Part shown: positions 1-55,654 of the stretch, piece after piece | Position numbering within the stretch: position 1 is the first letter of the stretch | Layout of the letters: every line of letters begins with the position of its first letter | Origin: Thermodesulfovibrio sp. | GTDB taxonomy: Bacteria > Nitrospirota > Thermodesulfovibrionia > UBA6902 | NCBI GenBank assembly: GCA_026982355.1 | Contig: JALSHG010000077.1 | Location: forward strand, 1 to 55,654 | Length of the DNA: 55,654 bases | Direction: 5' to 3' | Made by a program: the position numbers and the translations under genes | Notes under the pieces: model-generated | Told to the model about the DNA's origin: nothing | Seen by the model: only the letters and a program-made list of their open reading frames with translations | The model's database searches: none

Positions 1-806
1 TCTTCGAGGGAGTAGTATTCTATCTCTATCTTTCCCTTTTTGTTCGATTTATGGATCAGGCGGACTTTTGTTCCGAGGCTCTGCACGAGCTTTTCCTCGA
101 GTGATGCGATCTGCGGGTCCCTGGGCGCCGCGCGTTCGGGCCGTGAGACAACAGCGCTTTTTCTGCTTAATGCCTCGGCCTGCCTTACGCTCAGGCCGTC
201 TCGTATGATCTTCCTTGCCATGCTGATCTGAAGGCGGCGGTTGTCGACGCGCAGCAGGGCCTTTGCATGGCCTATGCTCAGGGAGCCTTCGGCGATCCAC
301 TGTTTGATCTCGGCGGGCAGTTTCAGTATCCTCAGGTAATTGGTCACCGTGGCCCTGTCTTTGCCGACCCTTGCGGACAGGTCGTCATGGGTAAGGTTGA
401 AATCGTCTATCAGCCTCTGAAAGGCCTCCGCGGCCTCAAGCGGGTTGAGGTCCTCCCTCTGGATGTTTTCTATCAGCGCGAGTTCAAGCACTTCGGAAGG
501 GGCGGCTTCCTTGACGATGGCCGGAATACCGGAGAGCCCCGCCATCCTGGCGGCCCTCCACCTCCGCTCGCCTGCAATCAACTGGTATGAGCCGCCGTCC
601 GTCTTTCTCACGATTACGGGCTGGATGACGCCCTTTTCCTTTATGGAGGCCACGAGTTCATTCAGTGTCTCATCCCTGAATATCCTCCTCGGCTGGTATT
701 TGTTGGGGACGATATCCGCCGGGTCTATCTCCAGTATCTCCTTTGCCTTCCCTTTTCCCGTTCCGGGGATCAGGGCCGAGAGGCCTTTTCCGAGTGCGGG
801 CTTCAC
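1..806 (-). CDS. parB: ParB/Spo0J chromosome-partitioning protein (3' end cut by window edge)
   Basis: Centromere-binding partner of ParA; ParB loads on parS sites, uses CTP to spread as a clamp and organises the origin region. Reading the reverse strand from a GTG at 806 gives at least 268 residues. It opens with the typical LGKGLSALIP segment, followed by a ParB N-terminal domain with the GERRWRA box (about residue 70), then a helix-turn-helix region containing LTHDDLSARVGKDRATV. The frame is still open at base 1 (ending EIEYYSLE), and the family is usually 280-300 residues, so only a few codons are missing. The GTG start overlaps the parA stop (GGTGA), as expected for a translationally coupled pair. 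No parS-like 16-bp palindrome was recognised in the window. Confidence 0.93.
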   Translation of the reverse strand, partial: MKPALGKGLSALIPGTGKGKAKEILEIDPADIVPNKYQPRRIFRDETLNELVASIKEKGVIQPVIVRKTDGGSYQLIAGERRWRAARMAGLSGIPAIVKEAAPSEVLELALIENIQREDLNPLEAAEAFQRLIDDFNLTHDDLSARVGKDRATVTNYLRILKLPAEIKQWIAEGSLSIGHAKALLRVDNRRLQISMARKIIRDGLSVRQAEALSRKSAVVSRPERAAPRDPQIASLEEKLVQSLGTKVRLIHKSNKKGKIEIEYYSLE

Positions 807-1561
807 CGACCTATTATCTCCTTTGCAAGCTCCAGATAACTCCGGGCGCCTTTTGAGTGTATATCATACATTATAACCGGCTTGCCGTGGCTCGGGGCCT
901 CGGCAAGGGTGACGTTCCTGGGGATGACCGTCCTGTAAACCTTGTCACCGAAATGCCTCCTCAGCTCGTCCGTCACCTGGTTGGCAAGGGTGATTCTTCC
1001 GTCAAACATTGTGATCAGTATCCCCTCTATCTCAAGAGAGGGATTAAGGGAGTTTTTCACCATGTTGAAGGTTCTCAGGAGCATGCTGATTCCCTCGAGT
1101 GCGTAATATTCACACTGCATGGGGATGAGAAGGCCGTCCGCGGCGACAAGGGCGTTCAGCGTCAGCAGGCTCAGCGAAGGCGGGCAGTCGATAAAGATGT
1201 AGTCATACCGCTGTTTGACCGGCTCCAGGGCACGTCTCAGGACCGTCTCCCTGCCGTCCCTTGATGAAAGCTCAAGCTCGGCCCCGATAAGCTCGATATT
1301 CGACGATATGACTTCGAGACGCTCGACATCCGTCCGGCGTATGATCCTTTCTATGCGTTTCGAGCCGGTGTACAGGTCATAGAGACTGCCGTTGATGTTT
1401 TCCTTGTCAATGCCGAGGCCGCTTGTCGAGTTGCCCTGGGGGTCGGAATCAATGAGCAGGACACGCTTTCCCTCGCCCGCGAGGGAAGCGCCGAGATTAA
1501 TAGCCGAAGTAGTCTTTCCGACGCCACCCTTCTGGTTGGCTACTGCCGTTACCTTTCCCAC
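803..1561 (-). CDS. parA: ParA/Soj chromosome-partitioning ATPase
   Basis: Deviant Walker-A ATPase that works with ParB to move and separate origin regions. The protein has 252 residues, the size of chromosomal Soj proteins without an N-terminal DNA-binding extension. The deviant P-loop KGGVGKTT is at residues 10-17, and DSDPQG (Walker A') and FIDCPPSL (Walker B) follow. The start is a GTG that overlaps the TAG of the upstream MtrA-like gene by one base, and its stop overlaps the parB GTG, so the three genes look translationally coupled. A CooC nickel-insertion ATPase was considered because of the nearby acs genes, but the downstream ParB and the sequence itself favour Soj. Confidence 0.95.
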   Translation of the reverse strand: MGKVTAVANQKGGVGKTTSAINLGASLAGEGKRVLLIDSDPQGNSTSGLGIDKENINGSLYDLYTGSKRIERIIRRTDVERLEVISSNIELIGAELELSSRDGRETVLRRALEPVKQRYDYIFIDCPPSLSLLTLNALVAADGLLIPMQCEYYALEGISMLLRTFNMVKNSLNPSLEIEGILITMFDGRITLANQVTDELRRHFGDKVYRTVIPRNVTLAEAPSHGKPVIMYDIHSKGARSYLELAKEIIGR

Positions 1562-2718
1562 TATGCCCCGTCCTGAACAAACTTGAATCCTTCCCTGATG
1601 GACAATTCGGCCCTCGCGAGTTCTTTCCCCAGGTATGCCGCATGGCTTAATTCAGTCACCCACTTATTATTGATAATCGTAAAATAGATGTCCCGGCTGT
1701 TTTTGCCCCTGATCTTCCTGAGCAGTTTGTTGTCGTAAGAATAGTGTTCCACCAGGATGGATTTATCTCTTTCAGACGGCAGTATCACGAAATACCCCGC
1801 ACTGTCGAGTTTCACCGATGATTTCCTGTGTTTTTTCGCCGTAATCACGGGAACTTCCGGAGGACCGCCATTGGCAGCGGACAGTGAGGGCATTGATACG
1901 GAGACGGCCGGGGCGCCGCAGTCGCCGTGGCATCCGCAGGCTGAGGCTCCCGCCGCCGCGGTCTTTCGGGACATTTCCCTGATTTTCCGCGCTAACGTGC
2001 GGGTGTTCTCACAGCCTATCTGGTTTTCCATGTGTATCTGTTTTCTGAATTTTTCCACGTCCGAGCGGGTTACATTCCTGAGTATCGGACGCCTGCCGTT
2101 TGAACCGATCACGCGCATGTTTTCATCCACGCCGTTTTCCCACAGGGCGAGCAGCGTCCTTCCGCTCTGGTGGCCTTCCGTGTCTTTTCCCGCCAGGATC
2201 AGGGAGGTGATGGCGGGATTGGAAGTGACGTTTTTCACTATCTTGTCGATGCCGATGTTTTCCGTCTCCGTCTTGCCGACAATGCAGAGCCCTTCGGGCC
2301 TGAGCCCGGCCAGCTTTTCCCCGAGCTTGACGCTTGAAAGTGTGGAGACGGCCACCGGCGCTGATGCGTCCAGCACGGTATACTCGCCTTCAACAGGCGG
2401 CCATGAATCATTGTTTACCGTCATCCCGCAGCCTGAGAGGGTCGCGGATGCAAGGGCCGGGTATTTTCCGGTGAGCCTGGTCATGGCCTCCGGGGGGATA
2501 CAGTATCTGCACCCGAGACAGGGGTATTCAAGCGGCTCAAGCTGCCCGAGCCATTCATTTACATGACGGAGCAGTTCCTTTGCATCCTTGAGCTTCAGCA
2601 GGGGGAGGGATGCCCTGAGGTTCTCCAGCGTTCCCTTCATGCAGCCGCATTTCCGGCATCTGGAGAGCTTCATTCCGCCCTGGATTTCCGAATATACCTT
2701 CCTGAATGTGGGATTCAT
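1561..2718 (-). CDS. MtrA-like corrinoid protein with DUF4346-like C-terminus
   Basis: 385 residues. Residues about 107-240 match subunit A of the archaeal methyl-tetrahydromethanopterin:coenzyme M methyltransferase, the cobamide-carrying subunit: WPPVEGEY, ENIGIDKIVKN, GHQSGRTLLAL and a final IGCENT. His183 sits where MtrA has its corrinoid-ligand histidine. The N-terminal 100 residues have two cysteine clusters (C21, C24, C26 and C67, C70, C73) that could hold an iron-sulfur centre. A Cys-rich linker (C261, C263, C267) leads to a C-terminal domain resembling DUF4346. No transmembrane anchor is seen, unlike archaeal MtrA. The ATG at 2718 is preferred over a TTG at 2730; neither has a clear ribosome site. 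It faces acsE across 220 bp and overlaps parA. A role in methyl transfer with the acs system is inference. Confidence 0.72.
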   Translation of the reverse strand: MNPTFRKVYSEIQGGMKLSRCRKCGCMKGTLENLRASLPLLKLKDAKELLRHVNEWLGQLEPLEYPCLGCRYCIPPEAMTRLTGKYPALASATLSGCGMTVNNDSWPPVEGEYTVLDASAPVAVSTLSSVKLGEKLAGLRPEGLCIVGKTETENIGIDKIVKNVTSNPAITSLILAGKDTEGHQSGRTLLALWENGVDENMRVIGSNGRRPILRNVTRSDVEKFRKQIHMENQIGCENTRTLARKIREMSRKTAAAGASACGCHGDCGAPAVSVSMPSLSAANGGPPEVPVITAKKHRKSSVKLDSAGYFVILPSERDKSILVEHYSYDNKLLRKIRGKNSRDIYFTIINNKWVTELSHAAYLGKELARAELSIREGFKFVQDGA

Positions 2719-2763
2719 GGCAATATGCAATATTATGTAGGATGCCGGCGGAAAACTTCAACT

Positions 2764-2805
2764 CCGCGGCATGCGCGGGTGAAGACCCTGCCGCGGCATC
2801 CGCGG
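2764..2805. promoter_or_regulatory. Tandem dyads between mtrA-like gene and acsE
   Basis: Two 15-bp dyads of the form CCGCG-N5-CGCGG lie at 2764-2778 and 2791-2805, 27 bp apart, with spacers GCATG and GCATC. They sit between two divergent genes, about 60 bp upstream of the predicted acsE -10 element. Dyads in tandem suggest an operator, but no known regulator site is recognised. Confidence 0.4.
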
Positions 2806-2861
2806 ATTCTTATTTAAAATTCTTATTACCAAATAATTGCACGTATTTTCCTTTCCGCTTA

Positions 2862-2870
2862 TGTTATAAT
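2862..2870 (+). promoter_or_regulatory. Extended -10 promoter for acsE
   Basis: TGTTATAAT is an extended -10 element (TG, one base, then a perfect TATAAT), about 68 bp upstream of the acsE ATG. There is no good -35 hexamer at 17 bp, which is common for extended -10 promoters. It would produce a leader of about 60 nt. Confidence 0.5.
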
Positions 2871-2938
2871 TCACAACTTTGCTTCAGGCTGTCAGTTCTC
2901 AACTGCAGGATTAAAACCCAATTAAGGAGAACGGAAGA

Positions 2939-3727
2939 ATGATAATTATAGGTGAGAAAATCAGCGTTATAGCGAAAAAGGTCAGGGAGGCGATGAATGC
3001 CCGCGACCCGGAACCCATCCAGGAACTCGCCGCGGCCCAGTGGAAGGCGGGCGCACACTTCATCGACGTAAACATAGGTCCTGCCGAGGAAAACGGCGAG
3101 GACCTCATGAAGTGGATGGTCGAGAGCATACAGCAGGTGGTACAGGCCCCGCTGTGTCTGGATACCACCAATGCGGCCGCGCTTGAGGCGGGCCTGCAGG
3201 CGCATAACAACGAATGGGGAAGGCCGCTCATCAATTCCACGTCGAACGAGCCGGACAGGTTCGTTATGCTCGAGATGGCGGCGAAGCATAATGCGCAGTG
3301 TATCGCCCTGACACTCGGGAAGGGCAGCCTGCCCGCCGACGCGGAGGAAAGATGCGGGATCGCCGCCGAGATTATGGCCAGGGCCGCCGAGTACGGCGTG
3401 CCGATGGAAGACCTTTTCCTCGACCCGCTGATTCTCCAGGTCTGCACAATGCAGGACCAGGCAATCCATGCCATCAAGGCTGTGAAGATGTTCCAGGAGC
3501 TGAACGATCCCCCGATGAAAACGGTCGTGGGGCTCAGCAATGTATCAAACGGCGTTCCGAAGGAGATGAGAAGCCTTATAGACAGGGTATACCTGACACT
3601 GCTGATGTACGAGGGTCTTTCGGCGGCGATTATGAACCCTCTTGACAAAGATCTTATGGATGTGCTCAAGACAACGGACATCTTTCTCGGAAATACGCTT
3701 TATGCTCATTCGTACCTGGAGATGTAA
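2939..3727 (+). CDS. acsE: Methyltetrahydrofolate:corrinoid iron-sulfur protein methyltransferase
   Basis: Transfers the methyl group of methyl-THF to the cobalt of the corrinoid iron-sulfur protein AcsCD, linking the methyl branch to the carbonyl branch of the Wood-Ljungdahl pathway. It is 262 residues, the normal length for this pterin-binding TIM barrel. Matching segments are DVNIGPA (near 44), CLDTTN (about 73), INSTSNE, MEDLFLDPLI and VVGLSNVSNG. The usual opening GERIN is GEKIS here, a small deviation. The ATG follows an AAGGAG about 10 bp upstream. It is the first gene of acsE-acsD-acsC. Confidence 0.95.
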   Translation: MIIIGEKISVIAKKVREAMNARDPEPIQELAAAQWKAGAHFIDVNIGPAEENGEDLMKWMVESIQQVVQAPLCLDTTNAAALEAGLQAHNNEWGRPLINSTSNEPDRFVMLEMAAKHNAQCIALTLGKGSLPADAEERCGIAAEIMARAAEYGVPMEDLFLDPLILQVCTMQDQAIHAIKAVKMFQELNDPPMKTVVGLSNVSNGVPKEMRSLIDRVYLTLLMYEGLSAAIMNPLDKDLMDVLKTTDIFLGNTLYAHSYLEM

Positions 3728-3786
3728 TGAAACCGCTCAATGCAGCGGCGTCTGTTTCCTGAGCAAATCTTTTTACGGAGGTCAAT

Positions 3787-4728
3787 ATGTCTTACGTTAT
3801 TCCCAAGGAGTCATATACCGGTAAAGTCCTGAGCTTTGATTTCGGCAAAGACGACAGGGCGGTTACGGTAGGCGGTGAAAACACCCTCCCGTTCCTGTCC
3901 TTTGAGGGACAACAGCCCAGCAGGCCCGTGATTGCCTGTGAGATCCAGGACTGCCCGCCCGATGACTGGCCGGACACGGTAAAAGAGGCATACAAGGATG
4001 TAAGCGGGGATCCCGTTGCGTGGGCCAGACACTGCCAGGATGTCCTGAATGCAAAGGCCATTGCGCTGAGGCTTCTGAGCACCCACCCCGACAGGGACGA
4101 CAGGTCAGCCGAGGATGCCGCCGGAACCGTCAGGGATGTGCTGGCGGCCGTGGATGTCCCCCTTGTCATACTCGGCTCCAACCACATTGAAAAGGACTCG
4201 ACCGTGCTGGTTGCCGCAGCCGAGGCTGCAAGCGGGTACAACTGCATAATCGGGAAGGCGCAGGAGGGCAATTACAAAACCATAGTGGCCGCGGCCCTCG
4301 CGCATAATCATAAACTGATAGCTATGTCGGAGCTTGACATCAATCTTGCGAAACAGTTGAACATCCTGATAACCCAGATGGGTTTCAGCAAAGAAAAGCT
4401 CATTACGGACCCGATGTGCTCCGCGCTCGGGTACGGCCTCGAGTACACCTATTCAGTGATGGAGAGGATACGGCTTGCCGCGCTTGCCCAGAACGATCCG
4501 ACCATGCAGCCCCCGATACTCGGGGACGTGGGCATGTATGTCTGGAAGATAAAGGAGACCGTTGCCCCGGAAGCGGACGTTCCTGAATGGGGGACGCTCC
4601 GGGAGAGGGGCATTGCCTGGGAGGCGATCACCGCCACCGCGATGCTTCTGGCCGGGACAAACCTTCTTATCATGAGGCATCCTGCGGCGATAGAGACCGT
4701 TGAAAAGACCATCGATGAGCTGGTTTGA
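3787..4728 (+). CDS. acsD: Corrinoid/iron-sulfur protein small subunit (AcsD)
   Basis: Small subunit of the heterodimeric corrinoid iron-sulfur protein that carries the methyl group from AcsE to acetyl-CoA synthase. The protein has 313 residues, typical for the family, and forms a TIM barrel that helps bind B12 at the subunit interface. Recognisable segments are ACEIQDCPPDDWP, LLSTHPD, ILGSNHIEKD, ITDPMCSALGYGLEYTYS and GIAWEAITA. GGAGG lies 6 bp before the ATG. It sits 59 bp after acsE and 20 bp before acsC, in the same transcription unit. Confidence 0.95.
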   Translation: MSYVIPKESYTGKVLSFDFGKDDRAVTVGGENTLPFLSFEGQQPSRPVIACEIQDCPPDDWPDTVKEAYKDVSGDPVAWARHCQDVLNAKAIALRLLSTHPDRDDRSAEDAAGTVRDVLAAVDVPLVILGSNHIEKDSTVLVAAAEAASGYNCIIGKAQEGNYKTIVAAALAHNHKLIAMSELDINLAKQLNILITQMGFSKEKLITDPMCSALGYGLEYTYSVMERIRLAALAQNDPTMQPPILGDVGMYVWKIKETVAPEADVPEWGTLRERGIAWEAITATAMLLAGTNLLIMRHPAAIETVEKTIDELV

Positions 4729-4748
4729 GCAAAACATGGAGGTAAACA

Positions 4749-6089
4749 ATGGCATTAACCGGAATTCAGATATTTAAGCTTCTTCCGAAGACGAACTGCA
4801 AGAAATGCGGATTTCCCACATGTCTGGCCTTTGCAATGAAACTCGCCCAGGGCGGCGTGGAGCTTTCAGCGTGTCCCGACGTGTCGGAGGAGGCAAAGAA
4901 AACCCTCGGCGAGGCGTCGGCGCCGCCGATAAGGACATTCGATCTCGGCACCGGGGAAAAGGCTGTAAAGATAGGCGGAGAGACCGTCCTGTTCAGGCAT
5001 GAGAAGAAGTTCGTCAATCCCTGTGCCCTGGCGCTTAACGTCAAAGACAGTCTGAGCGACGGCGAGCTTGCGGAAAAGGCATCTGAAGTGGCCTCCTCGG
5101 AGATCGACCGCGTGGGGCAGAAACTGAGGGTTGATGCCGTATGCGTGGAATATGCCTCGGGCGACGCCGCCAGGTATGAAGCCGCCGTAAGGCTTGTGGC
5201 GGAGAAGGCGCCGGAGGCCGCCGTAATACTGAACTGCAAGGATGCCGCCGCAGCCGGGGCAGCCGTAAAGGCCGTCGAGGGGAGGAAGCCGCTGCTGTAC
5301 GGGGCCGACGACGGAAACGCCGAAGCCATGGCCGCTGTTGCAAAGGCTCACGGCGTTCCCCTTGTTGCATGCGCGGAGGGCCCGGGGGCCCTGTCGGCGC
5401 TTACCGAAAAGATCAGGGGGCTGGGCGTGGAGGATATCGTCCTTGACTCCGGCGCAAAGACAGCCAAAGAGATCATAGAGCACAATACGCAGATCAGGCG
5501 CTCCGCGCTTAAGAAGAACTTCAAACCGCTCGGATATCCGGTGATAAACAGCGTGTTGAGGGATGATCCCCTTTTCGAGGCATCCGTTGCCTCTGTTGCG
5601 ATCGCCAAATACGCATCAATAGTCATACTCGGCAGCATTGAAAAGTGGAAGAATCTCGCACTTTTCACGCTGAGGCAGAATCTCTACACCGACCCGCAGG
5701 TGCCCATGCAGGTGGAGCAGAAGATTTACGAAATCGGAGAGCCAGGTGCGGATGCCCCTCTTATGATTACAACGAATTTCTCGCTCACCTATTTTATTGT
5801 CTCGGGTGAGATTGAAAACAGCAGGGTGCCCGCGCGGCTTGCCGTAATGGACTGCGAGGGCCTTTCAGTTCTGACCGCCTGGGCTGCCGGCAAGTTCACG
5901 GCCGCGAAGATCGCCCAGTTCATAAAGGAAAGCGGGGTGGAGAACCGGATCAGCCACAAGGAGCTTATCCTGCCCGGGCAGGTTGCAATCCTGAGCGGCG
6001 CGCTCGAGGACAAACTCGAGGGATGGAAGATAACGGTCGGCCCGAGGGAGGCCAACGCCATTCCGACTTTCCTGAAAAACCGGGCATAG
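4749..6089 (+). CDS. acsC: Corrinoid/iron-sulfur protein large subunit (AcsC)
   Basis: Large CFeSP subunit. An N-terminal [4Fe-4S] domain reactivates cobalt, a TIM barrel follows and a C-terminal domain binds the corrinoid. 446 residues. The cluster ligands C17, C20, C25 and C42 lie in the CKKCGFPTC motif and the SAC that follows. The C-terminal part includes ITTNFSLTYFIVSGEIE and SHKELILPGQVAILSG, typical of the cobamide domain. The middle, from about residue 110 to 240, is unusually rich in alanine. GGAGG precedes the ATG at normal spacing. A terminator-like hairpin and a short repeat follow the stop, so the acsEDC unit may end here. Confidence 0.95.
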   Translation: MALTGIQIFKLLPKTNCKKCGFPTCLAFAMKLAQGGVELSACPDVSEEAKKTLGEASAPPIRTFDLGTGEKAVKIGGETVLFRHEKKFVNPCALALNVKDSLSDGELAEKASEVASSEIDRVGQKLRVDAVCVEYASGDAARYEAAVRLVAEKAPEAAVILNCKDAAAAGAAVKAVEGRKPLLYGADDGNAEAMAAVAKAHGVPLVACAEGPGALSALTEKIRGLGVEDIVLDSGAKTAKEIIEHNTQIRRSALKKNFKPLGYPVINSVLRDDPLFEASVASVAIAKYASIVILGSIEKWKNLALFTLRQNLYTDPQVPMQVEQKIYEIGEPGADAPLMITTNFSLTYFIVSGEIENSRVPARLAVMDCEGLSVLTAWAAGKFTAAKIAQFIKESGVENRISHKELILPGQVAILSGALEDKLEGWKITVGPREANAIPTFLKNRA

Positions 6090-6095
6090 GTTTTC

Positions 6096-6131
6096 CCCCC
6101 GGCTTTTGCAGGGACCGGGGGCGGTGTTTTT
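6096..6131 (+). terminator. Terminator-like hairpin after acsC
   Basis: CCCCCGG (6096-6102) pairs with CCGGGGG (6115-6121) across a 12-nt loop. The stretch GCGGTGTTTTT follows, ending in five T. It starts 7 bp after the acsC stop. The T-run is shared with the dispersed repeat that overlaps it. Confidence 0.5.
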
Positions 6132-6144
6132 ATGCCGCTGTAAG
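6111..6144. repeat. Partial copy of dispersed palindromic element
   Basis: GCGGTGTTTTTATGCCGCTGTAAG-like end matches the right-hand end of the dispersed intergenic element. The left arm is missing or degenerate. It overlaps the acsC terminator. Confidence 0.6.
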
Positions 6145-6208
6145 TTTTATGCGCGGCCTGTTTGACAGGGAGGGCGGACATCCGTATGATATTATGACGT
6201 TTTATTAA

Positions 6209-6225
6209 TTAATAATTATTATTAA
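6209..6225. promoter_or_regulatory. Fur/PerR-type palindrome upstream of fur
   Basis: TTAATAAT-T-ATTATTAA is a perfect 8-1-8 dyad, about 80 bp upstream of the Fur-family gene. Its layout is that of Fur and PerR boxes (7-1-7 AT-rich dyads). Autoregulation of the neighbouring gene is the simplest reading. Confidence 0.55.
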
Positions 6226-6305
6226 CTGATTCAAATACTCAAAGACATGTCATTCCAGCAATCCCGGACATAACAAAACGGAATGACAGAAAAACGACCA
6301 GGAGC

Positions 6306-6704
6306 ATGAAAGAATTCAGGCGACTTCAGATTAAATTAACGCCACAGCGGCTTGCCATACTGAACTTCTTAAGAGGCAACAAGTCGCATCCGTCTGCCGA
6401 AGACATTTACAAGGCGGTGCTGAAACACTATCCCACAATGTCTTTTGCAACGGTTTACAACACGCTTGAGGCACTGAAAAGCAAACACCGCGTAAAGGAA
6501 CTGAAGATAGATTCCGGCAAGAAAAGGTACGACCCCGACACCACCAAGCACCACCATATTCTATGCGTTAAATGCAAGAAGATCCTCGATCTGCACACGG
6601 ATTTCAAGCTGGACGTGCCGGAAGAGCTGACTCACGGATTTGAACTGATCGGCAACAGTATCGAGTTTTACGGCTTATGCCGGAAGTGCAGGAAGCGCCA
6701 TTAG
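6306..6704 (+). CDS. Fur-family transcriptional regulator (PerR/Fur-like)
   Basis: Metal- or peroxide-sensing repressor of 132 residues. The N-terminal winged helix (LTPQRLAILNFL, SFATVYNTLEAL) is followed by a dimerisation domain with HHH at 82-84 and two CxxC pairs (C87/C90 and C125/C128) that form the structural zinc site. The motif HHHILCVKC is typical of the PerR side of the family, but iron, zinc and peroxide sensing cannot be separated by eye. AGGAG lies unusually close to the ATG. The gene splits acsC from acsB, and a palindrome upstream suggests autoregulation. Control of the acs genes is inference. Confidence 0.88.
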   Translation: MKEFRRLQIKLTPQRLAILNFLRGNKSHPSAEDIYKAVLKHYPTMSFATVYNTLEALKSKHRVKELKIDSGKKRYDPDTTKHHHILCVKCKKILDLHTDFKLDVPEELTHGFELIGNSIEFYGLCRKCRKRH

Positions 6705-6713
6705 GCGGGAGAT

Positions 6714-6739
6714 TTATTACCGTACATAATAATTACCGT
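6714..6739 (+). promoter_or_regulatory. Direct repeat just upstream of acsB
   Basis: ATTACCGT occurs at 6716-6723 and again at 6732-6739, 16 bp apart, immediately before the acsB ribosome site. The 5' part TTATTACC followed by AATAATT also appears upstream of acsE (2823-2837). It could be an operator or part of a promoter. Confidence 0.35.
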
Positions 6740-6752
6740 TTAGGAGGTTGAA

Positions 6753-8951
6753 ATGTCAAAGATAATTGCCTCTGCCGCGATAAGGGCTTCACACAGTCTC
6801 TTCAAAACGGCGGAGGAGATGCTTGATAAGGCGATTGCGGAAAAAGGAAAAGACTTCGTGTTCGAGTTCCCGGATACTGCTTTTTACCTTCCGCTGGTGT
6901 ATGCAATGACGGCATTCCCCGTCAAGACGCTTGCCGACATGAAGGTCGCCCTGGAAATGGCAAGGGAGATGCTGCACGAGGAACCGGAGGAAAAGCTCTG
7001 GAAACCGTATCTCGGGGAGGCACTGGATGCGGGCATGGCGACCCTTTTCTGCGAGGAGATCATACTGGCCCTGAGATATCTCGAGGGGCTCGAGCCGGAG
7101 ACGGACCCTGAAACCGGTTATGTTTACAACGGCTTCATCACGGACACAATTCAGAGAAACCTCGGCATCCAGCTCGTTGACGGCAGGATGCCCGGCTTCG
7201 CAGCCATTATCGGCGCGGCCCCCGATGATGAAACCGCGGTGAAGATCGTAAGAGAACTGCAGGAGAAGAACATCCTCATATTCCTCTCCGGGGAATCAGG
7301 GGGGGACAGCGTCACGAGGCAGTTGCTGAGGAAGAATGTCGAACTCGGCTGGGATACATATATCGTCCCTCTCGGCACGAAAACGGAACATACACTCTAT
7401 GCGCTCGACTGGTCCGTCAGGGCTTCCCTGATCTTCGGCGGCAACAAGCCCGGAGATTACAGGGCGCACCTGAAATATACAAAAGACAGGGTCTTTGCAT
7501 TCGCCCTTGTACTGGGGGAGCTTGACGACGTCAAGTGGTCGACGGGAGCCGGAGCCATTAACATGGGGTACCCCGCGATATGCGATACCGATGTCCCGGT
7601 TATCCATCCGACGGGTGTGTGCACATACGAGCATGTCGAAAAAGAACTCGACCACGGCAAGATCGTGCAGAGGGCCTTTGAGGTCAGGGGGCTCAAGGTG
7701 ACCGTTGAGAAACCGCCTATCCCCGTGTCCTACGGGCCTGCATTCGAGGGCGAGAGGATCCGTAAGGAAGACATGTTCATAGAGTTCGGCGGCAACCGCA
7801 CCCCTGCCTTCGAATGGGTGAGAACGAGGGAAATGGAGGAGATTGAAGACGGCAAGGTGGTTCTTGTGGGCACTGATATAGAAGAAAGATACAAGGCCGG
7901 CGGGCAGATGCCGCTCGGGATTGTCATAGACGTTGCGGGCCGGAAGATGCAGAAAGACTTCGAGGCCATTATCGAGAGAAAGCTCCATCATAACATAAAT
8001 GAGGCGCAGGGCCTGTGGCACATGGGACAGCGCGACATCGTATGGATGAGGATCAGCAAACAGGCTTACAAGGAGGGCATCACCCTGGAGCATATCGGCA
8101 TAATACACAACACCATGACGCACAACAGGTTCAAGGCGATTGTCGATAAGGTCCAGGTCACCCTTTACTTCGATGAAAAGGACGTCCTCGAACTGCAGGA
8201 TCAGGCAAGGGCCGTCTACAGGGAAAGGGATCACAGGCTTGCCGGCCTTACGGACGAATCGGTTGACACCTATTACTCCTGTCTCCTGTGCCAGTCGTTC
8301 GCTCCGTCACACGTATGCGTTATAAGCCCGGAGCGTCTCGGTCTCTGCGGCGCCTACAACTGGCTTGACACAAAGGCCGCCTTCGAGATAGACCCCACAG
8401 GCGGCAACCAGCCCATAAAGAAGGGCGAGGTGCTGGACGCCAGGGCGGGCAGATGGGCCGGTGTGGACGAGTACCTGAAGGCCAATTCAGCCGGCGCTGT
8501 CGAGACGCTCAACCTGTACACCATCATGGATAATCCCATGACATCCTGCGGGTGTTTCGAGTGTATCGTTGCGATCATCCCCGAAGCCAACGGCGTCATG
8601 CTCGTGCAGAGAGGCCATACCGGCATGACGCCCGTGGGCATGAAATTCTCCACACTCGCGGGGACGGTCGGCGGGGGCACGCAGAACCCCGGGTTCATGG
8701 GAATTGGTGTGAATTTCATTACAAGCCGCAAATTCCTCTATGCAGACGGCGGAATCAGGAGAATAGTGTGGATGACGAAGAATCTCAAGGAACGAATCGC
8801 CGAAGATTTCAAGAAGAGGTGCGAGGAAGAGGGGGTGCCTGATTTGCTGGATAAGATTGCGGATGAAAGCGTTGCAGAGGATTCCGAGAAACTCTTGGAA
8901 TATCTTGCAAGTGTCGGGCATCCGGCGCTTGAGATGGATCCGATGTTCTAA
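6753..8951 (+). CDS. acsB: Acetyl-CoA synthase / CO dehydrogenase complex alpha subunit
   Basis: Makes acetyl-CoA from CO, the methyl group on the corrinoid protein, and CoA, at the Ni-Ni-[4Fe-4S] A-cluster. 732 residues, the usual size for bacterial AcsB with its N-terminal CooS-docking domain. The A-cluster ligands are all present: C510, C513, C522 and C532 for the [4Fe-4S] part, and C599-G600-C601 for the nickel site. They keep the spacing known from the Moorella enzyme. AGGAGG lies at good distance from the ATG. cooS follows 77 bp downstream, so the two subunits are co-transcribed. Confidence 0.97.
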   Translation: MSKIIASAAIRASHSLFKTAEEMLDKAIAEKGKDFVFEFPDTAFYLPLVYAMTAFPVKTLADMKVALEMAREMLHEEPEEKLWKPYLGEALDAGMATLFCEEIILALRYLEGLEPETDPETGYVYNGFITDTIQRNLGIQLVDGRMPGFAAIIGAAPDDETAVKIVRELQEKNILIFLSGESGGDSVTRQLLRKNVELGWDTYIVPLGTKTEHTLYALDWSVRASLIFGGNKPGDYRAHLKYTKDRVFAFALVLGELDDVKWSTGAGAINMGYPAICDTDVPVIHPTGVCTYEHVEKELDHGKIVQRAFEVRGLKVTVEKPPIPVSYGPAFEGERIRKEDMFIEFGGNRTPAFEWVRTREMEEIEDGKVVLVGTDIEERYKAGGQMPLGIVIDVAGRKMQKDFEAIIERKLHHNINEAQGLWHMGQRDIVWMRISKQAYKEGITLEHIGIIHNTMTHNRFKAIVDKVQVTLYFDEKDVLELQDQARAVYRERDHRLAGLTDESVDTYYSCLLCQSFAPSHVCVISPERLGLCGAYNWLDTKAAFEIDPTGGNQPIKKGEVLDARAGRWAGVDEYLKANSAGAVETLNLYTIMDNPMTSCGCFECIVAIIPEANGVMLVQRGHTGMTPVGMKFSTLAGTVGGGTQNPGFMGIGVNFITSRKFLYADGGIRRIVWMTKNLKERIAEDFKKRCEEEGVPDLLDKIADESVAEDSEKLLEYLASVGHPALEMDPMF

Positions 8952-9028
8952 AGACGTTGTCCGTTCCGGTTGACCGTTTCTCACGGACACGCCGGCCGGA
9001 GACGATTCAAGAATTTTATGGAGGATAT

Positions 9029-11041
9029 ATGGATAAAGTGACAAAAAGCGCAGGCACATCAGCAGAAGAGATAATAGAATGGGGTGAGGCACACCATCTT
9101 GAGACATGCTTTGAGCGTGCGGAGAAGCTGAAGCAGTGCCCCATAGGCGAGACCGGGGCGTGCTGCAGGGTATGCCATATGGGGCCGTGCAGGCTTGTGG
9201 GCAGGAATGCCGAGGAAAAGGCAGAGGGCGTATGCGGGGCATCTCTTGCCTCGGTGGCCGCAAGAAATCTCGTAAGGATGATAGCGGCGGGCACCGCCGC
9301 CCACTCCGATCACGCAAGGGACATGGCCATGACCCTCCTGGCCGCCGCCGAGGGTACGGCAAAGGACTTCAGGATAACCGACGTCAGGAAACTGTACAAG
9401 GTTGCAGGCATACTTGAAATAGAATTCGAGGGCCGGCCTGTCAATGATGTCGCAAGAGACGTCGCACTTAAATTCCTCGAGGATTTCGGACGCCAGACGG
9501 GCGAGCTGAACTACAACAAGAGGGCTCCCGGGAAGACTCAGGAAAGGTGGAGGAAATGGGGTGTCGCCCCCCGCGGCATAGACAGGGAAGTGGTTGAGGC
9601 CCTGCACCGGACAAGTGTCGGCGTGGACCACGATGCCGATCACCTGCTGGCACAGGGAATAAGGACGGCGCTGGCGGACGGATGGGGCGGCTGCATGATC
9701 TCCACTGACATCACGGACATCCTCTTCGGGACCCCCAAACCTCTCAGGGCCGAGTCCAGCTTCGGCATATTCAAGGAAGACGAGGTCAACCTCGTAGTCC
9801 ACGGGCACGAGCCCACGCTTGCCGAAATAATCGTTGATGCGGCATCTTCGCCTGAGATGATTGAATACGCGAAATCCAGGGGTGCAAAGGGCATCAATCT
9901 CGGCGGCATGTGCTGCACTGCAAATGAAGTCCTCATGAGGCACGGGATACCCACTGCCGGAGGGTTTACAAACCAGGAACTCGGTATCATGACAGGCCTG
10001 GTCGACGCCATGACGGTTGATGTGCAGTGCATTATGCCCGCCATCACCAGGCTGTCGGAGAAGTTCCATACAAAGATCATCACCACCAGTCCCAAGGCCA
10101 AGATACCCGGGGCGGTCCATGTTGAATACGACGAGCACCATGCAAGGGAGACGGCTGAAAAGATTGTAAAAATGGCGATAGACAACTTCCCCAACAGGAC
10201 AAGCGAGGGGAGCCATATAACCCGGAAGACACCCCTGATAGCAGGTTTCTCACATGAATATATCGAATACATGCAGGGCGGAAAATGGCGTGCATCCTTC
10301 AGGCCGTTGAACGACGCCATCATGGCCGGAAGGATCCGGGGCGTGGTCGGGCTGGTGGGATGCGACAATCCAAGGGTGCAGGCCACAAGCATTCACAAGT
10401 ATCTGGCAACCGAGCTTATAAAAAATGACGTCCTCATCGTCTCGACCGGCTGCGGCTCCGCGGCATGCGCAACCGCAGGCTATTTAACGCCTGAGACGGC
10501 GCTTGAAAATGCCGGGCCCGGGCTGAGGGAGGTATGCGAGGCCATAGGTATTCCTCCCATCCTTCACCTCGGCGCGTGTGTCGACAACTCGAGGATACTC
10601 ACGATAGCAACGGCCATGGCGCACGAGGGGGGCCTTTCCGATGAAATCGCCGGAATGCCCGCCGTGGGAATCGCTCCGGAGTGGATGTCGGAAAAGGCCA
10701 TTGCTATCGGTACATATTTCGCGGCATCCGGTGTCCCCGTGATCATGGGCGGGGAATCACCGGTCGGAGCGAGCAGGGAAGTTGAAAGGATCATGACGGA
10801 GGTATGGTTTGAGCGCTACATGGGAGCGCTTCATTTCGAGCCGGATCCCGAAAAGATTCTTGCGATGACGCTTGACTACATAGACAGGGCGAGGGAGAAT
10901 CTCAAACTCAGGAAATACGAGCCCGGAAAGTTCGGCGCCGAAAGGGTCCTCATGGACATGGCCGCCAGGAGGGAACTGGAAAGATCGGCAGCCGGCGCGG
11001 CCCATGCCGGGGTGGGAGGTATCAGTGAATCTCAAGGTTGA
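9029..11041 (+). CDS. cooS: Anaerobic carbon monoxide dehydrogenase catalytic subunit
   Basis: Interconverts CO2 and CO at the Ni-Fe-S C-cluster and passes CO to AcsB. Starting at the ATG at 9029, which has GGAGG before it, gives 670 residues. A longer reading from a TTG at 8957 is less likely. D- and B-cluster cysteines are C37, C45, C46, C49, C54 and C69. C-cluster ligands are H260, C295, C334, C445, C475 and C517, and the catalytic lysine is K556 in EWMSEK, so the active site is complete. No cooC nickel-insertion ATPase is found nearby. The next gene starts inside its last codons. Confidence 0.97.
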   Translation: MDKVTKSAGTSAEEIIEWGEAHHLETCFERAEKLKQCPIGETGACCRVCHMGPCRLVGRNAEEKAEGVCGASLASVAARNLVRMIAAGTAAHSDHARDMAMTLLAAAEGTAKDFRITDVRKLYKVAGILEIEFEGRPVNDVARDVALKFLEDFGRQTGELNYNKRAPGKTQERWRKWGVAPRGIDREVVEALHRTSVGVDHDADHLLAQGIRTALADGWGGCMISTDITDILFGTPKPLRAESSFGIFKEDEVNLVVHGHEPTLAEIIVDAASSPEMIEYAKSRGAKGINLGGMCCTANEVLMRHGIPTAGGFTNQELGIMTGLVDAMTVDVQCIMPAITRLSEKFHTKIITTSPKAKIPGAVHVEYDEHHARETAEKIVKMAIDNFPNRTSEGSHITRKTPLIAGFSHEYIEYMQGGKWRASFRPLNDAIMAGRIRGVVGLVGCDNPRVQATSIHKYLATELIKNDVLIVSTGCGSAACATAGYLTPETALENAGPGLREVCEAIGIPPILHLGACVDNSRILTIATAMAHEGGLSDEIAGMPAVGIAPEWMSEKAIAIGTYFAASGVPVIMGGESPVGASREVERIMTEVWFERYMGALHFEPDPEKILAMTLDYIDRARENLKLRKYEPGKFGAERVLMDMAARRELERSAAGAAHAGVGGISESQG

Positions 11042-11507
11042 TGAAGTCATAGGACACGTCGGCGATATTCTGACGGATACCCAGAAGAAAAGGGGCATCC
11101 TCATACATGCCTTTCAGCAGATACAGAAGGAGCGCAATTATCTGCCGGAGGAAGACCTCATAAGATTATCGAAAAAACTCGATATACCGCTGTCCGATGT
11201 TTACAGCACGGCGACGTTTTACAAGCAGTTCTATTTCACCCCGCGCGGCAGGAAGATAGTTCGCGTATGCACGGGCACGGCATGCCACGTGAGGGGAGCG
11301 GATAAGGTGCTCGGCAGGATCAAGGATGAATTCAAGATAGATGAAGGAGAGACAACGCCCGATCTTGCGATGACCCTTGAGACCGTGGGATGCATCGGCT
11401 GCTGCGGCCTTGCTCCGGTGGCCACGGTCAATGAAAGCATAGTCGGTGAGATAGACATGAAGAGGCTTGAAGAGATAGTCGAGGATATCAAAAGCGGCGA
11501 AGGGTAG
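11025..11507 (+). CDS. NuoE-like thioredoxin-fold [2Fe-2S] subunit
   Basis: About 160 residues: a helical N-terminus (YLPEEDLIRLSKKLDIP, SDVYSTATFYKQF), then a thioredoxin-like [2Fe-2S] domain with CTGTAC and CIGCCG motifs. This is the 24-kDa subunit type of complex I and of HydABC hydrogenases. The GTG at 11025 is chosen because GGGAGG lies just before it; an ATG at 11004 is possible. It overlaps the end of cooS by 17 bp, which suggests translational coupling. With the next genes it forms a NAD(P)H/ferredoxin electron module linked to CO dehydrogenase; that link is inferred from gene order. Confidence 0.88.
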   Translation: MNLKVDEVIGHVGDILTDTQKKRGILIHAFQQIQKERNYLPEEDLIRLSKKLDIPLSDVYSTATFYKQFYFTPRGRKIVRVCTGTACHVRGADKVLGRIKDEFKIDEGETTPDLAMTLETVGCIGCCGLAPVATVNESIVGEIDMKRLEEIVEDIKSGEG

Positions 11508-11561
11508 CTTTTCCGCCGGACTCTCCCTCCCGCGGGCGGTGTTTTTATGCCGCTGTAAGGT
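11508..11561. repeat. Dispersed palindromic element, half copy
   Basis: Begins one base after the NuoE-like stop. AGCTTTTCCGCC...GCGGGCGGTGTTTTTATGCC...TGTAAGGT is the reverse complement of the first 55 bp of the 215-bp copies at 31.6 and 46.4 kb. It lies inside an operon. Confidence 0.75.
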
Positions 11562-11587
11562 ACATTAAAATATCAAAAGGTGAAGAT

Positions 11588-13930
11588 ATGAAGAAAAAAC
11601 TTAACAGTCCGAAAGAGCTTTACGAGTTCAGGGAGCGCCTGAAGACCACCACTTTCAGGCCCGACGCCCTCAGGGCGAGGGTGTGCTGCGGAACCGCGTG
11701 CGCTGCGACAGGCGCCCGGGAGGTTATAGATGCGTTTGAAAAAGAGGCCGCGGCCAGCGGCGTTGATGTGGAGATAGTCAAGACAGGCTGCCAGGGGATA
11801 TGCCAGAAAGGCCCGGTGCTCAAGGTGGAACCCCTGAACATCTTCTACCAGAGGACCAGGCCCGGGAACGTCTCCTCCATCATGAGCCATTCCATGCTGG
11901 GCAACATGCCCTACAGGCAGGGTCTTTACCGCGACGACATAATGAGCGAGCCCATACCTGTCATGACGGATATCCCCTTTTACAAAAAACAGGTGAGGAT
12001 CGCCCTTAGAAACAACGGGGTGATCGATCCCTGCAATATTGATCATTACCTGGCGGTCGGAGGCTACGCCGCGCTGGAAAAGGCCCTGGCCCTGATGACA
12101 CCCGAGCTGGTTCTTCAGGAAGTCGACAGGGCGAATCTCAGGGGGAGGGGCGGCGCAGGATTTCCGGCAGGCAAGAAATGGGCGCATACCAAGTCGGCTC
12201 CGGGGGATATCAAGTTTGTGATCGCAAACGGTGACGAAGGAGACCCCGGCGCATTTATGGACAGGTCCATCATGGAAGGCGACCCGCACAGCCTCCTGGA
12301 GGGAATGGCGCTTTGTGCATATGCAATAGGCGCACAGTACGGATTCATATATGTCAGGCATGAATACCCCCTCGCGGTCCAGAACCTCGGGACGGCAATA
12401 AGACAGGCCGAAGAACTGGGGCTGCTCGGAAAAAACATCCTCGGCACGGACTTCAGCTTTACGGTGGACATAAGGGAAGGCGCAGGGGCGTTTGTATGCG
12501 GTGAGTCCACGGCCCTCGTTGCCTCCATAGAGGGGGAGAGAGGCTTTCCGAGACCCAGGCCTCCGAGGCTTTCACAACCCGGCGGCGGGCCGTGGGGGTA
12601 TCCGAGCAATCTCAACAACATTGAAACCTATGCCTGCGTCCCGGTGATCGTTGAAAAGGGCTCCGACTACTTCACGTCCATCGGAACCAGGACCTCGCCA
12701 GGCACAAAGGTGTTTGCGCTTACCGGGAAGGTCAAAAACACCGGCCTCGTCGAGGTTCCCATGGGAATGACCCTGAGGGAAATAATATTCGACATCGGCG
12801 GCGGGATGCTTGGAGATAAGAAATTCAAGGCCGTCCAGACAGGCGGTCCTTCGGGCGGCTGCATACCGGCCGAGCACCTTGACCTGCCGATAGACTTTGA
12901 TTCTCTTGCATCCGTGGGCTCAATGATGGGTTCGGGCGGAATGGTGGTGATGGATGAGGACACATGCATGGTTGATGTGGCCAAGTTTTTCCTCTCATTT
13001 ACACAGTCCGAATCCTGCGGCAAATGCCCGCCGTGCAGGATAGGTACCTACCAGATGCTGCAGATACTCGAGAGGATCACATCGGGGCAGGGCGAGCAGG
13101 GCGACATCCGCAGGCTCGTGGATCTCGGCCAGTACATCCAGAAGGCCTCGCTCTGCGGGCTCGGCCAGAGCGCGCCCAACCCCGTGCTGAGCACAATCAA
13201 GTATTTCAGGGAAGAGTATGAAGAGCATGTCTATGAAAAGTATTGCCGTGCAAAGGCATGCACCGGCATGGGGGCATTCGTCATCGACCAGGCGGCGTGC
13301 ATCAGGTGCGGCCTGTGCAAGGAGGCCTGCGCTTTCAATGCGGTTACCGAGACGAGAAACAGATACATAATCGACCGCAACGCCTGCACCCGGTGCCTGG
13401 CGTGTTATAACGCATGTCCGATAGATGCCGTCATGATAAAGAAACATAGGCATGTGATCCTTGAGGAGGAATTCAAGGTACCCACGGAAACAATAGAACT
13501 TATAGACAGGAGGGCGAGAATGGTCCTTAGAGATATCTTGAAGAAAAAAACCGATGAGCTGGCCACCGTTACCCCGGACCAGACTGCGGATGCAGCCGTA
13601 AGGCTTATGGCTGAAAAGAATATAAGCGACGTGATAGTGGTCGACGAAGAAGGCAAAATAGCGGGTATTTTTACCGAAAGGGACGTGGTCCGTTATGTCC
13701 ACAAGGATGTTGACCTGAAGACAGAGCCCATCGGGAATCTGATGACCACGAAGATCATAACATTTGAACCTTCAACAGAGATAAATGCCGCAATCCAGGT
13801 TGTCTCAAAAGAAAAGATACGCCATCTGCCGGTTGTTGAAAAAGGCAGGCTCATAGGAATGGTCACTTACAGAGACCTGGTTGCCCACGTCCTGCCGGAG
13901 ATTATCTACATGGCAGAGGCGATATACTGA
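11588..13930 (+). CDS. NuoF/HydB-like NAD(P)H-binding subunit fused to a CBS-domain pair
   Basis: 780 residues. Domains in order: thioredoxin-like [2Fe-2S] (C33, C38, C68, C72 region); FMN- and NADH-binding 51-kDa domain with GRGGAGFPAG at 187-196; SLBB; a [4Fe-4S] site (C477, C480, C483, C523); a 2x[4Fe-4S] ferredoxin (C571-C581 and C600-C610); and a tandem CBS pair at about 657-706 and 715-770, seen in SDVIVVDEEGKIAGIFTERD and RHLPVVEKGRLIGMVTYRD. The first six blocks are standard for HydB/NuoF. The CBS pair is not, and in other proteins it senses adenine nucleotides. The gene follows the NuoE-like gene and probably oxidises or reduces NAD(P) for the CODH/ACS system. Energy-charge control through the CBS pair is inference. 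Confidence 0.9.
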   Translation: MKKKLNSPKELYEFRERLKTTTFRPDALRARVCCGTACAATGAREVIDAFEKEAAASGVDVEIVKTGCQGICQKGPVLKVEPLNIFYQRTRPGNVSSIMSHSMLGNMPYRQGLYRDDIMSEPIPVMTDIPFYKKQVRIALRNNGVIDPCNIDHYLAVGGYAALEKALALMTPELVLQEVDRANLRGRGGAGFPAGKKWAHTKSAPGDIKFVIANGDEGDPGAFMDRSIMEGDPHSLLEGMALCAYAIGAQYGFIYVRHEYPLAVQNLGTAIRQAEELGLLGKNILGTDFSFTVDIREGAGAFVCGESTALVASIEGERGFPRPRPPRLSQPGGGPWGYPSNLNNIETYACVPVIVEKGSDYFTSIGTRTSPGTKVFALTGKVKNTGLVEVPMGMTLREIIFDIGGGMLGDKKFKAVQTGGPSGGCIPAEHLDLPIDFDSLASVGSMMGSGGMVVMDEDTCMVDVAKFFLSFTQSESCGKCPPCRIGTYQMLQILERITSGQGEQGDIRRLVDLGQYIQKASLCGLGQSAPNPVLSTIKYFREEYEEHVYEKYCRAKACTGMGAFVIDQAACIRCGLCKEACAFNAVTETRNRYIIDRNACTRCLACYNACPIDAVMIKKHRHVILEEEFKVPTETIELIDRRARMVLRDILKKKTDELATVTPDQTADAAVRLMAEKNISDVIVVDEEGKIAGIFTERDVVRYVHKDVDLKTEPIGNLMTTKIITFEPSTEINAAIQVVSKEKIRHLPVVEKGRLIGMVTYRDLVAHVLPEIIYMAEAIY

Positions 13931-13939
13931 GGGTTGGCC

Positions 13940-14533
13940 ATGACAGACAAGAGACTGATAAAGGTGGATGACATAAGAAAAACAGCGGATGAAAGGAAAT
14001 GCCCGGTGGAGAAGGCTCTTTTCTACATAACGGAGTTCCTCGCAGGACCGATGTGCGGCAAGTGCTTTCCCTGCTCCATGGGAAGCTATGAGGCAAGGGC
14101 CGTCCTGAATAATATGACCGACGGGAAGGCCGCAGAAGAAGACCTGTTCAAACTCAGGAGGATCGCCTCCGGCATGCTGATCGGCTCCATGTGCAAAAAG
14201 GGAAAAGACACGGGGCGTTTCATCCTCCGGTGGATCGACACAGCCGGTTTCGCCGGGCATATGGAGGGCATCTGTCCGGAGCGCACATGCAGCGCCTACA
14301 TTGAATACACGATTGTCACCGCGAAGTGCACGATGTGCGGCGAATGCCTGACGGCATGCAAATACGGCGCCATATACGGCGAAAGGAGACGGGCGTTTAT
14401 CAGCGGGTACCGGCCGTTTGAGATCCGGCGGACCAAGTGCGTCAAGTGCGGCGAATGCGTTCCGGCTTGTCCGGAAAAGGCGATAGTTGTTGTTGATGCA
14501 AAAGTCAAAGAAGCGGAAACAGTTGCAACATAA
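13940..14533 (+). CDS. NuoF C-terminal-like iron-sulfur protein with 2x[4Fe-4S] ferredoxin
   Basis: About 197 residues. The N-terminal half resembles the [4Fe-4S] helical domain found at the end of NuoF (CGKCFPCSMGSYEA, then a further Cys in SMCKKGK), but without the flavin domain. The C-terminal half is a bacterial ferredoxin with CTMCGECLTAC and CVKCGECVPAC. It may act as an electron relay between the NuoF-CBS protein and the NuoG-like protein, both adjacent. The ATG at 13940 is 9 bp after the previous stop; a TTG at 13934 is also possible. I do not know a named homologue. Confidence 0.78.
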   Translation: MTDKRLIKVDDIRKTADERKCPVEKALFYITEFLAGPMCGKCFPCSMGSYEARAVLNNMTDGKAAEEDLFKLRRIASGMLIGSMCKKGKDTGRFILRWIDTAGFAGHMEGICPERTCSAYIEYTIVTAKCTMCGECLTACKYGAIYGERRRAFISGYRPFEIRRTKCVKCGECVPACPEKAIVVVDAKVKEAETVAT

Positions 14534-14631
14534 GCAAGAGCGTATTGCATACGCACTTGCGGAATTGAAATAAATTTCGAAACGGCGGCGGGGGTCTCCC
14601 TGTTTCCGGATATGATAGACAGGAGGAGCAG

Positions 14632-16647
14632 ATGTCAAAAAAAGTTACTCTGAAAATAGACGGCAAGGTGGTGCGCGTTCCGGAGGGAACCAATCTCATT
14701 GATGCCGCGGGGACAGCTGGAATCCACATTCCGAACCTGTGCTACCTGAAGGGCATGAGGGGAATAGGCGCATGCAGGATGTGCCTCGTCGAGGTTGAGG
14801 GCATGAAGGCCCCGCTGATAGGCTGCACCACGAAGGTGAAAGAGGACATGGTCGTCAACACCAGAACCGAAACGGTGGAGGAGATCAGGAAATTCGTGAT
14901 AGACCTTATTCTGTCCATGCATCCCCTTGACTGCATGACCTGCACAAAGGCCGGCGCATGCACCCTGCAGCAGTATGCGTATGACTTTGGGATAAAGGAA
15001 TCAAGCTTCAGCAGGAAGAAATTCGGATATCCGGTCGATGAGGAGAATCCGTTTATCAGGAGGGAGCCTGACTACTGCATCATCTGCGGAAGATGCGTGC
15101 GGGTGTGCAAGGAACAGGGCACAAACGTTCTTGAATTCATGGGAAGGGGAGTCGGCGCAAAGGTCGTCACCGCCATGGACAGACCGTTGCAGAAATCCGA
15201 CTGCACTTTCTGCGGAAGCTGTATCGACGTATGCCCCGTCAATGCCCTCCTTGAAGCCGGCAGGTGGAGAAAGGGCAGGGAATGGGAATATACGAAGACC
15301 GCATCCGCCTGTCTTTCCTGCGGCTGCGGCTGCGATATAACCGCGAGCGAGAAAGACGGCGAAGTCATAAAGATAAATGCCGGCGCGGCCGACGGCTCTG
15401 CTGAAAGATACATATGCGCCACCGGCAGGTTCGGATTCGACGCGGTGACGTCGGACGCAAGGGTCACCGTTCCGATGAAGAAGGTCAACGGCGGGCTGCA
15501 GGAGACCACATGGAAAGATGCACTGGAAATCGCAGCCGGAAGATTAAAGCAGGCCGGTGCCGGTGCGGGGATTATAAGCACCGCGGGCATACTCAACCAG
15601 GATGCCCTCGCACTTTCAAGGTTCGCCTCCGACGTGATCCGTACGGGCAATGTGGATACGACAGCGAGCCTTTATGCAGACGCCGATTCCCTGAACCTCT
15701 CCGACACCGTTGATCTTGACGGCACGGATGTGATCGTGCTTGCAGGGCTTGATCCCTCGCAGTGGAGCAGGGTGCTGCCGGCGCTTGACGCAGGCATAAG
15801 AAAGAGGGTATCAAGAGGCGCAAAGCTCATTGTCATAAACCCGGCGGAAGTAAGGATAGGCCGTGCGGCAACGGTGAGCATCAGGGCTGACGAGGCCGCG
15901 ACGCTTGCGCATATAGCAAAGGGCCTGATCGACAAGGGGAAGACGGGCGGCGCTGAGCTGGAGGCCGCTGTCTCGGGGCTTGCGGTGACTGAGGATATTG
16001 AAAAGGCCGCCGCCATACTGGCCGGGGCCGGGTCGCCCGCAATATTCTGCGCCCCGTCGCTTTTCAGCGCATCAAGGAACATCTCGCTGCTGATCGATGT
16101 CAGTGTGGTCGCGGTGCCGTATGAGGCCAACGCAAGAGGCATTGCCGCGGCAGGCCTGTTCGCGGACGGGAAGACCTACAATGAAATGATTTCCGGTGAC
16201 ATGGACGTGCTTTATGCAGTGGGGGAAATCCCTGTTTCCGGGAGACCCGGCGCAAAGTTTGTCATAGCACAGACATCTTACCTCACGGATTTTGCGAAAC
16301 AGGCTGATGTAGTGCTGCCGGCCGCAACATACCTTGAATCAAAGGGCACGATAATAAACTGTCTGGGCAGGGTCAAGGACGTCAGGAAGGTTATCGAACC
16401 AGCGGGGTCCTCCAGGCAGCACCGTGATATAATCATCAGCCTTTCAAAGGCAATCGGCGAGCCTTTGAAGGATATCACCCCGAAAACAGATGACGGCCGT
16501 GAAGCGGCTGAACCCGCATTCAGGCCGTTTGAGAAAAAGCAGGGCGCTGACACCAGCCCGGCAGATATAATCGAAGCGCTTAACAGATCCGTCCTCGACC
16601 ATTCAAGGCTCCTGTGGCTGAAGGAAGCGGAGACAGCAGGGGTTTAG
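14632..16647 (+). CDS. NuoG-like iron-sulfur subunit with degenerate molybdopterin-type domain
   Basis: 671 residues. N-terminal [2Fe-2S] ferredoxin (C37, C48, C51, C65); a His-Cys3 cluster (H97, C101, C104, C110); two [4Fe-4S] clusters (C149-C159 and C191-C201); a further Cys group near 227-234; then a molybdopterin oxidoreductase-like fold. The catalytic Cys or Sec of formate dehydrogenases is absent and the C-terminal cofactor domain is short, so this is a NuoG-type electron carrier rather than a working molybdoenzyme. AGGAGG precedes the ATG. It is the last gene of the cooS-linked redox set, and a new promoter follows. Confidence 0.85.
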   Translation: MSKKVTLKIDGKVVRVPEGTNLIDAAGTAGIHIPNLCYLKGMRGIGACRMCLVEVEGMKAPLIGCTTKVKEDMVVNTRTETVEEIRKFVIDLILSMHPLDCMTCTKAGACTLQQYAYDFGIKESSFSRKKFGYPVDEENPFIRREPDYCIICGRCVRVCKEQGTNVLEFMGRGVGAKVVTAMDRPLQKSDCTFCGSCIDVCPVNALLEAGRWRKGREWEYTKTASACLSCGCGCDITASEKDGEVIKINAGAADGSAERYICATGRFGFDAVTSDARVTVPMKKVNGGLQETTWKDALEIAAGRLKQAGAGAGIISTAGILNQDALALSRFASDVIRTGNVDTTASLYADADSLNLSDTVDLDGTDVIVLAGLDPSQWSRVLPALDAGIRKRVSRGAKLIVINPAEVRIGRAATVSIRADEAATLAHIAKGLIDKGKTGGAELEAAVSGLAVTEDIEKAAAILAGAGSPAIFCAPSLFSASRNISLLIDVSVVAVPYEANARGIAAAGLFADGKTYNEMISGDMDVLYAVGEIPVSGRPGAKFVIAQTSYLTDFAKQADVVLPAATYLESKGTIINCLGRVKDVRKVIEPAGSSRQHRDIIISLSKAIGEPLKDITPKTDDGREAAEPAFRPFEKKQGADTSPADIIEALNRSVLDHSRLLWLKEAETAGV

Positions 16648-16660
16648 GAGACACGGGAAA

Positions 16661-16690
16661 TTGACAAAGACATTATTCAGGAAATATAAT
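16661..16690 (+). promoter_or_regulatory. Sigma-70-type promoter for trxA-trxB
   Basis: TTGACA (16661-16666) and TATAAT (16685-16690) are separated by 18 bp; both hexamers are perfect. The trxA ATG is 34 bp further on. Confidence 0.7.
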
Positions 16691-16723
16691 TTATAAACTT
16701 TTATTGCAGAGGAGGATCTTATA

Positions 16724-17050
16724 ATGTCAGAGACAGTGGCAAGTGTTACGAGCGATAACTTCGAGGAGACGGTTCTTCAGGCGCGGAATCTTGTAATGGT
16801 GGATTTCTGGGCGACATGGTGCGGGCCCTGCAAGATAGTCTCTCCCGTTGTCGAGGAGCTTGCAAAAGAATACGAGGGCAGGGTGCTGTTTGCAAAGGTC
16901 AACACGGATGAGAACCCCGATCTTGCAAGCCAGTATAAGATCAGGGGGATACCGACGCTCATGTTTTTTAGAGACGGCGAGGAGGTTGACCAGATAGTCG
17001 GGGCCGTACCCAAGGCCCAGCTCAAATCCAAGATAGATTCCCTGCTTTAA
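16724..17050 (+). CDS. trxA: Thioredoxin
   Basis: Small disulfide reductase, 108 residues, with the active site WCGPC (C33 and C36) and the conserved cis-proline segment RGIPTLMFF. It reduces cytosolic proteins using electrons from the adjacent thioredoxin reductase. A strong sigma-70-type promoter and GAGGAGG lie upstream. trxB begins 18 bp after the stop, so the pair is an operon. Confidence 0.96.
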   Translation: MSETVASVTSDNFEETVLQARNLVMVDFWATWCGPCKIVSPVVEELAKEYEGRVLFAKVNTDENPDLASQYKIRGIPTLMFFRDGEEVDQIVGAVPKAQLKSKIDSLL

Positions 17051-17068
17051 CAGTTACAGGATAATCTG

Positions 17069-17989
17069 ATGCATGATGTTGTAATTATCGGCGGCGGCCC
17101 TGCTGGCCTGACAGCAGGGCTTTATACTGCGAGGGCGAGACTCGGGAGCCTGCTTATTGAGAAGGCCTTCCCGGGGGGGCAGGTCATGACCACCGAGCGG
17201 ATCGAGAACTACCCGGGATTCGAGGAGGGCATCTCAGGGGCCGAGCTTTCGCAGAAAATGGAAAAACAGGCCGTGAAATTCGGTCTTGAAATAGTCCAGG
17301 GCTCTGTAATGAAGGTCTCGGCGGACAACGGGATCAAGAGGATAATCCTTGAAGACGGCAGGCAATATGAGGCCAGGGCCGTTATCCTTGCGACCGGTTC
17401 AAACCCGAAACCCCTGAAGATTGAAGGCGAGGAGAAATACAGGGGCAGGGGTGTTTCATACTGTGCCACATGTGACGGCGCGTTTTTCAGGGGCAGCAAG
17501 CTTGCCGTCATAGGCGGCGGCAATGCAGCGGTGGAAGAGGGTCTCTTCCTGACCCGGTTTGCGGATACGGTTTACATAGTGCACAGGAGAGACCGGCTCA
17601 GGGCTGCAAAGGTGGCCCATGAGAGGGCTGTTTCAAACCCGAAGATAACCTTTGTATGGGACTCCGTCCCGGAGAAGATAGAGGGTGATGACAGCGGTGT
17701 CAATGCCCTGCAAATAAAAAATGTAAAGACAGGGGCAAGGTCGGTGCTTGATGTCAAGGGTGTGTTTGTTTACATAGGTTACAACCCGAACACGGCCTTT
17801 CTGAAAGAACTGGTGGAACTTGACGAAAACAACTACATTGTCACCGACGAGAACCTGTCGACTTCGGCGCCGGGAATATTCGCGGCAGGGGACGTAAGGG
17901 CAAAGCCCCTGAAACAGATAGCCACCGCTGTGGGTGACGGGGCAACGGCCGCCGTATCCGCGGAAAAATACATAGAAGAGAATTTCTGA
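17069..17989 (+). CDS. trxB: Thioredoxin reductase (NADPH, low-molecular-weight type)
   Basis: FAD-dependent enzyme that passes electrons from NADPH to thioredoxin. 306 residues. FAD site GGGPAG at 8-13, redox-active CATC at 132-135, NADPH site GGGNAAVEEG followed by HRRDRLRA (the arginines that select the NADPH phosphate), and the C-terminal FAD motif AAGDVRAK. The ribosome site before its ATG is weak, so translation may depend on coupling with trxA. Confidence 0.96.
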   Translation: MHDVVIIGGGPAGLTAGLYTARARLGSLLIEKAFPGGQVMTTERIENYPGFEEGISGAELSQKMEKQAVKFGLEIVQGSVMKVSADNGIKRIILEDGRQYEARAVILATGSNPKPLKIEGEEKYRGRGVSYCATCDGAFFRGSKLAVIGGGNAAVEEGLFLTRFADTVYIVHRRDRLRAAKVAHERAVSNPKITFVWDSVPEKIEGDDSGVNALQIKNVKTGARSVLDVKGVFVYIGYNPNTAFLKELVELDENNYIVTDENLSTSAPGIFAAGDVRAKPLKQIATAVGDGATAAVSAEKYIEENF

Positions 17990-17991
17990 AT

Positions 17992-18014
17992 GGCGGCATG
18001 TATGCCGCCGTAAG
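17992..18014. repeat. Minimal fragment of dispersed element
   Basis: GGCGGCATGTATGCCGCCGT followed by AAG: a short palindrome with the TATGCC...GTAAG end of the dispersed element, just after the trxB stop. It is too short to be sure of its origin. Confidence 0.4.
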
Positions 18015-18065
18015 TATGGAAAAAAAGAGCCGGCGGCTGATAACCGGCGGCTCGCGGTCTGAAAT

Positions 18066-19385
18066 ATGTTTGAATCACTGTCTGAAAGACTGGACGGCAT
18101 CTTCAGGAAACTGAAGGGCCGCGGACTCCTTAAGGAAGAGGATGTCATTGCCGCGCTCAAAGAGGTCAGGATGGCCCTGCTCGAGGCTGACGTCAACTTC
18201 AGGGTAGTCAAGGATTTTGTTGAAAAGGTCCGGGCAAGGGCTGTGGGCAAAGAGGTCATAGAGAGCATCACGCCGGGCCAACAGGTTGTAAAGATAGTAA
18301 ACGATGAACTCACCGCCCTTATGGGCGGCGGGCAGAGCAGGATCAACCTTGCTCCCAATCCGCCCACGGTTATCATGCTTGTCGGCCTTCACGGCTCGGG
18401 CAAGACCACAACAGCGGCCAAACTTGCCAATAATTTCAAGAGAGACGGCAGGAGGCCCATGCTTGTGGCCCTGGACACGGGCAGGCCCGCCGCCATCGAC
18501 CAGCTAAGGTCCCTCGGCTCACAGATAGATGTGCCGGTCCATGCAACCCGTCCGGGAGACAATCCCCTGACGATATTCCCTGAGGCGCTGAAAAAGGCAA
18601 ACCTCGAGGGGAGGGACATCTTAATACTCGACACGGCCGGCCGGCTCCATATTGATGAAGAGCTGATGGCCGAGCTTGAGGGTCTGAAAAAAGAGGCACG
18701 GCCGGATGAAATCCTCCTTGTCGCCGATGCCATGACCGGGCAGGACGCCGTAAACATCGCGGAATCGTTCAATAAAAGGCTCGACCTTCAGGGAGTGATT
18801 CTCACGAAGATGGACGGCGATGCGCGCGGCGGCGCGGCCCTGTCGATCGCGGCCGTAACCGGGAAACCCGTCAAGTTTATCGGTGTGGGGGAGAAGATCG
18901 ATTTTCTCGAGCCCTTTCACCCGGAGAGAATGGCCTCGAGAATCCTCGGAATGGGCGATGTGGTAAGCCTTGTGGAAAAGGCCCAGCAGGCGGTGGACCT
19001 CGAGGACGCCGCAAGGCTGGGGGACAGGCTCAGGAAAGACAGGTTTACATATGAGGATCTCAAGACCCAGGTAAAACAGATCAAGAAGATGGGCCCCCTT
19101 GAAAACATCCTGAGCATGATTCCCGGTATGGGCAGGCAGCTTAAGGGGATTAACATAGACGACAAGGCATTTGTCAAGGTCGAGGCGATAATCAACTCCA
19201 TGACAATACCGGAAAGAAGGAATTATGTTGTACTCAACGGCAGCCGGAAGAAGAGAATCGCCGCCGGCAGCGGGACCACCGTCGCTGATGTCAACAAGCT
19301 GGTGAAGCAACACCTCGCAATGAAGAAGATGCTGAAAAAATTTAAACGCGGCAAGGGGTTCGGCATGCCGCAGTTTAAATTTTAG
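18066..19385 (+). CDS. ffh: Signal recognition particle protein Ffh
   Basis: GTPase and RNA-binding core of the bacterial signal recognition particle; it delivers ribosomes making membrane proteins to FtsY. 439 residues: N domain, G domain with GLHGSGKTTTAAKL at 107-120, DTAGR, TKMDGDARGG, then a methionine-rich M domain ending GFGMPQFKF. It heads the block ffh-rpsP-khpA-trmD-rplS-rnhB. No clear ribosome site precedes the ATG. The 4.5S RNA gene was not found in the window. Confidence 0.97.
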   Translation: MFESLSERLDGIFRKLKGRGLLKEEDVIAALKEVRMALLEADVNFRVVKDFVEKVRARAVGKEVIESITPGQQVVKIVNDELTALMGGGQSRINLAPNPPTVIMLVGLHGSGKTTTAAKLANNFKRDGRRPMLVALDTGRPAAIDQLRSLGSQIDVPVHATRPGDNPLTIFPEALKKANLEGRDILILDTAGRLHIDEELMAELEGLKKEARPDEILLVADAMTGQDAVNIAESFNKRLDLQGVILTKMDGDARGGAALSIAAVTGKPVKFIGVGEKIDFLEPFHPERMASRILGMGDVVSLVEKAQQAVDLEDAARLGDRLRKDRFTYEDLKTQVKQIKKMGPLENILSMIPGMGRQLKGINIDDKAFVKVEAIINSMTIPERRNYVVLNGSRKKRIAAGSGTTVADVNKLVKQHLAMKKMLKKFKRGKGFGMPQFKF

Positions 19386-19481
19386 ACACGGGTGGATGAA
19401 TTGATTTTATACGCCCGCATCTTGCATACTGTATCCTGAATCCTGTATTATTAATATCCATTGACTACGGAGGAAAATACT

Positions 19482-19718
19482 TTGGTAAAGATAAGATTGA
19501 CAAGAAAAGGCGCCAAAAAGAGACCTTTCTACAGGGTGATTGTGGCAGACTCAAGGAAGCGGAGGGATGGTCCTTTTCTGGAGATTATCGGAACTTATGA
19601 TCCGCTGAAAGAACCTTCAGAGATAAAGATAGACACCGAAAGGGCCGGCTACTGGCTTGGTCGCGGGGCCCAACCGACTCCTGCCGTGAGGAAACTTTTG
19701 AAAATATCGGGTCTGTAA
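19482..19718 (+). CDS. rpsP: 30S ribosomal protein S16
   Basis: 78 residues from a TTG start at 19482; GGAGGA lies just upstream. A start at 19461 would add seven residues not usual in S16. The sequence [17 protein letters not shown] and the [21 protein letters not shown] region are typical. It sits between ffh and khpA, its usual place. Confidence 0.95.
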
Positions 19719-19746
19719 AATAGCCTGTATTCAAATGGAGGTGGAC

Positions 19747-19977
19747 ATGAAACAGCTAATCGAACTAATGGCGAAGTCTCTGGTGGACAAACCGGAGGAA
19801 GTTGCAGTTACCGAGGTTGACGGAGAGAGAACCACTGTATTTGAATTACGCGTTGCCACAAGCGACCTTGGAAAGGTTATCGGCAAACAGGGCAAGACAG
19901 CACGGGCAATGAGAACCATTCTGAGCGCTGCGGGCACAAAGCTCGGCAAGCGTTGTGTCCTGGAAATCCTGGAATAA
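19747..19977 (+). CDS. khpA: KH-domain RNA-binding protein KhpA
   Basis: 76 residues, a single KH domain with the [18 protein letters not shown] loop that contacts RNA. The ATG at 19747 follows GGAGG; the ATG at 19735 overlaps that site and is less likely. In most bacteria rimM lies next, before trmD, but it is missing here. Confidence 0.92.
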
Positions 19978-20094
19978 GCCGGCAAGCCCGATACTTGAAG
20001 TTGCGTATGAACAGGCAGGGAAGTCTGCCGTAAATAAAACTCCCGCCGCACTTCCTGCCCGGCGGGCAATATTCCGATGACCCTGTGGGTTGGG

Positions 20095-20100
20095 TATAAT
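20095..20100 (+). promoter_or_regulatory. -10 element upstream of trmD
   Basis: Perfect TATAAT within GGGTATAATTTG, 82 bp before the trmD ATG. No convincing -35 hexamer is present. Together with the hairpin downstream it suggests that trmD has its own promoter and leader. Confidence 0.35.
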
Positions 20101-20130
20101 TTGTTGAAAATCCGGCGGTACGGAAACAGG

Positions 20131-20155
20131 GGAGAAGGGATAGCGTCCCTTCTCC
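20131..20155 (+). terminator. Strong hairpin in the khpA-trmD gap
   Basis: GGAGAAGGGA (20131-20140) and TCCCTTCTCC (20146-20155) form a perfect 10-bp stem with a 5-nt loop, followed by TTTAG. It ends 26 bp before the trmD start, where rimM would normally be. It may be a terminator or attenuator; the T-run is short. Confidence 0.5.
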
Positions 20156-20181
20156 TTTAGAATTGTCCGGTTGCCCTGAAA

Positions 20182-20925
20182 ATGAAATGTGATGTCCTGA
20201 CGATCTTTCCCGGTATATTTGATGCCTATCTGAATGAAAGTATTCTCAAGAGGGCGCGGGAAAAAGGGTTGATCGAAGTCAGGCTCTGCAATATAAGGGA
20301 TTTTACATCGGACCCGCACAGATCGGTGGATGATCATCCTTACGGGGGAGGGGCGGGGATGGTGCTGAAGCCGGAGCCCATATTCAGGGCCGTGGACTTT
20401 CTCAGGGAAGACGGCGAGCCGAGAAAGATAGTGCTGCTGAGCCCGCAGGGCAGGCCTTTCAACCAGTCAACGGCAGAGGCATATGCAAGGGAAACACAGA
20501 GGTTTGTATTTATATGCGGCCGCTATGAAGGCATCGACGAGAGGGTGAAAACCCTTGCGGATGAAGAGGTCTCAATAGGAGACTATGTTATAACAGGCGG
20601 CGAGCTCGCCGCGCTTGTGATAATTGATGCGGTTACAAGGTTGATCCCGGGTGCGCTCGGTGACGGGAGGTCGGCGGAGGATGAATCCTTCTCATGGGGT
20701 CTCCTTGACTACCCCCACTATACAAGGCCCAGGGAATTCAGGGGGTTGCACGTGCCGGCGGTGCTTCTCTCAGGCAATCATAAAGAGATATGGCTGTGGA
20801 GAAGAAAGCAGGCGCTGAAAAAGACGCTCATGGCAAGGCCGGATCTCCTTGAAAAGGCCGGGCTTACGGACCTGGACAGGAAATTGCTGTCGGAGATCAG
20901 GGAATCCACGGAGGGAGATGCATGA
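20182..20925 (+). CDS. trmD: tRNA (guanine-N1)-methyltransferase
   Basis: Methylates G37 of tRNAs with S-adenosylmethionine, preventing frameshifts. 247 residues, normal length. Trefoil-knot SAM-binding motifs are seen in [24 protein letters not shown] and [29 protein letters not shown] and [11 protein letters not shown] are typical of the C-terminal part. No clear ribosome site is present; the gene follows a strong hairpin. Confidence 0.96.
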
Positions 20926-20936
20926 TAATTGCATGA

Positions 20937-21014
20937 ACCGGCGGTAATTCAATGCCGTTGTAAGGCAAAGCAACGGGCCGGAGCCTGACGTGTTAATGGT
21001 TGCATAAACAGGCA
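20937..21014. repeat. Degenerate dispersed element between trmD and rplS
   Basis: AATGCCGTTGTAAGGC and, 40 bp later, GTTAATGGTTGCATAAACAG are recognisable ends of the dispersed element, in outward arrangement and with several changes. A TATAAT at 21020-21025 follows directly and may drive rplS. Confidence 0.4.
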
Positions 21015-21048
21015 GTCAATATAATATTTGTAATACAGGAGGAGCAGA

Positions 21049-21399
21049 ATGAATGCCATCAAGGTCATAGAAGAAGGGTACAAAAAGGAAATTCCCCATT
21101 TCCGCATCGGCGATACAGTCAGCGTAAGCATGAAAATCAAGGAAGGCGAGAAAGAGAGGATACAGACATTTACGGGTGTCGTCATAGGAAGAAGGGGAGG
21201 CGGCATACGCGAAACCTTCATGGTGCGCAAGATATCCTACGGCATCGGAGTTGAAAAGGTCTTCCCGCTTCATTCTCCCCTGATAGAAAAGATCAAGGTG
21301 GTCAAGCAGGGAGTGGTAAGGAGGGCGAAGCTCTATTACCTGCGCGACAAGAAGGGCAAGGCCGCCAAGATAAAGGAAAAGACCTTCAACAGGAAATGA
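21049..21399 (+). CDS. rplS: 50S ribosomal protein L19
   Basis: 116 residues. Typical L19 segments are [57 protein letters not shown] and [23 protein letters not shown] precedes the ATG. It lies between trmD and rnhB as in many bacteria. Confidence 0.97.
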
Positions 21400-21409
21400 C
21401 CTCCGGACA

Positions 21410-22072
21410 ATGCCGCCTGAACACCGCAGGAGAGCCTGCCGTAAAACGCTGCAGGCCCTTTTTTTACATGATGAGGAAATCCGGCGGAAACATCCCGTAG
21501 TTGCCGGGCTGGATGAGGCCGGAAGGGGCCCGCTGGCAGGGCCGGTGGTTGCGGCCGCAGTAGTGCTTCCCCCGGGGATTGTGATAGAAGGGCTCCGGGA
21601 TTCCAAGAAAATCGCCGAAAAACAGCGCAAAGAGGTCTTCTGGAATATCGTCCGTCATGCCGCGGCAGTGGGTGTCGGCATGGTGAGTGCGGAAGAGATA
21701 GACAGGCTCAACATACTCCGGTCGACAAAGCGCGCGATGGAACTTGCCGTGGATGACCTTGGAATCCGGCCGGATATCCTGCTGATCGACGCACTCGGGC
21801 TTCCGCATATCGATATTGAACAGCATTCGATTATCAGGGGCGAGTCCGCAAGCGCATCCATCGCAGCGGCGTCCGTGGTCGCGAAAGTGGTCAGGGATGA
21901 CATCATGATTGACTGCCACGTGAAATATCCCGCCTATAATTTCAAGGCGCACAAGGGCTACTCCACCATAGAGCATATGGAACTTATCCGGGTCCACGGT
22001 CCCTGCCCCATCCACAGGAAAAGCTTCAGCAGGGTTACGGACGTGCAACTGCCTCTTGGTTATGAACCTTAA
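21410..22072 (+). CDS. rnhB: Ribonuclease HII
   Basis: Removes ribonucleotides from DNA and cuts RNA in RNA-DNA hybrids. 220 residues. The active-site signature GLDEAGRGPLAGP begins near residue 33, followed by DSKKI, LLIDAL and AHKGYST. The first 30 residues are not conserved and contain a terminator-like hairpin at 21434-21465, so the true start may lie further in, or the hairpin may attenuate the gene. No good ribosome site was found for either choice. Confidence 0.92.
   Translation: MPPEHRRRACRKTLQALFLHDEEIRRKHPVVAGLDEAGRGPLAGPVVAAAVVLPPGIVIEGLRDSKKIAEKQRKEVFWNIVRHAAAVGVGMVSAEEIDRLNILRSTKRAMELAVDDLGIRPDILLIDALGLPHIDIEQHSIIRGESASASIAAASVVAKVVRDDIMIDCHVKYPAYNFKAHKGYSTIEHMELIRVHGPCPIHRKSFSRVTDVQLPLGYEP
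21434..21465 (+). terminator. Terminator-like hairpin after rplS, inside the predicted rnhB start
   Basis: GCCTGC (21434-21439) and GCAGGC (21451-21456) pair across an 11-nt loop, then CC and seven T. The sequence around CAGGAGAGCCTGCCG also resembles the dispersed element. It lies 35 bp after the rplS stop. Confidence 0.55.
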
Positions 22073-22270
22073 CCTTACCTCAATGTTGCATAAACCGGCT
22101 GCTCCGCCTCGGGTATTTCATCACGGAAACGTCAAAGTCGAAGCGCGTATGGATTAAAGCCGGGAGAGACGGCAAAGCTGTCAGTATTTCAGAGACCGGG
22201 GAGACGCAAACTCAGGTTTTACGACGGACTCTCCTGTCCGCGGGCGGTGTTTTACGCAACTGCGAGGTTA
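22072..22270. repeat. Long copy of dispersed element (about 199 bp)
   Basis: Left end ACCTTACCTCAATGTTGCAT and AAACCGGC; right end GACGGACTCTCCTGTCCGCG, GGCGGTGTTTTACGCAAC and GAGGTT. The interior is not shared with the other long copies. It fills most of the gap between rnhB and the convergent LysR gene; no ORF is visible there. Confidence 0.65.
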
Positions 22271-22322
22271 AGACAAACACATAAGGTTTTGCCGTGGAAT
22301 GAAAAAACAGAGGAAAGGAATA

Positions 22323-23234
22323 TCAGGAATTCAGGAGTTTGTTGAAGGGGTAACGCCTGAGGAATCCTATGAACTGTTCAATCGTATGGGAAGGTTCCTT
22401 GGACTTTTTGTATACGAGGGAAAAGTCCCTGACGAATTTGTCTTCCTTGAAGACCGCTGTCTTGAGGCTTCCGTAGCGGCATTCTTTTCTCGCGGCCCAT
22501 CTTGAGAGTATCGATGTGCCCAGCCCTTCCTCGACAGCGCTCTTGATGGACTCGGTGCTGCCCATGATAAGGGATATCTTAAGGTTCTGCTGGAGGATGC
22601 CGTGCTTTGAGAGGTACTTTTCAATCGCCTGTCTCGTACCCGAGCCCTCTTCCCTGAATATGAGGGGCTCCCTTGAAAGCTCCATAATGGAGATGCTGGA
22701 TTTTTTCGCCAGGTGATGATGAGGGGACATGATAAGCACCATCTCGTCGGGAATAAGTTTTTCCATCTTCAGTTTCTGCTTGTTGACCTCTCCTTCAACA
22801 AGCCCCACATCAACGCTTCCCGCATTCAGGAAATCAATCACGTTTTTGGTATTGCCGATGTGTATGTGCACGCCCACCTTCGGGTATCTTCTCTTGAAGT
22901 CGGATATCACCGGCGGCAGGACATAGTTGCCTATCGTGGAACTGGCGCCTACTGATATGACGCCTTTTACAAGACCCGTGACACCGCCTATCTCTTTTTC
23001 TGCGGCTGCGTAGAGGGCGTTGATCTCCTTTGCATATTTGTACAGCATGTCTCCAGCCTTGGTGAGCGTGATAATGCATCCGGAACGGTTGAAGAGTTTT
23101 GTCCCGTACATCTCTTCGAGCGCCTGAATCTGAAGACTTACGGCGGGCTGGGTAAGGCGGATTATCTCCGATGCCCTTGAAAAGCTCTTTGTTTCGGCGA
23201 CTATGCAGAATACCTTTAATTTGTGATCGTCCAT
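22323..23234 (-). CDS. LysR-family transcriptional regulator
   Basis: 303 residues from the ATG at 23234, the usual LysR start; the frame is open further upstream but that part is not conserved. N-terminal winged helix-turn-helix (KLKVFCIVAETKSFSRAS, LTQPAVSLQIQALEE), then a periplasmic-binding-protein-like effector domain with VGASSTIGNYVLPP and FREEGSGTR, close to the CysL/CbbR type. The effector is unknown. The gene is divergent from the multiheme cytochrome, which is a likely target by position. Confidence 0.9.
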   Translation of the reverse strand: MDDHKLKVFCIVAETKSFSRASEIIRLTQPAVSLQIQALEEMYGTKLFNRSGCIITLTKAGDMLYKYAKEINALYAAAEKEIGGVTGLVKGVISVGASSTIGNYVLPPVISDFKRRYPKVGVHIHIGNTKNVIDFLNAGSVDVGLVEGEVNKQKLKMEKLIPDEMVLIMSPHHHLAKKSSISIMELSREPLIFREEGSGTRQAIEKYLSKHGILQQNLKISLIMGSTESIKSAVEEGLGTSILSRWAARKECRYGSLKTAVFKEDKFVRDFSLVYKKSKEPSHTIEQFIGFLRRYPFNKLLNS

Positions 23235-23378
23235 CGTGATACTTAATTCTACATTAAGATTTTTAATAATGTCAATCACTGTATTGCCGTTTTTTACCGA
23301 TAAAAAAATCTCCGGCGGGATTTATTGAAAATCGTGATGCAATAAAGTTTGTTAATGACAATATTATCAATAATTGCC

Positions 23379-23409
23379 TTGACAGGGAGAGCGTTAATTG
23401 GTTTATAAT
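23379..23409 (+). promoter_or_regulatory. Promoter for the multiheme cytochrome
   Basis: TTGACA (23379-23384) and TATAAT (23404-23409) with a 19-bp spacer, slightly long. The cytochrome ATG lies 101 bp downstream. It sits in the AT-rich divergent region shared with the LysR gene. Confidence 0.55.
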
Positions 23410-23510
23410 GTTATAGCTTTTTCCTTATTCCGAAAAAAACTGTTGTTTGTTTTATTGTTATCGCAGGCGCAACACGACACCATCGAATAAAAAAACGGAA
23501 AGGAGGTTTT

Positions 23511-24722
23511 ATGAGGTTATTTATTGCATTGGTTTTTCTCATCTCCTCTGTGGTCATCCTTCCTCAGACATCACTCGCCCAGAAGGCCACAACCGTAGAT
23601 GAGCTGGCGGCGATGTACAACGTAGACATGTGCATAGACTGCCATGAAGACACCCACGATGAATGGAAGAATTCCTGGCACAGCCAGACCATTTCGGATC
23701 CACGGGTTATAAGGACGTGGAGAACCTTTATCCTGAGGGGGCTTGACGAATCTGACCAGACCACGAGAAAGGACCTCTCAATGTGTCTCCGCTGTCACCT
23801 CCCGCAGGTCAAGGACGCAACGGACGGCCTTGTGGAGAAGATCGCCGATTTGATAGTCACGGCGGCTGATGACAAAAGCAAGGCAAAGAGGGAAAGCGCA
23901 AAGAAGGAACTGTCGAAGCTGAATGTGAACTGCATTATATGCCACAATCTTAAAGCCGCGCCTGACGGCAATCCCCAGGCAAAAACGATTTACGGGCCAA
24001 GGGGCTCAACCGATACCCCTCACAAGGAGGAGATAGGATTTGAAACAGTAAAATCTGATGTTATCAAAACCTCCCAGTTCTGTGCGCGGTGCCATAACGG
24101 CTGTCAGGGACTGCCTAAAGAACAATGTTCTTCTGTATTTACAAGCTACAGGGACTATTACGTGGCTAACGGCGGCAAAAAGACATGCCAGGACTGTCAT
24201 ATGCCCGGCGACGAGACGAAGAGCCATACGTTCCCGGGGATATTTGACGTTGATTTTGCAAAGACCGCGGTCGATATAGAGATTGTGGCCAGCAAATCAC
24301 GGTACATCTATCACCTGGAGAACAAGATCGTGCCTGCCATCGGCATGCAGGTCAAGGTGACCAACACCGGGGGCCATGAATGGCCGCACGGCTGAGTATA
24401 CATACCTAAAGCGGCACTGGATGTGACCGTGAAAGACCAGAACGGCAAGGTAGTATTCTCAAAAACAAAAGAGTATGCACTGTATGACCTGCATTACCCC
24501 GAATACAACAAGGAAGGTTACCTCGGTCTCAATGACTGGGATATCACCGCCATGTACCGCACGAACTTCGGCGTTGAACCGTTTGAGGAAGATGTCCAGA
24601 AGTTTGTAATTCCGCTGCCTGCCGGCACAAAGGCCGCGGATATCGAAGCATCTTTCAGGTTTATCTATGAGAAAGGTAAAGAGGCTGTGTGGAACAAGGC
24701 GACCAAACGGGTCGAATTCTGA
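23511..24722 (+). CDS. Pentaheme c-type cytochrome with an in-frame TGA (codon 295)
   Basis: Exported cytochrome. A signal peptide (residues 1-23, cleaved after SLA) is followed by five CxxCH heme sites at 41, 92, 141, 191 and 226. Codon 295 (24393-24395) is TGA, after HEWPHG; the same frame then continues 108 codons to a TAA-free end at 24720-24722 (TGA), giving 403 residues in all. The part after the stop (VYIPKAALDVTVKDQNGKVV) reads like the C-terminal beta-domain of related multiheme proteins. A 6-bp stem with loop TGGAT begins 17 nt after the TGA, within the range of bacterial SECIS elements. Options are selenocysteine, a fresh nonsense mutation or a sequence error. GGAGG precedes the ATG and a strong terminator follows. 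Confidence 0.75.
24412..24429 (+). promoter_or_regulatory. Possible SECIS-like hairpin after the in-frame TGA
   Basis: CGGCAC (24412-24417), loop TGGAT, then GTG-A-CCG (24423-24429): six base pairs with one bulged A. The loop is 22-26 nt after the TGA. Short hairpins occur by chance, so support is modest. Confidence 0.3.
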
Positions 24723-24752
24723 ACCTTTGTTTTAACTTCCCGAAAAAGAGGA

Positions 24753-24790
24753 GGGCTTTATTCCAGCGCGGGAATAAAGCCCTTTTTTTT
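24753..24790 (+). terminator. Rho-independent terminator after the cytochrome
   Basis: GGGCTTTATTCC (24753-24764) and GGAATAAAGCCC (24771-24782) form a perfect 12-bp stem with a 6-nt loop, followed by eight T (24783-24790). It ends 68 bp after the cytochrome stop. Confidence 0.92.
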
Positions 24791-24815
24791 ATGATCTGCG
24801 GCCTTCATCTCTGCC

Positions 24816-25310
24816 GTGGGGCCCGGTGGATGCCCGGGTTTCCGGCAACACCTCGAAATTTACACTGCGCGACCTCCGCGCCCGCGCGGTCCGAGTCTCT
24901 ACAGAAAAGTCCTCGTTTATGAGTTGCTCCGCTGCATTGAAGTTCGCCCGATATATCGGCATGAGCGTCTGCACCGGGATAACCTTATGCGGGACAAGCA
25001 TTATCCTGGGTTTAAATCCCTTGCAGGGGAGTCTATTCGTTATGTAGCCGTCTATCAAGGCGACCGGCTTGCCTTGCTGAGCCGGCCGGCAAGCCGCACT
25101 GAAATGCAAGGCGCGGGATCAATGGATTGGCGGAGAGTCTATGGTCATCCTGTATGGCTTGTTGAGACATTCGTTGATACCCGCTGGTTCAAGGGCACAT
25201 GCTGTAAGGCGGCAGGACGGAGCTTTCCTGGTTACAGTCGTGGATTCGGCAAAAGCTCCAAGGGATGCAGGCAGCACAATAATCCAAAGATGGTCTTTAT
25301 GCCTTTATAA
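24816..25310 (+). pseudogene. Broken DUF4338 (DruA-like) gene
   Basis: Parts of a DUF4338 protein, the family that includes DruA of the Druantia anti-phage system and transposon-linked relatives. The frame gives DKHYPGFKSLAGESIRYVAV, GDRLALL, then later YGHPVWLVETFVD, FKGTCCKAAG and SRGFGKSSKG up to the C-terminal end. Between them, another frame (25081-25131) reads AALKCKARDQWIG, which belongs to the same family, so there is a frameshift near 25078. About 60-80 residues that should follow are deleted near 25131-25138. A further unclear N-terminal part lies upstream. It is a dead remnant and marks this 25-kb patch as an insertion site. Confidence 0.75.
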
Positions 25311-25383
25311 TTGATAACAGATATTATTTCCATTTCATGCTCCTTCTTGCTGATTTTTCGTTTGTTTCAAAATGGTTAGAAAA

Positions 25384-25608
25384 TTAATCTGTTTCAAATT
25401 TTTCTTTTGGTATTCCTGATTGTCTGATGATAGACATCAATGTGCCTCTTTTTATCTCTTTATGGTCTGGAACAGGAACAGTTATAGTGCTTTTCTCAAT
25501 TCGTTTTTGCATTACTATATGACTTCCTCTTTTTCTTATCTCCTGAAAGCCATATCTTTGAAGTATTCTACAGACTTCCCTCCCAGACAGAATCTTCAGT
25601 TTAGGCAA
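25384..25608 (-). CDS. hicA: HicA-type mRNA interferase toxin
   Basis: 74 residues of the YcfA/HicA double-stranded-RNA-binding fold: SGREVCRILQRYGFQEIRKRGSH with the catalytic histidine in GSH, then VPVPDHKEIKRGTLMSIIRQSG. It cuts mRNA when free of its antitoxin. It starts with TTG and overlaps the end of hicB by 8 bp, so the antitoxin is made first. The region is clearly more AT-rich than its surroundings, suggesting horizontal arrival. Confidence 0.9.
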   Translation of the reverse strand: MPKLKILSGREVCRILQRYGFQEIRKRGSHIVMQKRIEKSTITVPVPDHKEIKRGTLMSIIRQSGIPKEKFETD

Positions 25609-25822
25609 CTGCTACCTCAAAAGGAGAAATGTATATATCATCTTTTAACCTTTCTTTGATTTCTTCTTCTGATGCATGTTCAAAAAACAGAGTTGCCGCC
25701 TCTTCTAAATTCTTCTTTGCCTCTTCAATTGTGTAACCCTGGCTTGCTATGTCCAATTCAGGACATAGTGCAACAAACATATCATCTTCCTTTTGAATTA
25801 TGGCTGTAAATTTATGTTTCAT
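25601..25822 (-). CDS. hicB: HicB-type antitoxin (short form)
   Basis: 73 residues from the ATG at 25822; an upstream start at 25858 would add 12 residues. It has the degenerate RNase H-like fold of HicB (FTAIIQKEDDMFVALCPELD, SQGYTIEEAKKNLEEA) and ends after this fold, without the C-terminal DNA-binding domain found in longer HicB proteins. It neutralises HicA, encoded just downstream with overlap. Without the DNA-binding domain it may not repress its own promoter. Confidence 0.88.
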   Translation of the reverse strand: MKHKFTAIIQKEDDMFVALCPELDIASQGYTIEEAKKNLEEAATLFFEHASEEEIKERLKDDIYISPFEVAVA

Positions 25823-25934
25823 ATGCCAATAGTAACCTACAAATCTTTCATTATGCAAGTACCATCTGTAGATTTTTATCTTTTTCTAACGAGGCAGCGG
25901 TTACAATGAAGCGCAGCGGAATTGCAATCCGACC

Positions 25935-26041
25935 GTCACATCGAGCGGAGAAAGGTCTTAAATTCATCGATGCCAAAAGATTTCTCCCTTTGGTCGAAAT
26001 GACATATACAGGCATTTTCATACTTTTGCAAGAGGCTCATG
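25935..26041. repeat. Second dispersed repeat family (CGAAATGACA type), copy A
   Basis: About 107 bp, from TCACATCGAGCGGAGAAAGG to TTTTGCAAGAGGCTCATGAG. It has an imperfect dyad (CGAGCGGAGAAAGGTCTT and AGATTTCTCCCTTTGGTCG) and is homologous to 49077-49190. The rest of the hicB-Hsp70 gap (25823-26222) shows no ORF. Confidence 0.7.
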
Positions 26042-26222
26042 AGACATGATTATGAGAGACATCGGAAAATCGGGAGGTTATAACACAGACTCTATTTGGA
26101 ATTCTGAAATCTGCCTTCAAAGAGCCTTATGCCGGGAATCATATCACATTTCATGCTTCTCCGGCAAGAAAATTCTGGGGGAATAATAATTGACAGGATA
26201 TTGGCATACTGCCACCCTTCCC

Positions 26223-29054
26223 CTAATCCTCAACATACAGCCCCACGGGCAGGGATTCGCCGAAGATTTCCTTTTCATCCTCCCGTTCGATTGGAACCAC
26301 TTCCTCTATCTGCCTGATGAACCGTCCCGACCATTTGTACTGTGAAAGTCTCTCCACTATGCGCGCGGCGAGTTCCCTGTCGATGTCCCTGATCCTGTCA
26401 TCAGTCTTCCTTGCCAGTTGGGCGACCGCATAAGCCGCGTTCTTCGGCTTTGACCATTCTGCATCGAGGATGACATTTATCCATCTCTCCGCCGCCTCCC
26501 TGAGGACCACTTTATCAAGGTGCCCGTGAAACGGCACCCTCGCGCCGAGCCTTGAGAGCGCCCAGTAGTAATGCTCCGGCACACGGCCCTTTGACTTTTT
26601 CAGGTTCCCGGCCAGTTCATCGCCCAGGTCTTCCTTTATCTGCGGGGACAGGTTCTCCAGGCTGGCTGCAAGCATCCACATCTCGGCCGTCTCCGCGCCG
26701 GACAGCCTCTTCGGCTTTTTCTTTGAGGGCAGCAGCCACGGCGCAATCTTCCTGAATATGATGTCCTGCTTCGCGCTGTCGAATCCCCCGGCGGTGCGCC
26801 TCCACATTATCCACCATTCGGTCCTGCACTGGCCGTTGTTCGGGAAATGAAGCCCCTCAAGGAATACCTTCCACAGCTCTTTTATCCTCACCCCGTCAAG
26901 CCCGTGGCCGAATCCGGGCCTGAGCAAAAACCCTGACAGCCCGAGCCACCTTGCTTCGTGCGCGGGCGTGGCGCGCCTTGTGTGTCTGAGACTTATCAGA
27001 CCGTCCCACATCTTTCTTATGGCAAACAGGGGCCATGCCTTCCTGTCCAGGTTCAGCAGGTCCTGCATCTTTTTCACCACGTTTCCGGGGGTCACTTCAC
27101 CGGGTTCGTCCGGAGGACCCTGAAACGCCTTTTCAATCAATTCAACGGCCCCGGCAACCGCCGACTCCTCGAGGGTGTGCTCCATGCCTTTTTTATGAAG
27201 CGGGGCATCCTCTCCCTCAGGCTCTGCGCGGAGCTGGAACGCGAGCTTCCAGCGGTGGGTCGTTTTTTGGGATTCACACCATACGTCAAGTGTGCCGAAT
27301 TCGTTGAGCCTTATCCCGAGCGATACTGGAATCCTTACGGAGCCGCTCTTCCTGCCGTAATGGAGCACGGTCCTTACAGGAGGAAGCTCGATGAATTCAT
27401 CCCTACCGGCAGTGATTACATCCCCTGTCCTGTCCCCGGCCCTGTAGCTCGAGGAATAAAGTGCAAAGCTGACGGGACGGTTCGTCATTACCCGGAACCG
27501 GGGGGAGGAAAGGTGTATCTCCCGCCCCTCCTCAACACCCCTCGGCACGATGCAGACAAGCGTCAGGAGGTCCCCGGCCCCGGCCCCGGCATGTTCCTCT
27601 TTACCGCGTGTCTCAACGGCTATGTAATATGCCTTTCCCGTGCCGCCCGATATCCTCCGCCCCCTTCCCCTGAGCACAAGACCGTAGTATGCGGCGCCGA
27701 TGGATACGGCCTGGTCGAACTCCTCGTTCTCAAGCACGGTGAGGTCCCGGCCTTCGCCGGGGAACCATTCCCTGATAACCGAGGCTGCATGCTCCCTTAT
27801 GACGGGTGACCTGAAGACCCCGCCGTTGAAGAGGAGGATGTCAGGACGGACGATGTCGATGCCGTTTATCCTGCATGTGAACCGTTCCAGTTCCCTGTTG
27901 GCTGCATGCCTCCTCAGGAAGGATGAGAGATGTTTCATTACCGCGGTGTCCGATACGAACGGCAGCCCGAGTTCCTGAAGGCCCGAGACCCTGGCCTTGA
28001 GAACTTCTTCGCCGGGGTCCACTTTTCTGAAAAACCCCCCGATTATTACGTCTCTTACCTCACGCGCTGTTAATTCAACCGTGCCTGCACCGCCGACCAC
28101 GCGCCTGCCGCCGCCGAGTACGGTGATGACGGAGTGCTCTTTCGGTGCATCGCCCAGAAGCTCTTCCTTTGCAGCGCGGCACTGGGATGCGGCCGAAAGC
28201 CACTGCCGGAAATCGAACCTGCCGGACGGCCCTGCAAGCGCGGTCTCCACCTTCCTTGCAAGCGCAAGGTCCATGTTGTCGCCCCCGAGCATTATATGGT
28301 CGCCCACCGCAACCCTGCGGAAAGACGGACCGTCTTTCCCCCCGGTCACCGAGATAAGGGTGAAGTCGGTCGTGCCCCCGCCCACATCAAAGACAAGGAT
28401 CAGCCTGTGTTCACCGGTTAATTCCCGCGTGCTGTCCTTATGTGAGGCTATCCATGCATAAAACGCGGCCTGGGGCTCTTCAAGCATGGTGAACTCATTT
28501 ATGCCGGCCAGGGTTGCGGCCCTCGCGGTAAGCTCCCGTGCCGACTCGTCAAATGAAGCGGGTATGGTTATGACGACCTGCTGGTTTTCAAGGAGACGGT
28601 CTCCTGCCCCGCGGGCCATTGTGTAATTCCAGGCGTCTTTCATGTGCCTGAGATACCGGGCCGACGCCTCCACGGGGGATATCCTCTTTTCAGGCGGCTC
28701 CATGCCGCGGGGGAGGATGGGGCCCTCGCGGTCCGCCCGGTTGTGGCAGAGCCAGGACTTTGCCGAAGACACGAGATTTGCAGGCACCTTCGTGCCCTGT
28801 ATGCGGGCGAATTCCCCGACTATGTAAGTGATGTCCTTATCCCACGGAAGTGAAACCGCCTCGCGGGGGAGTTCGTATTCCCCGGGGATGTAGAGAAAAG
28901 AGGGGAGCGCCTTCAGATCTTTTACAATCCCCTCGGCGGCCGGTTGGGGAATCGGAAAGGCCCTGATGCCGCCGTCTCCCTTTGTATCTATGTATGAGAG
29001 GGACGAGTTGGTCGTGCCGAGGTCAATACCTATTATGTAACGCGATTTCTTCAA
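26223..29054 (-). CDS. Hsp70-family protein with long C-terminal extension (DUF3731-like)
   Basis: 943 residues. An Hsp70-type actin-fold ATPase (IIGIDLGTTNSSLSY at the start, FDVGGGTTDFTLI, LLFNGGVFRSP) is followed by a region of beta type near 530-640 and then a helical C-terminal part of about 280 residues resembling DUF3731, in place of the DnaK substrate lid. The TTG at 29054 overlaps the stop of the preceding Hsp70-like gene (TTGA) and has GGGAGG upstream; the frame is open further but reads into the neighbour. Function is not established. It is likely a partner of the other Hsp70-like protein and of the DUF2760 protein, with which it forms one operon. Confidence 0.85.
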   Translation of the reverse strand: MKKSRYIIGIDLGTTNSSLSYIDTKGDGGIRAFPIPQPAAEGIVKDLKALPSFLYIPGEYELPREAVSLPWDKDITYIVGEFARIQGTKVPANLVSSAKSWLCHNRADREGPILPRGMEPPEKRISPVEASARYLRHMKDAWNYTMARGAGDRLLENQQVVITIPASFDESARELTARAATLAGINEFTMLEEPQAAFYAWIASHKDSTRELTGEHRLILVFDVGGGTTDFTLISVTGGKDGPSFRRVAVGDHIMLGGDNMDLALARKVETALAGPSGRFDFRQWLSAASQCRAAKEELLGDAPKEHSVITVLGGGRRVVGGAGTVELTAREVRDVIIGGFFRKVDPGEEVLKARVSGLQELGLPFVSDTAVMKHLSSFLRRHAANRELERFTCRINGIDIVRPDILLFNGGVFRSPVIREHAASVIREWFPGEGRDLTVLENEEFDQAVSIGAAYYGLVLRGRGRRISGGTGKAYYIAVETRGKEEHAGAGAGDLLTLVCIVPRGVEEGREIHLSSPRFRVMTNRPVSFALYSSSYRAGDRTGDVITAGRDEFIELPPVRTVLHYGRKSGSVRIPVSLGIRLNEFGTLDVWCESQKTTHRWKLAFQLRAEPEGEDAPLHKKGMEHTLEESAVAGAVELIEKAFQGPPDEPGEVTPGNVVKKMQDLLNLDRKAWPLFAIRKMWDGLISLRHTRRATPAHEARWLGLSGFLLRPGFGHGLDGVRIKELWKVFLEGLHFPNNGQCRTEWWIMWRRTAGGFDSAKQDIIFRKIAPWLLPSKKKPKRLSGAETAEMWMLAASLENLSPQIKEDLGDELAGNLKKSKGRVPEHYYWALSRLGARVPFHGHLDKVVLREAAERWINVILDAEWSKPKNAAYAVAQLARKTDDRIRDIDRELAARIVERLSQYKWSGRFIRQIEEVVPIEREDEKEIFGESLPVGLYVED

Positions 29055-30889
29055 GCAATTTTTCCCTCCCTTACATTGAACTCGAGTTTCCACCTGCCCT
29101 TTCCGTCCACTGCCTCGCACCACAGCTCGAGCACGCCTGTCTCCGTGATATAACTGTGCAGCCTTACGGGGATTAACGTGCCGGGCTCCACGCCCTCTGC
29201 ATGAAGCACTGTCTCAACGGGCGCAAGTTCCACGATCTCATCCACATCCCATTCCTCTGTCACGGAGCCGGGCGCATCGTCTTTGCGCACAAGGGATGAG
29301 AAAAACCTGAACACCGCGTGCTCGCCGACAACGAGCCCGAATTCCTGCCCCGGAATCTCAAAGTCCGCGCCCTCCTCCATGCCGAAGGGGACCACGCAGA
29401 CCGCCTTCAGGGGGGGCGGCATTCCGGGGACGGCGGGCATGGATGTCTCGACCCCTATGTAATATGTCCTCCCCACGCCTGCCCTTATCCTGATGCCTTT
29501 TCCTTTTTTCGCAAAGCCGTAATATACCGCGCCCTTTGCAACCGCCATGTCCGGGTCGGCGCCCTCAAGCACACCGACGGGCGGGCTGTCGTCCAGGGAC
29601 AGCCACCGGTTGACTACGTCTGTTATCCGCCTGCGCACCGCGGAGGCCTTTGTCACACCGCCGTTGAAGAGTATCTTCGTGGGATGTAGGAAACGCATCC
29701 CGCTGTCCGCGGCGTCCGCCTTGCCGGCGTGCTGTCTGAGGAATTTTGCAAGGTATTTCGTGACGGCCGTATCCGTTGCATAACTGAGCCCCAATTCCCT
29801 GAAACCGGCCGCCTTCTTTTCCACGGGCGAGTCATCAACAGAACACTCCGGGAAGAACCCGTTGATGATCGTCTCTTCCACTTCCTCCCTCTTCAGCTCT
29901 GTCTCAAGTGTGCCGCCCACCACGCTCCTGCCCCTTCCGAGGATCACAATGGGCCGCGACCTGCATTCCGGGTCGTCAAGCATGCTCTCCTTGGCCTGCC
30001 TGCAGTTGTAGACAAGGCCGAGCAACTGCCATGTGTCGAGATTGATGTTTCTTTCGCTGAAATGCCTCCGCACCGAATACGCAAGGGTGAGGTCCATGTT
30101 GTCGCCCCCGAGCAGTATGTGCTCTCCCACGGCCACCCTCCTGAGCACAAGCTCCCCTCCTTCCTCCTGAACCTCGATTATGCTGAAGTCCGTGGTCCCG
30201 CCGCCGATATCGCATACAAGTATGATGTCGCCGACCCGCACCTTCTCCCGCCATTCATCGCCGGTCCTGCTGATCCAGGAGTAGAACGCGGCCTGGGGCT
30301 CTTCCATGAGCGTTATGTCCTTCAGTCCGGCCTTTTCAGCGGCCCTGAGGGTCAGGTCCCTTGCAGCGGCGTCGAATGACGCTGGGACGGTCACGAACAC
30401 ATCCTGGTTTTCAAGGAAGTATTCGGGATTGCCCCCGGCCATGCAATAATTCCATGCCATGCGCATGTGTTCGAGATAGCGGGAGGACACCTCAAGGGGC
30501 GACATCTTCACGACCTGTTCAGGGGCGTTCCACGGCAGTACGGGCGAGGTCTTGTCTATCCCTGGATAGCAGAGCCAGGACTTGGCCGATGAGACAAGGC
30601 GCAGGGGGACATCCGCGCCTTTTCTGCGGGCGAATTCCCCGACCGCATAATCCATGTCTCCGGCCCACGGCAGGGAGAGGCTCTTTTCAGGCAGCTCGGA
30701 TTCACCGGGTATGTAAAGGAAAGACGGCAGTATATCCCGCTCCTCCACGATACCCGCATCAGTCACCTGCGGTATCCTGAACACGCGGGATCCGGGGACA
30801 CCGGCGGTCTCCTCTTCCGTATCAATATACGAAACAACACAGTTGGTTGTTCCGAGGTCGATTCCGACAATATACCGGGAATTCTTCAT
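29051..30889 (-). CDS. Hsp70-family protein (short, YegD-like)
   Basis: 612 residues. The N-terminal nucleotide-binding domain has VGIDLGTTNCVVSY, PASFDAAARDLTLRAA, LMEEPQAAFYSW, CDIGGGTTDFSII and ILFNGGVTKASAVRRR. The C-terminal part ends early, with no helical lid. It resembles the ATPase part of the following 943-residue protein, so the two are paralogues. Its ATG overlaps the DUF2760 stop (TGATG). The three-gene set DUF2760-Hsp70-Hsp70 recurs in bacteria without a known role; a J-protein or GrpE is not encoded here. Confidence 0.87.
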   Translation of the reverse strand: MKNSRYIVGIDLGTTNCVVSYIDTEEETAGVPGSRVFRIPQVTDAGIVEERDILPSFLYIPGESELPEKSLSLPWAGDMDYAVGEFARRKGADVPLRLVSSAKSWLCYPGIDKTSPVLPWNAPEQVVKMSPLEVSSRYLEHMRMAWNYCMAGGNPEYFLENQDVFVTVPASFDAAARDLTLRAAEKAGLKDITLMEEPQAAFYSWISRTGDEWREKVRVGDIILVCDIGGGTTDFSIIEVQEEGGELVLRRVAVGEHILLGGDNMDLTLAYSVRRHFSERNINLDTWQLLGLVYNCRQAKESMLDDPECRSRPIVILGRGRSVVGGTLETELKREEVEETIINGFFPECSVDDSPVEKKAAGFRELGLSYATDTAVTKYLAKFLRQHAGKADAADSGMRFLHPTKILFNGGVTKASAVRRRITDVVNRWLSLDDSPPVGVLEGADPDMAVAKGAVYYGFAKKGKGIRIRAGVGRTYYIGVETSMPAVPGMPPPLKAVCVVPFGMEEGADFEIPGQEFGLVVGEHAVFRFFSSLVRKDDAPGSVTEEWDVDEIVELAPVETVLHAEGVEPGTLIPVRLHSYITETGVLELWCEAVDGKGRWKLEFNVREGKIA

Positions 30890-31533
30890 CAGACTACTTC
30901 TACTTCAGCAGGCTCGATTATCCCGGGGTCGCGATTATCCGGCAACCTGGGAAGACTCATTGCCGACACGCGCCACCCGCTGTGCCTGAGGATGCCTTTA
31001 AACGGCGGGGAACCCGTGACGTTTCCCGTAAGGCGGACAGCCGAGGGGTCGAATCCCTCGCCGACCGTCACCCCGCTCCCCTCGCTCTCCTTCATCACCG
31101 GCTCAATGGTGACATGCTCCAGCAGGACCTCGCGGCAGCCCTTGTGTATGTTTCTCACGGCAGCGCCGATCCGGCTGTCCTCATAACCGCTTATATCCTC
31201 CTGCAGGAAATCGATCAGGCGTCCCTTTTTCTGCAGGAGCGACAGCACCTGCACGGCCTTTTCATCAAACGGCCTTTCCGCAGGCGGCGGAGGGGCCGTT
31301 GTCTCCGGCGTTTCTTCCTTTGCCTCAACGGCGGGGGCGGGGATTTTACCTCCAAGTGCATATACCGCAACCGTCAGTATCAGGGAAAGGACGACGCCGG
31401 CGGCAATGAACGCCGGCAGCATGTATGACGGCGGGACCCGGGCCTCAAGAACAGGCAGACCGTAAAAAAGACCGGTCATAAAGCCCGTCGTGATGATGAA
31501 TACTGCTATCGAGATCTTTAATTTAAATGACAT
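30889..31533 (-). CDS. DUF2760 membrane protein
   Basis: 214 residues. Two N-terminal transmembrane helices (about residues 6-26 and 40-60) are followed by a Pro/Glu linker, then a conserved soluble domain of about 130 residues (AVQVLSLLQKKGRLIDFLQEDI, DSRIGAAVRNIHKGCREVL, GFDPSAVRLTGNV, FKGILRHSGWR). It probably anchors the Hsp70-like partners at the membrane; that role is inferred from the fixed gene neighbourhood. GAGGAG precedes the ATG. A 215-bp repeat lies 78 bp upstream. Confidence 0.82.
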   Translation of the reverse strand: MSFKLKISIAVFIITTGFMTGLFYGLPVLEARVPPSYMLPAFIAAGVVLSLILTVAVYALGGKIPAPAVEAKEETPETTAPPPPAERPFDEKAVQVLSLLQKKGRLIDFLQEDISGYEDSRIGAAVRNIHKGCREVLLEHVTIEPVMKESEGSGVTVGEGFDPSAVRLTGNVTGSPPFKGILRHSGWRVSAMSLPRLPDNRDPGIIEPAEVEVV

Positions 31534-31610
31534 ATCTCCTCACCTTTTCATATTTAACTTCATTAAGGTAATCCTGTTGATATCCCCCTTGCCTTGAGGG
31601 GAAAACTTAT

Positions 31611-31825
31611 ACCTTAACAGCGGCATAAAAATGCCGCCCGCGGGCAGGGGAGTCCGGCGGAAAAGCTTTATCCGCGATACCTTGGAGAGTATTCCGCACG
31701 GCTTATCGACATCCTCTGGAATTTCACTCTCCGTTACGTCCTGCAATAAAGACATATTTCCGATATCCAATCGCTTTATAAAGGTTTTACGCCGGACTCC
31801 CCTGCCGACTTGTGCAACATTAAGG
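31611..31825. repeat. 215-bp copy of dispersed element (left flank of the redox operon)
   Basis: Ends ACCTTAACAGCGGCATAAAA and TTGTGCAACATTAAGG, with inner arms GGCAGGGGAGTCCGGCGG and CCGGACTCCCCTGCC. It is nearly identical along its whole length to 46422-46636, in the same orientation, with about a dozen differences. Short peptides shared between the two places come from this repeat, not from genes. Confidence 0.85.
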
Positions 31826-32225
31826 GTTACGCAACATTAAGGCTAAGGTTATAATTTCCTCTCTCGTTGAGAACGGCCGGGGGAGCATACACTCACTCCT
31901 CGTGCAACAAGGCTTTTCTGCAATTTTCAATCGCTTTATAGGGTTTAATATATCGGAAAAACCGGATGAATCCTGACAGCCTTTTATATTGTATGAATAG
32001 TGGCATGATTGTCAACAGATGTGCATGCCGTCGCCAAATCAAATTAATGTAAGCGTTCATTCATTTGCCGGAATCGGTCCCGGCCTTCCCTTGAACTTGA
32101 TGAGAGGGGAACCCTTTCCTTCCCTCTTACGTCAAGAGGGAAGGAAAGAGGGAGTCAACATTAAGGTTGTTTCCGTGCTTGCAGCCGCCGTTTCCACCGG
32201 ATGAACCGTTATAACCGTTCCCTGC
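31826..32225. other. Gene-free stretch with repeat debris and a perfect inverted repeat
   Basis: Holds a partial element end (ACGCAACATTAAGG at 31828-31841), a fragment CAATCGCTTTATA (31928-31940) also present inside the 215-bp copies, and a perfect 15-bp inverted repeat at 32114-32128 and 32134-32148 (CTTTCCTTCCCTCTT and its complement, 5-nt loop). The inverted repeat lies downstream of the NuoG-like gene and may end the large operon, although no T-run follows. No ORF is credible. Confidence 0.6.
32114..32148 (-). terminator. Perfect 15-bp hairpin downstream of the redox operon
   Basis: Stem of 15 bp with a 5-nt loop, about 80 bp after the last stop of the operon. No poly-T follows on either strand, so it may be an RNA-stabilising or Rho-dependent end structure rather than an intrinsic terminator. 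Confidence 0.45.
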
Positions 32226-34712
32226 CTACAGCGCCCTCTCGATCTTCACCGCAACAGCGGGCGCCCCGCCGTTTAAAGACAGCCTCGTAAGGTTGTTTAT
32301 CTTTGCATGCGGGAAATGGGCGGGCACGAATGCCGTGCCGGGGGGGACATCACCCGATATCCTGGCCTTTATGTAAACCGTGCCCCTCCTCGAGGTAGCC
32401 CTGACATAGCTGTTGTCGGAAATGCCGTATTTCCTGCCGTCCTCTTCGCTTATCTCAAGCAGCGCCTCGGAGACGACGAGGTCGAGCGAGTTGGACCTTG
32501 CCGACATACTGCCCGAATGCTGGAGTATATCCCTTACGGCAAGACGCAGGGGATATTCGGCGTCGGGCTCTTCATCCACGCTGTAGGCGACGGGATTGAA
32601 CGCAGGCTTGGGCGCCTCCTCCCCGGGCGTGAGACCCGGCAGTGAATTTATCTCTTCGGAGATGCCCGCCAGGTTTTTGACCTTCAGGTCATTTCCCATG
32701 GAAAGCGCAAGGTTCCTCAGTATCCGCCAGTCAGGCAGCGACTGGCCCGTGGGATCGACCACCTTGTATGTCTTCTGCATGATTCCGGCGGCGCTGGTAA
32801 GTGTGCCGTCCTTCTCCCCCCAGCTTGAGGCGGGCAGGACCACATGCGCCAGTTTCGCAGTGTCTGTAAGCGCTATGTCCTGCACTATCAGGAAGTCCAG
32901 CGCCTTCAGCCTGCCGGCCACCTTCGCGCTGTCGGGAAAGGTTATGACCGGGTCCTCGCCCATGATGTAGAGGGCATTGAGCGAGCCCGGCTCATACAGC
33001 ATCTCCTGCACGCCCTTGCCGGGCTTTTCAACAGGCGCGTACCCCGGTCCCGCATCCGGGTTTACGCCCATCAGGTAAGCGCCGAAGGTGTTTGAGTATT
33101 CCGCGGGTATCTGCAGGGCGTCCGGCCCGTCCCCCAGCAGGATGATCAGGTCAGCCGCGGCAAGCACGGTGTTAAGGCTGTTGGTGTTTTCGGATATGCC
33201 GAGCGACAGGGAAAGCATCCTGTTTTCAGCGCGTGCAAATGTCTCTGCAGCGGTTATGATCTCCTGCTCGCTTATCCCGGTGATGCCCGAGACCTTCGCT
33301 GTGGTGTAGTCCTCAAGCAATGCCTCGAGAGAGTCGAACCCCGGTATCTTCGAGACCTTTTCCCTGTCGAAGAGTCCCCTGTCGATCACCGCCTTCATTA
33401 TCCCGTTGATAAAGGCGACTCCGGTGCCCTGTTTTATCCTGAGCCGCTGCGTGCCGTGCCTCGTCAGTTTCGTGTCCCTGCTGTCGGCCACGATAAGCTG
33501 CGCGCCTTCCCTCTTCGCCCGGAGGATATTGATGCCGAAGATGGGATGCGTGACGCTCAGGTCGGACTCGACAATCAGGATGACATCCCTGCCGAGGGGC
33601 GATCTTATGTCCATGCCGCGGCTCTTCATGCCGAATGCCGCCTCCCATGCCTTCTGCACCCTTGCATGGCCGAAGGCGGCGGATGAGTCTATATTGCCGG
33701 AGCCGATGATATCCCTCATGAACTTCTGCAGCATGTAGTTGTCTTCATTGGTGCACCTCGGGGAGCCGAGGGCGCCGATTGAGTCCGGGCCGTGGGCGTC
33801 GATGATGGAACGGATGTTCTTGGCGATGTGGTTCAGGGCCTCATCCCACGGCACGGGCATGAGCTCGTCCTCTATTCTTATCATCGGTGTCCTGAGGCGG
33901 TTTTCACTGTAAATGTAGTCAAAGCCGAACCTCCCCCTTCCGCAGAGGTTGCCGTCGTTTATGCCCGCGCCTTCCCTGCCCCTTGAGCGCATGATCTCAC
34001 CTTCCCGGATCCCGAGGGTGAGGGTGCAGCCGCAGCCGCAGAACGGGCATATGGTGTCCTTTTCATCCAGAAACCAGGCGCGTCCCTTGAACTTGTACGG
34101 TTTGCTCAGGATCGCGCCGGTGGGGCATATGTCGATGCACTGGCCGCAGAAATCGCATTCCAGTATCTCCCCGAAGGCGGGCTGCACCACTGTGGGGAAT
34201 CCCCTGCCGATCAGGCCCAGCGCGCCCCTGCCCTGGTGCTCTTCGCATATCCTCACGCACTTGCCGCAGAGTATGCACCTGTTTGAGCTTAACTCTATCA
34301 GCGGGCTCCTGACATCAGAGGTCACTTCTTTCCTCGGCCTCCTGAACCTTGCCTCGGGCTTGCCGTATTCATAGGCCAGGTCCTGGAGCGCGCACTCGCC
34401 CGCCTTGTCGCACACAGGACAGTCAAGCGGATGATGAACCAGGAGGAACTCCAGCACGGTCTGCCTGAGCTTCCTGAGCTTGGGGGTGTCCGTGTTCACC
34501 ACCATTCCGTTCTCAGCGGGGCTCGAACATGCCGCGAAGAGCCTTCTCTGGCCCTCGACCTCGACTATGCACATCCTGCATGAGCCGTAAGGCGTGAGCC
34601 TCTTGTCATAGCACAGGTTGGGTATCTTTATTCCGTTTGCCAGCGCAGCCTGGAGAATAGTGCTGCCTTCTTCAGTTGTGATCCGTTTGCCGTTTATTGT
34701 TAACTCTATCAT
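32226..34712 (-). CDS. NuoG/FdhA-like iron-sulfur subunit, copy 1, without catalytic Cys/Sec
   Basis: 828 residues: [2Fe-2S] (C34, C45, C48, C62), His-Cys3 cluster (H94, C98, C101, C107), two [4Fe-4S] clusters (CILCGKCVRIC, CDFCGQCIDIC), then a complete molybdopterin-type oxidoreductase with its own [4Fe-4S] site (CPFCGCGC, and NLCGRGRFGFDY). The overall plan is that of NAD-linked formate dehydrogenases, but where these have Cys or Sec before His (CARVUH-type) this protein has SAAFGH, so Gly replaces the metal ligand. It is probably an electron carrier or acts on an unknown substrate. Its ATG overlaps the NuoF stop by 4 bp. It is about 60 percent alike to copy 2 by eye. Confidence 0.85.
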   Translation of the reverse strand: MIELTINGKRITTEEGSTILQAALANGIKIPNLCYDKRLTPYGSCRMCIVEVEGQRRLFAACSSPAENGMVVNTDTPKLRKLRQTVLEFLLVHHPLDCPVCDKAGECALQDLAYEYGKPEARFRRPRKEVTSDVRSPLIELSSNRCILCGKCVRICEEHQGRGALGLIGRGFPTVVQPAFGEILECDFCGQCIDICPTGAILSKPYKFKGRAWFLDEKDTICPFCGCGCTLTLGIREGEIMRSRGREGAGINDGNLCGRGRFGFDYIYSENRLRTPMIRIEDELMPVPWDEALNHIAKNIRSIIDAHGPDSIGALGSPRCTNEDNYMLQKFMRDIIGSGNIDSSAAFGHARVQKAWEAAFGMKSRGMDIRSPLGRDVILIVESDLSVTHPIFGINILRAKREGAQLIVADSRDTKLTRHGTQRLRIKQGTGVAFINGIMKAVIDRGLFDREKVSKIPGFDSLEALLEDYTTAKVSGITGISEQEIITAAETFARAENRMLSLSLGISENTNSLNTVLAAADLIILLGDGPDALQIPAEYSNTFGAYLMGVNPDAGPGYAPVEKPGKGVQEMLYEPGSLNALYIMGEDPVITFPDSAKVAGRLKALDFLIVQDIALTDTAKLAHVVLPASSWGEKDGTLTSAAGIMQKTYKVVDPTGQSLPDWRILRNLALSMGNDLKVKNLAGISEEINSLPGLTPGEEAPKPAFNPVAYSVDEEPDAEYPLRLAVRDILQHSGSMSARSNSLDLVVSEALLEISEEDGRKYGISDNSYVRATSRRGTVYIKARISGDVPPGTAFVPAHFPHAKINNLTRLSLNGGAPAVAVKIERAL

Positions 34713-36586
34713 TCTGCCGCTCCTTTTCCTGATTTTGCCGCTGCCGCCGTTTCCACCAGTTCCGACGGTTCACCCTCGAAACCGGCGGGTAGAACTTTTA
34801 TGGAGTTGAATTTGCAGGTATCGTAACAGCTTCTGCAGCGAACGCAGAGATCCTGTATTATCCGGTGTGGTTTTTTCTTCTCCCCTACAATTGCCTTTGA
34901 CGGGCATCCCCTCAGGCACGCGCCGCAGCCCTTGCAGAGTTCCTCGATTATATGGAATGAACAGAGCTCGCGGCATATGCCGGCCTTGCACCATCTGTCT
35001 TTTATATGGGACTCGTATTCATCCCTGAAGTATCTTATCGTGGTGAGCACGGGATTCGGGGCCGTCTGCCCCAGGCCGCAGAGGGATGTTGCTATGATGT
35101 CGTGGGAGAGGTCCTCGAGGGTCTCTATGTCCCCTTCCTTTCCGCGACCCTCGGAGATATCGGTCAGTATGTCGAGCATTATCTTGGTGCCCACCCTGCA
35201 GGGGGGGCACTTGCCGCATGACTCCTCGGCCGTGAATTCAAGGAAGAACTTCGCCATGCCGACCATGCAGTTGTTGTTGTCCATGACGACCATCCCGCCG
35301 GAGCCCATGATGGCGCCGGTCTTGACCACGTCTTCGTATGTGACGGGGATGTCTATGAGGCTCTCCGGGATGCAGCCGCCGGAAGGGCCGCCCATCTGCA
35401 CGGCCTTGAATTTTCTGCCCCTGCCCTTGATGCCGCCCCCTATGTCGTTTATGATGGTCCTGAGCGGAATGCCCATCGGAACCTCCACAAGACCGACGTT
35501 GTTCACCGCGCCGGTCAGGGCAAAGACCTTTGTGCCCGGGCTTTTCTCTGTGCCGAGGTTCCTGTACCACTCCGCGCCGTGCAGGATGATCGGGGAGATG
35601 TTCGCGAGAGTCTCGACATTGTTGAGCACGGAGGGTTTCTCCCAAAGGCCCTTGTGGGCCGGGAAGGGGGGCCTCGGCCTCGGCATTCCGCGCTTCCCTT
35701 CGATGGAGCGCATGAGCGCCGTCTCTTCACCGCAGACGAATGCGCCTGCGCCGAGGTATATCTCGAGGTTGAAGTCAAAGCCGCTGTCCAGGATGTTCTT
35801 GCCCAGAAGCCCTGCCTCGGTGGCCGCGTCTATGGCCATCTGGAGCCTCTTGACCGCCAGCGGATACTCTGCCCTCACATAGATATAGCCCATGTTTGCG
35901 CCGATGGCCCTTGCGCCTATGATCATGCCCTCGATAACGGCATGAGGGTCGGCCTCCATGATGGACCTGTCCATGAATGCGCCGGGGTCTCCCTCGTCAC
36001 CGTTGCAGAGCATGAATTTCGTGCCGGACTGCACCTTTGCGCAGAATTCCCACTTGAGCCCCGTCGGGAAGCCGGCGCCGCCCCTGCCCCTGATGCCGGA
36101 GTCCTTTACGACCTTTATTATCTCCCCGGGGGTCATCTCCGTCAGGGCCTTTGCAGCCGCCATGTAGCCGTCCCTGGCAATGTATTCCTCTATCTTTTCG
36201 GGGTCGATGAGCCCCTTGTTCCTGAGAGCCCTGAGAACCTGGTGCTTGAAGAACGGTATTTCGCTCATCACGGGGATGGCCTTTCTCTTCGCGGGCATTT
36301 TATACATGAGCTTCTGCACGGGTCTTCCCTTTACAAAATGTTCTTCCACGAGATGGGGTATGTCCTCGGGCCGCAGCTTCTGGTAGAATATCTCGTCGGG
36401 ATACACCGCAATCACGGGACCACCCGCGCACAGGCCGTTGCATCCCGTAAGCACGATGCCGATTTCCTTTTCAAGCGACCTCTTCTTCAGTTCATCCTCA
36501 ATGGCTTCCTTTATCTTCAGCGACCCGGCGGATACGCAACCCGTTCCTGCACATACCATAAGACTGACACGCTGTTGCTCGGACAT
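34709..36586 (-). CDS. NuoF/HydB-like NAD(P)H-binding flavoprotein subunit, copy 1
   Basis: 625 residues. Thioredoxin-like [2Fe-2S] domain (CAGTGC, TGCNGLC), FMN/NADH domain (SGIRGRGGAGFPTG, NGDEGDPGAFMDRSIME), SLBB, [4Fe-4S] site (ESCGKCPPCRVGT, SLCGLGQTAPNP) and a C-terminal 2x[4Fe-4S] ferredoxin (CKGCGACLRGC, CVRCRSCYDTC). It is the NAD(P)H entry or exit subunit, as in HydB of bifurcating hydrogenases. GGAGG precedes the ATG. Translationally coupled to NuoG copy 1, and close to the copy-2 pair upstream, which shows a tandem duplication. Confidence 0.9.
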   Translation of the reverse strand: MSEQQRVSLMVCAGTGCVSAGSLKIKEAIEDELKKRSLEKEIGIVLTGCNGLCAGGPVIAVYPDEIFYQKLRPEDIPHLVEEHFVKGRPVQKLMYKMPAKRKAIPVMSEIPFFKHQVLRALRNKGLIDPEKIEEYIARDGYMAAAKALTEMTPGEIIKVVKDSGIRGRGGAGFPTGLKWEFCAKVQSGTKFMLCNGDEGDPGAFMDRSIMEADPHAVIEGMIIGARAIGANMGYIYVRAEYPLAVKRLQMAIDAATEAGLLGKNILDSGFDFNLEIYLGAGAFVCGEETALMRSIEGKRGMPRPRPPFPAHKGLWEKPSVLNNVETLANISPIILHGAEWYRNLGTEKSPGTKVFALTGAVNNVGLVEVPMGIPLRTIINDIGGGIKGRGRKFKAVQMGGPSGGCIPESLIDIPVTYEDVVKTGAIMGSGGMVVMDNNNCMVGMAKFFLEFTAEESCGKCPPCRVGTKIMLDILTDISEGRGKEGDIETLEDLSHDIIATSLCGLGQTAPNPVLTTIRYFRDEYESHIKDRWCKAGICRELCSFHIIEELCKGCGACLRGCPSKAIVGEKKKPHRIIQDLCVRCRSCYDTCKFNSIKVLPAGFEGEPSELVETAAAAKSGKGAAE

Positions 36587-36607
36587 AATGTTGTAAACCT
36601 CCTGCTG

Positions 36608-39073
36608 TTATTTTACTCTTTCAATCTTCACTGCATCCAGACGGCTGCATGTATTTCCGGAAAAGTGTGTAAGCTCATTTATACCTCCCGAGGGGAAATG
36701 AACCGGCGTGGAGACCACTCCCTCCGGCACTGCGTCCGTGACCTTTGCCCTCAGGTATACGGCCCCCCTCCTCGAGGTGATCTTTATATGGCTTTCATCG
36801 GATATCGCATGTCTTTCAGCATCTTTTTCATTTATCTCAAGGAATGCCTCGGCCTGCACGAGCTTCAGGGCCTCGGACCTCGTGGACATGTTGCCGGAGT
36901 GCTGTAGCACGTCCCTTGTAACGAGGGTGTAAGTGAACTCGCTGTCACAGGGCTCTTCAGGCTCGTACGCAACCGGATGAAATGCAGGTCTCGGCGCGCC
37001 CTCCGCTTCCCTGCGGCCGCCTGCGATAAAGTCATCCGCCTCTTTCGTAATGTCCTGAAAACTCTTTGCGCCGAGGTTTATCCCCATGGCCAGCCCGAGG
37101 TTTCTCAGTATCTGCCAGTCGGGCTGGCTCTTGCCTGTTGCCTCGACCACTTTGCGGATTCTCTGCCTGAGTCCCCCGGCGTTGATGAAGTGTCCCTCTT
37201 TTTCCCCCCAGCTGCTGGCAGGCAGCACCACGTTTGCCAGTTCGGCCGCCTCTGTCATGACTATGTCCTGGACAACGAGGAAGTCAAGGGACCGGAGTGT
37301 GTTCTTTATCTTTCTCGAGTCGGGCATGCTGACCAGCGGGTCTTCGCCCATGATATAGAGCGCCCTGAGATGGCCGGGCTTATACAGCATGTCGAATACG
37401 TCCATGCCGCCCCCGCGGGGCATGATGCCCGCCTCAAGCATGCCATAGGTATTGCAGTACTCCGCCGGCACCTGCAGGGATGAAGGCTCCTCCCCGAGCA
37501 GTATGAGCAGATTGGCTGCCGCAAGCGCCGAGCCGGGGCCCTTGTTGTTCTCGGACACGGCAAGGGGCATGATTACAAGCCTCCTCGGTGCGTTTGCAAA
37601 TGTAACGGCCGCATCAGTGACCGCCTCTCCCGTCAGCCCGGTGATCTCGGATACCATTGCCGGCGTATACTCCTTCACCACTGCCTCGAGCGAGGAAAAT
37701 CCCCTGATGCCCGAGACCCTGTCCCTGTCAAAAAGACCCCTGTCCATTATTACGTTCATCATGCCGTTTAAAAGGGCCACCAGTGTGCCCGGCCTCAGCT
37801 GAAGCCAGGTATTGCTGTGCCTCGTGAGCTTTGTCTCCCTGTAGTCCGCCACCAGCAGCCTGGAGCCCTCCCTCTTTGCCCTGAGTATGTTGAGCCCGAA
37901 GACCGGATGTGTAATGGTGGGGTCGGATTCAAGCACGAGTATCACGTCCCTGCCCAGAGGGGATGCGAGGTCCGCAGGATTGCTCCCGATCCCGAAGGAG
38001 AGGGAAAATGCCCTCAGGGCGCCGGCATAGCCGAATGCCTCGGAGGAGGCTATGTTGCCGCTCCCCAGCCCTGCGCGCATGAATTTCGCGAGCATGTAAT
38101 TGTCCTCGACCGTGCACCTCGGCGAGCCTATTGCACCGATGGAGTTCGGGCCGTGCGCGTCCCTGATCGAGCTGAGGCTCCTGGCCACGTATGTCAGGGC
38201 CTCTTCCCATGAGGCGTCCCTGAATTCATCACCCTCTTTTATAAGTGGCGTCCTGAGGCGGTTTTCACTGTAGATGTAGTCAAAACCGAACCTGCCCCTG
38301 CCGCAGAGGTTGCCGTCGTTTATGCCCGCGCCTTCCCTGCCCTTTGAGCGCAGTATCCGCCCTTCCCTGATCCCCAGTGTCAGGGTGCATCCAACGCCGC
38401 AGAAAGAGCAGATGTTCTCTTTTTCTTCAAGAAACCACGGCCTTGCCTTGTATTTGTAGGGCTTGCTGATCAGTGCGCCTGTGGGGCATATGTCGATGCA
38501 CTGGCCGCAGTAGTCGCATTCAAGCACCTCGCCGAAGGCGGGCTGCACCACGGTGGGGAACCCCCTGCCGATCAGGCCCAGCGCGCCCCTGCCCTGATAC
38601 TGTGAGCATATCCTCACGCACTTGGCGCACAGGATGCACCTGTTTGAAATAAGCTCGATCAGCGGGCCCCTTACATCAGGCTGCGCGTGTTTCCTTTCAC
38701 CTGTAAACCGCGTCTCGGGCACGCCGTACTCAAAGACAAGGTCCTGCAGCGCGCACTCCCCGGCCTTGTCGCACTCGGGGCAGTCAAGGGGGTGGTGAAC
38801 GAGGAGAAATTCCAGCACGGACTGGCGGACCCTCCTGACCCTCGGGGAGTTTGTCTTTATAACCATTCCCTCCCTGGCGGGATGTCCGCAGGCAGAGGCA
38901 AGCTTCCTGCCTCCTTCTATCTCGACGACACACATCCTGCACCCCCCGTAGGGCCTGAGTCTCTTGTCAAAACACAGGTTGGGTATCTTTATGCCGTTGC
39001 GCCTCGCTGCCTCAAGGATGGTGATACCTTTCTCTACGGATAGTTTCCTGTCATCTATGGTTATCTCTATCAT
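36608..39073 (-). CDS. NuoG/FdhA-like iron-sulfur subunit, copy 2, without catalytic Cys/Sec
   Basis: 821 residues with the same cluster plan as copy 1 (C34, C45, C48, C62; HHPLDCPECDKAGEC; CILCAKCVRIC; CDYCGQCIDIC; CSFCGVGC). At the formate dehydrogenase active-site position it reads SEAFGY: both the Cys/Sec and the conserved His are lost, a further step than in copy 1. The rest of the molybdopterin fold is kept to the C-terminus (SHIKITSRRGAVYLRAK). It probably has a structural or electron-transfer role. The start has GGAGGG upstream and follows NuoF copy 2 by 47 bp. Confidence 0.85.
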   Translation of the reverse strand: MIEITIDDRKLSVEKGITILEAARRNGIKIPNLCFDKRLRPYGGCRMCVVEIEGGRKLASACGHPAREGMVIKTNSPRVRRVRQSVLEFLLVHHPLDCPECDKAGECALQDLVFEYGVPETRFTGERKHAQPDVRGPLIELISNRCILCAKCVRICSQYQGRGALGLIGRGFPTVVQPAFGEVLECDYCGQCIDICPTGALISKPYKYKARPWFLEEKENICSFCGVGCTLTLGIREGRILRSKGREGAGINDGNLCGRGRFGFDYIYSENRLRTPLIKEGDEFRDASWEEALTYVARSLSSIRDAHGPNSIGAIGSPRCTVEDNYMLAKFMRAGLGSGNIASSEAFGYAGALRAFSLSFGIGSNPADLASPLGRDVILVLESDPTITHPVFGLNILRAKREGSRLLVADYRETKLTRHSNTWLQLRPGTLVALLNGMMNVIMDRGLFDRDRVSGIRGFSSLEAVVKEYTPAMVSEITGLTGEAVTDAAVTFANAPRRLVIMPLAVSENNKGPGSALAAANLLILLGEEPSSLQVPAEYCNTYGMLEAGIMPRGGGMDVFDMLYKPGHLRALYIMGEDPLVSMPDSRKIKNTLRSLDFLVVQDIVMTEAAELANVVLPASSWGEKEGHFINAGGLRQRIRKVVEATGKSQPDWQILRNLGLAMGINLGAKSFQDITKEADDFIAGGRREAEGAPRPAFHPVAYEPEEPCDSEFTYTLVTRDVLQHSGNMSTRSEALKLVQAEAFLEINEKDAERHAISDESHIKITSRRGAVYLRAKVTDAVPEGVVSTPVHFPSGGINELTHFSGNTCSRLDAVKIERVK

Positions 39074-39120
39074 TCCGCTCCCTCCGGTATATTTTTCAAT
39101 ATGCCTGATTACGCCGGTCG

Positions 39121-40965
39121 TTATTCCTCAAGCAGCGCCATCGGGTCGCCCTTGTAATCGGCGGGTCCGATTATTATTGATTTGAACCTGCACGTATCGT
39201 AACAGGTCCTGCACTGTATGCACACCTCCTGGATGATGCGGTGTGGTTTCTTCTTTTCGCCGATGATCGCCTTTGACGGACATGCCCTCATGCATGCCCC
39301 GCATCCCGTGCAGACCTTTTCGTTTATGAAAAATGTGGTGAGCTTGCGGCAGACGCCCACCTTGCACCATTTATCCTTTATGTGGGACTCGTACTCGTCC
39401 CGGAAATACTGTATAGTTGTGAGCACGGGGTTGGGAGCCGACTGCCCGAGGCCGCAGAGCGAACCTTCGATGATGTCGTATGAGAGCTCTTCGAGTATCT
39501 CTATGTCTCCCTCCTTGCCGCGGCCCTCTGCAAGGTCGTTGAGCTTGTCGAGCATTATCTTTGTTCCCACCCTGCACGGGGGGCACTTGCCGCATGATTC
39601 GTCGGTGGTGAACTCAAGGAAAAACTTCGCCATGCCCACCATGCAGTTGGTGTTGTCCATGAACACCATGCCGCCCGAGCCCATTATGGCCCCTGTCTTC
39701 TGAATGTCCTCGAATGTCACGGGCGTGTCGATCAGGCTCTCGGGTATGCAGCCGCCGGAAGGGCCGCCCATCTGCACGGCCTTGAACTTTCTCCCCCTTC
39801 TGGCGCCCGGCACGCCGCCGCCTATGTCGTAGATGATCTGCCTTATGGTCATGCCCATGGGAACTTCGACCAGTCCGGTGTTGTTGATTGCGCCGGTAAG
39901 CGAGAAGACCTTTGTGCCCGTGCTCTTTTCAGTGCCGAGGCTCTTGAACCAGTCCGCGCCGTTCAGGATGATCTGGGGTATTGCCGCGAGGGTCTCGACA
40001 TTATTAAGCACCGTCGGCTTTCCCCACAGTCCCGACTCCGTGGAGCGGGGAGGGGTCAGCCTCGGCATGCCCCGCCTGCCTTCGATGGAGAACATGAGCG
40101 CGGTCGACTCGCCGCAGACAAAAGCACCCGCCCCCTGGTATATCTCAAGGTCGAAGTCAAAGCCGCTGTCCAGGATGTTTTTGCCCAGAAGCCCCGCCTC
40201 GGTGGCCGCGTCTATGGCCAGTTGCAGGCGATGGACCGCCAGGGGATACTCCGCCCTTACATATATATAACCCTTGCTCGCGCCGATGGCCTTTGCGCCT
40301 ATGATCATGCCCTCGATAACGGCATGTGGGTCGGCCTCCATGATGGACCGGTCCATGAATGCGCCGGGGTCTCCCTCGTCGCCGTTGCAGCACATGTACT
40401 TCCGGTCCGAAACCATCCTCGCGCAGGATTCCCATTTAACGCCGGTGGGAAAGCCGGCGCCGCCCCTGCCCCTGATGCCCGAGTCCTTTACGACCTCTAT
40501 TATTTCCCGGGGGGTCATCTCCGTGACGGCCTTTGCAGAGGCGAGATAACCGTCCCGTGTGATGTAATCCTCTATCTTTTCGGGATCGATGATTCCTTTA
40601 TTCCTCAGCACCCTGAGCACCTGGTGTTTGAAAAACGGTATCTCGTGCATGCTCGGAATGGTGAGCTTCCCGGTGGGCTCCTTGTACATGAATTTTTCAA
40701 CGGGCCTGCCCTTGACGAAGTGCTCCTCGACCAGGTACGGCACGTCCTCAACCTGTATCTTTTCGTAGAATATTTCATCAGGATGGACCGTGATTATCGG
40801 CCCCTGGGCGCAAAAGCCGTTGCAGCCTGTCAGGACCACGTCTATCTCGTTTTCAAGCCCCCTCTTTTTCAGTTCTTTCTCAAAGGCTTCCTTGACCTTG
40901 AGGGACTTGGTCGCCACACAACCACTTCCTGCGCATACCATTAAGTTCGCACGAAATCTTCCCAT
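39121..40965 (-). CDS. NuoF/HydB-like NAD(P)H-binding flavoprotein subunit, copy 2
   Basis: 614 residues with the same domain order as copy 1: CAGSGC and TGCNGFC in the [2Fe-2S] domain, GRGGAGFPTG and NGDEGDPGAFMD in the FMN/NADH domain, ESCGKCPPCRVGT, and a ferredoxin end (CTGCGACMRAC, CIQCRTCYDTC). AAGGAG precedes the ATG. It is the upstream member of the tandem NuoF-NuoG pairs and lies just after the HndB-like gene, which suggests NuoE (receiver fusion)-HndB-NuoF-NuoG form one complex. Confidence 0.9.
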   Translation of the reverse strand: MGRFRANLMVCAGSGCVATKSLKVKEAFEKELKKRGLENEIDVVLTGCNGFCAQGPIITVHPDEIFYEKIQVEDVPYLVEEHFVKGRPVEKFMYKEPTGKLTIPSMHEIPFFKHQVLRVLRNKGIIDPEKIEDYITRDGYLASAKAVTEMTPREIIEVVKDSGIRGRGGAGFPTGVKWESCARMVSDRKYMCCNGDEGDPGAFMDRSIMEADPHAVIEGMIIGAKAIGASKGYIYVRAEYPLAVHRLQLAIDAATEAGLLGKNILDSGFDFDLEIYQGAGAFVCGESTALMFSIEGRRGMPRLTPPRSTESGLWGKPTVLNNVETLAAIPQIILNGADWFKSLGTEKSTGTKVFSLTGAINNTGLVEVPMGMTIRQIIYDIGGGVPGARRGRKFKAVQMGGPSGGCIPESLIDTPVTFEDIQKTGAIMGSGGMVFMDNTNCMVGMAKFFLEFTTDESCGKCPPCRVGTKIMLDKLNDLAEGRGKEGDIEILEELSYDIIEGSLCGLGQSAPNPVLTTIQYFRDEYESHIKDKWCKVGVCRKLTTFFINEKVCTGCGACMRACPSKAIIGEKKKPHRIIQEVCIQCRTCYDTCRFKSIIIGPADYKGDPMALLEE

Positions 40966-41025
40966 CCCTGTCTCCTTTTTTTTTCAGTGCCGGCGCCGCG
41001 CTGCCGGTCTCTGCAGACGGATTGA

Positions 41026-41093
41026 ACCTTACCAGTAGCATAAAAACACCCCCGGCGGGCAGGAGAGCCTGCCGGTTTATGCAACATTAAGGT
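41026..41093. repeat. Dispersed element, 68-bp copy inside the redox operon
   Basis: Ends ACCTTACCAGTAGCATAAAA and GTTTATGCAACATTAAGGT, with inner arms GGCAGG and CCTGCC. It lies between NuoF copy 2 and the HndB-like gene. Confidence 0.85.
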
Positions 41094-41113
41094 GAACGTT
41101 GACCGGCACTTTT

Positions 41114-41497
41114 TTAATACGTTGTTTCGCTTCCGACAACCATGGCGTATTTCTCAACCACGTTGCCCTTGAGGATATGCTCGTCGAATATCTCTTTTAT
41201 CTTTTTTTCGTTAAGCTCGACGTATTTGACCGGAGGGCCGCCCGCTATCTCCACGGTCGCCATGGGCTCCCTGCTGCACAGGCCCGCACAGCCGGACGTG
41301 GTGACGATCACATCCTTGACGTCGGCCTTTGCCATCTCGTCCATCAGGGCGGTCATAATCGTCCGTGCGCCCGCTGCTATACCGCATGTTCCCATATGAA
41401 CCGTGACCTTCGCCCTGTAGCCGCCTTCCCTGACGGCAAAGGTCGCCTTGTGCTGCTCCTTGATTTTCTTTAAGTCATCTATCGTGAGTCTCGGCAT
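41114..41497 (-). CDS. HndB-like thioredoxin-fold [2Fe-2S] protein
   Basis: 127 residues, like HndB of NADP-reducing hydrogenases: HMGTCGIAAGARTIM, then VTTSGCAGLCSREPMATVEI. Cysteines are C38, C70 and C74; the family typically shows this incomplete first pair. It likely carries electrons next to the NuoF-like subunits. GGGGGA lies upstream of the ATG. It sits between the receiver-NuoE fusion and NuoF copy 2. Confidence 0.85.
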   Translation of the reverse strand: MPRLTIDDLKKIKEQHKATFAVREGGYRAKVTVHMGTCGIAAGARTIMTALMDEMAKADVKDVIVTTSGCAGLCSREPMATVEIAGGPPVKYVELNEKKIKEIFDEHILKGNVVEKYAMVVGSETTY

Positions 41498-41529
41498 TTT
41501 ATTCCCCCTTCCGTGTTTTACGTGGGTTG

Positions 41530-42420
41530 TCAGGCCTTTGCCCCCACTGTCCTGTATTCATCAATAATCTGCATTACTTTCTTGGGAGTCACCGCGCTGT
41601 GGGTATCATGGTCAATGACCATGACCGGCGCAAGGCCGCAGGCGCCGAGGCAGCGCACGGCCTCGAGTGAGAATTTCCTGTCCTCTGTTATCTCACCGAC
41701 GCCGATATGCAGGTTCTCCTTTATCTTGTCCAGCACTTCATCAATGCCCTTTACATAGCATGCAGTGCCGAGGCAGACCTTGATGATATGGTCGCCGCGG
41801 GGCTGCATGGTGAAGAACGAGTAAAAAGACACCACGCCGTGGACCTCGGCCGCGGGTATGTTCAGCCCCTTTGATATCCGTTTCTGCACAATGGGCGGGA
41901 GGTATCCCACTATCTCCTGTGCCCTCTGCAGGACCGGTATAAGGCTGCCCGGCTTGTCCCTGTAACTGCTTATCATCCTGTCCAGCTCGGCCATCATGGA
42001 GGGCGGAAACTCTTCCTCTTTTTTCTTTGCCTCGGCAGGGACGCTCTTCTGCTTCCACTCTATGGCCCTGGCGACAACGTCCATCAACACCACGGGGGTA
42101 AATGGCTTGGGAACATAGTCTATGATCCCGAGTTCAAGCGCATCCTTGATCGTCTCCTGCGAGGGATACCCGGTGATGATGAGAACACCCGTCTCCGGCC
42201 TTGATTTCTTTATCCACTTTATGAGGGTTATGCCGTCCACCTCCGGCATCTTGAGGTCGGTAATAACAAAGTCGTACGGCTTTTGCTCCATTGCAATTAT
42301 AGCCTCTCTCCCGCCCGAGGCCCCGTCAATGTTGTATCCTTCAGCCTCAAGAATTCTCTTGCAGCTTTTTATCACCACAGGCTCGTCATCCACCACCAGG
42401 ATTTTGATGTCATCAGCCAT
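41530..42420 (-). CDS. Response-regulator receiver domain fused to NuoE-type [2Fe-2S] subunit
   Basis: 296 residues. The N-terminal receiver (1-125) is intact: acidic D11 and D12, phospho-acceptor D55, T83, and K105-P106. A short charged linker follows, then a full NuoE domain (residues 140-296) with helical start LVLQRAQEIVGYLP-like and [2Fe-2S] ligands C216, C221, C257 and C261. Receiver domains normally control output by phosphorylation, and here the output is an electron-transfer subunit. AAGGAGGG precedes the ATG. It lies in the operon with a HATPase protein and a second receiver protein. Phospho-control of electron flow is inference. Confidence 0.9.
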   Translation of the reverse strand: MADDIKILVVDDEPVVIKSCKRILEAEGYNIDGASGGREAIIAMEQKPYDFVITDLKMPEVDGITLIKWIKKSRPETGVLIITGYPSQETIKDALELGIIDYVPKPFTPVVLMDVVARAIEWKQKSVPAEAKKKEEEFPPSMMAELDRMISSYRDKPGSLIPVLQRAQEIVGYLPPIVQKRISKGLNIPAAEVHGVVSFYSFFTMQPRGDHIIKVCLGTACYVKGIDEVLDKIKENLHIGVGEITEDRKFSLEAVRCLGACGLAPVMVIDHDTHSAVTPKKVMQIIDEYRTVGAKA

Positions 42421-42470
42421 CAGCAGACCCTCCTTTATGTTTAACTTGAGTAATTAACATTATTCCACAC

Positions 42471-42510
42471 ACTTACGCATAAAAATGCCGGGGTTATGCA
42501 ACATTAAAGT
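42471..42510. repeat. Dispersed element, minimal 40-bp copy
   Basis: ACTTACGCATAAAAATGCC then GGGGTTATGCAACATTAAAGT: two ends almost joined. It lies between NfnB and the receiver-NuoE gene. Confidence 0.7.
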
Positions 42511-42589
42511 TCGCAAGCAACCCTCCACTCAGCTTGAAAGGAGTCTCACCCTTTCGGTTTAAGGGCGGAGGGGCATCAAACAACCGGCA

Positions 42590-44038
42590 TTACTGCTCTA
42601 TAAAACCGCTGACATCCCAGTATTTCCATTTAAGATATCCGTTTATCGCCCTTGCCACTTTTTTGCCGGCGCCCATTGCCAGGATAACCGTTGCAGCGCC
42701 CGTGACTATATCGCCCCCGGCGAACACGCCCCTCTTGGATGTCATGCCGGTCTCTTCCTCAGCGATTATATAACCCCTCCTGTTCAGTCTGAGGTCGGGC
42801 AGGGTTTTCAGCAGGAGCGGATTCGCCTTTGCGCCGAGCGCGGGGATGGCCACGTCTATCTCCATTTCAAACTCGCTGCCCTCCACGGGAACCGGCCGTC
42901 TCCTGCCGCTTTCATCAGGCTCTCCAAGCTCCATCCTTATGCATTCAACCGCGCGAAGATTCCCGTTGCCGTCATCAAGGAACCTCACGGGATTGGTCAG
43001 GAGCACGAACTCCACGCCCTCTTCCTTTGCATGGTGTATCTCCGCCTTCCTCGCGGGCATCTCGGCCTCTGAACGCCGGTAGACAAGGTACACCTTCTCC
43101 GCCCCGAGCCGCAGTGCAACCCTTGCGGAGTCCATTGCCACGTTGCCTGCCCCGAACACGGCAACCCTCCCGGGCCTCTTTATGGGCGTGTCGTATTCAG
43201 GGAAGAGATATGCCTTCATCAGGTTGGCCCTTGTCAGGAATTCATTGGCGGAGTAGACACCGTTGAAGTTTTCCCCGGGTATGCCGAGGAACATGGGCAG
43301 CCCCGCCCCTGTGGCGATAAAGCATGCATCATAGCCTTTTTCATTCAGTAGTTCATCCACGGTAAAGAGCCTGCCGATCACGGCATTGGTCACTACCTCG
43401 ACTCCTAATTTTCTTATGTAGCCGACTTCCCTCTCCACGATCACCTTCGGCAGCCTGAACTCCGGTATGCCGTAGACCAGCACTCCTCCGGGCTTGTGCA
43501 ATGCCTCGAACATGGTAACCTCGTGGCCGGACATTATAAGGTCCGAGGCGCATGTCAGGCCGCCGGGGCCCGAGCCTATGATGGCGACCTTCCTGCCCGT
43601 GGCACGGGGTTTCTCCGGTATCCTGACCTCGCCTTTTTCAGCCTCGTAATCAGCAGCGAACCTCTCGAGGTTGCCTATGGCAACGGGATCGCCCTTTTTG
43701 CCCACGATACAGCGGGCTTCGCACTGGTTTTCCTGCGGGCATACCCTTCCGCATACAGCGGGCAGGGCGTTTTTCTGTTTGATCGTATAGCATGCCTCAA
43801 GGAAATTCCCTTCCTTGATAAGTCTGATGAACTGCGGTATCTCAACCTCCACGGGGCAGCCTTCCCTGCACGGAGGATTTTTGCATGAAAGGCATCTTGA
43901 TGCCTCCTCCACCGCTTCCTCAGGGGTGTATCCGAAAGGGACCTCCCTGAAATTCCGGGCCCTTTCCGCGGGCTCCTGCTCCTTCATCCTTACCCTGGTT
44001 TTTGTCTTTTTGTCCTGTTTTTCAGGTTCTGTTCCCAT
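42590..44038 (-). CDS. nfnB: NfnB-type (large) subunit of bifurcating ferredoxin:NADP oxidoreductase
   Basis: 482 residues of the glutamate-synthase-small-chain family. Two [4Fe-4S] sites lie in CLSCKNPPCREGCPVEV and CGRVCPQENQCEARC. The FAD-binding motif GSGPGGLTCASDL and the NADPH-binding motif GAGNVAMDSARVALRLGA follow, and it ends GGDIVTGAATVILAMGAGKKVA. With NfnA it couples NADPH with NADH and ferredoxin by flavin-based electron bifurcation. nfnA lies immediately upstream with a one-base gap, which separates this from a stand-alone GltD. GGGGGTG precedes the ATG. Confidence 0.9.
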   Translation of the reverse strand: MGTEPEKQDKKTKTRVRMKEQEPAERARNFREVPFGYTPEEAVEEASRCLSCKNPPCREGCPVEVEIPQFIRLIKEGNFLEACYTIKQKNALPAVCGRVCPQENQCEARCIVGKKGDPVAIGNLERFAADYEAEKGEVRIPEKPRATGRKVAIIGSGPGGLTCASDLIMSGHEVTMFEALHKPGGVLVYGIPEFRLPKVIVEREVGYIRKLGVEVVTNAVIGRLFTVDELLNEKGYDACFIATGAGLPMFLGIPGENFNGVYSANEFLTRANLMKAYLFPEYDTPIKRPGRVAVFGAGNVAMDSARVALRLGAEKVYLVYRRSEAEMPARKAEIHHAKEEGVEFVLLTNPVRFLDDGNGNLRAVECIRMELGEPDESGRRRPVPVEGSEFEMEIDVAIPALGAKANPLLLKTLPDLRLNRRGYIIAEEETGMTSKRGVFAGGDIVTGAATVILAMGAGKKVARAINGYLKWKYWDVSGFIEQ

Positions 44039-44039
44039 G

Positions 44040-44873
44040 TCACCCCCCTAACGCCGCCTTGTATCTCTCGAAGGCCGTTCTTTCTTCGTCAAGATACATT
44101 TTCTGTCTTTCCATGAGCAGGTCGAAGTCGACCTTATGTCCGTCAAAGTCCGGACCGTCCACGCAGCAGAACTTTGTCTCACCCCCGACCTCCACCCTGC
44201 AACCGCCGCACATCCCTGTGCCGTCGATCATGATCGAGTTCAGGCTGACCACGGTCTTTACATTGTATTTCTCCGTTGTCTTGCAGACGAATTTCATCAT
44301 TATGGCGGGGCCGATGGCGATCACCAGCTTTATGTCGGTGTGCTCCTTCAGGAGCTCTTCAAGGGGAATGGTCACAACTGCCTTTCTGCCGCAGGAGCCG
44401 TCATCCGTTGTGACGATCAGCTCGTCCGAGACCTGCCGCATCCTGTCCTCCCAGAACAGGAGGGACTTCGTCCTTGCGCCTATGATTGAAAAGACATGAT
44501 TGCCGGCATGCTTCAACGCCCTTGCTATGGGATAAACGGGAGCTATACCCACACCCCCGCCGACGCATACCACCTTTCCGAAATTCTCTATGTGGGAATT
44601 GATGCCGAGGGGGCCTATCACGTCGGATATGAAATCCCCTTCATTTAGTGTTCCGAGGTGATGAGTGGTCTTGCCTACCTTCTGGAAGACGGTGGTCAGG
44701 GTTCCTCTCTCCCTGTCGAAGTCCGCTATGGTCAGCGGGATTCTCTCCCCTTCCTCGTGTATCCTGAGGACGATGAAATTGCCGGGCTCCGCTTTTTTTG
44801 CAATGTCTTTTGCGTCGATTTCAAACAGGGTTATATTCTCCGACAACTCCTGTTTTTTTAGAATTTCAAACAT
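44040..44873 (-). CDS. nfnA: NfnA-type (small) subunit, FAD/[2Fe-2S]
   Basis: 277 residues of the ferredoxin-NADP reductase type: FAD-binding barrel (ENITLFEIDA, RIPLTIADFDRE), NAD-binding fold (VCVGGGVGIAPVYPIARALK), and a C-terminal [2Fe-2S] segment GMCGGCRVEV, FCCVDGPDFDGH. Typical length is about 280. Together with NfnB it forms the bifurcating enzyme; a sulfide dehydrogenase role is the known alternative for this pair. GGGAGGG precedes the ATG. Confidence 0.9.
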   Translation of the reverse strand: MFEILKKQELSENITLFEIDAKDIAKKAEPGNFIVLRIHEEGERIPLTIADFDRERGTLTTVFQKVGKTTHHLGTLNEGDFISDVIGPLGINSHIENFGKVVCVGGGVGIAPVYPIARALKHAGNHVFSIIGARTKSLLFWEDRMRQVSDELIVTTDDGSCGRKAVVTIPLEELLKEHTDIKLVIAIGPAIMMKFVCKTTEKYNVKTVVSLNSIMIDGTGMCGGCRVEVGGETKFCCVDGPDFDGHKVDFDLLMERQKMYLDEERTAFERYKAALGG

Positions 44874-44932
44874 GATTCCCTCCCCCCGCTGTGTCTGTTA
44901 TTGTTTCTGTCAGGGATTGGTTATTATCCGGC

Positions 44933-45700
44933 TCACGTCTCCAAAGGGAATACCCTTGCCAGCCATAACAACCAGCCCTCCGAGAGATGTTCCTTGAGTA
45001 AAGCGGCCATAACATCGTTCGCCTTGGTATTGATCTCCCTCAGCTCGGCATTCATGGGTGAAAGCAGGTCGCTTCCCTGTCCGCTGCTCGAATATATTCT
45101 CGCAAAAGGCTGGCCGGCCTTGAGTTTGTCTATGCCCTTTATGAATTCAACATACATGAGGTTGCCCGTCAGAAGCCAGTACCTGAGGTCGCAGCCCATT
45201 TCCCATAGCCCGTTTTTCGTCGGTCTTGCCCACGTGCCTTCCTTGTAGAAGATAACGGGATTTTCCTTGTCCCTGAGGGAAACCACGGAGTCCCTGAATT
45301 CATCGATGAAGGCCTGCCTGAGTATCCATCCCCTCTTGTCGAATATCTTTTTTGCGACATTGATCATGAACTCGGGTGTAAACGGTTTTTCGAGGTACTG
45401 CTCCGCTCCGAGCCTTGTCGACTCCTTTGCATCCTCAAGGGTGGGATAGCCTGTAATCATGACGACATCGGTGCCGGGTTTGATTATCCGCGCCTCCTTG
45501 AGCACGGTCATTCCGCTTATATCGGGGAGCCTTATATCGGAAATCAGCAGGTCAAAGTCTTCCTTTGCCAGTTTATTGAGGGCGTCTTCTCCTTTCTCAA
45601 CGGTCGAGATGCTGTAGCCTTCGGCGCCGAGAATCCTCTTGCAGCTTAATGTTACAACAGGGTCGTCATCAAGTATTAAAATCTTCCCCTTTTTTTCCAT
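44933..45700 (-). CDS. Response-regulator receiver domain fused to a GcvH-like domain
   Basis: 255 residues from the ATG at 45700, which has GGAGGG upstream; a GTG at 45706 lies too close to that site. The receiver domain (about 1-120) is complete, with D55 as phospho-acceptor and K105-P106. Residues about 153-253 look like glycine cleavage H protein: GLWEMGCDLRYWLLTGNLMYV, DKLKAGQPFARI, DLLSPMNAELREIN and GWLLWLARVF. The lipoylated lysine of GcvH is replaced by Gly207, so no lipoyl group is expected. The domain may be a docking module for a redox partner. It lies between the HATPase and nfnA. Confidence 0.82.
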   Translation of the reverse strand: MEKKGKILILDDDPVVTLSCKRILGAEGYSISTVEKGEDALNKLAKEDFDLLISDIRLPDISGMTVLKEARIIKPGTDVVMITGYPTLEDAKESTRLGAEQYLEKPFTPEFMINVAKKIFDKRGWILRQAFIDEFRDSVVSLRDKENPVIFYKEGTWARPTKNGLWEMGCDLRYWLLTGNLMYVEFIKGIDKLKAGQPFARIYSSSGQGSDLLSPMNAELREINTKANDVMAALLKEHLSEGWLLWLARVFPLET

Positions 45701-45831
45701 ATACACCCTCCTTATAAACCGGCCGCGGAGTGCGAGTTTTCACAATAGACCGTAGTACGGAACTCGTAACACGCAACGCAGGTATAAAAAATGTAAATTT
45801 ATATGTTAAGTTCTTGCATTGATGTTGAACG

Positions 45832-46383
45832 TTATTCTATCATATTACCTGTACTATTTAGCCACGTACTTATATCGTCTTTAATAATTTTTATCACCTC
45901 GGGTGTGGTTACGGGCACACCGTCCAGTTCCCTTTTTATTTCAGATGTATCCAGAAGATATGTCCTGCCGTTTCTCTCATGTTCGAATATGAAATCGATA
46001 TCAGGGTTGGAGGCGATAAGCACGGCCATGGTCTGCGCGATATCACCAAGGGGTTTTCTGTCTATGTGGTCATAGCGGAAGGTGGCGGTGACGGTGGTGC
46101 CCTTTCCCTCTTCGGTCTTTATATCTATATCTCCCATGCTTTCCCTTGCGGCCTGCGCGAGCAGGGGGATCCCCATGCCCACCCGTCTTGTGGTCCTCGT
46201 GGTATGGAAAGGATCGCGGGCATGTTCCAGCATTTCCCTGTCCATGCCCCTGCCGTTGTCGGATATCTCTAAAAGGAGAAGATTCTTTTTGATATCCTCA
46301 ACTATCCTTATCTTTATCCTGTCCGCGCCCGCTGTTATCGAGTTTTCCGCGATGTCGAGAATGTGCAGCGATAAGTCTTCCAT
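45832..46383 (-). CDS. Lone histidine-kinase-type ATPase domain protein
   Basis: 183 residues from the ATG at 46383; the longer open frame upstream lies in repeat DNA. A single HATPase_c domain: N-box LDIAENSITAGADRI, G1 box DNGRGMD, G2 box GMGIPLLAQAA, and GKGTTVTATF. It has no sensor, no H-box and no dimerisation domain. The C-terminal 60 residues are unfamiliar. Such proteins sit beside bifurcating hydrogenase genes in some anaerobes. Here it heads an operon with two receiver fusions, making it a candidate kinase, anti-factor or allosteric partner for them. Confidence 0.85.
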   Translation of the reverse strand: MEDLSLHILDIAENSITAGADRIKIRIVEDIKKNLLLLEISDNGRGMDREMLEHARDPFHTTRTTRRVGMGIPLLAQAARESMGDIDIKTEEGKGTTVTATFRYDHIDRKPLGDIAQTMAVLIASNPDIDFIFEHERNGRTYLLDTSEIKRELDGVPVTTPEVIKIIKDDISTWLNSTGNMIE

Positions 46384-46421
46384 AGGAAACAGGGAGTTCC
46401 GCCTTATGTGCCGGTAAATCA

Positions 46422-46636
46422 ACCTTACAGTGGCATAAAAATGCCGCCCGCGGGCAGGGGAGTCAGGCGGAAAAGCTTTATCCGCGATACCTTGGAGAGT
46501 ATTCCGCACGGCTTATCGACATCCTTTGGAATCTCACTCTCCGTTACGTCCTGCAATAAAGACATGTTTCCGATATCCCATCGCTTTATAAAGGTTTTAC
46601 GGCGGACTCCCCTGCCGGCTTGTGCAACATTAAGGT
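46422..46636. repeat. 215-bp copy of dispersed element (right flank of the redox operon)
   Basis: Ends ACCTTACAGTGGCATAAAA and GTGCAACATTAAGGT; inner arms as in the copy at 31611-31825, to which it is nearly identical, in direct orientation. It starts 39 bp from the HATPase ATG. Confidence 0.88.
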
Positions 46637-46748
46637 CAAGAAGTTACTGTTACCGGGCTGATGTCATTGTAGCAGAAGCATCAACCTAAGGCAAGGCCGG
46701 CGCGCCGGAGCCGGGATGTGGAGAGAATTGACGGCGTGCAGGGGCAAA

Positions 46749-46777
46749 TTGACAATTCAAAGCGGTTAGTGATAAAT
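46749..46777 (+). promoter_or_regulatory. Promoter upstream of the NarL-type regulator
   Basis: TTGACA (46749-46754), 17-bp spacer, ATAAAT (46772-46777). The regulator ATG lies about 240 bp downstream, past a copy of the dispersed element. The rest of 46637-46910 shows no gene. Confidence 0.45.
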
Positions 46778-46910
46778 TCTAAGCAAGAACGCGGGGGGCA
46801 TTCTTTATTCATTCCTGAATTTTAAACTGATGTTGCATGAAGAGGCCGGTGCATGTACCGGCCCGGAGGGAATTATCCTGCCGTGAGGCTGAAAAGCGCC
46901 TCTATACATC

Positions 46911-46993
46911 AATGCGGCATAAACGTGCAGGGAAGCCCGCCGGGCCCCCCGCACTCTCCTGCACGCGGGCGGTGTTTTATGCAACTGTTCAGT
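46911..46993. repeat. Dispersed element, about 83-bp copy before the NarL-type gene
   Basis: AATGCGGCATAAACGTGCAG at the left, GGCGGTGTTTTATGCAACTG at the right, GC-rich arms between. It ends 21 bp before the regulator ATG. Confidence 0.7.
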
Positions 46994-47014
46994 GACGGAA
47001 GGGGAAAGACGGTG

Positions 47015-47644
47015 ATGAGAATACTCGTAGCCGATGACCATGCACTTGTCAGGGAAGGTCTCAGGCGGATTCTGTCGGAGATGCCGGATGTCATTGCCGT
47101 TGATGAGGCTGCCGCCGGCCAGGAAGTCCTGCGGAAAGCCTGGGAGAGGGATTACGACGTAATCCTGCTGGACATCTCCATGCCGGGCAGGAGCGGACTG
47201 GATGTATTGAAACAACTGAGAAACGACAAGCCGTCACTTAAAATCCTGATGCTGAGCATGCATCCCGAAGACCACTATGCCGTGCGCGCAATAAAGGCCG
47301 GCGCATACGGATACCTGACAAAGGGAAGCAATGCGGATGAACTGCTTGATGCCGTGCGGAAAGTCGCCTCCGGCAGGAAATACATCAGTCCCTCGCTTGC
47401 CGAAACCCTCGCCTGTCACATGGAGAACGGTTCAGGGAAACTGCTGCACGAGACACTCTCGGACCGCGAGTTTGAGGTGATGTGCATGATCGCCTCGGGA
47501 AAGACGGTGAAGGAGATCGCCTCGGAGCTGTCGCTGAGCGTCAAGACCATCAGCACCTACCGTACCCGCATCCTGTGCAAGATGGGCATGAAGAACAACG
47601 CGCAGCTGACACATTACACGATACAGAACCGGCTGCTGGGCTGA
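47015..47644 (+). CDS. NarL/FixJ-type response regulator with LuxR helix-turn-helix
   Basis: 209 residues from the ATG at 47015; the open frame further upstream lies in repeat DNA. Receiver domain with D7/D8, phospho-acceptor D53 and lysine in GYLTKGS, then a LuxR-type DNA-binding domain (LSDREFEVMCMIASGKTVKEIA, SVKTISTYRTRI). No cognate sensor kinase is adjacent. The lone HATPase protein and the redox operon are divergent neighbours, so the gene may regulate them, but this is only positional. Confidence 0.92.
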   Translation: MRILVADDHALVREGLRRILSEMPDVIAVDEAAAGQEVLRKAWERDYDVILLDISMPGRSGLDVLKQLRNDKPSLKILMLSMHPEDHYAVRAIKAGAYGYLTKGSNADELLDAVRKVASGRKYISPSLAETLACHMENGSGKLLHETLSDREFEVMCMIASGKTVKEIASELSLSVKTISTYRTRILCKMGMKNNAQLTHYTIQNRLLG

Positions 47645-47670
47645 TCGGATACTGAATGCTCCGGCTGAAG

Positions 47671-48849
47671 CTAAAGCGCCTCGCCTATCCTGTCCACCGC
47701 CTCTTTCATCCTCCTGACTGGTACCGTCAGGGCGAATCTCACATAACCCTCCCCGGGCTCCCCGAAGCCGTTGCCCGGCGTTGTCAGAACACCCGCCTTG
47801 TTGAGCAGGCGGACTGTGAAATCCGTGGAGGTAAAGCCGGGGGGGACCTTTGCCCAGAGATAGAAGGTAGCCACTGGTTTTCTGACTTCAAGGCCGAGGG
47901 CGGTCAGTCCTTCATACAGGACATCCCTTCTCTCCCGGTACATGTCCCTTATCTTTCCGAGAACCTTGTCATCCGTTTTCAGCGCCTCGATGCCTGCCTC
48001 CTGAACGGCCTGGAAAATACCGGAGTCAAGATTGGTCTTGATCCTGCCGAGCCCGGCTATTGCCTCCCTGTTACCCGCGGCAAAACCTATCCTCCATCCG
48101 GCCATGTTGTATGTCTTTGAAAGTGAGTGGAATTCAATCCCCACTGATTTGGCGCCCGGCACCTGCAGAAAACTCAGGGGTTTTCTGCCGTCGTAATAAA
48201 TCTCCGAATAGGCCGCGTCATGGCATACAAGGATATTGTGGCGGGCGGCGAATTCGACAAGCTCTTTGTAAAAGGCCCTGCCCGCAACAGCGGCGGTGGG
48301 GTTGTTGGGATAATTTATAAACATGAGTTTTGCCTTTTTGAGAACACCGCGGGGGATTGCCTTTAAATCCGGAAGATACCCGTTCTTCTCCAGCAGGGGC
48401 ATGGCATGGCTCCTCCCGCCGGCGAACAGGGCGGCGACAGGATAAACAGGGTATCCCGGAGAAGGGACCAGCACAACATCACCCGGGTTGATAAAGGCGA
48501 GGGGCAAATGGCCGATGCCCTCTTTCGAGCCGATCAGGGAAAGAATCTCTGTCCCGGGGTTCAGGGAGACATTGAATCTCTTCCTGAACCAGTCCGCCGC
48601 CGCTTCCCTGAAGGAGAGCATGCCGGCATATGAAGGATACTGATGATGCTGCGGGTTCTTCACCGCCTTTCTCATCCTCTCCACAATGTGGCGGGGCGTG
48701 GGCGTGTCAGGGTCGCCTATGCTCAGATCAATGAGATCGACCCCTCTGCCGACCGCTTTTTCCTTCATCCTGTCGATAGTTGCAAACAGATAAGGCGGCA
48801 GGTTCTTCACCCTGTCCGCCGGTTCAATGGAAATCCTTTTTCTGCTCAA
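47671..48849 (-). CDS. dapL: LL-diaminopimelate aminotransferase
   Basis: PLP enzyme that makes LL-diaminopimelate directly from tetrahydrodipicolinate, for lysine and cell wall. 392 residues. DLSIGDPDTPTP, NYPNNPTAAVA, CHDAAYSEIYYDG and the PLP lysine K245 in SLSKTYNMAGWRIGF are as in DapL. It begins with TTG after AGGAGG. It could instead be a related class-I aminotransferase (alanine or aspartate), but the DPDTPTP and YSEIYYDG segments favour DapL. Confidence 0.88.
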   Translation of the reverse strand: MSRKRISIEPADRVKNLPPYLFATIDRMKEKAVGRGVDLIDLSIGDPDTPTPRHIVERMRKAVKNPQHHQYPSYAGMLSFREAAADWFRKRFNVSLNPGTEILSLIGSKEGIGHLPLAFINPGDVVLVPSPGYPVYPVAALFAGGRSHAMPLLEKNGYLPDLKAIPRGVLKKAKLMFINYPNNPTAAVAGRAFYKELVEFAARHNILVCHDAAYSEIYYDGRKPLSFLQVPGAKSVGIEFHSLSKTYNMAGWRIGFAAGNREAIAGLGRIKTNLDSGIFQAVQEAGIEALKTDDKVLGKIRDMYRERRDVLYEGLTALGLEVRKPVATFYLWAKVPPGFTSTDFTVRLLNKAGVLTTPGNGFGEPGEGYVRFALTVPVRRMKEAVDRIGEAL

Positions 48850-48881
48850 TTCATCCTCCTGAATAATTGTCTCTGCAAACC

Positions 48882-49248
48882 TGCCTTACAGTGGCACAGG
48901 CGGCATAAAATACCGCCGGGAGGGCAGGTCGGATCGACGGAAAAGCTTTACCTGCAATACATCAGCGGAGCCTCTGCACGGCATACAACATGTCGCCCGG
49001 CGTCTCACCGGGGGGTGAATTCCTCCTGCAACCGCTTATTTCAATTTTCCGGGGCTCTCGCATAAGCCGTCTCCCTGTCACCTCGAACGGAGAGAGAGGT
49101 CTTTATAATTCATCGCCGCCGGAAGATTTCTCCCTCCGGTCGAAATGACACATGCAGACATTTTCACACTTTTGCAGGAATCTCATCTTATCGCTCTATA
49201 TTAAAGTTTTACGCCGGACTCTCCCGCCGGTTTATGCAACATTAAGGT
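48882..49248. repeat. Composite repeat: dispersed element split by a second repeat
   Basis: Left end CCTTACAGTGGCACAGGCGG followed by CATAAAATACCGCC; right end CCGCCGGTTTATGCAACATT then AAGGT. Between them lies a copy of the CGAAATGACA repeat (49077-49190) and unique DNA. No ORF is credible in the gap between dapL and the release-factor-like gene. Confidence 0.7.
49077..49190. repeat. CGAAATGACA-type repeat, copy B
   Basis: Homologous over about 110 bp to 25935-26041, with the dyad CGAACGGAGAGAGAGGTCTT and GATTTCTCCCTCCGGTCG and the tail CATTTTCACACTTTTGCAGG. It is nested in the composite repeat. Confidence 0.7.
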
Positions 49249-49310
49249 CAAGATGTATAAATATATCAGGAAACGCTGTATATTGCAAAAAAACAGCGCC
49301 CCCGCCGGGG

Positions 49311-49727
49311 CTAATATTCGTCCGGAACATATCTGAACGAACGTTCGGTCTTTTTTATCGACTGCAACCTCTTCTCTTCAAGCATCTTTTCCTTCGCCCT
49401 CTTTGAGCGCCTGCGCTTCCGCCCCCTTATCTTTGCAATGCGCTGCTCCTCTTCGCTTTTCCTGCCCCTGACCAGGCGCTCTATCTTTGAGTACAGGAGC
49501 ACCCTCGCATGATAGCGGTTCAGGCTCTGCGAGCGTTCCTTCCGGCATTTCACCTCAATTCCCGTGGGGATATGCCTGAGATAAACGCAGGTGGAGGTTT
49601 TGTTGACATTCTGTCCCCCTTTGCCCCTGGAGCGGATAAATGACTCCCTGATATCCTTCTCGAAAACACCGAGGCTTTCGAGTTTCTCCCGGAGCGCTTT
49701 TTCCTTTGCCGGACTTACAGGAGACAT
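49311..49727 (-). CDS. Release-factor-like peptidyl-tRNA hydrolase domain protein
   Basis: 138 residues with the class-I release factor GGQ motif (G37-G38-Q39 in SRGKGGQNVNKT), then VYLRHIPTGIEVKC and RSQSLNR, and a strongly basic tail (IRGRKRRRSKRAKEK). It lacks the codon-recognition domains, like ArfB/YaeJ and related rescue factors that free stalled ribosomes. The exact subgroup is not settled. The end of a 91-bp dispersed element lies 9 nt before the ATG and supplies AAGGTAAAGG as the ribosome site. Confidence 0.88.
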   Translation of the reverse strand: MSPVSPAKEKALREKLESLGVFEKDIRESFIRSRGKGGQNVNKTSTCVYLRHIPTGIEVKCRKERSQSLNRYHARVLLYSKIERLVRGRKSEEEQRIAKIRGRKRRRSKRAKEKMLEEKRLQSIKKTERSFRYVPDEY

Positions 49728-49736
49728 GATGCCTTT

Positions 49737-49827
49737 ACCTTACAGTGGCATAAAAATGCCGCCCGCGGGCAGGGGAGTCCGGGGGTTTTCCGGCGGACTC
49801 CTCCGCACGTTTATGCGGCATTGAGGT
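49737..49827. repeat. Dispersed element, 91-bp form
   Basis: ACCTTACAGTGGCATAAAAA at the left, CGTTTATGCGGCATTGAGGT at the right, with inner arms GGGGAGTCCG and CGGCGGACTCC. Confidence 0.88.
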
Positions 49828-49864
49828 TAAGGGTTGCCTTAAACCGGTGCTTATAACTCCTTTT

Positions 49865-50266
49865 TCAATACCTGCCGTTGAAATAATCCTCGAGTATCCG
49901 CCTGTGATCAAAGGCGATTTCTTCCGGGAGGTTGTCCCTGGTGAAAACCCTTGCCTCCTTTGCATCGTCCCCGCCCTTCGGTTTGCCGGAGGCAGTGGCT
50001 ATGAAGACGGTGGAGACCGTATGGTGCCTCGGGTCCCTCTCGGGGTCCGAGTAAGTGTGAAACTGCCTTACGAGGTTTATGTCAAGACCCGTCTCTTCCC
50101 TGGCCTCCCGGCAGGCCGCATGCTCAAGGGATTCACCGTAATCCACAAACCCTCCGGGTATGGCCCAGCCCGGAGGGGGGTTCTTCCTTTTGACAAGGAC
50201 TATCCCGCCTTCCACCTCAATGATTACATCAACTGTCAGCAGCGGATTCCCCTGAGTTTCTTTCAT
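49865..50266 (-). CDS. Nudix hydrolase
   Basis: 133 residues. The Nudix box is complete: G39 to E45, then R53-E54, E57-E58 and G60 ([21 protein letters not shown]). The opening [28 protein letters not shown] matches the ADP-ribose pyrophosphatase-like group of short Nudix enzymes that hydrolyse nucleoside diphosphate derivatives. The substrate cannot be told from sequence. It stands between the release-factor-like gene and hfq. Confidence 0.92.
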
Positions 50267-50377
50267 AATTGCAACGGTCCGGCGCTCTGTCGTTCCGGCC
50301 TGTCCGGAATCTTTCCCCGGACGTCTCCCCCCGGCGCACCGCCGGAGGGAATGACCGGAAATGACAAAGGAGCCTGT

Positions 50378-50617
50378 TTAGCCCTCCCTTTCTTCCTGAA
50401 GCCTTATCTCGATCTCCTTTTCAGGCGAGATCGTGGATATGGCGTGCTTGTAAATAAGCTGCCGGGTGTTTTGTTTCAACAGGACGATGAAATTGTCGAA
50501 CCCGGTTATAATCCCCTTTAAACGGGCACCGTTTACAAGATAGACCGTAACGGCGATCTTTTCCTTTCTCAGATAGTTCAGGTAAAGGTCCTGCAGCTTG
50601 CGCTCTTTGTTGTTCAT
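50378..50617 (-). CDS. hfq: RNA chaperone Hfq
   Basis: 79 residues, the common length. Sm1 motif [25 protein letters not shown] and the Sm2 segment [11 protein letters not shown] are present. Forms a hexamer that pairs small RNAs with mRNAs. GAGG lies just before the ATG, and a 47-bp dispersed element begins 27 bp upstream. miaA lies upstream on the same strand, as in many bacteria. Confidence 0.96.
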
Positions 50618-50643
50618 TTCAACCTCTTTTGATATTTGCGTTT

Positions 50644-50690
50644 ACCTTACAGTGACATAAAATACCGCCCGCCTTATGCAACATTAAGGT
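50644..50690. repeat. Dispersed element, 47-bp copy between miaA and hfq
   Basis: ACCTTACAGTGACATAAAAT, a GCCCGC core, then CTTATGCAACATTAAGGT. A further partial end (CGTTTATGCGGCATTACGGG, 50736-50755) overlaps the miaA stop. Confidence 0.85.
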
Positions 50691-50748
50691 TAACAGTTGC
50701 ACCGGGACATTTGCCGGAGGGGCGGGGGCGCCGCCCGTTTATGCGGCA

Positions 50749-51705
50749 TTACGGGCGGATCCGGTTCCCGGCCCCGGGCTTCCCAAGAATTTTAACATCA
50801 TTTAACACTTTTGCAAAGATTTCATCCGCCTCCATAATGCCGGTTATATCCACCCAGTGTATATCCGGCTCCTTCCTGAACCATGTAAACTGTCTCTTTG
50901 CATACATCTTCGTCCGCTTTTTCACAAGTCTCACCGCCTCATCCAGGTCAACGAGGCCGTCGAGATACATCTTCATCTCCTTGTAACCAATGGCCTGCAT
51001 GGCCGTTCTGTCGGGCTTCATCCCAAGGAGTCTCCGCGTTTCCTCCAGCAGGCCGCTTTCCATCATTTTATCAACCCTCTTTTCAATAAGGTGGTAAAGC
51101 TCTTTCCTGTCCCTTGACAGGCCGATCTTTATAAAGTCGTAATCCGAAGGCCTTGTCATCACGCGGCGGACCTCTGATATCGCCTTTTTTTCCTTGATGG
51201 ACACCTCAAGCGCGCGTACAATCCTCCTGAGGTCATTGGGTTGTATGCCGGCCGCGGCCCCGGGGTCGAGCGCCCGGAGTTTATTGTAGAGGTATCCCCC
51301 GCCGAAGCGCCTTTCATCTTCCATTAAATCACGCCGCAGTGACCAGTCGGCGGACGGGCCTTCAAAGAGGCCCATGGTCAGTGACCTTATGTAGAGCCCT
51401 GTGCCGCCCACGATTACAGGGATGCGCCCCCTGCCGTGCAGTTCATTGATGGCTTCCACCGCCTTCTGCCTGAACAGGCCGGCGCTGAACGATTCATCCG
51501 GCGGCAGTATATTGATTAAACGGTGCGGCACTGCCTTCAGTTGGGCGGGGGAGGGTTTGGCGGTGCCCGTGTCCATATGCCGGTAGACCTGCATGGAGTC
51601 GGCGCTTATGATTTCCGTATCCAGCGCCTTTGCAAGAAGGATTGAAAAGCCTGTTTTGCCCACGCCCGTCGGCCCGAGTATGATAATGACCTTGTCTGTG
51701 ACCAT
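50749..51705 (-). CDS. miaA: tRNA dimethylallyltransferase
   Basis: Adds a dimethylallyl group to A37 of tRNAs that read codons beginning with U. 318 residues. P-loop GPTGVGKTGFS, then SADSMQVYRHMDTGTAKP, PHRLINILPP, VGGTGLYI and QAIGYKEM are all typical. There is no clear ribosome site at the ATG. A short repeat fragment overlaps its end. Confidence 0.96.
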   Translation of the reverse strand: MVTDKVIIILGPTGVGKTGFSILLAKALDTEIISADSMQVYRHMDTGTAKPSPAQLKAVPHRLINILPPDESFSAGLFRQKAVEAINELHGRGRIPVIVGGTGLYIRSLTMGLFEGPSADWSLRRDLMEDERRFGGGYLYNKLRALDPGAAAGIQPNDLRRIVRALEVSIKEKKAISEVRRVMTRPSDYDFIKIGLSRDRKELYHLIEKRVDKMMESGLLEETRRLLGMKPDRTAMQAIGYKEMKMYLDGLVDLDEAVRLVKKRTKMYAKRQFTWFRKEPDIHWVDITGIMEADEIFAKVLNDVKILGKPGAGNRIRP

Positions 51706-51740
51706 GTTCTGCCGAATTCAGCCGGTTTATAAAAAGTTTT

Positions 51741-51778
51741 CACGGCAGGCTGCTCCTGTCCGTTTATGCAACGCCGAG
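51741..51778. repeat. Partial dispersed element upstream of miaA
   Basis: ACGGCAGGCTGCTCCTGTCC then GTTTATGCAACGCCGAG: right-hand half of the element with a changed end. Confidence 0.5.
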
Positions 51779-51932
51779 AAGTATTTTAATATATATGCCC
51801 CTGCCAAATCCGTATGCGCCGGTCCACGAGGCGGGAAGGCGCACTTTGCTTTATGCCTTCGCGGCTGGTAAAATTAAGACATTGCCGGCCGGAAACCGGG
51901 TGCCACGCAAACCACACACAGGAAAAGACAAG

Positions 51933-53222
51933 ATGAAAATCATCAGAGAAGACCGGATCGACGCCTTTATAGGGACCCTCAAGCAGAGGGCGTCTTTCCC
52001 GGTCGGGGAAGACGGGATACAGAGGGTTGTAAGAAAGATCATTTCAGACGTTCAAAGGCAGGGGGACCGGGCCGTCATGAGGTACACGGAAAAGTTCGAC
52101 TCGGTAAGGCTCGATAAACTCTCCATCGGCAAAAAAGAGATTGGGTCCGCCTCAAGAAACGTTGATAAAAACTTCCTGAAGGCCCTGAAAGAATCGGCCG
52201 GGAGGATAAGAGAATTTCATGAGCGCCAGAAAGAGAGGTCATGGCGTTATTCCGCGGGCGGCGTCACGCTCGGGCAGATAATAAGACCGCTTGAGAGGGT
52301 CGGTGTATATGTGCCCGGCGGGAAAGCGGCTTATCCGTCGACCGTCCTGATGAATGTGATCCCCGCACAGGTGGCTGGTGTGAGGGAGATTGCGTTGTGC
52401 GTGCCGGCGCCCGGGGGGAGGCTTAATCCGCACGTGGCCGCAGCGGTAAACCTGCTCGGAGTGAGCGAGGTATACATGACGGGGGGCGCGCAGGCCGTGG
52501 CCGCGCTGGCCTTCGGCACGGAGACGATAAAAAGGGTGGACAAGATCGTGGGGCCGGGGAATATATATGTCGCGGTTGCAAAGAAGATGGTATTCGGCCA
52601 GGTGGGCATCGACATGGTGGCAGGCCCCAGCGAGATACTGATAATCGCCGACGGTACGGCCGATCCTTCATTCATCGCCGCGGACCTGCTCAGCCAGGCG
52701 GAACATGACGAGATGGCATCATCTGTCCTGATCACGGATTCAGCGGGTCTTGCCGCTGAAGTGAAGGCGGAGTTGGCGAGACAGGCGAAGAATCTTGGAA
52801 GAAAGGATATCATCGGGAAATCACTCAACAGGTACGGCGCAATAATCATCACACACGACCTCCGCAGCGCGGTTGACATCGCAAACCGGATAGCGCCCGA
52901 ACATCTCGAGGTGATGACCGCGAAACCGGCGGCTCTCCTGCCGCGGATAAAAAACGCGGGGGCGGTGTTTCTCGGCAAGTGGTCTCCGGAGCCACTCGGC
53001 GATTATTCGGCGGGTCCCAACCACACGCTTCCGACCGGGGGCACTGCAAGGTTTTCATCTCCGCTGGGAGTGTACGATTTCATGAAACGCACAAGCCTTA
53101 TCAATGCCTCGAAATCCGGATTTGCAGGGCTCGCGCATGCGGTTCAGACCCTGGCGGAGGTCGAAGGGCTTCAGGCGCACGCTGAGACGGTCAGGGTCAG
53201 GCTTGCAAACAAGAAGATGTAG
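51933..53222 (+). CDS. hisD: Histidinol dehydrogenase
   Basis: Catalyses the last two steps of histidine synthesis, histidinol to histidine, with NAD and zinc. 429 residues from the ATG at 51933 (AGGAAAAG upstream); the frame is open to 51795 but those residues are not conserved. VGVYVPGGKAAYPSTVLMN, GPGNIYVAVAKK, MVAGPSEILIIAD, LLSQAEHDE and AGPNHTLPT are signature segments. It stands alone, with no other his genes nearby. Confidence 0.96.
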   Translation: MKIIREDRIDAFIGTLKQRASFPVGEDGIQRVVRKIISDVQRQGDRAVMRYTEKFDSVRLDKLSIGKKEIGSASRNVDKNFLKALKESAGRIREFHERQKERSWRYSAGGVTLGQIIRPLERVGVYVPGGKAAYPSTVLMNVIPAQVAGVREIALCVPAPGGRLNPHVAAAVNLLGVSEVYMTGGAQAVAALAFGTETIKRVDKIVGPGNIYVAVAKKMVFGQVGIDMVAGPSEILIIADGTADPSFIAADLLSQAEHDEMASSVLITDSAGLAAEVKAELARQAKNLGRKDIIGKSLNRYGAIIITHDLRSAVDIANRIAPEHLEVMTAKPAALLPRIKNAGAVFLGKWSPEPLGDYSAGPNHTLPTGGTARFSSPLGVYDFMKRTSLINASKSGFAGLAHAVQTLAEVEGLQAHAETVRVRLANKKM

Positions 53223-53229
53223 ATATTTC

Positions 53230-53320
53230 ACCTTAATGTTGCATAAGCCGGCAGGGGGGTCCGGCGTAAAACCTCCGGCTCCCCCTGCCCCCAGGCGGTG
53301 GTTTTATGCAACTGTAAGGT
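53230..53320. repeat. Dispersed element, 91-bp form after hisD
   Basis: ACCTTAATGTTGCATAAGCC at the left and GTTTTATGCAACTGTAAGGT at the right, with arms GGCAGGGGGGTCCGG and CCGGCTCCCCCTGCC. It begins 8 bp after the hisD stop. Confidence 0.9.
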
Positions 53321-53360
53321 TAACCAGAATGTGGCATCCAACGGAAGAAAGGAGATCATA

Positions 53361-53795
53361 ATGGCAAGAATCGGCATATTAACCTGTTCCAGTGCAACAC
53401 AGGACCTCGGATGTTCCTCTGCGAGTTGTCTTGCTGATTTGCGCAAACGCGCGGGGGCCTTTGCAAAGTATCCCGCCGGAGAGCTTCTTGAGCTGGTGGG
53501 GATCATCAATTGTCCCGGGTGTCCGACACTGACCGGTGCAGACAAGCTTCTTCAGCGGATAAGGGGAATTACTGAATTCGGTGTTGACGCCGTACATTTT
53601 ACTTACTGTATAAAGGCCCTTTGCCCTTTCACCGGGAAATACAGGAAGGCGCTTGAAGAGGCGTTCCCTGATATCAAGGTGGTGGTCGGCACGCATAAGA
53701 GCCGCCTTACAGAGGAGGAATTCCGCGGTAGGGTGAAAAAGCTCTTCTGCCAGGATAGAAAGATCATGGCCGACATGGTTCTTAAGAAGAAGTGA
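53361..53795 (+). CDS. CGGC-domain protein
   Basis: 144 residues from the ATG at 53361, which has AAAGGAG upstream. Cysteine-rich small domain: ILTCSS near the start, CSSASC, NCPGCPT (the CGGC-like site), FTYCIKALCPF and LFCQD. The family is thought to bind metal; its function is not known. It lies just after hisD but is separated from it by a dispersed element. Confidence 0.82.
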   Translation: MARIGILTCSSATQDLGCSSASCLADLRKRAGAFAKYPAGELLELVGIINCPGCPTLTGADKLLQRIRGITEFGVDAVHFTYCIKALCPFTGKYRKALEEAFPDIKVVVGTHKSRLTEEEFRGRVKKLFCQDRKIMADMVLKKK

Positions 53796-53884
53796 CGTTG
53801 CCCTCTGATGATGCATGGACAGGCAAAGGGAGCCGCCCGAATTTTCATGTCTCTGCGAAGTGAAGTTTACCATGCAGTTGTACA

Positions 53885-53940
53885 AAATCCAGCCCCCGGG
53901 CAGGGGAATCCTGCGGAAAAGCTTTACGCAACAGTGAAGC
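53885..53940. repeat. Partial dispersed element after the CGGC gene
   Basis: CCCCCGGGCAGGGGAATCC then TGCGGAAAAGCTTTACGCAA and AGTGAAGCT: middle and end of the long form. It lies at the convergent junction with the SGNH gene. Confidence 0.55.
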
Positions 53941-54461
53941 TAAGAGGAGGATTTTATTATCTCCTCCAACACCCCTGACCATACGGCATATCCACGGCGT
54001 GTCAGGTGCACGCCGTCATCCAGCAGGTGCTCTCTCACCGGCTCGCCGCGTCCGTCGACAAACCTGCTGTATATATCCAGGTACTCCGCGCCCGAAGCTT
54101 CAGCCAGTTCCTTCAGGCGGGCATTCGCCTCAAGGACGGGTTTGTTGGTCATGAAATCCACTGCCACGGGCAGGATGGAGTGCACGAACACCTTTGCGCC
54201 GGGATAGTACGAGGAGAGTTTTTCGAGGATCACCCTGTAGGTTCCGAAAAAATCCGCATCCCCCATTGCGACATTGTTTATCCCTGTCATGATAAATATC
54301 ATGTCCGCCCGGGGACAGACATCTTTTATCTTCAGTACCCGTGAGAGAAGACCTTCCACGGTTTCACCGGCAACCCCGAGGTTCAGGGCATTATGCGCCG
54401 GGAATCTTTCCTGCCAGTCAAAATACTCTATCAGCGAATGTCCAAGAAATAATAAGTTCAT
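53940..54461 (-). CDS. SGNH/GDSL-family hydrolase
   Basis: About 173 residues. Catalytic blocks are visible: LLFLGHSLIEY (block I serine, GHS in place of GDS), NLGVAGET (block II), MTGINNVAMGD (block III, Gly-x-Asn) and DDGVHLTRRGY (block V Asp and His). Such enzymes are esterases, lipases or acyl hydrolases. No signal peptide is seen, so it is probably cytoplasmic. The start is the ATG at 54461 or the TTG at 54464; the only AAGG upstream comes from the end of a dispersed element. Confidence 0.88.
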   Translation of the reverse strand: MNLLFLGHSLIEYFDWQERFPAHNALNLGVAGETVEGLLSRVLKIKDVCPRADMIFIMTGINNVAMGDADFFGTYRVILEKLSSYYPGAKVFVHSILPVAVDFMTNKPVLEANARLKELAEASGAEYLDIYSRFVDGRGEPVREHLLDDGVHLTRRGYAVWSGVLEEIIKSSS

Positions 54462-54472
54462 CAACAGTGTTT

Positions 54473-54563
54473 ACCTTACAGTGGCATAAAAACGCCGCTT
54501 GCGGTCAGGAGAGTCCGGAGGTGTTACGGCGGACTCTCCTGCCGGCTTATGCAACATTAAGGT
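54473..54563. repeat. Dispersed element, 91-bp form
   Basis: ACCTTACAGTGGCATAAAAA at the left and CTTATGCAACATTAAGGT at the right, with arms AGGAGAGTCCG and CGGACTCTCCT. It fills the whole gap between two minus-strand genes. Confidence 0.9.
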
Positions 54564-55367
54564 TTAGAATATTGCCGCAAGCTTGATGCCGAATTCCGTG
54601 GAATTGTTTTCCGGTTCCCACCCGTATCCCCAAATGGAACCGGAAACTGTAATGAACGACTCTTCCGATTTATCTATGTCCCAGTATTTTATGAATGGTT
54701 CCATCACGAAATCCACATTCCTGCCCTTTTTCCGGAGTCTCACCGAACCCCTCAATCCATAGCCCTGATGCTGGTCGTTCTCAAGGTCGGAAAACCTGGC
54801 GTCGACATCACTGAGACGGCTCTTCTGTTTCCCCTCCAAGAAAAGGTCATACTCGACGGTCAGACCGAGAGACCATCCGTTATTTAACTGAGTGACGGCC
54901 TCAATTCCTACGGGGCTGTAGTAGTATGTTGATTCTCTTTCATAACCATGTGCCCCTGTCGATGAAATCATCCCGCTTGAGTCGTCGTTCAGATATCTGT
55001 AGCCCAGGCCTATGTAAGGTGTAAGTACGGTTCTTTTCAATACCGGGATATCATAGCCTCCCAATCCTCTGAGTTCAATCATGTAATTGTCTATATTATC
55101 AATGGTCCCCGAATTTTTGTAGTCCAACTGTCCAAGGCTGTATCCACCCTGTAGCTTCAGCATGAACTTGTTGTGATAAGCATAGGAGCCGGTTATGCCA
55201 TACATGACACCTTTTTCCTCCATTACATCCGGTTCCTCATATCTGATATGTGACACCTGGGGGCCTATTTCCAATGAATGCATTTCCGGCTGCGCGGGCT
55301 TTGCGAAGCTGATGCCGGTCACAGCAAACAGAAAAAATACTGCTAAGGATGCCTTTAAATTTTTCAT
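54564..55367 (-). CDS. Outer-membrane beta-barrel protein
   Basis: 267 residues. A signal peptide (residues 1-22, ending ISFA) is followed by alternating amphipathic strands rich in Tyr and Gly (LKLQGGYSLGQLDY, TPYIGLGYRYL, GLTVEYDLFLEG, GYGLRGSVRL) and a C-terminal Phe, the usual signature for BAM-assembled barrels of the OmpW or OMP_b-brl type. Function is unknown. AAGGAAGG precedes the ATG. Its stop abuts the dispersed element, which is the only separation from the SGNH gene. Confidence 0.82.
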   Translation of the reverse strand: MKNLKASLAVFFLFAVTGISFAKPAQPEMHSLEIGPQVSHIRYEEPDVMEEKGVMYGITGSYAYHNKFMLKLQGGYSLGQLDYKNSGTIDNIDNYMIELRGLGGYDIPVLKRTVLTPYIGLGYRYLNDDSSGMISSTGAHGYERESTYYYSPVGIEAVTQLNNGWSLGLTVEYDLFLEGKQKSRLSDVDARFSDLENDQHQGYGLRGSVRLRKKGRNVDFVMEPFIKYWDIDKSEESFITVSGSIWGYGWEPENNSTEFGIKLAAIF

Positions 55368-55418
55368 TTTTTCCCTTCCTTCTTGTTGTTATCAGGTTTT
55401 TTCCAGTCTATAGAATAC

Positions 55419-55472
55419 ACCTTACAGTAGCATAAAATAGGACTCCTCTGCCCGTTTATGCAACTGTAAGGA
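55419..55472. repeat. Dispersed element, 54-bp copy upstream of the barrel gene
   Basis: ACCTTACAGTAGCATAAAAT, then GACTCCTCTGCCC and GTTTATGCAACTGTAAGG. It lies 52 bp upstream of the outer-membrane protein ATG. Confidence 0.85.
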
Positions 55473-55639
55473 TGATTTCGATAATATGGTGAAATCCTAC
55501 AACTTTTTGTTCTGTCTGTCAATTATTCGAATTGCCTCAAAAAAAATCGAAACGAAAAGGTATCGTTGCCTCAAAAAAGAAATCTTGACGAAAGATATGA
55601 AGAATAGTCTCCTGGAGAAAGGAAAAACAGGAGGCGGAA

Positions 55640-55654
55640 ATGAGGTTAACGATG
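55640..55654 (+). CDS. Start of a gene cut by the right edge
   Basis: ATG at 55640 with AGGAGG 9 bp upstream; only five codons (MRLTM) are inside the window. The 130 bp before it are AT-rich and hold a direct repeat TTGCCTCAAAAAA (55534-55546 and 55567-55579), possibly a regulator site. Nothing can be said of the product. Confidence 0.55.

Follow-up and report, generated by a model that had tools for sequence, protein, structure and literature searches.

Receiver fusions of NuoE and a GcvH-like domain suggest two-component control of a HydABC/Bfu-type complex in Thermodesulfovibrionia

Background

Can a two-component system act directly on an enzyme that shares electrons between NADH and ferredoxin? 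The question is raised by an operon in contig JALSHG010000077.1 (assembly GCA_026982355.1) of Thermodesulfovibrio sp. (Nitrospirota; Thermodesulfovibrionia; UBA6902), analysed here within a window, that is the whole stretch of DNA under study, of 55,654 nt. An earlier note, made from the letters of this DNA, had read the operon as a bifurcating-type redox complex gated by phosphorylation of receiver domains, with a lone HATPase as their possible kinase-like partner. To our knowledge, accounts of how flavin-based electron bifurcation is controlled have centred on substrates, redox state and gene expression, and our search of the literature, outside which most subscription papers lay, found neither a receiver-NuoE fusion nor phospho-control of bifurcation.

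Results and discussion

Organization of the operon

Ten open reading frames, all on the minus strand, occupy positions 32226-46383, and their Pfam and NCBIfam matches agree with the domains given in the earlier note (Table 1). For the HATPase gene the ATG at 46383 was taken as the start, in line with most of the aligned relatives; a longer ORF from a GTG reaches up to 46509. The HndB-like protein gave no match in the Pfam scan, and the NCBIfam 2Fe-2S ferredoxin model NF041612 scored far under its cut-off. A small [2Fe-2S] protein of this kind between NuoE and NuoF is also a feature of the Desulfovibrio-type Hnd complex (HndABCD), from which the operon differs in being without the HndD hydrogenase and in having the receiver fusion. 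Two features of the operon, the inserted NfnA-NfnB genes and the second NuoF-NuoG pair, belong to a minority variant. Nfn is likewise combined with NuoE/F-like parts in the Nfn-Bfu and Sporomusa-type Nfn enzymes (PMC9304861; see also PMC7483475 and PDB 9n5u, whose chains are titled NfnA/B/C), whereas in this operon NfnA and NfnB each have a gene of their own.

Table 1. Genes of the operon, in order of transcription, with the basis of each assignment
Feature	Coordinates	Strand	Basis
Lone HATPase (GHKL ATPase), C-terminal extension, no HisKA match	45832..46383	-	Pfam HATPase_c
RR-GcvH: receiver (45359-45682) and GcvH-like domain (about 44963-45247)	44933..45706	-	Response_reg + GCV_H
NfnA-type FAD/NAD-binding protein	44040..44873	-	NF004862 above cut-off
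NfnB / GltD-type protein	42590..44038	-	TIGR01316 above cut-off
RR-NuoE: receiver (42073-42402), linker, NuoE [2Fe-2S] domain (41551-41982)	41530..42420	-	Response_reg + 2Fe-2S_thioredx
HndB-like [2Fe-2S] protein, 127 aa	41114..41497	-	ORF, NCBIfam
NuoF1, BfuB/HydB type: N-terminal [2Fe-2S], FMN domain, C-terminal two-[4Fe-4S] domain	39121..40965	-	Pfam, alignment
NuoG1, BfuA-like, degenerate formate-dehydrogenase domain, Gly-Tyr in place of Cys-His	36608..39073	-	Pfam, alignment
NuoF2, BfuB/HydB type	34709..36586	-	Pfam, alignment
NuoG2, like NuoG1 except Gly-His at the Mo-ligand motif	32226..34712	-	Pfam, alignment

Identity of the redox complex

The NuoE-NuoF-NuoG module fits, at the level of sequence, the definition of the HydABC/Bfu bifurcating family. 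Pfam detected both the BfuB domains (FMN, SLBB, NADH_4Fe-4S and 4Fe-4S; SLBB in NuoF2 weakly, at 21.0 against a cut-off of 27) and the NuoE domain of BfuC, the InterPro entries of the definition being mapped to Pfam. NuoF is a full-length HydB-like protein in which the cluster cysteines align and the B1-B5 ligands, numbered by transfer from 7t2r by alignment, are present, among them C438, H525, C531, C536, four N-terminal and eight C-terminal cysteines; at the B2 ligand position 476, where almost every long relative has Thr, NuoF2 has Ser and NuoF1 has Ala. The ligand histidine also occurs in the complex I NuoF sequences compared here and is not discriminating by itself. Judged by the excerpted description of HydABC/Bfu (PMC9304861), the operon shares with it the NuoE-NuoF-NuoG gene set, the N-terminal cluster domains of NuoG, and the N-terminal [2Fe-2S] and C-terminal two-[4Fe-4S] domains of NuoF, and departs from it in the receiver on NuoE, the missing H-cluster, the degenerate formate-dehydrogenase domain on NuoG and the linked kinase.

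As the earlier note had it, neither an H-cluster hydrogenase nor an active formate dehydrogenase is available as partner. Fe_hyd_lg_C (PF02906) is unmatched in all 119 contigs of the genome, which is given as 100% complete. NuoG is formate-dehydrogenase-like, yet the Cys/Sec that ligates Mo in FdsA/FdhF is replaced in both copies, with Gly at this position in each of them and in 31/31 relatives; the following His is Tyr/Phe in NuoG1 and 30/31 relatives and is retained in NuoG2 and one relative. No third-substrate subunit is recognisable among nine downstream genes scanned in relatives: these comprise one FdhD, one PAS-GAF protein, one gene without a match, and otherwise unrelated housekeeping genes or weak matches.

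The fused receivers and the GcvH-like domain

Both fused receivers have the response-regulator residues, namely the acidic pair, the phosphoacceptor Asp, the Thr/Ser and the Lys. The assignment of D55 and K105 to both fusions is correct for RR-NuoE (codons 42256-42258 and 42106-42108), and for RR-GcvH provided that numbering starts at the Met of codon 3. Among genomes with the candidate kinase described below, the phospho-site is intact in 86/86 receiver sequences, as against 5/8 sequences examined from genomes without a match to the kinase sensor; the three broken receivers represent two lineages only. This count leaves out G182, whose ORF has no receiver. Two of the five intact receivers from genomes without such a match come from genomes 78% and 84% complete.

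The GCV_H match of RR-GcvH is barely over the Pfam cut-off (22.4 against 22.2 bits). A profile built from 16 sequences of this domain matches H-proteins in the PDB (best E 9.7e-8), and all 16 have Gly at the position of the lipoyl Lys. By these profiles the domain is a member of the H-protein sequence family, one predicted to be without the lipoylated lysine. The assignment rests on sequence profiles because the AlphaFold model of RR-GcvH (mean pLDDT 80.8) found matches in the receiver only among the best 50, a result that says nothing on the GcvH fold.

Conservation and synteny

The RR-NuoE query has matches in 160/230 genomes of the class, some of them to the NuoE part only or to fragments, RR-GcvH in 131/230 and both in 126/230; the arrangement is therefore not a chance one, and the conservation of the gene set on which the earlier note had staked its reading is borne out across genomes. 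Where the matches listed for a genome include an RR-NuoE place, 117 of 123 RR-GcvH places share its contig and strand. Among the matches listed, 101 of these 117 lie less than 500 bases upstream of RR-NuoE, and 16 have about 2-2.5 kb between. The adjacency count leaves out one RR-GcvH fragment (G331:C209) and sets aside nine RR-GcvH places lacking an RR-NuoE place among the matches listed. Because RR-GcvH occurs without an RR-NuoE match in five genomes, most clearly in the 100% complete G004, it may have another role as well.

A search of 198 genomes of the phylum found nine matching genomes outside the class, with matches to the NuoE part only. In a wider scan of contigs, six full-length fusions were present in 80 loci among the matches listed, five from Nitrospirae or Thermodesulfovibrionales and one from 'Bacterium BMS3Bbin05'.

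The lone HATPase and a better kinase candidate

That the lone HATPase serves as kinase-like partner of the receivers, as the earlier note had suggested, now appears very improbable. The gene stands upstream of the fusions and is matched in 118 of the 160 RR-NuoE genomes, yet its Pfam matches are to HATPase only, with none to a HisKA/DHp domain that would supply the phosphoacceptor His. Blast homologues occur in 38 of the 80 loci among the matches listed, 34 of these 38 being without the receiver-NuoE fusion; in other phyla they stand beside plain NuoE, often with PHP, DRTGG and HATPase_c_2 genes. In G271, where the whole fusion operon is present, this HATPase was not found, and it is unmatched in 42/160 RR-NuoE genomes, against 12/160 for the sensor of a rival kinase in searches whose E-value limits differed. 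We regard the lone HATPase as an accessory of HydABC/Bfu-type systems, and we prefer the rival kinase, which has both HisKA and a closely related neighbouring receiver.

This candidate is a membrane HAMP-HisKA-HATPase histidine kinase with a CxxCH sensor region and an adjoining lone receiver. In the present genome the pair adjoins complex I genes on another contig, C12, which carries the HK-REC-DRTGG-HATPase_c_2-DRTGG-PHP half of what in G328 is a single run (HK-REC-DRTGG-HATPase_c_2-DRTGG-PHP-HATPase-RR-GcvH-RR-NuoE-HndB-NuoF-NuoG). The kinase is directly upstream of the fusion operon in some relatives, and G271 has the single run HK-REC-RR-GcvH-NfnA-NfnB-RR-NuoE-HndB-NuoF-NuoG-NuoF-NuoG.

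Of 71 receivers in this genome 70 were compared, and only three have the alpha-1 motif, searched with a pattern slightly looser than SCxRxLxxEG: RR-NuoE, RR-GcvH and the lone neighbour of the kinase, which are also each other's best matches within the genome. The motif varies in relatives, 70/75 of which fit a looser form. In a tree with up to 14 sequences per kind, 49 of 50 system receivers (sampled from 78, this genome's three included) fall on one branch with SH-aLRT 98; REC_L065 is a system receiver outside this clade. The kinase sensor has a match in 148/160 RR-NuoE and 126/131 RR-GcvH genomes at E <= 1e-15, counts that may include paralogous kinases and in which co-occurrence is confounded by phylogeny. 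The earlier reading is supported in part: the redox complex is of bifurcating type, and its conserved receivers look competent for phosphorylation and are linked, through shared ancestry and gene neighbourhood, with a two-component kinase. Its choice of kinase is not supported.

The sensor region has CxxCH in 11/13 kinases. It has no sensor-domain match in Pfam, and its sequence found nothing significant in the PDB. Its model (mean pLDDT 62.7, three sequences) resembles Cache-type sensors, with WalK, DcuS and CitA, which are not known to be haem sensors, as best matches and the haem sensor GSU0935 as a poor one (rank 10, E 4.7e-4, rmsd 14.3). According to PMC12889525, sCache_heme domains are enriched in Nitrospirota among others and occur in histidine kinases; the present sensor would share with them a Cache-type extracytoplasmic fold along with its CxxCH, and differs in also having a C-x4-CH motif and in having no PF11845 match. 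We read it as a putative Cache-like periplasmic domain that probably bears c-haem.

What the receivers might do

It is conceivable that information flows the other way, the complex being the sensor whose redox state passes via the receivers to the kinase and sets transcription through NtrC-like regulators. The receiver clade does include such regulators in 4/34 loci, yet the kinase has a sensor region of its own, no NtrC-like member of the clade is found among this genome's 70 receivers, and sigma-54-like sites show no excess in the window (11 matches against 13.85 expected), which together make this improbable. A stronger contender, though still unlikely, is that catalysis is not gated by the fused receivers, which would instead anchor the complex to an assembly of kinase and complex I, or serve as sinks for phosphate and in this way tune signalling to the lone receiver and to the NtrC-like regulator. 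In its favour, one receiver family takes in both the lone receiver and, in those four loci, the NtrC-like regulator; complex I genes lie divergently beside the kinase in several loci; and RR-GcvH is without the lipoyl lysine. A sink, however, would need no fusion to NuoE and a GcvH-like domain, and most genomes having these show the fusion, with the Asp/Thr/Lys residues kept.

We consider it probable, from the sequence comparisons above, that the product of the operon is a HydABC/Bfu-type NADH-ferredoxin complex, made up of NuoE-NuoF-NuoG and the HndB-like protein, under direct two-component control. In this proposal the kinase beside complex I would sense through its putative haem domain, with a haem ligand or the redox state of the periplasm as candidate signal, and would phosphorylate three sister receivers: its lone neighbour, the NuoE-fused one and the one fused to the non-lipoylated GcvH-like domain. 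Phosphorylation of the NuoE-fused receiver would alter the docking or mobility of NuoE (BfuC/HydC), the carrier of the C1 cluster, and the enzyme would thereby be activated, shut down or moved from one mode to another, so that NADH/ferredoxin traffic follows the redox poise of the quinone or cytochrome pool. RR-GcvH would probably be a phospho-dependent adaptor. The boldest form of the proposal is more tentative, its chances falling a little short of even: a haem-bearing sensor kinase would directly gate, through the receiver on the NuoE that carries the mobile C1 cluster, how the complex divides electrons among NADH and ferredoxin, and RR-GcvH, its GcvH-like domain dead, would be the adaptor.

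In the excerpt of PMC9304861, the C1 cluster in BfuC is proposed to switch, by movement, between the NADH and ferredoxin branches, and the cluster of HydC is judged important in that of PMC9499530. Published work has the C-terminal domain of BfuC as the part that moves, and the receiver here is N-terminal, which counts against the proposal; so do the 12/160 RR-NuoE genomes without a kinase-sensor match and the intact receivers in 5/8 sequences examined from such genomes. A partial parallel is Rv3143 of mycobacteria, a receiver in a protein of its own, for which PMC9274095 gives complex I subunit NuoD as binding partner and no kinase: there too the proposed target of a receiver is an NADH dehydrogenase and not DNA, whereas here it is covalently fused to NuoE of a bifurcating-type enzyme and has a linked kinase. 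A receiver is linked to Fe-S chemistry also in a two-component feedback loop (PMC7078487, in part), where the cluster is reported to be bound by the receiver itself.

Conclusion

The operon places a two-component output domain on the subunit for which mechanistic papers have proposed a part in the switch. With it come candidates for the kinase and for the signal, and a small number of natural cases in which a degenerate receiver coincides with a missing kinase-sensor match. The DRTGG/PHP/HATPase cassette, which recurs next to HydABC/Bfu-type genes in several phyla, now draws attention as well. Post-translational regulation of bifurcation thereby becomes a question for phosphotransfer and kinetics and, if the proposal is true, it would be a new way of controlling a core energy enzyme.

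Conservation of the operon and a probable ancestral locus

Calls of open reading frames and Pfam/NCBIfam domains bear out the ten-gene operon as the earlier note described it; the window is contig C77 of a genome of 2.6 Mb. Within the 230 genomes of the class that were searched, the receiver-NuoE fusion (RR-NuoE, the receiver being at the N terminus of the NuoE subunit) is matched in 160 (E <= 1e-40, some matches being the NuoE part only or fragments), the receiver-GcvH-like fusion (RR-GcvH) in 131 (E <= 1e-45), the lone HATPase in 125 (E <= 1e-25) and the sensor of the candidate kinase considered below in 172 (E <= 1e-15; paralogues may be counted). The co-occurrence that the earlier note had left to a genome search is found: both fusions match in 126/230 genomes, and of the 123 RR-GcvH places in genomes with a listed RR-NuoE place, 117 share contig and strand with RR-NuoE, 101 of them lying less than 500 bases upstream and 16 about 2-2.5 kb away. 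Fisher values for such co-occurrence take no account of phylogeny. The class is most likely Thermodesulfovibrionia, since the nearest named full-length relatives, among the matches listed, are labelled Nitrospirae or Thermodesulfovibrionales.

Loci with a full RR-NuoE (34) usually contain NuoF (32), NuoG (32) and the small HndB-like [2Fe-2S] protein (24); some also have the HATPase (17), a lone receiver (14), a kinase (12) or an NtrC-like regulator (4). Neither NfnA nor NfnB was seen in any of 40 loci compared; in a further set, selected because the gap was wide or the kinship close, the pair recurs in G322, G320, G271, G272, G260, G329, G340 and G339, which fall under three family labels, one of them that of the window. 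A second NuoF is present in G322, G271, G329 and G340, G260 has a single NuoF-NuoG pair, and the contig ends before the number can be read in G320, G272 and G339.

On contig C12 of this genome, complex I genes are divergent from a run encoding a membrane histidine kinase (HK), a lone receiver (REC), DRTGG, HATPase_c_2, DRTGG and PHP proteins (domains assigned from the L039 orthologues). In G328 this run continues unbroken into HATPase-RR-GcvH-RR-NuoE-HndB-NuoF-NuoG. G271 has the window's gene order from RR-GcvH on immediately after HK-REC, with the lone HATPase absent. The window operon therefore looks like the downstream half of a single ancestral locus. In G004 an HK-REC-RR-GcvH group precedes hrcA-grpE-dnaK-dnaJ.

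Features of the window and of locus L048
Location	Strand	Feature
4749-16647	+	CODH/ACS genes, then another NuoE together with a NuoF-CBS domain fusion, Fe-S and NuoG; likely a CODH-linked Bfu-type complex
26223-31533	-	Just downstream: a DUF2760 protein and a pair of divergent Hsp70-like proteins, of which one carries DUF3731
32226-46383	-	Ten-gene operon
46853-47644	+	Response regulator of the NarL type, transcribed divergently to the operon; outside the system receiver clade
L048:7331-8182	+	Third receiver fusion: receiver with weak HATPase_c_2 match (below cut-off); within the system receiver clade

Receivers and the candidate kinase

The alpha-1 helix of receivers contributes to recognition by the kinase. 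Among the 70 of 71 receivers examined in this genome, an SCxRxLxxEG-type alpha-1 pattern is confined to the lone C12 receiver, RR-NuoE and RR-GcvH, which are mutual best matches. In a tree of 117 receivers, built by a quick method from few columns, 49/50 system receivers fall on a single branch (SH-aLRT 98) that includes none of 67 other receivers of this genome.

The phosphorylation site of RR-NuoE (D11, D12, D55, T83, K105) is complete in 31/35 proteins. With 59 sequences added (94 in all), 86/86 sequences from genomes with a kinase-sensor match retain the acidic pair, the Asp and the Lys, compared with 5/8 from those without (Fisher p 0.0004, not corrected for phylogeny). Three receivers are broken, those of G142 and G170 (same genus) and of G172; the five intact ones lacking a sensor match include those of the incomplete genomes G320 and G335. 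RR-GcvH keeps D13-D15, D57, T85 and K107 in 21/21 receivers. The kinase sensor shows CxxCH in 11/13 proteins and a second motif, C-x4-CH, in 11/13. A model of it built from three sequences (mean pLDDT 62.7) is similar to Cache-type sensors, with WalK as the top match (E 5.9e-6), and matches the haem sensor GSU0935 with poor superposition.

The earlier note had offered the lone HATPase as a possible kinase-like partner; we reject this, as it has no HisKA match and, among 80 listed loci, 34 of the 38 bearing homologues have no receiver-NuoE fusion. Among the matches listed, these 34 include Bacillota, Desulfobacterota, Thermotogae and a Nitrospirae record. Homologues of HATPase, PHP, DRTGG and HATPase_c_2 occur in 38, 32, 35 and 29 of 80 listed loci, respectively, and one Spirochaetes locus has the latter three with the lone HATPase absent. 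As fusion-less loci thus occur in other phyla, this cassette probably predates the receiver fusions. In several phyla its genes are found next to genes of the NuoE/NuoF type (e.g. L100, L141, L121); among the papers listed in a literature search, none described what they do.

The redox enzyme and the GcvH-like domain

HydB of solved bifurcating hydrogenases aligns with both NuoF copies over nearly full length, and these retain the cluster ligands specified in the Bfu family except at position 476 (usually Cys or Thr), which is Ser in NuoF2 and Ala in NuoF1. NuoG resembles FdsA but lacks its Mo-ligand Cys, in whose place the two window copies and 31/31 relatives have Gly; the following His is Tyr or Phe in NuoG1 and 30/31 relatives. 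The absence of an active formate dehydrogenase is thereby upheld, as is that of an H-cluster hydrogenase, for which no H-cluster match exists anywhere in the genome. The enzyme may nevertheless carry a Mo cofactor, because four loci (L052, L076, L068, L069) have, downstream of NuoG, a gene from a family in which one member was identified as FdhD. In L040, L042, L043 and L050 HndB is absent and the first two of four N-terminal [2Fe-2S] Cys of NuoF are replaced (HGCC), which suggests linked losses; other loci without HndB have these Cys intact.

A profile of 16 GcvH-like domains recovers H-proteins (best E 9.7e-8), with glycine at the lipoyl lysine position in 16/16. From its sequence, we take the domain to be a structural or binding domain rather than a lipoyl carrier.

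Proposed mechanism

Every part of this system is already known singly. In the papers searched we found no bifurcating-type NuoE that carries a receiver and has a kinase linked to it, the nearest precedent found being Rv3143, which binds NuoD. Work on Bfu enzymes (PMC9304861) places the switch at cluster C1 in BfuC, the NuoE counterpart, whose movement is proposed to direct electrons to the NADH or the ferredoxin branch. We propose that a signal at the sensor would act on the kinase, the kinase on the three receivers, and these in turn would alter NuoE-NuoF coupling; the receiver on NuoE could bias this proposed motion or the docking of that subunit.

Follow-up and report, generated by a model that had tools for sequence, protein, structure and literature searches.

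RESULTS

A receiver domain fused in frame to a NuoE subunit

The protein described here belongs to a known electron-transfer subunit family and carries a new regulatory domain: a response regulator receiver is fused to a NuoE subunit, and this fusion, which we call RR-NuoE, is real and conserved. The gene was found in the window, a 55,654-nt stretch (positions 1 to 55,654, forward strand) of contig JALSHG010000077.1 (assembly GCA_026982355.1) of a Thermodesulfovibrio sp. from the class Thermodesulfovibrionia (Nitrospirota). It forms one unbroken ORF with an ATG start (42420..41530 on the minus strand) and encodes 296 amino acids that are laid out as follows.

41530..42420, minus strand: RR-NuoE fusion; receiver, residues 7-116; linker, about residues 122-140; NuoE helical N-domain, residues 140-199; [2Fe-2S] thioredoxin-like domain, residues 205-290

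A preliminary description of this locus had proposed that both domains were complete and shared one reading frame, and the ORF and the Pfam matches bore this out. Residues 7-116 matched Response_reg (E = 2e-29), and residues 147-290 matched 2Fe-2S_thioredx (E = 4e-51; profile positions 2-145 of 145). All of the residues that had been named were present under the same numbering, namely D11, D12, D55, T83, and K105 in the receiver and the four [2Fe-2S] ligands, C216, C221, C257, and C261; the switch aromatic is Y102. RR-NuoE therefore has the hallmarks of the receiver family (PF00072; fold, acidic pair, phosphoacceptor Asp, Thr/Ser, Lys, and switch aromatic), as well as those of the NuoE/HydC/StnA family (PF01257; helical N-domain and thioredoxin-like domain with four Cys ligands). 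It had also been suggested that such a subunit is an unusual output for a receiver. Neither this kind of output nor the receiver-NuoE fusion was found described in the open-access literature that we searched, where hits were judged mostly from titles and abstracts.

In a single-chain AlphaFold2 model (mean pLDDT, 84.9; pTM, 0.46), a (beta-alpha)5 receiver was followed by a disordered stretch in the linker (residues 127-135; pLDDT < 50), four NuoE helices, and the thioredoxin-like domain. Because the pTM was only 0.46, the receiver and NuoE portions had no fixed relative position in this model.

The fusion is distributed across a class of Nitrospirota

The preliminary description had cautioned that the ORF might be an assembly join between two genes, and a premature stop in one relative (L041) could be seen as favoring a chimera or an annotation artifact. 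We rejected this explanation, which we regard as vanishingly improbable, because 83 distinct sequences, taken from assemblies made independently, shared the same junction and had linkers of similar length (20-35 residues). The fusion was also present in several single-contig assemblies (G014, G040, G120, G187, and G310), and the stop or frameshift in the relative mentioned above (L012/L041) occurred after residue 185, not between the receiver and NuoE domains.

Most of the 41 nearest genomes carried the full fusion. When strong matches were defined as those with E <= 1e-60, they were detected in 56 of the 246 genomes in a sample of the phylum, and all 56 were members of the same class. Within the class, the fusion was found in 110/163 genomes, a count that takes in a few shortened copies or matches of the RR-NuoE* type (see below), and in 69/98 genera. 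The named relatives that bear the fusion were Nitrospirota MAGs, one of which was titled Thermodesulfovibrionales, and every ORF with both domains among the fetched loci came from this Nitrospirota group. No fusion from outside the class was found in the plasmid records listed, in which the matches were to NuoE alone or a receiver alone, and none from outside the Nitrospirota was found among the best 80 genome-contig matches. Nearly all of the fusion-less class genomes that were checked were also without a closely matching HydB. A different arrangement was seen in genome G016 (L232:6760-7071), which has kept the 2Fe2S-HydB-NuoG genes; its NuoE is represented by the last third only (residues 181-289) and the receiver is missing.

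Phosphorylation sites and iron-sulfur ligands are conserved

All 83 of the distinct fusions were scored for conservation. Every one had the four [2Fe-2S] cysteines (83/83), and the residues of the phosphorylation site were nearly invariant: D11 was conserved in 82/83 fusions, D12 in 81/83, D55 in 80/83, T83 in 79/83, Y102 in 80/83, and K105 in 81/83. The alpha4-beta5 region was among the best-conserved parts of the receiver. When the window sequence was compared with that of a congener, dN/dS was about 0.015 for the receiver (0.004/0.263), 0.07 for NuoE (0.021/0.299), and 0.09 for the linker; that is, the receiver value was at or below the NuoE value. These ratios indicated that both domains of RR-NuoE are under strong purifying selection.

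One could argue that the receiver serves only a structural purpose or is passively carried along, having come from a receiver gene located side by side with nuoE, and that its phosphorylation has no effect. A single fusion event between neighboring operon genes would be compatible with this idea, as would three of the 83 fusions (L150, L151, and L195), in which D55 was replaced by Y, N, or H and the Fe-S cysteines were intact. Phosphorylation must therefore be dispensable at least in those three proteins. However, a passenger would be expected to decay, and D55 was retained in 80/83 fusions whose receivers had a mean pairwise identity of 55%, with a dN/dS of about 0.015 in the window comparison. 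We consider a passive receiver quite improbable.

The RR-NuoE operon

RR-NuoE lies in an operon with genes for further electron transfer and signaling proteins. The genes around it in the window, listed in order of position, are as follows.

32226..34712, minus strand: NuoG2 (NuoG/FdhA-like); G348 invariant in 67/67
34709..36586, minus strand: HydB2; closest match of the class-wide HydB that follows RR-NuoE; best structures, A. woodii HydB and A. mobile HydB
36608..39073, minus strand: NuoG1 (NuoG/FdhA-like); Gly in place of the FDH catalytic Cys/Sec
39121..40965, minus strand: HydB1 (BfuB/NuoF type); N-terminal 2Fe-2S, FMN/NADH domain, SLBB, NADH_4Fe-4S, and two C-terminal 4Fe-4S
41114..41497, minus strand: HydD-like 127-amino-acid [2Fe-2S] ferredoxin-like protein; next gene downstream of RR-NuoE
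42590..44038, minus strand: NfnB-like (GltA) subunit; adjoins full RR-NuoE only in close relatives of the window, and also occurs in a second operon type
44040..44873, minus strand: NfnA-like (PRK06222) subunit
44933..45706, minus strand: receiver-GcvH fusion; GcvH-like domain lacks the lipoyl lysine; conserved neighbor upstream of RR-NuoE
45832..46509, minus strand: HydE-like HATPase_c protein that lacks HisKA; SLHILDIxENS conserved as start motif
46853..47644, plus strand: LuxR-type response regulator; divergent from the operon, with a similar gene preceding the NfnAB/RR-NuoE* operons of relatives

Downstream of RR-NuoE, HydB was present at 68 of 70 loci, a NuoG-like gene at 69/70, and the 127-amino-acid 2Fe-2S protein at 50/70. 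The window operon contained additional genes (NfnA, NfnB, and a second HydB/NuoG pair) that were absent at this position in most relatives. Thus, there were two HydB/NuoG pairs and a single RR-NuoE in the window, whereas most class members had one pair at the locus.

Two further features of the window were noted. A gene at 11588-13930 on the plus strand, preceded by a NuoE gene and a CO-dehydrogenase-like ORF, encodes a 780-amino-acid HydB/NuoF-type subunit with two C-terminal CBS domains; it is a second NADH module in the window that bears a fused regulatory domain. At 26223-30889 on the minus strand, there are two tandem overlapping Hsp70/DnaK-like ORFs, one of which has a DUF3731 C terminus.

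RR-NuoE resembles HydC/StnA subunits

RR-NuoE had previously been called a respiratory-type subunit, and this part of the description did not hold up. The best fold matches of its NuoE domain were HydC and StnA chains, and HydC was nearest in both sequence and fold (A. mobile 7t2r_C, T. kivui 8a6t_C, and A. woodii 7q4v_C). In addition, the HydB encoded in the operon has bifurcating-type Fe-S motifs, and complex I has a NuoE of its own, encoded elsewhere in the genome (contig C12); that protein was only 29% identical to the NuoE part of RR-NuoE and was placed in another clade of the NuoE-domain tree. This placement and the separate nuo locus led us to reject a complex I NuoE identity.

By the published definition (PMC9304861), a bifurcating BfuB lies next to BfuC and has a 2Fe-2S motif at its N terminus, NADH_4Fe-4S, and 4Fe-4S motifs at its C terminus. 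At the sequence level, these BfuB Fe-S motifs were found beside a BfuC-type subunit in the operon. Most of HydB2 could be aligned with the HydB proteins of A. woodii and A. mobile, and the aligned part took in the 2Fe-2S motif at the N terminus and the 4Fe-4S motifs at the C terminus. We infer that RR-NuoE is a HydC/StnA-type (BfuC) subunit of the soluble electron-bifurcating NAD(H)/ferredoxin enzyme class, with bifurcation assigned by homology.

The other subunits were considered as well. NuoG2 was nearest to formate dehydrogenase alpha subunits, and the position of the formate dehydrogenase catalytic Cys/Sec was occupied by Gly in 67/67 NuoG2 proteins and 4/4 NuoG1 proteins. Because of the Gly at this position, NuoG2 is probably an electron transfer subunit, and an NAD-dependent formate dehydrogenase (FdsABG-like) was rejected. 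Since NfnAB adjoins RR-NuoE, NADP(H) is a plausible third substrate in this organism. The architecture of Stn or Nfn-Bfu transhydrogenases was not found, as NfnA, NfnB, and NuoG are encoded by separate genes.

Origin of the fusion and a paralogue that lacks the Fe-S domain

The fusions clustered in the NuoE-domain tree (2 label changes versus 40 in shuffles), where they adjoined HydC proteins of deltaproteobacteria and one Nitrospirota MAG, including receiver-less HydC proteins from PHP-HATPase-NuoE clusters. One deltaproteobacterial sequence without a receiver (L104) was nested among the fusions on a long branch and was treated as unreliable. The fused receivers grouped in a single clade (0.995) that included the RR-NuoE* receivers. 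These trees are compatible with one fusion event in an operon that already contained a HydE-like HATPase.

RR-NuoE* is encoded in a second type of operon, NfnA-NfnB-RR-NuoE*-2Fe2S-HydB-NuoG, which was found in several genomes with the full fusion and often came after a LuxR-type regulator and a kinase. It has kept the receiver and the NuoE helices and has lost the Fe-S domain with its ligands; D12 or D55 was altered in several paralogues, and the model of RR-NuoE* had low confidence outside the NuoE helices. The copies in NfnAB-HydB-NuoG operons are as follows.

L144:6404-7219, RR-NuoE* paralogue
L146:7318-8061, RR-NuoE* paralogue
L148:7680-8420, RR-NuoE* paralogue
L149:7443-8183, RR-NuoE* paralogue

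As RR-NuoE* persists without the Fe-S domain, the receiver and docking helices appear to be separable from electron transfer, which favors a regulatory or docking role. Alternatively, the receiver could be a phosphorylation-dependent assembly or oligomerization module that selects HydB1 or HydB2 as the partner of NuoE, or that controls dimerization of the complex, and it would not gate electrons in the assembled complex. Receivers commonly dimerize on phosphorylation, RR-NuoE* is just a receiver with docking helices, and two HydB/NuoG pairs for one RR-NuoE make the choice of partner a real problem in the window. It cannot be the general reason for the fusion, however, given the one pair per locus in most class members, and we judge an assembly module to be an unlikely explanation.

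Signaling genes near RR-NuoE

Within 6 kb upstream of RR-NuoE, we found another receiver gene at 51 of 61 loci and a kinase or HATPase gene at 41/61. The individual types were receiver-GcvH (44 loci), HAMP histidine kinase (27 loci), HATPase (25 loci), and PHP protein (20 loci); no recognized signaling gene was found in this interval at 7/61 loci. The cluster kinases carry HAMP, HisKA, and HATPase_c. In the genome of the window, the orthologue of this kinase (72% identity; contig C12:79233-80822) is unlinked to RR-NuoE; it is located next to the complex I genes, together with genes for a PHP protein and a solo receiver. The RR-NuoE clusters also contained solo receivers and NtrC-like sigma-54 activators, and no sigma-54 promoter was found upstream of the operon.

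Two of the upstream genes have unusual features of their own. The receiver-GcvH protein is a second odd receiver fusion in the operon and occurs class-wide; the residue at its lipoyl-lysine position was Lys in 10/63 proteins. The HATPase_c protein has no DHp domain and is common to the receiver-less clusters of other phyla. It contains an invariant His in SLHILDIxENS, and the conservation of this start motif indicates that the true start of the ORF is probably internal, giving a protein of about 183 amino acids.

These neighbors raised the idea that information flows in the opposite direction and the enzyme serves as the sensor. A change in whether the NuoE cluster is oxidized or reduced, or in how far the complex is assembled, would alter receiver phosphorylation or docking, and the receiver would report electron flow to a kinase, to RR-GcvH, or to the NtrC-like proteins and solo receivers, and thus to gene expression. 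The sigma-54 activators, the presence of several receivers around one kinase neighborhood, and the occurrence of the HydE-like HATPase beside receiver-less HydC are in line with such a circuit. Receivers normally act downstream of kinases, though, we found no case of a receiver that reports on a linked redox domain, and RR-NuoE* has no Fe-S domain to sense with. We think it improbable that the enzyme is the sensor.

DISCUSSION

A model for control of the enzyme by phosphorylation

On balance, we favor the view that two-component phosphorylation of RR-NuoE probably controls a Bfu-type NAD(H)/ferredoxin complex through its HydC-type subunit. The enzyme would be a soluble flavin and Fe-S NAD(H)/ferredoxin oxidoreductase made up of RR-NuoE, HydB, and a NuoG-like subunit, here with NfnAB. 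The receiver would sit on a flexible N-terminal tether and be phosphorylated at D55 by a histidine kinase, and the prime candidate is the conserved HAMP-HisKA kinase of the clusters, which in this genome is the C12 orthologue. Once phosphorylated, the receiver may dock differently on its own complex, via the alpha4-beta5-alpha5 face or dimerization, and the altered docking could shift the seating or swing of the neighboring NuoE domain and open or close electron flow between NADH/FMN and ferredoxin. The outcome would be a fast posttranslational valve by which the enzyme is made more or less active as the redox state of the cell requires. In this model, D55 phosphorylation, the identity of the kinase, the effect on activity, and bifurcation are the parts that we infer.

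Phosphorylation-dependent control is supported because the fusion is class-wide, the phosphorylation and Fe-S sites are intact, the receiver has a low dN/dS, and two-component genes accompany HydB/NuoG in the operon. It is weakened because the position of the receiver was loose in the model, 3/83 receivers were degenerate, and D12 or D55 has changed in RR-NuoE* proteins; the unlinked kinase in the window genome and the 7/61 loci without a nearby signaling gene also count against it. A more specific and more tentative proposal, for which we see perhaps one chance in three, is that the phosphorelay directly gates electron bifurcation: receiver phosphorylation would move the HydC/StnA-type [2Fe-2S] gate and thereby set NADH-ferredoxin coupling, and RR-NuoE* would be a regulatory subunit without the Fe-S domain.

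Electron-bifurcating NADH/ferredoxin enzymes are central to anaerobes that live near the energy limit, and how they are regulated after synthesis is largely an open question. The fusion suggests that, in these anaerobic Nitrospirota, electron flow may be turned up or down directly by phosphorylation of the enzyme and not only by gene expression. With a receiver on the proposed mobile-gate subunit, D55 is a simple target for asking about direct two-component control, and RR-NuoE may offer a natural switch for engineering.

Comparison with known systems

The closest counterpart of RR-NuoE is HydC of HydABC and HydABCSL (BfuC), which is similar in its NuoE domain and is likewise followed by a HydB with matching Fe-S motifs. 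Known HydC proteins have no receiver, whereas RR-NuoE carries one, and the third subunit here is NuoG/FdhA-like and has neither hydrogenase nor formate active-site residues. The hydE and hydD genes of A. woodii are comparable to the HATPase and 2Fe-2S-type genes in this operon; hydE is a kinase-like ATPase gene in the hydrogenase operon whose role is unexplained, and HydE is reported not to be part of the active enzyme but to be possibly involved in assembly or signaling (PMC3315566), which would also be in keeping with the enzyme-as-sensor idea considered above.

StnABC (Sporomusa ovata, T. sibiricus, and C. saccharolyticus) has a StnA-like NuoE, a StnB-like HydB, and NfnB-like and NuoG-like parts in common with the window operon. 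Stn combines the NfnB-like and NuoG parts in a single protein and lacks NfnA (PMC10482914), whereas in the window these parts are encoded by separate genes, NfnA is present, and NuoE bears a receiver. The C-terminal [2Fe-2S] domain of StnA/HydC has been described as a swinging kinetic gate in StnABC and HydABC structures, and deletion of the StnA/HydC cluster abolishes the coupled reactions (PMC10482914). By analogy, an N-terminal receiver would be well placed to bias the gate or assembly.

Receiver-less PHP-HATPase-NuoE-2Fe2S-HydB clusters in deltaproteobacteria and one Nitrospirota MAG (L066, L068, and L069) have the same gene order, and their NuoE proteins (159-174 amino acids, 56-58% identical) look like the state before the fusion. 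A functional parallel is provided by Rv3143/MSMEG_2064, a CheY-like receiver encoded near nuo genes in actinobacteria that acts on NADH dehydrogenase by protein contact; the stand-alone Rv3143 binds NuoD, and modulation of complex I has been proposed as its role (PMC9274095). Rv3143 contacts NuoD of complex I as an independent protein, whereas the receiver of RR-NuoE is covalently joined to a soluble Bfu-type NuoE subunit.
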